A stretch of 25,917 nt of DNA from Saccoglossus kowalevskii (lineage: Eukaryota; Hemichordata; Enteropneusta; Harrimaniidae). Positions within the stretch are counted from its first letter, which is position 1. Each line of letters opens with the position of its first letter. The DNA lies in NCBI RefSeq assembly GCF_000003605.2, contig NW_003122907.1, forward strand, positions 483,340 through 509,256. Direction: 5' to 3'. Under the pieces are notes generated by a model. It saw nothing but the letters and a program-made list of their open reading frames with translations, was not told the origin of the DNA and did no database searches. Of this stretch, positions 1 to 25,917 are shown in pieces. The position numbers and the translations under genes are program-made.

Positions 1-1182
1 CATCATTGAATCCCTGAACACCTGGGCTTTTATCGCTAATTTCAGCTTGTTAAAAACTTGAAAGACAAAATAACTTTGTTGTATGTGAGAATTTAATCAC
101 AATTTTAACCAGAGTTTCAGCTTGAATGAATGTGTTCTAATATGACATAAGCATGACACATATTTTCCAAATAGGCAAAACATTCTAACTCATTCGTTTT
201 ACTGATGGATGAGTGATATTGTATTTGATGTCAGATGTATGATAATGTAAGATATCCACATTGCCCTTTCAACTGTTATTATTTGACAACAAACACGATA
301 TAATTCATCGTTCATTGTATAGATGACAGTATACATGTTAATATCATTGACAGAAATATAATGGTTCCCAGCTGTGAAGTAGTAGTTTTGTGTCCAACAT
401 GAAGTAACCATCACCATCAATCACCTTTATAAAAACCTGTCCTCTGTTCCAGTTTTCTCTGTGCACATCTGTTGTCATCTGTGATTATGCACTTTAGCAA
501 CAGATGTATAAATAACAAACTTTTCCTGACAGAATCAGGGTGGAAATCATTCAGTGGTTTGAATTATTTTGCATCATTATAACATTGTTATTGCTTAATC
601 CTTAAAGACCAACATGATATATAAGTCTATTATTGAAATATAGTTGCTCTCACCCACAGCAACAGCGGTGACTAAAAGCTCCACAAAAATAAAATCGCAT
701 GACAACTATACATTCCTAGCAATACTAATGCAAATGAGCGATAATGAAAAATACTGGTTAGTGTGTTGTCTTGGGCCATTGCAAACCATGTATTAAGTGT
801 GTTTTGCATTTTTTAATACTGTGATAATCTTGCGCATTTCTGTTTATGCAATAACAAATTTTCTACCACGTTCTGTAATGCTATTAGTTTGAAATGCATT
901 TGATGCACAAATATGATTGTCATGAATTATTAGGACATTTTTTATAAGATAATACTTTAATATGGCCTTCAATTGAAATTGTTCAAAGATCTTTTTTTAA
1001 GCAGATTTTCTCCGAACAGATATTACATACTGGGAAAAAACCCATTAAACAAAATCAATAATTTGTGACACTTTTTTAACAGTACAATTTTTTAAGTTGA
1101 ATACCCACTATTTATTATAATATCAATCTAATATTTGTAAATTTGATCATCTTTCTTATTATATGTTTGATTTCTTTCACAG
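1..1182 (+). other. Intron part upstream of the phosphatase exons, no exon seen
   Basis: This is AT-rich non-coding sequence ending in a pyrimidine-rich splice acceptor (tttctttcacag, just before 1183). I looked here for the preceding catalytic exons of the 5-phosphatase (the part leading up to the codon split before GKQRKPAW) and found no open, splice-bounded match. The upstream exons therefore lie left of the window. Confidence 0.6.
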
Positions 1183-1345
1183 CGGCAAACAGCGGAAACC
1201 TGCATGGTGTGATAGAATATTATGGAAAGTTAACAAAGATAGAATTAGACATGTGGACCTAAACATGGAACTTGTCACTTATAATAGTATTCAAAAAGTA
1301 CAATGGAGTGATCACTTACCAGTCTACGCTGATTTTATTCTTGGT
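1183..1345 (+). CDS. INPP5K-like: Phosphatase exon: end of catalytic domain
   Basis: The first base completes a codon from the previous exon (phase 2), followed by 54 codons from GKQRKPAWCDRILW to WSDHLPVYADFILG. PAWxDRILW and SDHxPV are the conserved substrate-phosphate and catalytic motifs of Mg-dependent 5-phosphatases. The variable stretch between them is short, at about 29 residues. The acceptor is tttctttcacag and the donor is GGT|GTAAGT, leaving phase 0. Confidence 0.93.
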
Positions 1346-3911
1346 GTAAGTCTGTTCATACATGTAGTACCTTTTTTGTTTCTTTGGTTGCTAGAACAAG
1401 AACTATGCCCATGATAGTGGTATCGATCTCTAAAAAGATCTGAAAAATTGATGACATACCCATATAAATATGTATGTGATACTTTAAAAACAAAACTCTT
1501 AATTTTTCTCTTAGATCTTTATATTTTTGACATAATTATGATATACCGGTACAAAAGAAAGTACCAAATGAATATACGCAAGTTAAAATGTTAGGATATA
1601 CCAGCCATGGTTATAGAAATAGCAACTAGGCAGCTGGAAATACTCTTAAAAAAGCCTGTATCCTCTGCTTTCAAGATACTTAACTCAAGTTAGCATTTTT
1701 GTGATCTTTTTAACACATTTAGTTAAAGAGTACAGACACCAAACCATTGATCAAGTTTCATTCCGTTAAAGACTGGAAACAATATCAGGAAAATGAGTGT
1801 ATATATATGGTGGATATTGACACTAGTACAAGTGCATGGGACTGGATTGCTCTCTATAAAGTGAGTACTCTGATATGGTATTTGTATACAATCAATCTAT
1901 CACCACTGAACGCAGAACCCAATTTTTGGATTTTGATGTTATTTATTCATTTATTTATTGCGACCCTTTTTGACCAAGGGCTCACTAAAACAAAGTGCTG
2001 CAAATTAAAACAACTTAAAGTTCTTTCTATTTTTCATAGCATCAGTGACAACATTTTTGACAGTCTCATTGATTTATTTACACAATTTGGTATTGTAATT
2101 ATCGGTGATATCAACTTGTAATTGTTCCACATTTTGTCATTTCCTCGATTTCAGGTTGGTTTCCGACATCCTAAAGACTATATCACTTATGTATGGGCAA
2201 TAAAAGATGGAGAAAACATGGAGCACGGTTGTCATGTTGTATTTGAACCAGTTTATTTACCTACTGACCTGACCTCTCGGTACATGTTGGGGTATTATAG
2301 CAGCCTGAGTGATAACTTACTTGGTTTGAGTAAACCATTCCAGGTAAATACAACTGAGATATTTAATTGTACTTAGATAATCTGTGTATAATATTCATAT
2401 TTGTTAAACCAGAATATGAAACTCTTACCCATGATATGCTACTTCTAATCACTTTAACCATAGATCTATCATCAAATTTCAATGAAACTTGGTACATGGA
2501 TGCTCTAGGACAATACACATACCTGTTTAGTTTTGGTGTAAATCTGTGCATATTAATTACCTAATTTGCATAATAATTCATAGTTTTAATCACATTTCAA
2601 TGAAAGTTGGTACATAGATAATCTGTGCCATTGACTTAATTAGTTTTAAATTAACATCTGTGCATATTAATTACCCAATTTGCATAGTAATTAGTGTTCA
2701 GCTTTTCTATCAATATTTACATCAATAAGTACTTATCTTATTTCAATGAATCTTGGTACATACATACTCGAAGACATTGCAACAATCTAAGTAGTTTTGA
2801 GTTCATATACATCCATAATAATTAATTTGCATAATAATTTACTATTCATATTATAATGAAACTTGGTAAATATATGCCCTGGAACAATACACAGATCTAA
2901 TTAGTTTGGGATTGAAATCTATCGCTTAATTGCATGATAATTACTAATTGTTTTTCAAAAAACAATTATTGCATTTCAATAAGACTTGGTATATACATAT
3001 AAGTGTCTGGGAACAATGCTAAAGACCTGATTAGTTTTGGATTTGAAATTTGAGCATACTAATTGCATAATGTACATATCACATTTCATTGAGAAGATTT
3101 AGACTTGAATTTATTTAGAGGTGCTCTGGAATTAATTAAACTGAAAACCACAGATCAAATGTATTTTCTTTAAGTATTATAAACTTCAATAATGTGGGTC
3201 ACAGTGTTTCACATAGTGCATCTCAAATAGCTGACAAATTAGTTGCCAAGCTTCTTGTTTTGAAGGCAAAATAATTTTTAATACATCTGAAATACTCTCA
3301 GCACAGTAGAGTTCTTTCTAAGCTTTCTTTGATCTTATATTTTCTTTATGTTTGCTGTCAAAACACTGTTCTTATTTTATATATATATCATGCTCTGTTT
3401 GAAAATGCATTGCACGCCAAATGGTAATAATCTTCAGTAATGCTGAATTTTTTTTCATCTAAATTATTATTTCAAGAACTTGGGGTAGAAATTTTATTTC
3501 AAGCACCACAGTCGCCACACTGTGTTATGTTCATGTACAACAAATGTAAAATATGAAAACAAATATAATCAACCTTTTCACCACCAGACTTTCTCACCCA
3601 AATTATTCTGCACGTTTTTTCTTATATTCTTTATTTCTGGAAATGAACCCTAATTTTGGAGCCAACAGACAAAATTTGAGTGAATTTTCGATTTTTACTC
3701 AAATAAATTGGCTATTTTTGCCCCAATCTTCTGAAGCAAAGTGCAGACTATAAACAGGACTTTTTTGTGATGAAAAGAGGAAACTGGTAGTGAAAAAGTT
3801 AAATAATCATAAAGAGTTCCTAATGTTGTAGCCGGTGGGCACTTAGTTATGCACTGTTTATTTCAGATTTTTCCAGCAAGCCCAACACGAAATATGGATC
3901 TAATGACATGA
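1183..3911 (+). CDS. INPP5K-like: Inositol polyphosphate 5-phosphatase with SKICH domain (3' part of gene)
   Basis: Four exons join as 1183-1345, 1723-1860, 2155-2343 and 3867-3911 (535 nt; 177 residues and a TGA stop). All boundaries are GT-AG and the frame is continuous. The product removes the 5-phosphate of phosphoinositides such as PI(4,5)P2 and PI(3,4,5)P3 in the cytosol and at membranes. The visible catalytic remnant has PAWCDRILW and WSDHLPV, the last two signature motifs of the family, with the Asp-Arg and Asp-His active-site pairs. A SKICH domain follows (WDWIALYKVGFRHPKDYITY ... LGYYSS ... SKPFQ), which in INPP5K and INPP5J directs membrane targeting. The C-terminus is short, as in INPP5K. 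INPP5J also has this order, so K versus J (or their common invertebrate ancestor) is unresolved. The N-terminal and most catalytic exons are off the left edge. CALCOCO1 and TAX1BP1 also have SKICH domains but no phosphatase motifs, so they are excluded. Confidence 0.93.
1346..1722 (+). other. Intron of the phosphatase gene
   Basis: A GT-AG intron of 377 bases, phase 0. It ends in tttttaacacatttag. I see no other feature inside it. Confidence 0.85.
1723..1860 (+). CDS. INPP5K-like: Phosphatase exon: start of SKICH domain
   Basis: 46 codons with phase 0 at both ends. They run from LKSTDTKPLIKF to WDWIALYK. The SWDWIGLYK-like ending is the hallmark of the first SKICH strands in INPP5K and INPP5J. 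The donor is AAA|GTGAGT. A later AG at 1730 could serve as acceptor, but the AG at 1722 follows the pyrimidine tract and keeps the expected linker. Confidence 0.9.
2155..2343 (+). CDS. INPP5K-like: Phosphatase exon: rest of SKICH domain
   Basis: 63 codons with phase 0 at both ends. The exon begins VGFRHPKDYITYVWA and ends LGYYSS(...)LLGLSKPFQ. VGFR.. .DY..YVW and the LGYYS strand match the second half of SKICH domains. The acceptor is ttcctcgatttcag and the donor is CAG|GTAAAT. Confidence 0.93.
2344..3866 (+). other. Last intron of the phosphatase gene
   Basis: A GT-AG intron of 1523 bases that holds the tandem repeat at 2476-3110. A short open stretch at 3553-3753 has no splice context or recognisable content and is taken as chance. 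Confidence 0.75.
2476..3110 (+). repeat. Diverged tandem repeat, unit about 110-146 bp
   Basis: Units start with a line close to atttcaatgaaacttggta at 2476, 2594, 2740, 2850 and 2973, with a truncated copy at 3083, so spacings are 118, 146, 110, 123 and 110. Each full unit then carries tagttt about 55-65 bases on and closes with a block like aatttgcataataatt. Units 1-3 contain the POU octamer ATTTGCAT, and units 4-5 have TAATTGCAT. The copies are clearly diverged, so the array is old. A still weaker copy may precede it from about 2355. Confidence 0.85.
3867..3911 (+). CDS. INPP5K-like: Phosphatase terminal coding exon
   Basis: 14 codons plus TGA, read in phase 0 after SKPFQ: IFPASPTRNMDLMT. 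The acceptor is gtttatttcag. INPP5K- and INPP5J-type proteins end their SKICH domain with a PFQI-like strand followed by a short tail, which matches the Ile created here. Because the exon is so short, support comes from frame, acceptor strength and the expected PFQI join. Confidence 0.75.
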   Translation: MFPASPTRNMDLMT

Positions 3912-4430
3912 ACATGAAAGACTTAAGAATCTGACAGAAGTTTCATTGTAAATATGGGAACAAATAATATTTATATATATATTATTGAAATGCTTAAATG
4001 TTGTCAAGCCTGCTGAATAGACCTTTCAGTGAAAAAGGTGAAGTCCACAGGATACCTGTCACCCAGTCAATAGACCTGTCACTGTAATTACCAGCATGCT
4101 ACGGATACTCAACAGATATGTTAAAATTCATACACTTATCTTGTTAGTTGTAACAAGATTCTTCTGTGATGTTGAAATGTCATCAATGGGCGGGCATTGA
4201 TAATGCATTATTTGTTTTATATGGTGATGCATCACTAGCGAGGATGACTTTTGAAAGTTGTATTCTGCTAGTGTCATTTGGTATTTTTTTGGTTTTGGTA
4301 TGTATATGAATGGGCATGAATACTATAGTGTGATTGGTTAAAAGAACATTTTTATTGACTCATGAATTGTGTCGCATGTTATTTGTGTCTGTGTGCATAA
4401 TAGCATTTAAAATAAATCTGCATCTGGAAT
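3912..4430 (+). promoter_or_regulatory. Phosphatase 3' UTR with AATAAA signal
   Basis: This is non-coding sequence after the TGA. The first canonical AATAAA is at 4411-4416, about 500 bases after the stop, and is the likely poly(A) signal. Further AATAAA matches occur around 4840-4860 in an AATAAATAAA run, so a longer 3' UTR is possible. Confidence 0.45.
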
Positions 4431-6637
4431 TAAAACAATTACAAACTTGCTTCATATAAAACTTGTATATGAAATGCGATTTCTTCAAGCTAGCGCCAAG
4501 CTTGGTTTTAAAAGGAGATTTTTTAATAATTCTTTATTTTAACGTTGACAAAGTATATTTTTTTGTTTTAAATATGGTACACTTTTTAACATTGGGTTTG
4601 TGTTTTTAAATTAATTGTAATTATGAAATACTACTTTTTTGGGTATCTGGTTTGTATATATTTTATGATTTATTTATGACTGTAATTTGCTTTGAACTTT
4701 TGGGATTATTATACTGCCATAGTGTTGTTCTTTGTGATATTAAACCTTAAATATTTTAACTACTTATTCTCAGAATGAAGCATTAATGTATTTTAATATT
4801 TCACAGAAAATTGGTTTGGAAATATAAATTAGCCTTCAAATAAATAAATTGATTTCAAATAAATGAAAGTGATTTTATAGACATATATCATATATTTCAT
4901 TTTGAGTTTACAATTTGTAAGGTTGTCATTCCCTCAGTTGGTTGTGGTCTTGGGGAAAATCATTTGATATTCTGAATTCGTACAGGAAAATACTAAGTGT
5001 CAGTGATCAATTCGGATTCTCCTTTGGTTATTTGTTTAAAATATTGCGGGCCAGTCAGAGCACAGGTGAAAATGGCTAACATTTTCCACAATTTGTGCCA
5101 TTAAATATTTCACCTAATAACCCCAAGATCCCAATAACACGTTAGGAACAATATCAGAATGCAACCTGATTTGAATGAAGAAACAAGATATACTACAGCA
5201 AATTCATCTTTACATCTACACAAATAGTCTGTGAATAAAAATTGACATCTGCTTTAATGTATCTCTAATTTTGAATGATGGGCAAGAACTATAACAAATG
5301 CTTTTTTGATGGAATGATGGAATGAGATAATAATGGTTTCCAGACACTTTAAACAGCACTATATGCACATGTTCATCATTCACTGTTTATTACGAAGTGT
5401 GATTTTAAATAGAAATCCCAGCAGATAATTGAAGTAATATATAATTATCCATTAAAAACTGTTATTGATAAAAAGTGACAGCATTATTAAACATGTTATA
5501 TGTGTATTTAGGTGTGTGTTGTAATGAACTATGGTGTACAATAAATACTAGCATATCAATCAAAATAAATGTAGTATATTGCTTATTTGAAAGATGATAT
5601 TTTTCAATTATTATGCTTGAGTGAATAATGTGCTTTATATTCAATTATCTCAAAATGCATGCAAGTAAAGATGATTTTTACACAAACTAAAGTCTGCAAA
5701 CTATACTGGATATATGTACTTTAAAGTCTGTAAACATTATCTTTTAATTTGGTTCCCATTTGTGTTGATATGTCTGAGGCAATTACTAAATACATTGATC
5801 GTTCACTGAAAAAATAACTTTCATATTATGCATATACGTTCATTTTATGATCGATCCTACTCGGTACTGCAGTGTCATACAATTGAAAACCACTGCTGTT
5901 TTTGGACATTTTTTAGGCAATTTCATTCACCCACACTGTGACCTACTTTTCATAATCTAATTTGATCACAATTTGTTGGTGATCTTATGAAGAAATATGA
6001 AATAATAGACTGACTAGTCATTATTATGAAATCTTGTGTTTCTGAGACGTCTCGTTTATGTTTGGCGTTTATGTTAGTGATATATATTTATACTTGCTTT
6101 TACAGCATGGAACTACAACACATGTGTTACATAGCCTTTTATATAAGATTGTTCAAATAATTTACAAAGATCGTACTAGGTTATGATTTGTTGAGGCAAA
6201 AGAAGATCACATTAAGTATGACATTACTTTTCAATTGGAAAAAATCGTGCTTTCTTGATATTTATAGAAATATTTCACTCCCAATCCATTCGCAACCTGG
6301 AGTAAGTACGCATTTTAAGGTATTAAAACGAGAAGATCATCCCACTTCCAAAGTGTCGAGGATGTGCTTGTTATCAGCACATTACAAGCGTGTTGATTAC
6401 GTGAACTGAACCTTTGAGAATATTGAGTATTCGCTCTGCCGTGACGTGACTGTCATAGTTTTATTGCTTGTAAGTGGCGCAACACCTTTATTTCGAACAA
6501 CACAGAAAAATACCGGTCTGCTCAGATGTATTCGTATCTACCTGCACAGTTATCTGTCAACACAGACAAAATCATTGCAATGCTTCCTGGAGAATTAATT
6601 AATTGCAAAACTAGTTCTGGACATTAAGATGATCAAT
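4431..6637. other. Intergenic, nothing recognised
   Basis: AT-rich sequence without open frames that have coding character. The short open frames at 5462-5644 (-) and 6188-6409 (+) have no recognisable domain or consistent splice context. Confidence 0.6.
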
Positions 6638-6666
6638 CCATCAATGTGTGTTCGACACATTGATGG
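6638..6666. repeat. Perfect 12-bp hairpin
   Basis: ccatcaatgtgt at 6638-6649 is exactly complementary to acacattgatgg at 6655-6666, with a 5-base loop gttcg. A second small palindrome, gggagaacttctccc, lies at 6686-6700. The function is unknown and no neighbouring gene is evident. Confidence 0.7.
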
Positions 6667-7587
6667 GCGCAACTTATTTACACTCGGGAGAACTTCTCCC
6701 ACGCCACAGGAAGTTGTTTCTACGACGATGGGCTTTTCACCTATGTGCATGTACATTGAGTGATGAGTAAAACAACTCTTGACTATTCATTATTATTATG
6801 CTTACTGACGTTATGTTCTCAGAATGAAGACATTGTATTTGCTTCTGAATAACTTGATTCTGTCTGTTATATCTTGACAGTATATTATTTAAAACAACAG
6901 GACAACACATTCAACTATATAAACGCATTGAGAATTTAACTAATGTTGACACATACAGACATTGACTGATCTGCTTTAGTGATAACTTGAAGATCCTAAT
7001 ATTTTGTTGGAGTGTATTCAAACTGGTGTATATAAAATATAATGTAAACGTGAGTCGGTCTGAGCTGATATAAGTGTATCCCAATATTCAACATCATTAC
7101 GAAATCAATCATATCACTACCCAGACCCTGTGCCCGAAACTTGCGGCATTCAAGTGTCCCTTTAACTCAATGTTTGCTTCAGCAAATAAGGCATCCTTCC
7201 AAAAATATAACACTGTTTTTTTACAACTATATTTGGGAATTACTATCATGTTGTTTTTTCTTCTTCTGGTAATAGTATCAATCAAATGTGGATTTCAATT
7301 CTAAATAACTTGTCCGGATCATTGTACTGTCATTACAATGTTTATCTTACAAAGTTTTTTCCCATATGCATGACCTCGCAATCAACATTACTTAATGTAT
7401 ACATCTTAAACGCGGTGCCTTTCTAGTTCTCTCTCCACGTGGCACCGGACTAATAATTTTCTGTGCATTAAATCATTTTAAATATGTAAATAAATTAATT
7501 TAAATAAATGTATAAGTAATCAATCAAATTGTCACCATTCGCAATGAATCTTCGCGCACCAGTTTCAATGACCATGGAACTGTTTAG

Positions 7588-7684
7588 GACAAAAACAAAG
7601 ATGGCCGTTGCCTTATTACTAAGAACCAAGCGACATTTACAACGTTAGAATTTGCATTGGCCTGTTCATATCTCAAACAAACAG
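7588..7684 (+). other. Possible coding exon of an unrecognised gene
   Basis: A segment bounded by AG (ctgtttag) and GT (aaacag|gtaatt) is open in the frame GAC AAA AAC..., giving 32 codons such as DKNKDGRCLITKNQ and TLEFALACSYLKQTG, and ends in phase 1. Composition is protein-like, but a 33-codon opening is easily random, and I do not recognise the sequence. An alternative reading is a promoter-proximal aagatggccg motif of YY1 type at 7599. Confidence 0.25.
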
Positions 7685-7922
7685 GTAATTTTTTAAAAAA
7701 ATGTATTGTCATTTTTTAAAACTACTGTATTAATACTGAACGAATATATTGAGTGTATTGCAAACATGTTTGTATTTGAGATTCGATGGATGAACCATGT
7801 TCCAATGAGTATATAACTACTGTCATCGCAATGATGGAAAGAACATCAAATCAGCTAATTGAAAAAACAAACATACAACTGCGCATAAAAACACACGATT
7901 TGATTCGGGTCACACCATTATC
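7685..7922. other. Intergenic, nothing recognised
   Basis: AT-rich sequence without repeats or motifs that I can support. Confidence 0.5.
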
Positions 7923-8354
7923 ATGAGGATGTATGATACTGTGAGGGAAACACAGCCGGCTTCAACCGAAATATTCTTCCAGTTTCAGATAAAATATAGA
8001 GGAATGTATCGACAATGTTACTCTGTGAATTTTTACTCATATTTAGACCTGGGAATAAATGTGAAAGACGAAACATTACCATACAAATACCGTCATCTTT
8101 CGGGTTTCTTTTCATATTGGTTACAGTCGTCGATGGCTTGCTTCTTTTTAAAAAACTCCACACAATCAAGAGTTGCTAGCAAACGCCGGCGACTGGTAAG
8201 ATTTGAAGCCATTATTAATGTTGTATCTGGACATATTTTTGACACTTGGCTATTGACCAAAATGTTGACCCATCCAACTAGTCTGGTACCACGAACAACA
8301 GAATGGAATGTTGATATACTCATTTATTTATTTTGTTTTCAAATGTTTAATTAA
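7923..8354 (+). CDS. Hypothetical 143-codon open frame
   Basis: The longest open frame in the intergenic region runs ATG to TAA. The product has Tyr- and Arg-rich stretches (IKYRGMYRQCY) and a basic patch (RVASKRRRL), with no signal peptide or known domain. Inside it, 8127-8195 is bounded by a strong acceptor (ttcatattggttacag) and donor (CTG|GTAAGA) in the same frame. Any real product may therefore be that 23-codon exon rather than the whole frame. The opposite strand is also open here in two frames, so the stop-poor composition may be the cause. Not recognised. Confidence 0.22.
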   Translation: MRMYDTVRETQPASTEIFFQFQIKYRGMYRQCYSVNFYSYLDLGINVKDETLPYKYRHLSGFFSYWLQSSMACFFLKNSTQSRVASKRRRLVRFEAIINVVSGHIFDTWLLTKMLTHPTSLVPRTTEWNVDILIYLFCFQMFN

Positions 8355-9088
8355 TACTATGTACACGATATATACATGGCATATTAATAATGTTCCGTAC
8401 CAAATTTATCTCAATTATGTCCCTCCCACAATGTAGCTCGCCTGTCTCCTCTTTAGAATGTTGTGACCCAAAATCATATTGTGAGTTCCAATGTGTAGCT
8501 GTATGGTCAGCCAATTAGGCGGCAATATTGCTGATTAGATGTTGCATCCATTATTGCAATGGCAGTTGTACGCTTTAAGCGCTTCTCAATCAATTGCAGG
8601 ACTCTATGTACACAAAATGTCCTGTATTCGAGTTTTACTCGTTGACTCTAATCAAATTTTCGATGTTCTCATAAATTTTCTTTGTAATTATATATAGATT
8701 AAGTGAACGCAAATAAGCATTACAATTTTTTATGTGCTAAGGAGAAGGCTGGATTCGAACAAAGATACGCTGCCCGCTCATCTGGAATTCGATCATGATG
8801 GACATTAGATTTTGGGCATTACGATGTTCATTATCAATATGCAGTTCTTGGGTATAGGGTCCATGCACAGTCATCTGGCGCACACGTGATAATAAAATAA
8901 ATGCGATATTTATTACTATATATGATCCGCCATCTTGAATGCAGCATAAAACTAAATAAAAGACAAGTTGTAAAACGCGTTTTTAAGATTCCTACAAATC
9001 AGGGCAAAAATACCAATCTTTCACAGAAATACGATACATTGGGGGTAATATTAAGCCAACCGATAACAAATGTGTGTGGAGAAATCGC
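8355..9088. other. Intergenic with a tRNA-like B-box relic
   Basis: No gene is seen. On the - strand 8760-8751 reads GTTCGAATCC, a perfect RNA polymerase III B-box core, preceded by gagcgggcagcgtatcttt. No paired T-stem or clear A-box accompanies it, so at most this is a decayed tRNA-derived SINE. A CCGCCATCTTG motif of YY1 type lies at 8927-8937. Confidence 0.3.
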
Positions 9089-9277
9089 TTAATTACGAAC
9101 ACCTAATTACACGAAGAACATAGAACACTTTTCTGGGGTATTTGAAACCAAAAATTGTCCTTCCAGCTCAGAAGCCAATCAGCAACGACCATACAGTTAG
9201 ATGACAATTTCGGTTTCAAATACCCCGGGAAAGTGTTCTATGTTCATTGTGTAATTAGGTGTAATTTGTGTAATTAA
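9089..9277. mobile_element. Foldback element or MITE with about 60-bp inverted repeats
   Basis: The left arm (9099-9159, starting acacctaattacacgaag) and the right arm (9203-9262, reverse complement starting acacctaattacacaatg) match over about 60 bases with only about 4 mismatches and one indel. They are separated by a 43-base loop. Outside the arms both flanks read TTAATTAC-like sequence, and TTAA occurs at 9089-9092 and 9274-9277, possibly a target duplication or the outer end of the repeat. The element has no open frame. High arm similarity suggests a young non-autonomous element, or selection on the hairpin. Confidence 0.8.
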
Positions 9278-9997
9278 ATTGTTCTACGATAAAATATCTC
9301 ATCGGGGGCATGCACCCTATTGAATGTTCGTGCAGAATTGTTAACAAAATTCACTCAATGCCTTAACAAGTGTGATACGTCTATAGATCTTAATCATCAG
9401 TTGTTTTCTTATGAAGGCATAATCAACTTTAACCTATACCTGTACACATCAATACACAATAACAGTAACAGAATAGAACTCTTAGTTTCCAATATATAAA
9501 ACATATGCATTCGATGTTACTTAAAATATATGTCGAAATAATGTCAGAACATGTGGTAGAGCAGAAGTGGGACTTTAGTGTGCTAATTATTGATATAATT
9601 GTTGAATATTTCCGCTTGGATGAAAGATTCACGACACTAACAAAACTAACTTCTGCACCAATTATTATGACTAACACTGATGTGTCATGATATGGCATAT
9701 GATAGTTACATGCATGTACACTCACATAGAAGAAAGTTATATTATACTAATTGTCACACGCAACGTAATATTACCGTATTTGGTATAGTACAGGTGTGAT
9801 GGTTCAAATACCAAAATGGCAACAGTAATAGGAAGACTTTCTCGGCGGCGATGATAAAATACGAACACGGAGCCAACAGATGAGGTTTCAACTGGTACTG
9901 GTATTATTATACTCTGCAAACATCAAGTACAATAACGCGGTAAAACTCCACTACTCCAATGATTAAACTCCAATACAATTCAACGAGATCTCCGATC
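9278..9997. other. Intergenic, downstream of the possible leftward promoter
   Basis: If the promoter at 9998-10212 is active, its transcript would run leftwards through this stretch. I could not read a heat-shock protein or any other known product here on either strand. Short open frames at 9505-9690 (+), 9429-9725 (-) and 9737-9919 (-) are unrecognised. Confidence 0.5.
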
Positions 9998-10212
9998 TGA
10001 ACTCAGTGCTGAACAACTCCCCTATATATACCCACACTGTCTATAAATAGACCATTACATCAGCATACATAATGAAGCTGGAACTTACTACAAATTTCTA
10101 GAATGTTCCATTACCTTCTATTGCCTCCTACAGTGTTCTATTACCTATTCAACCAGTTTCTAAAAAAAATCTAGAATATTCCACCCAGACACAGTACGGT
10201 TCTAGAACATTC
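9998..10212 (-). promoter_or_regulatory. Possible heat-shock promoter (3 HSEs, TATA, Inr)
   Basis: Two perfect three-unit heat-shock elements, TTC-nn-GAA-nn-TTC, lie at 10096-10108 and 10200-10212. A near match (ATCtaGAAtaTTC) is at 10169-10181. On the - strand a TATA box, TATATATAG, starts at 10030, about 65 bases downstream of the nearest element. An initiator-like TTCAGAT places the start near 9998, 32 bases after the first T of the TATA box. This order and spacing copy HSP70-type promoters. No heat-shock coding sequence follows inside the window. Confidence 0.5.
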
Positions 10213-10517
10213 TCAGTGACACGGAAGTGGTAAATAAGTCGTATGCGACACTAATACAAATTACGACTCTATTTAGATCATTTATGACTTTACAAATGAG
10301 ATTCGTATTACTTGACATGTATCACAATATGCGACCAATCATGATGGATGTGACTAGTCAGCAAGTTATGCTTACTCATTCCAGACACCGAGTACCATCG
10401 CTGGGACGTCAGCAGTCCATGATTGTCAGTTTTTAACAGTGATCTACATCTCGTGGACTTCCACCTCCTGTTGTTTGTGGGACATTGCACACTCTATTTT
10501 TCCACTCTTTTTTTCAG
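10213..10517. other. Intergenic, nothing recognised
   Basis: No gene or repeat is seen. The open frames on both strands around 10227-10490 show no recognisable sequence. Confidence 0.5.
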
Positions 10518-10566
10518 GCAATGATGGATAGACTGCGGCACGGGGGGGGGATACGAGCGCTATACG
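10518..10566 (+). other. Possible 49-base exon
   Basis: A strong acceptor (ccactctttttttcag) and a strong donor (TACG|GTGAGT) frame 49 bases that include a run of nine G. Read in phase 0 it gives AMMDRLRHGGGIRALY with phase 1 at the end. It does not join in frame to the candidate exon at 11498, so the two are not obviously from one transcript. Confidence 0.2.
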
Positions 10567-10614
10567 GTGAGTCACTTCTCGGCGATGAGGTCACCTTCGT
10601 TCAGAATACCGGGG

Positions 10615-10617
<3 letters not shown>

Positions 10618-10645
<28 letters not shown>
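10618..10645. repeat. (TA)n microsatellite
   Basis: About 14 consecutive TA units. It is a simple repeat with no further structure. Confidence 0.95.
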
Positions 10646-10649
<4 letters not shown>

Positions 10650-11497
10650 TTTAGGGAAAGGTTAGAATATTTCGTGCAAATGTAATACGTATACGACTTT
10701 CAAAAAACACGCCCTTTGTCATTTCTGTCTGAATCCTAAACCTCTTGTAGTCAGACTCCTCTGAAAATAAAGTCCTCTCTTCCCTCTTGCAGGTCACAAC
10801 ATTTTATCGAACTTTATATCCCACAAGAGTCCTACACATGAGTGAAGTGAGCATTCGTATATATGCAGCGTATTGTTTGTCGATTTAATTTTGCTTATAT
10901 ATTAATGAGAATTCAAATTTTACTATCATCAATTTTCCATAGCTCACAGCAAAATCTTTCTCTCCTACCTTATACGTTTTTTGTCTTATTCTGTATACTG
11001 GGATTTTTAATACATTATGAGATAATTGTATTCCATTTAATTTATTAAACTTAGGGCTTTGTGGAAAAAGACTAGTCTTTAAAAAATGGTATAGATATAA
11101 TGAACTTCCGGTTAAATTTAGAGTTTTTAGTTTCAAATTTCAAACAGGTTATGAACATATTTTCTATAGATATGGTCTGTTACTAAATAAGTACTCGAAC
11201 ATCTGAAAATCATCTGTTATTTCAGTCGCGAATTTCACATTTAATTACAATTAATGTATATTGACAATGTAACATTTTCCAATTTTGTTTTGTAAACATT
11301 TCTGCATTTTAATTTGTTAGATTGTGATTACTTGTTGATATTTTTAGTTTAAAATTAAAAACAGATGAACAGTATTTAAAACTGTAAGAAACCTTTTTTT
11401 ACATGAATTTTCTTTTATGTCGAGAACTTAATATATTTATTTAGTCAAATTTGATTTACAGTGTTTATTATTTTTCGAATATATTTATTTATCTAAG
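10646..11497. other. AT-rich sequence with short open frames
   Basis: Short + strand openings occur at 10863-11048 and around 11020-11206. The second reads NELPVKFRVFSF and FQTGYEHIFYRYGLLL. They are not bounded by good splice sites, and I recognise no family. They may be chance or relics. Confidence 0.4.
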
Positions 11498-11701
11498 AAA
11501 TGGATTGAGAATTTAAAAAGTAGACTGAAACCGCTTTCCTTTAGCAGCGTAAATTGTAGGCCCACTAGTAAAGTCATTTCTCCTTTTAGTCCTAGTGCTC
11601 TTTTGCAGAAACTTAGTGGTACTTTTTCAACAGGACATGGTTCAGGGCTTCGTGTGTCTGCACCACGTAGGAAGACAGGTTTGACTGAAAAAGTGATATA
11701 A
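11498..11701 (+). CDS. Possible 3'-terminal exon of an unrecognised gene
   Basis: After a long T-rich tract and acceptor (atttatttatctaag) the frame AAA TGG ATT GAG is open for 67 codons to TAA. The predicted peptide is rich in Ser, Pro, Lys and Arg (LKPLSFSSVNCRPTSKVISP, GSGLRVSAPRRKTGL), unlike translations of the surrounding AT-rich DNA. AATAAA at 11803-11808 lies about 100 bases after the stop, as expected for a last exon. The frame can also be extended upstream through the acceptor to about 11431. I do not recognise the protein, and upstream exons were not found with confidence. Confidence 0.3.
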   Translation, partial: KWIENLKSRLKPLSFSSVNCRPTSKVISPFSPSALLQKLSGTFSTGHGSGLRVSAPRRKTGLTEKVI

Positions 11702-11802
11702 TTATTTTTTTGATGTTAGTATTTTCTTGTAGGGTTTGTTGAGTTAGTTACTTTTCTAGTACGCACATGTGTATTTAATTGTAATCTCACTATTAAAATA
11801 GA

Positions 11803-11808
11803 AATAAA
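11803..11808 (+). promoter_or_regulatory. AATAAA after the candidate terminal exon
   Basis: A canonical poly(A) hexamer 102 bases downstream of the TAA at 11699-11701. On its own it is weak evidence in AT-rich DNA. Confidence 0.3.
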
Positions 11809-12045
11809 AAACATTTTCCTGATGTTTCAAAAACCCTTTCCTCAAGATTATAATCCTTGTTTTGGATATATTTACTTTTAATTTCAACTATTACAATAAT
11901 GTTTGTAATAAATACATTGCAGTGTGTTTGTCTGTGTTATTGGTCAAATAATTCTATCTAGACATTCATTTAATATTTTAATGATGAGTGTTGTTCGTTA
12001 CTCTGTGTCGTGTTCGATATTGGATCCATAGAAAAATACATTGTT

Positions 12046-12116
12046 AACGCGGAATTCGAACACGCGTTGTGTCGCGACTGTAACACACGGGATTAGCGAA
12101 TAAAGTGTTAGCACTA
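12046..12116 (-). repeat. Weak tRNA-like (SINE head?) relic
   Basis: On the - strand an A-box-like TAGTGCTAACAC (12116-12105) is followed by a B-box-like GTTCGAATTCC (12061-12051). The latter lies in the loop of a perfect 6-bp stem, aacgcg/cgcgtt (12046-12051 with 12063-12068). Spacing between the boxes is near that of a tRNA, but no cloverleaf can be completed. A decayed tRNA-derived SINE is possible. Confidence 0.25.
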
Positions 12117-12983
12117 GGAAACAATAAACCTCTTTCCAATACATAAATGAATACAAATAAATACATTACAGTATAAATATTTTAATAAAACCTTGCGTTA
12201 ACATATAATACGCCCACAAAAATAGACTTCATATTAAACATAGACAAATGCATTCATAAACACGATTTGCATATACGTCATTTGTTCAAGTTACAATGGG
12301 TTGATGCCATAGATACATGTAACATATATTTATTGAATTATCATCGCCACGAATACATTTATATGTATGATGCTTTAATTGTTATACATCTTTCAAAAAT
12401 ACGTGATAGATATTTTTTTGTGTTTTTCACCTCTTCCAAATTAGAAAAATTACCCAATATTTACAAATAATATAACAAATTACTGTCAATATAAATAATT
12501 AAAGTCTGTACACATGTTAAAAGATAAAATGAAAGTTGGAAAACCACAAAGTGTTTTTTTAATATTACAACACCCCCAATTAATTTGTATACAAGCGTGA
12601 AGCAGCTTACCCTCAAATTAACTTTATTGAACTCGAATAATCAAGGTATAATCTTAATTGAATGATACTGAGACTTTCTCGATGAGCGCATGTTTTTTCT
12701 GTATGTCTTGCTAATGACTGATTGTTATTCGTATTTTCCATATGCATAGTGAATGTGATTTCAGAATCTGAATCCGGTGTATGAACCTCAATCCAAGACT
12801 CGATTCAAGTTAATGTTTAGGTAATAACGTTAGTGATACCAGATTACATTCGCCATTACGTAAAAATGTACAATTAATTTGTCTGTTAATACGTGCCAGC
12901 CACGAAGAAACGTTCGCTATCTGTATTGTCTCTCTTTGGGATACAGATATATCAAGGGTAACGCGGTAAATACAATTTTTCGC

Positions 12984-13079
12984 TTTATATTTGTGATTGG
13001 TATATTGGGGTGTTTTTATAGTAAAAAGTATTCATGATACAAAAGATATATTCAGCAAACAACCAATCACCAATATAAA
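12984..13079. repeat. 18-bp inverted repeat with 60-base spacer
   Basis: tttatatttgtgattggt (12984-13001) matches the reverse complement of accaatcaccaatataaa (13062-13079) with one mismatch. It may be a short foldback or the remnant of a MITE. Confidence 0.6.
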
Positions 13080-13180
13080 ACACATACACAAAATCCATTT
13101 TCTAATTATCAAATTCTATAAAAACTATCAATTCCTCTAATAACTAATATACCCAATCAAAGACATATAGTAGTAATTAA

Positions 13181-13209
13181 CATAACTATAACATAACATA
13201 ACATAACAA
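13181..13209. repeat. (CATAA)n simple repeat
   Basis: About five imperfect units of a 5-base motif. Confidence 0.85.
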
Positions 13210-14447
13210 TACAGTCACTTCAAATGTGAGAATCATATTAACATATTCATGGGCATATACCGGACACGAATTAAGAATTGTATATCACCGCATAGAACAG
13301 TATACTGCATTATTTGTCTCTGTAAAACTACATATAATTCTTGGTATATACTGTCCAGCAATGGTGATTAAAATATACAAAATTTCGCAGGATCAATCAT
13401 TCTATATCAAGGTGATGAACAATGATGTTTGAACTATGTACATATGCCTCAATGCTAACCGAAACCACACATATCGACACAAATCGCGACGCATTTGAGC
13501 TACACACGAGGCAACCCTGGACCTGTCATGTGGAATGGTATTCAATTATCTGGACCTGACGATTTAGGTTGTTACTCACTTTTTGTTCCACGTGTTATCG
13601 TTTATATAGGTATATTACACAATTGGTCATATGGGTATGACTTTCGAAAGGATAATTTAACTTATGGTGGTATAAGAAATACAAATAAATAAACAGATAA
13701 ATTATCAGTATATTTGTTACACTATCAAAAATCGCCTCTAAAATATTATTACTCGTATAAGTGTATGTTTTACTGTGAGCAACATGTAGGTTAATATAAT
13801 ATAGAGTAATTCGCGTATAATTGCGGAATAAAACACTAATATTGTCAGAATTTGAGAATTCCAAACTGTAATTTTGATTTGACAATTCAAAACATTAAAG
13901 AACAGCTTCAATACTCTGTGATCACAATATTTTGTGATAAAACTATCGTTAAATATTTTATTTTATTTTGGCAGGTTTCTATTTTGGTATTACCCTAATG
14001 CCTAATGGATATTCCTGGGCAGTAGCACAATTTTAATAGATGTTCCCGTACTGGCATTGCGTTCTCCACATTGTCGCATCTTCCATCGGTGTATCTATTT
14101 GATCGGAATAATTTCAGTTTACGTATGCGATCGGATTCATCAGTGTGTACAGTCTTCGGTTAATCTACGTGGGCAGATTCTTTAAAACGCTGTCACTTCG
14201 TCATCTTTATTAACATCTACCGAAAGAAAATGTACGATATTAGTCTTGAAGTTGCAATTGCTTGAAAAAAGCCAAACAGATCGATCACCAATACAAATTG
14301 CCAACATTTACTGCGCACCATACACATACGCAATATAGTATATCAATATTAATATTAAATTCAATAATGGATAACAAAGGTGTGAAAACAAGTGTGTTGT
14401 ATATGTCACGAAATGTCAGTATTCGTGTCAGCTAAAACAATGTAATG

Positions 14448-14495
14448 AAAAACAACAACAAAAACAACAGCAACAACAACAGTAACAACAAAAGC
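14448..14495. repeat. (CAA)n-rich low-complexity tract
   Basis: An imperfect AAC/CAG trinucleotide run of about 48 bases. It is not in an open frame of note. Confidence 0.85.
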
Positions 14496-15207
14496 AGAGG
14501 CAGCTATTTAGAGAAAAAGGAAGAGATATCTAACAATACATGTATACAATATATACGTTGTACTTTGACAAAATGATACGGTTAGTCTTCAAAACACATT
14601 CGCACAAATGATCATATGTATAAACCTCATCAAATTATATTCAGCCACTCGAACAAAGAAATGTTTTTTTAATTAGCTAACTGTATTCGAACATGTTGAC
14701 AGGACACAGGATATAATTTCTTCCTTGTTTGGCATAGTGGTGTCGCTTTTACTGCAATCATTTCTATCGAGTAGATATTCGAAATAATCAGGTTATTCGT
14801 GTTTGTTAATAATTTGGTTGTTACCTTTTTGTTAACTGGTACTTTATGATCTCCGAGTTGAGCTAATGGTTATGTATTTTTGTTATTTTTACTGCCATGA
14901 AAGTGCAACAAAACATACACATGAGTGCATCTTGCTTCATATAAAATCAATTTGTGTATACTAATTTATATAACAGTGCAATCATTTTCATAATAGTTCA
15001 TTTAAAAGAATATTTGCTATAGTGCCACCCTATATGTACGTTATCTGAGGCATCCAATAGGTCTGGTCATTTAAAGGGGTGTGAGGAATACGCTATGCCA
15101 TTCTGGGTGGTAAACAAACGTGCATATGTGTGATCAAGAGTAATTCGTGATTGTACACCTCCTGTTGGTAAACTACTGTATTGAAATGTGATTCCGTTAA
15201 CACCCAA

Positions 15208-15213
15208 TTTATT
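15208..15213 (-). promoter_or_regulatory. Poly(A) signal of the receptor gene
   Basis: AATAAA on the - strand, 45 bases after the receptor's TAG stop (15260-15258). This gives a short 3' UTR and supports 15301-15258 as the last coding exon. Confidence 0.55.
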
Positions 15214-15257
15214 CACTATAGCAAATCAAGCTTTGAAAAGAAGCATACCAACAGCTG

Positions 15258-15301
15258 CTAAGTGTCTTTGTCCGCAAGGAACTCGTCGATATCAATAAAC
15301 T
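15258..15301 (-). CDS. Receptor exon 12: C-terminal tail
   Basis: After a strong pyrimidine tract (gtttttttgtttatttactcag) the 44-nt exon completes a split GAG codon and adds FIDIDEFLADKDT before TAG. The acidic 14-residue end (residues 1675-1688) follows SYVYSNP of the previous exon. It carries no type I PDZ ligand and no Homer site. Phase 1 of donor and acceptor agree. Confidence 0.72.
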
Positions 15302-15477
15302 CTGAGTAAATAAACAAAAAAACGGACACCAAAGATTCAAAAATAAAGTTGAGATATTATTCCGTCCTAGACAAACTTAGAACAAATATTAGTTGTGTAT
15401 GATCTAATAAAATAAATGTGTTTTATAATCACTAAATAATAACGTCAATTCACCAACACAAATTAAGAGTTATTTTC

Positions 15478-15508
<31 letters not shown>

Positions 15509-18500
15509 GCTTCCAATAAGCTGCGATGCTGTGTATACACACAGTACGGGTACATACCTGGATTGCTATAGACGTACGATTTCCCCATATCATTCCCTGT
15601 AGTTCCATCATCTTCATCCTTTGCACGGGGAGTAGTCAATGCATTTATTTTAGGCATAAACATGAGAGCCAGAATAACGAAGGCGTTTGTGGTGATGCCA
15701 ACACACAGGGCGGGGTGTTGGTATTCTTCATCTGCAAGCATATATATGAGGATCCAAGCAAGCATAATGAAAATAGAGACAATACAGCAGGACAGGATGT
15801 ATGCCCCTTCATGTAGAAGTTCAGAATACTTCCTTGCAGGAACTGCGCACCATAATGTGACTAATAGTAGTATAAAAACATAGACTAATGACGTCACCAG
15901 CCATTTATTGTCATAACTACACATCCAGACCAGCTCATATGGCGGTTTCGTGTTCGTTTCCCGTATCTCATGTTCAACAGCGGGTGGATCCAAAATCAAC
16001 CATTCACCAGTAATAACCAGCTGAACTGTCAACAAAGCCAGCATTAGAAACGTCTGGCTCCATGGACTGACAAAGGCAATTTTGGTGTTTATTTCACCTT
16101 TCCCACATACACGTAGTATGCGAATAATCTTGCAAAGAAGAGCACTCCATATTATAGCATGAAAGAAACTAAGTCCAAAGCGCTGTGCCCCACACACGCT
16201 GATGGTAGGGGAAAGCATGAAGGCAAGGTTTAAAATAAATAGTAAAGTAATTCCCAGAAGTAAAAAATAGCTCAAACTGGATGAAGCTCCTTTGACGACA
16301 GGGTGGCGGAATTCAATGAGAAAATAAATAAATATAACAAAACAGAAAAGCATTCCGATTGCACAGACAGCAAGTATAATTACAGCCCATATAGTGTCTC
16401 CATAAAATTCTAACGGCGGACTATCTGGAACGACGAGTGGTGAAACACCTTGCTTATAACATTCAGTGCAGAACTTTGGACATCTTGATCTGATATATGG
16501 TTGCCGGTCCCCAGAAAAATCATAGTACTGCACCAGACTGTCATTTATTACCAACTCATTATCAATCCATTCACCCACCTGGAAGTGATTACATGTAAAT
16601 AAATAAAAAAAAAATTAAAATAAATAAATAAATTAAATTTAAGGTGTATGTATGATATTTTTTCATAAAGTAAACTTAACATTGTACACAACTGTGCATG
16701 TAGTGCACAATCTCAAGATTGTTTTGAACTATAGTCATACAGCAACTTTTATTGAGATTTTGTAACTTGATGTGATTTAGTGATGAAACAATCAAATATA
16801 TGTATTTATTTGAACGGCATTGTTCTATGCCATTTTGACGTTTAAAATGGCAACGTCGCTAGAGCGCAATTTATTCACCAGAAAATAGTAGTTTTAATTT
16901 GGGCAAAACATGTATTGTAAGTTGTGCCTTTCCCTTTGGTTTCATAATATGCGACAAGGCTCCCATTGTATATAATGCTCACTCACCCATCTGTAATTTC
17001 CAGCCATCTCATTCTCATCCACCACGTAGTTCATTATGGTATATCCGCCCTCTCCTGCCTCTCGGGCAAATGAGAAAGGTCGTCCGCCAGCAGCTTCTTC
17101 AATGTTGACTTCCTCTATTGCCACAAACACTTCCAGTGGAGTTGACTCAAAAAAATTTTGGCAAAGTTTCAAATCAGGACATTTATTAACCAGAAGTCTG
17201 TGTAGCCCAGCAGCAGTAGCATAAACTGCATTTATTGCAAATGATGAAAGGGCACTATGAAGCCTTGAATCCTCCACATCAGTAAGACTTTCCTGCCCAT
17301 CACATGTTCCTTTACTGCACTCAAAAATCGACTCCCACAGGTAATTGAACCAAGGATTTCTAGAATTATCCGACGGCGTCAAGCTTCTAAAATATGTTTC
17401 AAATAAAGGGAGTGGAACTTGAAGAGGAATGATTGTAAATGCACCTTTAGTTTCATCCAAGAGGCCTGCAACAACATCACTATATATACCCCAGGCATCT
17501 GGGGCCACCCATGTCAAATGGTATGGCTGATCTGGCATTGGTCTTGCAGACGTTTTTGCTGTCTTCATCAATTCACGCGTGTCATGGTGATTTGTAAACA
17601 AAACAACAACATTTGATCCTTTATCTCCTCCCATTGTTAGAAGATCTGTCATGACTGATAAGTAATTACCAGATGTTGCTGCTACAGGAATTGTCAATTC
17701 TATTGACACACAGATTCCAGCATCATTAGCCTTCTTGATGAATGCTTCCATCCCACTGTTTCCATACACTGTGTCTGATTTGACAGTCGATACATATATC
17801 CAGCCATGCTTCATTAATAGGCTAACCATCACATCAGCTTGTCGATCATCTGAGGGCACAGTGCGTAAAAAGTTTGGATACTTTTCACGATCTTCCAACT
17901 CATAACTGGTGGAACCAAAGCTGACCTGAATGGAAGAGAGAGATGAGTGTGTGTAAAAATCAAATAACTGATAAATACAAATTCATGTGATTATTATTAA
18001 AAAAATTAAATTAAACAAACTCATAACATACTTGTGTTTTCTGCAATGGTCCAGTTATCCGTAACATCTCCATGGAAACGTCACTTATTAATGCTCCAAT
18101 TGTTGCCATAATATCTCCGGGTCTACCAACACCAAAGTTTTGAGCACCACTCAAAGTCAGCATTGCCTCAGTGGACGCACGTAGGGGGCTTGAACATGTG
18201 TCTAGGATGGTTGTACCAAGTTTAATATTTGGCAATATGTCCTCATTATTGTTCACCTGGTCTAAGGCGTATAATATTGCCTCTACATTGACCACCTGGT
18301 CAACAGACACATCTCCACACAGCAGTGGGTTGTCATCGGCATTGCTAATTCCAAACATTACAGGAATGTGAATATCTCCATCTACATGAGAATACATTAT
18401 ACTACTATCCTTGCATTCAGAACATGCACCGATGCACTGTGTTGGCATGGATTGGTCAGGATAAATAATCACTCCTCCTGGTCCATACAGCGTCACTGGT

Positions 18501-21500
18501 TCGGGATAACCAAATGTTAGATTATCCTTGCTCCAACTGCCAACCTAAATTCAAGAATAGAAAGATAACGATGGGTCACATACACAGAGACTTATAACCG
18601 ATATGCTGCATGGAGTGCATTGATTGATCAAAAAGTGCATTTCCAACATTAAGGCGGGTTAATTCAATGGTAAAAACACTTATTAGATAAATGTTAAAGA
18701 TTAATGCCACTTAAACTAGAATCCTTATTTTAGTACAAAATCAGAGAAGAAGTACCTGATTTATTTGTAAAGTGAAAAACTAAATAAGGATGTTTTCGTT
18801 GTTGTGTTGCATCACTTAGTATCAGTATCTGTTTGATATTTCTATATTTTATGGCAAATGAAATTCGACCTTCAACAATACTATTTGTATATACCACATA
18901 TAAATGATATTGTGAATACATATATCCTGATGAGTGAGGTACTTGTACCTTACGAAACAATGCTGTCGAGTTTCAATATTCATATAGTTGTGTATTAATT
19001 CCTCCATTTCCGTATTTATCCGCTCTACATATACTTTGTATTGAGCACTTTTGTTTTGGAATAATCGACTCCCACATCTAGACCAACCAACCAACCAAAT
19101 ACCAATAATAATTTAACTACAACACACTTTTTCCAAATAAAAAAACATTGTACACATAAGATACTTACCAGTACATTATTGAGAACATCAGTATCACCAA
19201 TTAGTTGTGAATTATAAATATTATAAAGTGGAACTCCATCACCATTGTCATCAAATTCAAAGGTTTTCATGGAAGCTGCACTTTCAAAAGTAACACTTCT
19301 TATTTTTTCAAGAAGCTCATCGGGAGTGGACATCACCAGGGCATTGCACATTTCAGTCTTAGGTGGACATTTCTCGCCATAAAGTTCATCGATGCCTCTG
19401 GCTATTGCAGTCACAGAGTCCATTATGTCCGCAATATTATCAGCATCACCATCCGAGGCCAATAATTCTTGGTTAACTGAAATGAAAGGTACACACGTCA
19501 GAATATGGAAATAATATTCCCAGCTACCATCTTTGAACAAAAGTCCAAGTATATAAGGACACAAACAAAGGACTGACTTCAATTCACAAGAACAAACCAA
19601 AACAATAGACATGTCAAATTAGTTGGAGAAAGATATGTGGATGCATGAAGGTGTTTCAGGAAGAGTGAGCAGATCCTGCTTCACATGTAACGCCTACCAT
19701 ATACTATTTAAATAATTCATATTTAAATTTCATATGAAACCTGAGGTCTACATCGGACAAGTGACATTCATGCCATCTGAGATCATGTTTGTAACAGTGT
19801 TATTTTAATCAACCAAATAAAGCAAATCAATCTAGACATCAAAATTCGGTGGTCTGGGATTCCAGAAAATCTGCTCTCCAATTTTAGAGTACGACTTTTT
19901 TTAAGAAGATGGTAAATTATAAGAAGAGCCTCATCCACTCAATTAGCTTACATATATCCAAGCTTGCGATAATTGTGATCATAGTTGATTTTAAAACTAG
20001 AGATTTCTACTTGCCTTCACAGGCTGTCGTCTCTGTAGAATATTCTCCTGGTAGATAGCATTGAAAGCGCTTCATCCAGTACTCTCGGAACCATGGGTTG
20101 CGTCTGTTTGAATCAGGTTTAAGACTCTTAAAATAGTTTTGAAAGTCTGGTATAAGTGGGTCATATGGGACAACCATTAATGTACCTGTAAGACCAAAGG
20201 TGACAGCTATATGCTAGTGTACTGTTATAGGTAATGTAAAGATATGTTATGATGGAGGAAGAACCATGCTGGATACTATAACTATGATGTTGCAATACTG
20301 CACCAGGTTATCCTCCTGAAAAAAACCTCTATCCATGAGTCCTGATAGCATAGTATGGTTTAGCATTATTATACTTGTTTGGATATTCTCGATAAACCTG
20401 ATCCCCAATAGTCAATTTATGTTGTGTTGACTTACAGACATGTTATTATTATTCGAATAGCGTGGTTCAAGCTAAGCCCACCTTGGACCAGAAAGTAATT
20501 TGAAATGTTCTAAATACTATTCTCAAAACTCTAGAGGTGCTACAGACATTTCTACTAGTGTGGACCATCATTGTAATAATTTTAATTATATGCATATGGT
20601 ATATACATCGCTGATGTTTGTAACACATATAATTGCATTAAGTAACACCTATACATAAATTATCACTTCGTATGATCTACATCTCATTTTAGAATCATTA
20701 GAACTTTGTACAGTTCAGAAATCTAATTCAACAGAATCGTGAAATCGAATTTCTAAGAACCTCCTAAGATAAAGTAGCCTTTGAGTGGTTACGCCATGTT
20801 TTTTTCGTTATAGTGGAAGGTGTTCAGTGTAAGTAACTTTAAATGAGTGGACAAGTTACCAACAATATAAAGATTGTGACACTCAATGAAAGAGTGATAT
20901 TGTAAATATGTGTAATAACGTGCAGTTAATCATACTCCTGAGTAAAGCTAATCTCACCAGCAGCCACATCCGGAAACCCCATAAAAGCTTCGTGGAAATC
21001 TTGGGGAACAACAAGTGTGAAGTTCTTCTCGAGTTTGTTATCAGATAGTTTTCCCACCAATTGTCGACTGTCAGTGTTTGATGTGACGGCCAACAAACCC
21101 TTGGCATCAGTTCTTGACCTTATTGCATTGATTATGACATTCATCTCGTTGTCGCTATGTCCGTCTTTGATCACCAAAGAATTGGCGATACATATACCAA
21201 CCTAGATGGGATCGAAGCAAGAGTATGTCACAAAAATCCCTCCTTGGAAATTTTTAGAGGAATGTACGGATGGTATCATTTCTGGGGAAAAACGATGTTC
21301 ACGGTACATTGTGTAGTTGTCTTAACAACTCCTCTTTACAGATTAAATATATCATCTTTAGTTATTTTTAGATGCCGCAGGGATAATTTTTTCGTGCAGA
21401 TTTGGCTATTGCAACAGAAGGACTGTGTAGTGTTAGTAGGTAATTCGAGTATTTTATAACATTAGAAAGTGTTATGTATTCCAGACATTTCTACGAGGTC

Positions 21501-24500
21501 CAACAGCATCAGTGTTCTTTGTTTTTGTCGAATGGGATGGTTAACCTACCTCTTTAGCGAAGATTTTGATGGCTACAAAGCCTTCATGACCAATCGGAGT
21601 GTCAGAGTAGATAACCTGTATGTACCACCACTCCAAAGCCACTGCCATATCTACCATCGCTTTAGCTTGATAATGAATGGGGGCGCCAGTGCTGAATGTG
21701 TTCGGGAGACGTTTCATGCTTGTCGGCAGGGCGGGCGGAATATTGTAACTAATCTGTGGGAGCATGACAGCACTGACGGCACCATCCATAACACCAGTCA
21801 GCTCATTGATAGTCGTACCAACGACACCCATTATATATTGCGTCTCATCCAGTTCACCCGTTCTTTTACCGCCCACCCCTCTGCTAAAATCGGCTGATCC
21901 AAGTAATTCGACTATTTTTCTCCCGACTGTAGCGTCATTGTTACAGCTATCCATTCCAATCACACCCAGGGTGATGCCAGGCAGAATGTTCGGGTCGTTA
22001 TTGATGTTATCGACAGCGTACATCATTGCTTCTAGTCTTTTTACGCCGTCAAAGCTAATATCTCCGCATGTGTCGGGGGTGCTGCTGTTGTCGTGCACTG
22101 AAAACATCCCTCCGATAATAATATGACCAGTGATTGATGCGAACTGTTTCTTTACTTTACACTGGATATCAGTACATGGCACAGTGCACACGGATTTTAC
22201 GTTTGTTCCAGTCTGCAGTAGTCCATTCTCCCAGAAACTTACAAGATTAGTGTTGAGGTTAACAACAGGACCAAGCTGAAAACACGAATCAAAATGATCC
22301 TTTTTAATGATTCATACTTAAAGTAAACGAATATGGACACATGTGTATATACGTAACGTTGTGTGAGATGGTCAGGAAATTGTGACAAACATCATGATTT
22401 AATTGAAAAAGTGCATTTATATAACTTCGTAAACTTTAGATAACACATGGCACTGGATCATGGACATTACTGTTAAGTACCCACATTACCAAAAACACAT
22501 GGGATATTTAATATTTCTGAATTATTAGTTCTCGTTTCGTTTCTGTGTTGTTTAAGAATAACCATATGATTATGAAGCTACAAGCTTCAATTCATTGATA
22601 GTATATTGAACCGATGCATATTTGGGAGAGATACACTTCGTGACAAATTCGGTTTCATAAAACATGAATGAATCAACATTGGGTTACATGAAACGTTTAC
22701 GCTGGTAAATGATCATTCAGTTACGTGAAAATTTAATAAATAAACACTAGAATGCGTAACTAACAAGTAGATGTATAGAAATATGTACTCACATCCGCGA
22801 GATGGTATCCGCTGTTACCATCTTCTTTGTAATTCAGAACGACAACATCCGGGTTTTCAAGGAATCCATCTTGGTCAAATGATATTACCATATTGCCATA
22901 ACCAGTGAAATGGACATTCTTCAGATAGCTAGCAATACCCGTATGTTCAATGTTCGCCAGGGCGTAGCACATTCCGGGGCTTCCGCATAAATCAATATGA
23001 GCTTGCGTCAGAGCCACGACTAACGCTCTTACTGAGTTCATGACCTCGGCGACTCCGCGAGTCAAAGCAACGTTTGCTTGTTGGCTATTCTGTGTCTCGC
23101 TACAATCCTCGGCATACACGCTACCGCCATCTAAATTACAGCTGTACTTGGTTTGCCAGTACTCGGAGAACCAGGGATTGCTCACATTATCGTGAGTGTC
23201 CGGAGTGAGCCCTTGAAAGTACATTTTAAATTCTTCAACTTCAGGGGAACGTTGGCCAATCCCCAGCGCGCCACGCGTGACGTCACTGTAACTCTTAAAC
23301 GAGTGGACCAATCCAATTGTCGGTATGATCCATTCGAGGTCCTTCAGTTGAGTGGAGCCAACATCTTCGATAGCCTTAAAAAGATTATTCTGTTCAGCAT
23401 CGTCTAAAAGAACTAGGACACCTGTAAAAACGCAAGACGAACCTCCAATATGTTAATATTTGATAGAAATAACACAGAACAAACGTTTTTTTTTTTACGA
23501 ATTAGACCTGAATAAATTAGATTGAAGTTGGCGTGGTTGACTCCTGGGCTTGTATAAATTTTATTTTCTCTGCCACATTTCAAATGAATAGTTCAATGAT
23601 TCGAATAGCCATTAATGTTAGGAATGCATGCCAAGGTATGGGAAACACTAAAGCGATAGCGATTAACATGAAACGTAAGTCATAAGGCAATACGTTACTG
23701 ACATTGGGGTCACACCATCAAGTTCTAAAATTGCATTGAATTATTTACGATAGCTTATGATCTAATGTTCACGATTGTTTCACCATTTGTCACCTGCTCG
23801 TTTGCATAAATAAATCAATGATCAAAGTAATCATTCATACGAGCTAGTTTGTTATCTATAAATGAAATAGTCTTCTTTCACCACCCATACCTTTCAGTTC
23901 AGTCGGCGTCAAATCAATCAGCAACTGAGTGTAATCTGTCTGTCCCGATTCCACCTGTAGGAAGCGAGCCACGCACACGTCATGCAGATCCAACTCAGCC
24001 TCGATTTGATCTTTCATTGGTGCCACGTTACTGTTTGCTACTATCGCAATGTACGTCCAGCCGAGTTTCTTCAGTAGTTGCATTGTGTACTTTTATGAGA
24101 GATAAAAACGAAGATTCGATGACAATAATATGCTAATCTTACTAGATATTAAGACGCAAGCAGAAACAATTTAAAGTATTTTCAGCATGCGAAACAATCA
24201 TATGATATTGTTTTTATAGAAATGCTTTTTTCAACAGCAAAACATACACATATTGCCTGTTTAATTTCAACAATTTAGTCAGAGAGGACGCGTACAACTG
24301 GTAAGTATTTAGTACGATTCGTTGTCTTCTGAATTAATGTTATGATGAATTTTATTGATGCGAGTACGTCTTTTGATAGCCACGTGTAACACCCAATATT
24401 TGCATATTACCTTTTCAGTCTACCCATGATGCTATACAAATCATCGTAACTTTAAAATTAAAGGGTGGTGGTCGTCGCGCCGCGCATGCGCCATATTAAC

Positions 24501-25916
24501 AAAGATTTCACGATGAGTACAAAAAAGAAGACACTACTAAGGCATTAATAATATTAATAATGAATCTATAGAGTTAAAGTCGGTATTCAGTGCACATCGC
24601 GGCCAGAAAAATACTTTTGCTTGGCACATTGTGAGCACATTGGGTTGTGGGAAAATCACTGCCTATCAACACAAATATTGCACATGCGTGATGACGACTA
24701 CTGCAAAGACTAACGCCTTTTTAATACAGAATGAATCACACTATACAATACCAATAGTAGTTGAAGATTATCAAATTTTTACTCGACCTGATTTTCAAAA
24801 TTCTGGTTAATATCAACATGTTTTTTTCTTCGTAACGTTTTATTGTATGTATGGTAGTAATTATAGTTGTCATGACATCTGAAATCTGTCACATATTTAC
24901 CGTACCTGCATGTTGAGTTGGGGTCTCATTCCAGTGGTGACCGTTGGCATGAACACATCTTGCATAGTGCTGATGACAGAGACGGTTGTTCCATACAGTC
25001 TCGACGTCGCCGAGCTTGGCTCTTCGCCTGGTACGTACGTAAACGTCGGCTCAGTTGCTATGACGCCTGCAATACAGAAGGAAAGCGTAGCGTGAGTGTA
25101 ACTATATTACTAGCCGTGCTCAGTACAATGTTATACTTTGTATTGGCAATGGTTTGCAAATAATTGTTTCATTTAAAAACGCGTGAAATGTGATTAATGG
25201 TGCGTTATGAACGAGAACGTTTTGTTTTAAATAGTTTAGTTTGGTACTGCATATTGATGACCAAATTGGATAATGATTTATTGTGAATTGAAAATGTTGC
25301 TGTTGTGGCATACAGAATAGTACTCGTTTAATAAAACGCGTTATAGTACAGTACATTGGGATAGTGTAGGTTTCAAAACTAGCAGCGCGCATGCGTATTG
25401 GAGAATTTCAGTGTTACATTAAGCGAATACTCAGTCGTGAGCTGCAAGAACAACATTTAATTTGCAATACATCGTAATGTTATGTATTCTTTAAACAAAC
25501 ATTACCAAACAACAATATTACAAATTACCTGCTCACTGGCATTGCATCTTTAATATACCTTGCGCATCGTTGATTAGTATCTAAATCGATTAAGCCTCAC
25601 ACAGTTATTGGTAAGTTTTGGAATCATTTCGCCATTACTACTCAGGTTGAAAAATAACATTTTGCACTTTGATTGTAAAGACGCATTATTGTTTAGTGTT
25701 ATCACGTTCTGAAATCTATAACAATTATTTTGACAGCGTACAAATTATCATGAAAAAATGAAAATAATGGATAACACAGTGCACCTTGAATTACTAGTAC
25801 GTACCTGTAACCATGAGCGCATGCGCAGTCGCGCAGTACCTATTTACATCAAACGCGGAGCCATATTGTGCATTGAAGATATACCGCAATCCAGTTTGCA
25901 TATCAGTGTGCAACAA
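15258..25916 (-). CDS. Class C GPCR with three tandem Venus flytrap domains (5' end off window)
   Basis: Twelve exons: 25916-25805, 25066-24906, 24089-23891, 23421-22793, 22275-21550, 21201-20958, 20185-20015, 19476-19169, 18544-18032, 17925-16987, 16578-15558 and 15301-15258. They total 5067 nt and are in frame throughout, giving 1688 residues (numbered here from the window edge) plus TAG. Order: flytrap 1 (to about 380, N-terminus missing), Cys linker (397-406), flytrap 2 (about 410-860), Cys linker (887-894), flytrap 3 (about 900-1345), Cys linker (1367-1374), seven helices (about 1397-1645) and a short acidic tail. Each flytrap has the NPWF..YW...F.C block and the paired Cys (CGSPGMC, CPPKTEMC, CPDLKLC) of mGluR-type domains. 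By homology it is a plasma-membrane receptor for a small ligand. Introns run 106-816 bases, all GT-AG except one GC-AG. The helices are closest to mGluRs. The ligand is unknown. Confidence 0.88.
15480..15508. repeat. (AT)n microsatellite inside receptor intron 11
   Basis: About 14 AT units just downstream of the exon 11 donor. If intron 11 were retained, translation would run into it and add a YIYIYIYIY tail ending at a stop at 15463. Confidence 0.9.
15558..16578 (-). CDS. Receptor exon 11: linker and all seven helices
   Basis: 340 codons, phase 0 in and phase 1 out (CCAG|GTATGT). The exon opens with VGEWIDNEL, the last flytrap strand (VGTW in mGluRs), then C1367, C1371 and C1374, and reaches helix 1 after about 20 residues. 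The mGluR cysteine-rich domain is thus absent. Helices lie near 1397-1422, 1435-1456, 1467-1490, 1506-1530, 1561-1582, 1593-1616 and 1623-1645. Conserved class C points: C1463 (top of helix 3) with C1554 (loop 2), K1484 in helix 3, FVSPWSQ and LDPP around helix 4, E1587 in loop 3, and FMPK in helix 7. Odd points: helix 7 reads PKIN where mGluRs have PKxY, and the WLAF of helix 6 reads MLAW. Confidence 0.95.
16987..17925 (-). CDS. Receptor exon 10: most of flytrap 3
   Basis: 313 codons (residues 1022-1334), phase 0 at both ends. It carries VSFGSTS, FLRTVPSDDRQ, HGWIYVSTVKSDTVYGNSG, WVAPDAWGIY, NPWFNYLWESIFEC and CPDLKLC, in the order and spacing of mGluR lobes 1 and 2. Aligned by eye with mGluR1, T1027, D1047, Y1075 and D1164 fall on T188, D208, Y236 and D318, the residues that hold the amino-acid backbone. 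The position of K409 is hydrophobic. The exon ends GNYRW|, directly before VGEW. Confidence 0.95.
18032..18544 (-). CDS. Receptor exon 9: end of flytrap 2, linker, start of flytrap 3
   Basis: 171 codons (851-1021), phase 0 at both ends. It begins VGSWSKDNLTF, the closing strand of flytrap 2. C887, C891 and C894 follow (C-x3-C-x2-C), then a new flytrap start: VDGDIHIPVMFGI, LLCGDVSVDQVVNVEAILYA, ILPNIKLG and LDTC. One exon thus carries the tail of one flytrap and the head of the next, which proves that they belong to one protein if the exon is used as read. The R78 position of mGluR1 is Asn here. S1004 falls on S165. The loop that holds the inter-subunit cysteine of mGluRs is short and has no Cys. 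Donor CAA|GTATGT. Confidence 0.94.
19169..19476 (-). CDS. Receptor exon 8: end of flytrap 2
   Basis: Residues from the split Val 748 to 850: VNQELLASDGDADNIADIMD, CPPKTEMCNAL, TPDELLEKIRSVTFESAAS, FEFDDNGDGVPLYNIYN and TDVLNNVL|. It matches the last helix-strand part of mGluR lobe 1 (LCPGHVGLCDAM ... FDEKGDAPGRYDIMN). Acceptor ttcatttcag, phase 1; donor CTG|GTAAGT, phase 0, leading into VGSW. Reading on past the donor gives only intron sequence. Confidence 0.93.
20015..20185 (-). CDS. Receptor exon 7: flytrap 2, NPWF block; GC donor
   Basis: 171 nt, phase 1 in and out: GTLMVVPYDPLIPDFQNYF, SLKPDSNRRNPWFREYWMKR and FQCYLPGEYSTETTACE. NRRNPWFREYWMKRFQC is almost the mGluR consensus. The exon is too short for a simple open-frame search, but acceptor (tttggtcttacag), phase and homology all agree. 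The donor is GAAG|GCAAGT, so the following intron is GC-AG. Confidence 0.92.
20958..21201 (-). CDS. Receptor exon 6: lobe 2 of flytrap 2
   Basis: 244 nt, phase 0 in and phase 1 out (GCTG|GTGAGA). It reads VGICIANSLVIKDGHSDNEM ... SRTDAKGLLAVTSNTDSRQL ... NFTLVVPQDF ... PDVAAG. It corresponds to mGluR1 GLCIAHSDKI ... RVVVCFC ... SLIGSDGW. The acid that grips the ligand amine in mGluRs (D318) is Gln here (VVPQDF). Confidence 0.92.
21550..22275 (-). CDS. Receptor exon 5: end of flytrap 1, linker, start of flytrap 2
   Basis: 242 codons (368-609), phase 0 at both ends. It starts LGPVVNLNTNLVSFWENG (the VGxW-strand position), then C397, C401 and C406 (C-x3-C-x4-C), then flytrap 2: ITGHIIIGGMFSVHDN, DTCGDISFDGVKRLEAMMYA, NNDPNILPGITLG, MDSC, LPQISYNIPP, YQAKAMVDMAVALEWWYIQV. 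Like exon 9 it links two flytraps. The R78 position of mGluR1 is kept as Arg (KRLEAM), but the S165, T188, D208 and Y236 positions are replaced (N, P, I, I). Acceptor aaaacacg..ttttcag on the - strand; donor GAG|GTAGGT. Confidence 0.94.
22793..23421 (-). CDS. Receptor exon 4: lobe 2 and end of flytrap 1
   Basis: 629 nt, phase 1 in (cgtttttacag) and phase 0 out (GCGGAT|GTGAGT). It reads VLVLLDDAEQNNLFKAIEDV, DLEWIIPTIGLVHSF, NPWFSEYWQTKYSC, DLCGSPGMCYAL, YLKNVHFTGYGNMVISFDQD, VVVLNYKEDGNSGYHLAD. The mGluR D318 position is Thr (WIIPTIG). The exon ends at the same structural point as exons 8 and 10. Confidence 0.94.
23891..24089 (-). CDS. Receptor exon 3: hinge and lobe 2 start of flytrap 1
   Basis: 199 nt, phase 0 in and phase 1 out (AAAG|GTATGG). 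It reads YTMQLLKKLGWTYIAIVANS, then DQIEAELDLHDVCVARFLQV and LLIDLTPTELKG. It is equivalent to mGluR1 [20 protein letters not shown] ... GLCIAHS. The Y236 position is not aromatic (SNVAPM). The acceptor is tttttatctctcataaaag. The preceding VVPSD segment found in flytrap 3 is missing. Confidence 0.9.
24090..25804 (-). other. Receptor introns 1 and 2 with CpG palindromes
   Basis: Introns of 738 (25804-25067) and 816 bases (24905-24090). Both contain gcgcatgcg(c/t) palindromes (24483-24492 and 25387-25396) resembling NRF-1 sites, in otherwise AT-rich DNA. No further exon is seen. Other receptor introns (23890-23422, 22792-22276, 21549-21202, 20957-20186, 20014-19477, 19168-18545, 18031-17926, 16986-16579, 15557-15302) show nothing beyond the (AT)n in the last. 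Confidence 0.6.
24906..25066 (-). CDS. Receptor exon 2: lobe 1 of flytrap 1
   Basis: 161 nt, phase 1 in (cttctgtattgcag) and phase 0 out (ATGCAG|GTACG). It reads VIATEPTFTYVPGEEPSS, then RLYGTTVSVISTMQDVFMPT and VTTGMRPQLNMQ. It occupies the place of IAGVIGPGSSSVAIQVQN ... IPQIAYSATS of mGluR1, but similarity is weak. The call rests on splice sites, phases that fit both neighbours, and position. Confidence 0.72.
25805..25916 (-). CDS. Receptor exon 1 (partial): lobe 1 of flytrap 1
   Basis: An open frame from the window edge to a donor (ACAG|GTACGT), phase 1, which fits exon 2. It reads DMQTGLRYIFNAQYGSAFDV and NRYCATAHALMVTG, in the place of the TLG...DSC...A...L helix of flytraps. No acceptor is visible before the edge, so the exon continues outside, as do the signal peptide and the first strand of flytrap 1. 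The N-terminal extent, including possible further flytraps, is unknown. Confidence 0.6.
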
Positions 25917-25917
25917 T

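Follow-up and report, generated by a model that had tools for sequence, protein, structure and literature searches.

A predicted class C receptor gene encoding three flytrap modules and one seven-helix domain in Saccoglossus kowalevskii

The DNA analysed here, referred to as the window, comprises 25,917 nucleotides of Saccoglossus kowalevskii contig NW_003122907.1. Rejoining the exons of the gene on its minus strand reproduced the model of an earlier note, namely twelve exons giving 1688 codons in one frame, with the stop at 15258. The frame is open at the window edge on the 5' side of the gene. The adjoining 30.5 kb upstream consist of N, and the missing first exon or exons of the first module, together with any signal peptide, presumably lie within them. 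The predicted product carries three Venus flytrap (VFT) modules and one seven-transmembrane (7TM) domain. The modules of this gene (gene a) are designated VFT1a, VFT2a and VFT3a, and those of a second gene of the same genome (gene b) VFT1b, VFT2b and VFT3b. The coding exons, in the order of transcription, are:

25805..25917, minus strand: first visible coding exon, part of the VFT1 N-lobe, open at the window edge (frame; donor CAG/GTACGTAC)
24906..25066, minus strand: VFT1 exon, N-lobe (frame and splice model)
23891..24089, minus strand: VFT1 exon (frame; PF01094 at 4.1e-18 across VFT1)
22793..23421, minus strand: VFT1 exon, C-lobe and NPWF block (frame; Pfam; mGluR comparison)
21550..22275, minus strand: junction exon with the end of VFT1, the linker CTVPCTDIQC (22188-22159) and the start of VFT2 (one open frame of six; PF01094 on either side)
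20958..21201, minus strand: VFT2 exon (frame; Pfam; introns at both ends common to gene b VFT2)
20015..20185, minus strand: VFT2 exon, NPWF block, donor of the GC-AG intron (frame and splice model)
19169..19476, minus strand: VFT2 exon, C-lobe (frame; Pfam; mGluR comparison)
18032..18544, minus strand: junction exon with the end of VFT2, the linker CIGACSEC (18436-18413) and the start of VFT3 (one open frame of six; PF01094 on either side)
16987..17925, minus strand: VFT3 exon with four of the five amino-acid pocket residues (PF01094 at 5.7e-49 across VFT3; mGlu4 at 9.9e-60)
15558..16578, minus strand: end of VFT3, the linker CPKFCTEC (16482-16459), seven helices (about 16413-15646) and the start of the tail (PF00003 at 6.8e-46; mGlu2 at 1.3e-28; hydropathy)
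15258..15301, minus strand: last coding exon, short cytoplasmic tail, stop TAG (frame)

Ten of the eleven introns are of the GT-AG type and one is GC-AG, its donor (AAG/GCAAGT) following position 20015. A GT donor four bases further on (exon 20185, ending at 20011) was rejected since it breaks the frame, which the GC donor restores; gene b has GT at the corresponding intron.

Pfam searches of four hand-cut segments of the predicted protein returned the three PF01094 matches and one PF00003 match which the earlier note had proposed as a check. All three flytraps claimed there were matched, the first of them incompletely because it is cut at the window edge: the ANF_receptor profile is covered from 97 to 352 in VFT1 (4.1e-18, start missing), from 2 to 351 in VFT2 (3e-36) and from 4 to 350 in VFT3 (5.7e-49). 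The 7tm_3 match (PF00003; 6.8e-46, profile positions 5-251) scores 157.4 bits versus a cut-off of 33.5, and with PF01094 flytraps on the same predicted polypeptide it places the product among the class C receptors. Self-comparison indicates that the modules are diverged repeats, VFT2 and VFT3 having 28-31% identity (E 2.5e-36). Each repeat consists of a flytrap followed by a short three-cysteine linker, which stands at the place of the cysteine-rich domain of mGluRs. No match to that domain (NCD3G) was found by Pfam in the window gene, or in the region upstream of its 7TM in a genome-wide control; the earlier note makes no mention of this lack. Of eight full-length class C 7TM matches in the control, all but that of the window gene have an NCD3G match just upstream, one of these seven lying below the cut-off.

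The junction exons bear on whether this is one chain. Exons 22275-21550 and 18544-18032, found at the coordinates given in the earlier note, each run from the end of one flytrap through a linker into the next flytrap. Each is open in one frame of six, with 6-22 stops in the other five frames of the former and 5-15 in those of the latter. A scan of sequence and hydropathy found the linkers between flytraps free of membrane helices, signal peptides and stops. The 7TM exon is likewise tied to flytrap 3 rather than 1 or 2, for it also encodes the last strand of VFT3 and the following linker.

Gene b (contig C1853) has a signal-peptide-like start followed by VFT1, VFT2, a linker and VFT3. Its VFT2-VFT3 junction lies within an exon of its own; the VFT1-VFT2 join is inferred, part of this stretch being N, as is the position expected for a 7TM domain. 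Five introns are common to the two genes by column and phase, and a sixth by eye. The intron 3' of exon 24906..25066 (NMQ/YTMQLL, phase 0) is common to gene b VFT1, and the phase 1 intron 3' of exon 25805..25917 corresponds, by eye, to the gene b intron before MLADRE. Since some of the common introns are private to VFT1 and others to VFT2, the triple build would be older than the split between the genes. A further junction-like match occurs at C3160:163241-163582.

It is the introns that carry this argument because the modules are too diverged for trees, and protein trees were dropped as proof of the order of events. In the corrected tree VFT2a and VFT2b group together (87/90), as do VFT3a and VFT3b (731 of 1000 bootstraps), while VFT1a and VFT1b do so in 258 of 1000. 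All six modules form one group in 161 of 1000 bootstraps, an arrangement not rejected by the AU test (p 0.33), and the tree does not show that the repeats arose by internal duplication. The three flytraps of a single gene never formed a clade (0/1000 for each gene); this constraint is unrejected at 0.05 (AU p 0.13 for the window gene, 0.06 for gene b). An earlier tree (VFT1a with VFT1b 82/80, all six modules 601/1000) was superseded, having been built with VFT1b lacking two exons and including a few intronic residues, and with VFT2b lacking one exon.

That two or three neighbouring genes, encoding soluble or truncated flytrap proteins and an ordinary receptor, have been joined on paper is a reading to which we give very little credence. 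The introns were joined from genomic sequence, and an mGluR-type flytrap protein devoid of 7TM exists in S. mansoni according to PMC3206071. However, two exons hold end, linker and start in a single open frame, the linkers lack signal peptides and stops, intron phases are compatible all along the gene, and the second junction recurs within one exon of gene b. The earlier note had called three separate genes a poor reading, and the junction exons, intron phases, Pfam matches and gene b uphold this; the junction exons and gene b are our grounds for rejecting separate genes. It is also rather improbable that one gene yields several products by alternative starts or splicing, a VFT3-7TM form being the main one and the three-flytrap form minor. 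With the usual pocket kept in VFT3 only, a product of this kind could plausibly be a receptor, but VFT1 and VFT2 have retained open frames and workable splice sites in both genes, deeply diverged as these are, and the linker before VFT3 has no signal-peptide-like stretch. The prediction of one gene encoding a chain with three flytraps and one 7TM domain is well supported at the genomic level, and the three-flytrap design is probably real and old.

The pockets were compared using complete VFT1b and VFT2b and three aligner settings. We take the positions contacting the amino-acid backbone to be S145, T168, D188, Y216 and D295 of mGlu2, and those contacting the glutamate side chain to be R61 and K377 (R78 and K409 of mGlu1). 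All five of the former are present in VFT3a, under all three settings, and in VFT3b; the first of the VFT3a residues is encoded by the preceding exon (18032..18544). VFT2a retains none, VFT2b one, VFT1b three and VFT1a none to two depending on the aligner, the N-lobe of VFT1a aligning poorly so that the letters at S145, T168 and D188 vary. A complete pocket is therefore confined to VFT3 in both genes. The side-chain contacts are absent from it, VFT3a having N at R61 and L at K377, and VFT3b Q at R61 and N at K377; an mGluR of the same genome (L017) has both.

VFT1a and VFT1b each have a cysteine in the loop that separates the DSC helix region from the strand after it; no copy of VFT2 or VFT3 does. 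Two of three aligner settings place this loop cysteine in the mGlu2 cysteine column for VFT1b and none of three for VFT1a, although the VFT1a cysteine did align there when VFT1b and VFT2b were incomplete. This cysteine may join dimers. Two other flytrap exons of the genome (L023 and L024) also lack it, so its loss need not signal a changed role. All six modules have a cysteine equivalent to C234 of mGlu2.

On balance we favour a class C receptor of mGluR descent, predicted to run VFT1, linker, VFT2, linker, VFT3, linker and 7TM on one chain, in which VFT1 would clamp the dimer, VFT3 would sense an amino acid other than glutamate and VFT2 would have been repurposed. The loop cysteine of VFT1 would hold two receptor chains together. 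VFT3 would close on the free amino acid, and its movement would pass via the short linker to the 7TM domain and to a G protein. The usual amino-acid binding would have been lost from VFT2 and from the pocket of VFT1, which could act as spacers, partner-contact modules or differently tuned sensors which modulate the receptor.

It seems unlikely that all three flytraps bind ligands, so that the receptor would detect the coincidence of two or three different molecules. The folds of VFT1 and VFT2 are recognized by Pfam with the structural cysteine conserved, and both copies of VFT2 have N at S145, the rest of the pocket differing. Against this, the VFT1 and VFT2 pockets are unlike the aligned mGluR sequences and differ between the genes, as expected if binding had been lost. 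Of the two roles raised in the earlier note, several ligands or dimer and partner contacts, dimer contacts are favoured for VFT1, short of proof, and the amino-acid pocket is found in VFT3 only. More tentatively, the window gene and gene b could be the founders of an old, separate class C branch whose flytrap-linker unit was triplicated before the copies took on separate tasks, with VFT1 a disulphide dimer head, VFT2 a pocket for another ligand or partner, and VFT3 an amino-acid switch driving the 7TM domain without a cysteine-rich domain. If so, one chain would integrate more than one signal.

To our knowledge, class C receptors carry a single flytrap per chain, and our literature search found no class C receptor with three. 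In accounts of how the flytrap drives the 7TM domain of mGluRs, the cysteine-rich domain acts as a rigid lever. Both the one-flytrap rule and the rigid-lever account would be put to the test by a natural receptor that has three flytraps and no more than a three-cysteine linker. It suggests that an ectodomain may lengthen by repetition of the flytrap-linker unit, and would offer a natural case where dimer contact and ligand sensing may occupy different flytraps. The design of stacked biosensors could draw on this build.

Among solved structures, every module is nearest to the mGluRs (VFT3 versus mGlu4, 9.9e-60). The window gene resembles these receptors in its flytraps, its 7TM domain and the amino-acid backbone pocket of VFT3, and differs in having three flytraps rather than one, no nine-cysteine domain and no glutamate side-chain contacts. 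In the latter respect VFT3 is like the class IV mGluRs, described beside groups I-III in PMC6307864, which are reported to keep the backbone contacts and lack the two side-chain contacts. The 7TM domain scores 103 bits with mGlu2 (1.3e-28) versus 34 bits with CaSR and 30.5 bits with GABA-B1 (1.8e-6). GABA-B receptors are class C members with a single flytrap and no cysteine-rich domain; the window gene is similar in having no NCD3G between flytrap and 7TM, and differs in its mGluR-like 7TM and three flytraps. Ionotropic glutamate receptors have two stacked clamshells; the ligand binds to the proximal one, and the distal one has its part in assembly and modulation. The likeness is in working principle only, theirs being an ion channel and not a 7TM protein, and membership is not claimed. 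Venus kinase receptors, flytrap receptors of invertebrates, have one flytrap module and a tyrosine kinase in place of the 7TM domain, and the phrase "two VFT" is absent from PMC3703292. The BvgS-type sensor kinases, as presented in PMC4352136, also have tandem flytraps on one signalling chain, and differ in being bacterial histidine kinases with an unrelated output domain.

The receptor gene (gene a) occupies 25917-15258 of the window, minus strand, and the earlier note's reading of twelve exons in one frame over 1688 codons was reproduced, with a terminal TAG.

Exons of the receptor gene (joined reading frame)
25917-25805, minus, exon 1/12
25066-24906, minus, exon 2/12
24089-23891, minus, exon 3/12
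23421-22793, minus, exon 4/12
22275-21550, minus, exon 5/12, junction exon: flytrap end, linker CTVPCTDIQC, next flytrap start
21201-20958, minus, exon 6/12
20185-20015, minus, exon 7/12
19476-19169, minus, exon 8/12
18544-18032, minus, exon 9/12, junction exon: flytrap end, linker CIGACSEC, next flytrap start
17925-16987, minus, exon 10/12
16578-15558, minus, exon 11/12, 7TM exon, includes third linker CPKFCTEC
15301-15258, minus, exon 12/12, ends in TAG

Ten of the introns are GT-AG and one, with its donor after 20015, is GC-AG; the last contains an (AT)n run (window about 15482-15508). The 5' end is unseen, the sequence reading N for ~30.5 kb upstream (C1549:509257-539788; L009 2258 onward to L013 4788), and the other flank of the window is N for 1.3 kb (L012 8733-10000). 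An inositol polyphosphate 5-phosphatase-like gene with a SKICH domain has exons at window 1121-2376 (+) (Pfam: Exo_endo_phos2, 6.2e-12; SKICH, 2.8e-13).

Pfam analysis of four hand-cut pieces of the translation gave the three flytrap matches that the earlier note had predicted (ANF_receptor, PF01094) and one 7tm_3 match: flytrap modules VFT1a [4.1e-18; profile 97-352], VFT2a [3e-36] and VFT3a [5.7e-49], and the membrane domain [6.8e-46]. The closest solved structures are mGluRs throughout: mGlu5 for VFT1a [4.1e-19], mGlu6 for VFT2a [5.5e-53], mGlu4 for VFT3a [9.9e-60] and mGlu2 for the 7TM [1.3e-28]. That two exons each bridge two flytraps was borne out: both hold a flytrap end, a three-cysteine linker and a flytrap start in one open frame, each being open in 1/6 frames. 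Separate genes would need a signal peptide or membrane helix at the linkers, and neither is there. In 19-residue windows across residues 390-430, 870-915 and 1340-1400 mean hydropathy never exceeds 0.77, and over the whole chain values >1.6 are confined to residues 1390-1645, the 7TM. Together with the junction exons this upholds the view that these are not three genes, and the order VFT1-VFT2-VFT3-7TM on one predicted chain is very probably correct.

The cysteine-rich domain of mGluRs, NCD3G, had no match in the receptor pieces at E up to 1 (Pfam). Eight PF00003 matches in the genome (G000) cover at least 230 positions, and none of the 13 NCD3G matches listed lies on C1549, the window's contig, or on C1853. 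An NCD3G match lies within about 1 kb upstream of 7/8 of these 7TM matches (that on C2303 below cut-off); the window gene's 7TM, unlike the other seven, has none upstream.

The genome (572 Mb, 4830 contigs) was searched with PF01094, giving at least 117 matches. Several fall on C1853, all on the same strand, and are assigned to gene b.

Exons of gene b (C1853)
33447-33189, VFT1b, starts MAHLILVLSLVWCLTEAQ, signal-peptide-like by eye
31116-30988, VFT1b
30459-30293, VFT1b
28379-27543, VFT1b
21283-20690, VFT2b
19191-18939, VFT2b
17506-17336, VFT2b
16097-15796, VFT2b
15563-15383, junction exon: VFT2b end, linker SECIGPCDDC, first strand of VFT3b
13273-12009, VFT3b

The frame is unbroken from VFT2b into VFT3b. 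We infer the VFT1b-VFT2b join, since the linker exon between them was not found, 2.55 kb in that stretch being N. PF00003 has no match on C1853, whose positions 1-9831, the expected 7TM place, are N. Gene b, seen in part, thus appears to be a second gene of the three-flytrap build. Its intron at the place of the GC-AG intron has GT.

A further match to the first junction exon, C3160:163241-163582 (-) (query 16-126, 36% identity, E 1.5e-11), begins within the end-of-VFT1 and linker portion; it is possibly a third such gene, or a chance extension. Contigs C1740, C1297 and C2725 carry many scattered flytrap matches that extend over approximately the first half of the PF01094 profile. Most of these lie in open reading frames of ~230-300 aa, and the profile search gave no 7tm_3 match on the three contigs; perhaps a different flytrap family has expanded greatly here.

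In mitochondrial contig C4830 (17,037 bp) cox1 is inverted and nad2 precedes nad1 (genes besides cox1 named by eye). Within the portion of COX1 that aligns, ATA occurs nine times, at positions that are Ile (5), Val (2), Leu (1) and Met (1) in 7o37_a, the best-matching solved COX1, and AAA is used 46 times across six genes. This closely matches, in gene order and codon use, the Saccoglossus kowalevskii mitochondrion as described in PMC3121625 (COX1 inversion, ND1 or ND2 transposition, AUA = Ile, AAA = Lys), which points to this species or a close relative as the source of the DNA. Between cox2 and the contig end (L054 6243-6879) one open frame occurs three times, ~191 bases apart, as a tandem repeat that is probably non-coding.

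Five introns are common to genes a and b by alignment column and phase. One lies in VFT1 (column 260, phase 0, before YTMQLL/AIVEVL); the other four lie in VFT2, at columns 298 (phase 0), 447 (phase 1), 512 (phase 1) and 645 (phase 0). A sixth shared intron, ahead of VIATEP/MLADRE in VFT1, is phase 1 in both genes and was placed by eye where the VFT1a alignment is poor. Column 260 lacks an intron in both VFT2 and both VFT3, and columns 298, 447 and 512 lack one in the VFT1 and VFT3 of each gene. Column 645 is not private to VFT2, because VFT3a carries an intron there. Since the private introns are shared, the two genes appear to descend from a gene in which VFT1 and VFT2 were already distinct. 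The tree joins VFT2a with VFT2b at 87/90 and, weakly, VFT3a with VFT3b (731/1000); the VFT1 pairing (258/1000) and a single group of all six modules (161/1000) are not resolved. Identities are 24% (a1-b1, VFT1b partial), 28% (a2-b2) and 31% (a3-b3), against 48% for mGlu2 vs mGlu4.

In mGluRs the inter-chain disulphide sits in a flytrap loop. As read from the sequences, this loop contains a cysteine in VFT1a (NRYCATAH) and in VFT1b (GSVCPNSK); the VFT2 and VFT3 loops of both genes contain none. The VFT1b cysteine aligns with that of mGlu2 under 2/3 aligner settings and the VFT1a cysteine under 0/3, although an earlier alignment had placed the latter there. Because this placement is unstable and two other flytrap exons, L023 and L024, likewise lack the cysteine, the pattern is no more than suggestive of VFT1 as the dimer-linking module.

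Five mGluR residues (S145, T168, D188, Y216 and D295 in mGlu2) hold the amino-acid backbone. All five are kept in VFT3a and VFT3b under three aligner settings. The corresponding residues are N, P, I, I, Q in VFT2a; N, G, N, F, D in VFT2b; S, T, D, A, E in VFT1b; and T, T, G, A, I in VFT1a, where the first three vary with aligner and the last two are stable. Among nine other flytrap sequences of this genome (one or two exons each), three keep 5/5 (L017, L018, L022), two are complete over four covered positions (L037x, L023), another three (L024, L020, L021) have a single mismatch among the five, and L025 has one among the four covered.

The architecture is what the sequence shows; ligand and coupling we infer. 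VFT1 would clamp the dimer, VFT3 would close around a non-glutamate amino acid, and the short linker, perhaps disulphide-tied to VFT3 through the third linker cysteine and the C234-equivalent (found in 6/6 modules), would relay the movement to the 7TM; VFT2 may act as a spacer, bind a partner or sense a different stimulus. We lean only slightly towards this mechanism as a whole, the failure of the VFT1a cysteine to stay in the mGlu2 column having lowered our confidence in it. None of the receptors among the literature matches listed combines a 7TM with two or more flytraps; an S. kowalevskii GPCR survey might mention these genes.

At the two positions that contact the glutamate side chain, VFT3a has N/L and VFT3b has Q/N; L017, an mGluR of the same genome, keeps both contacts. 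The class IV mGluRs, as reported in PMC6307864, keep the backbone contacts and have Arg78 and Lys409 replaced, a ligand other than glutamate being suggested. VFT3 of both genes shares this pocket state, with backbone contacts kept and side-chain contacts replaced.
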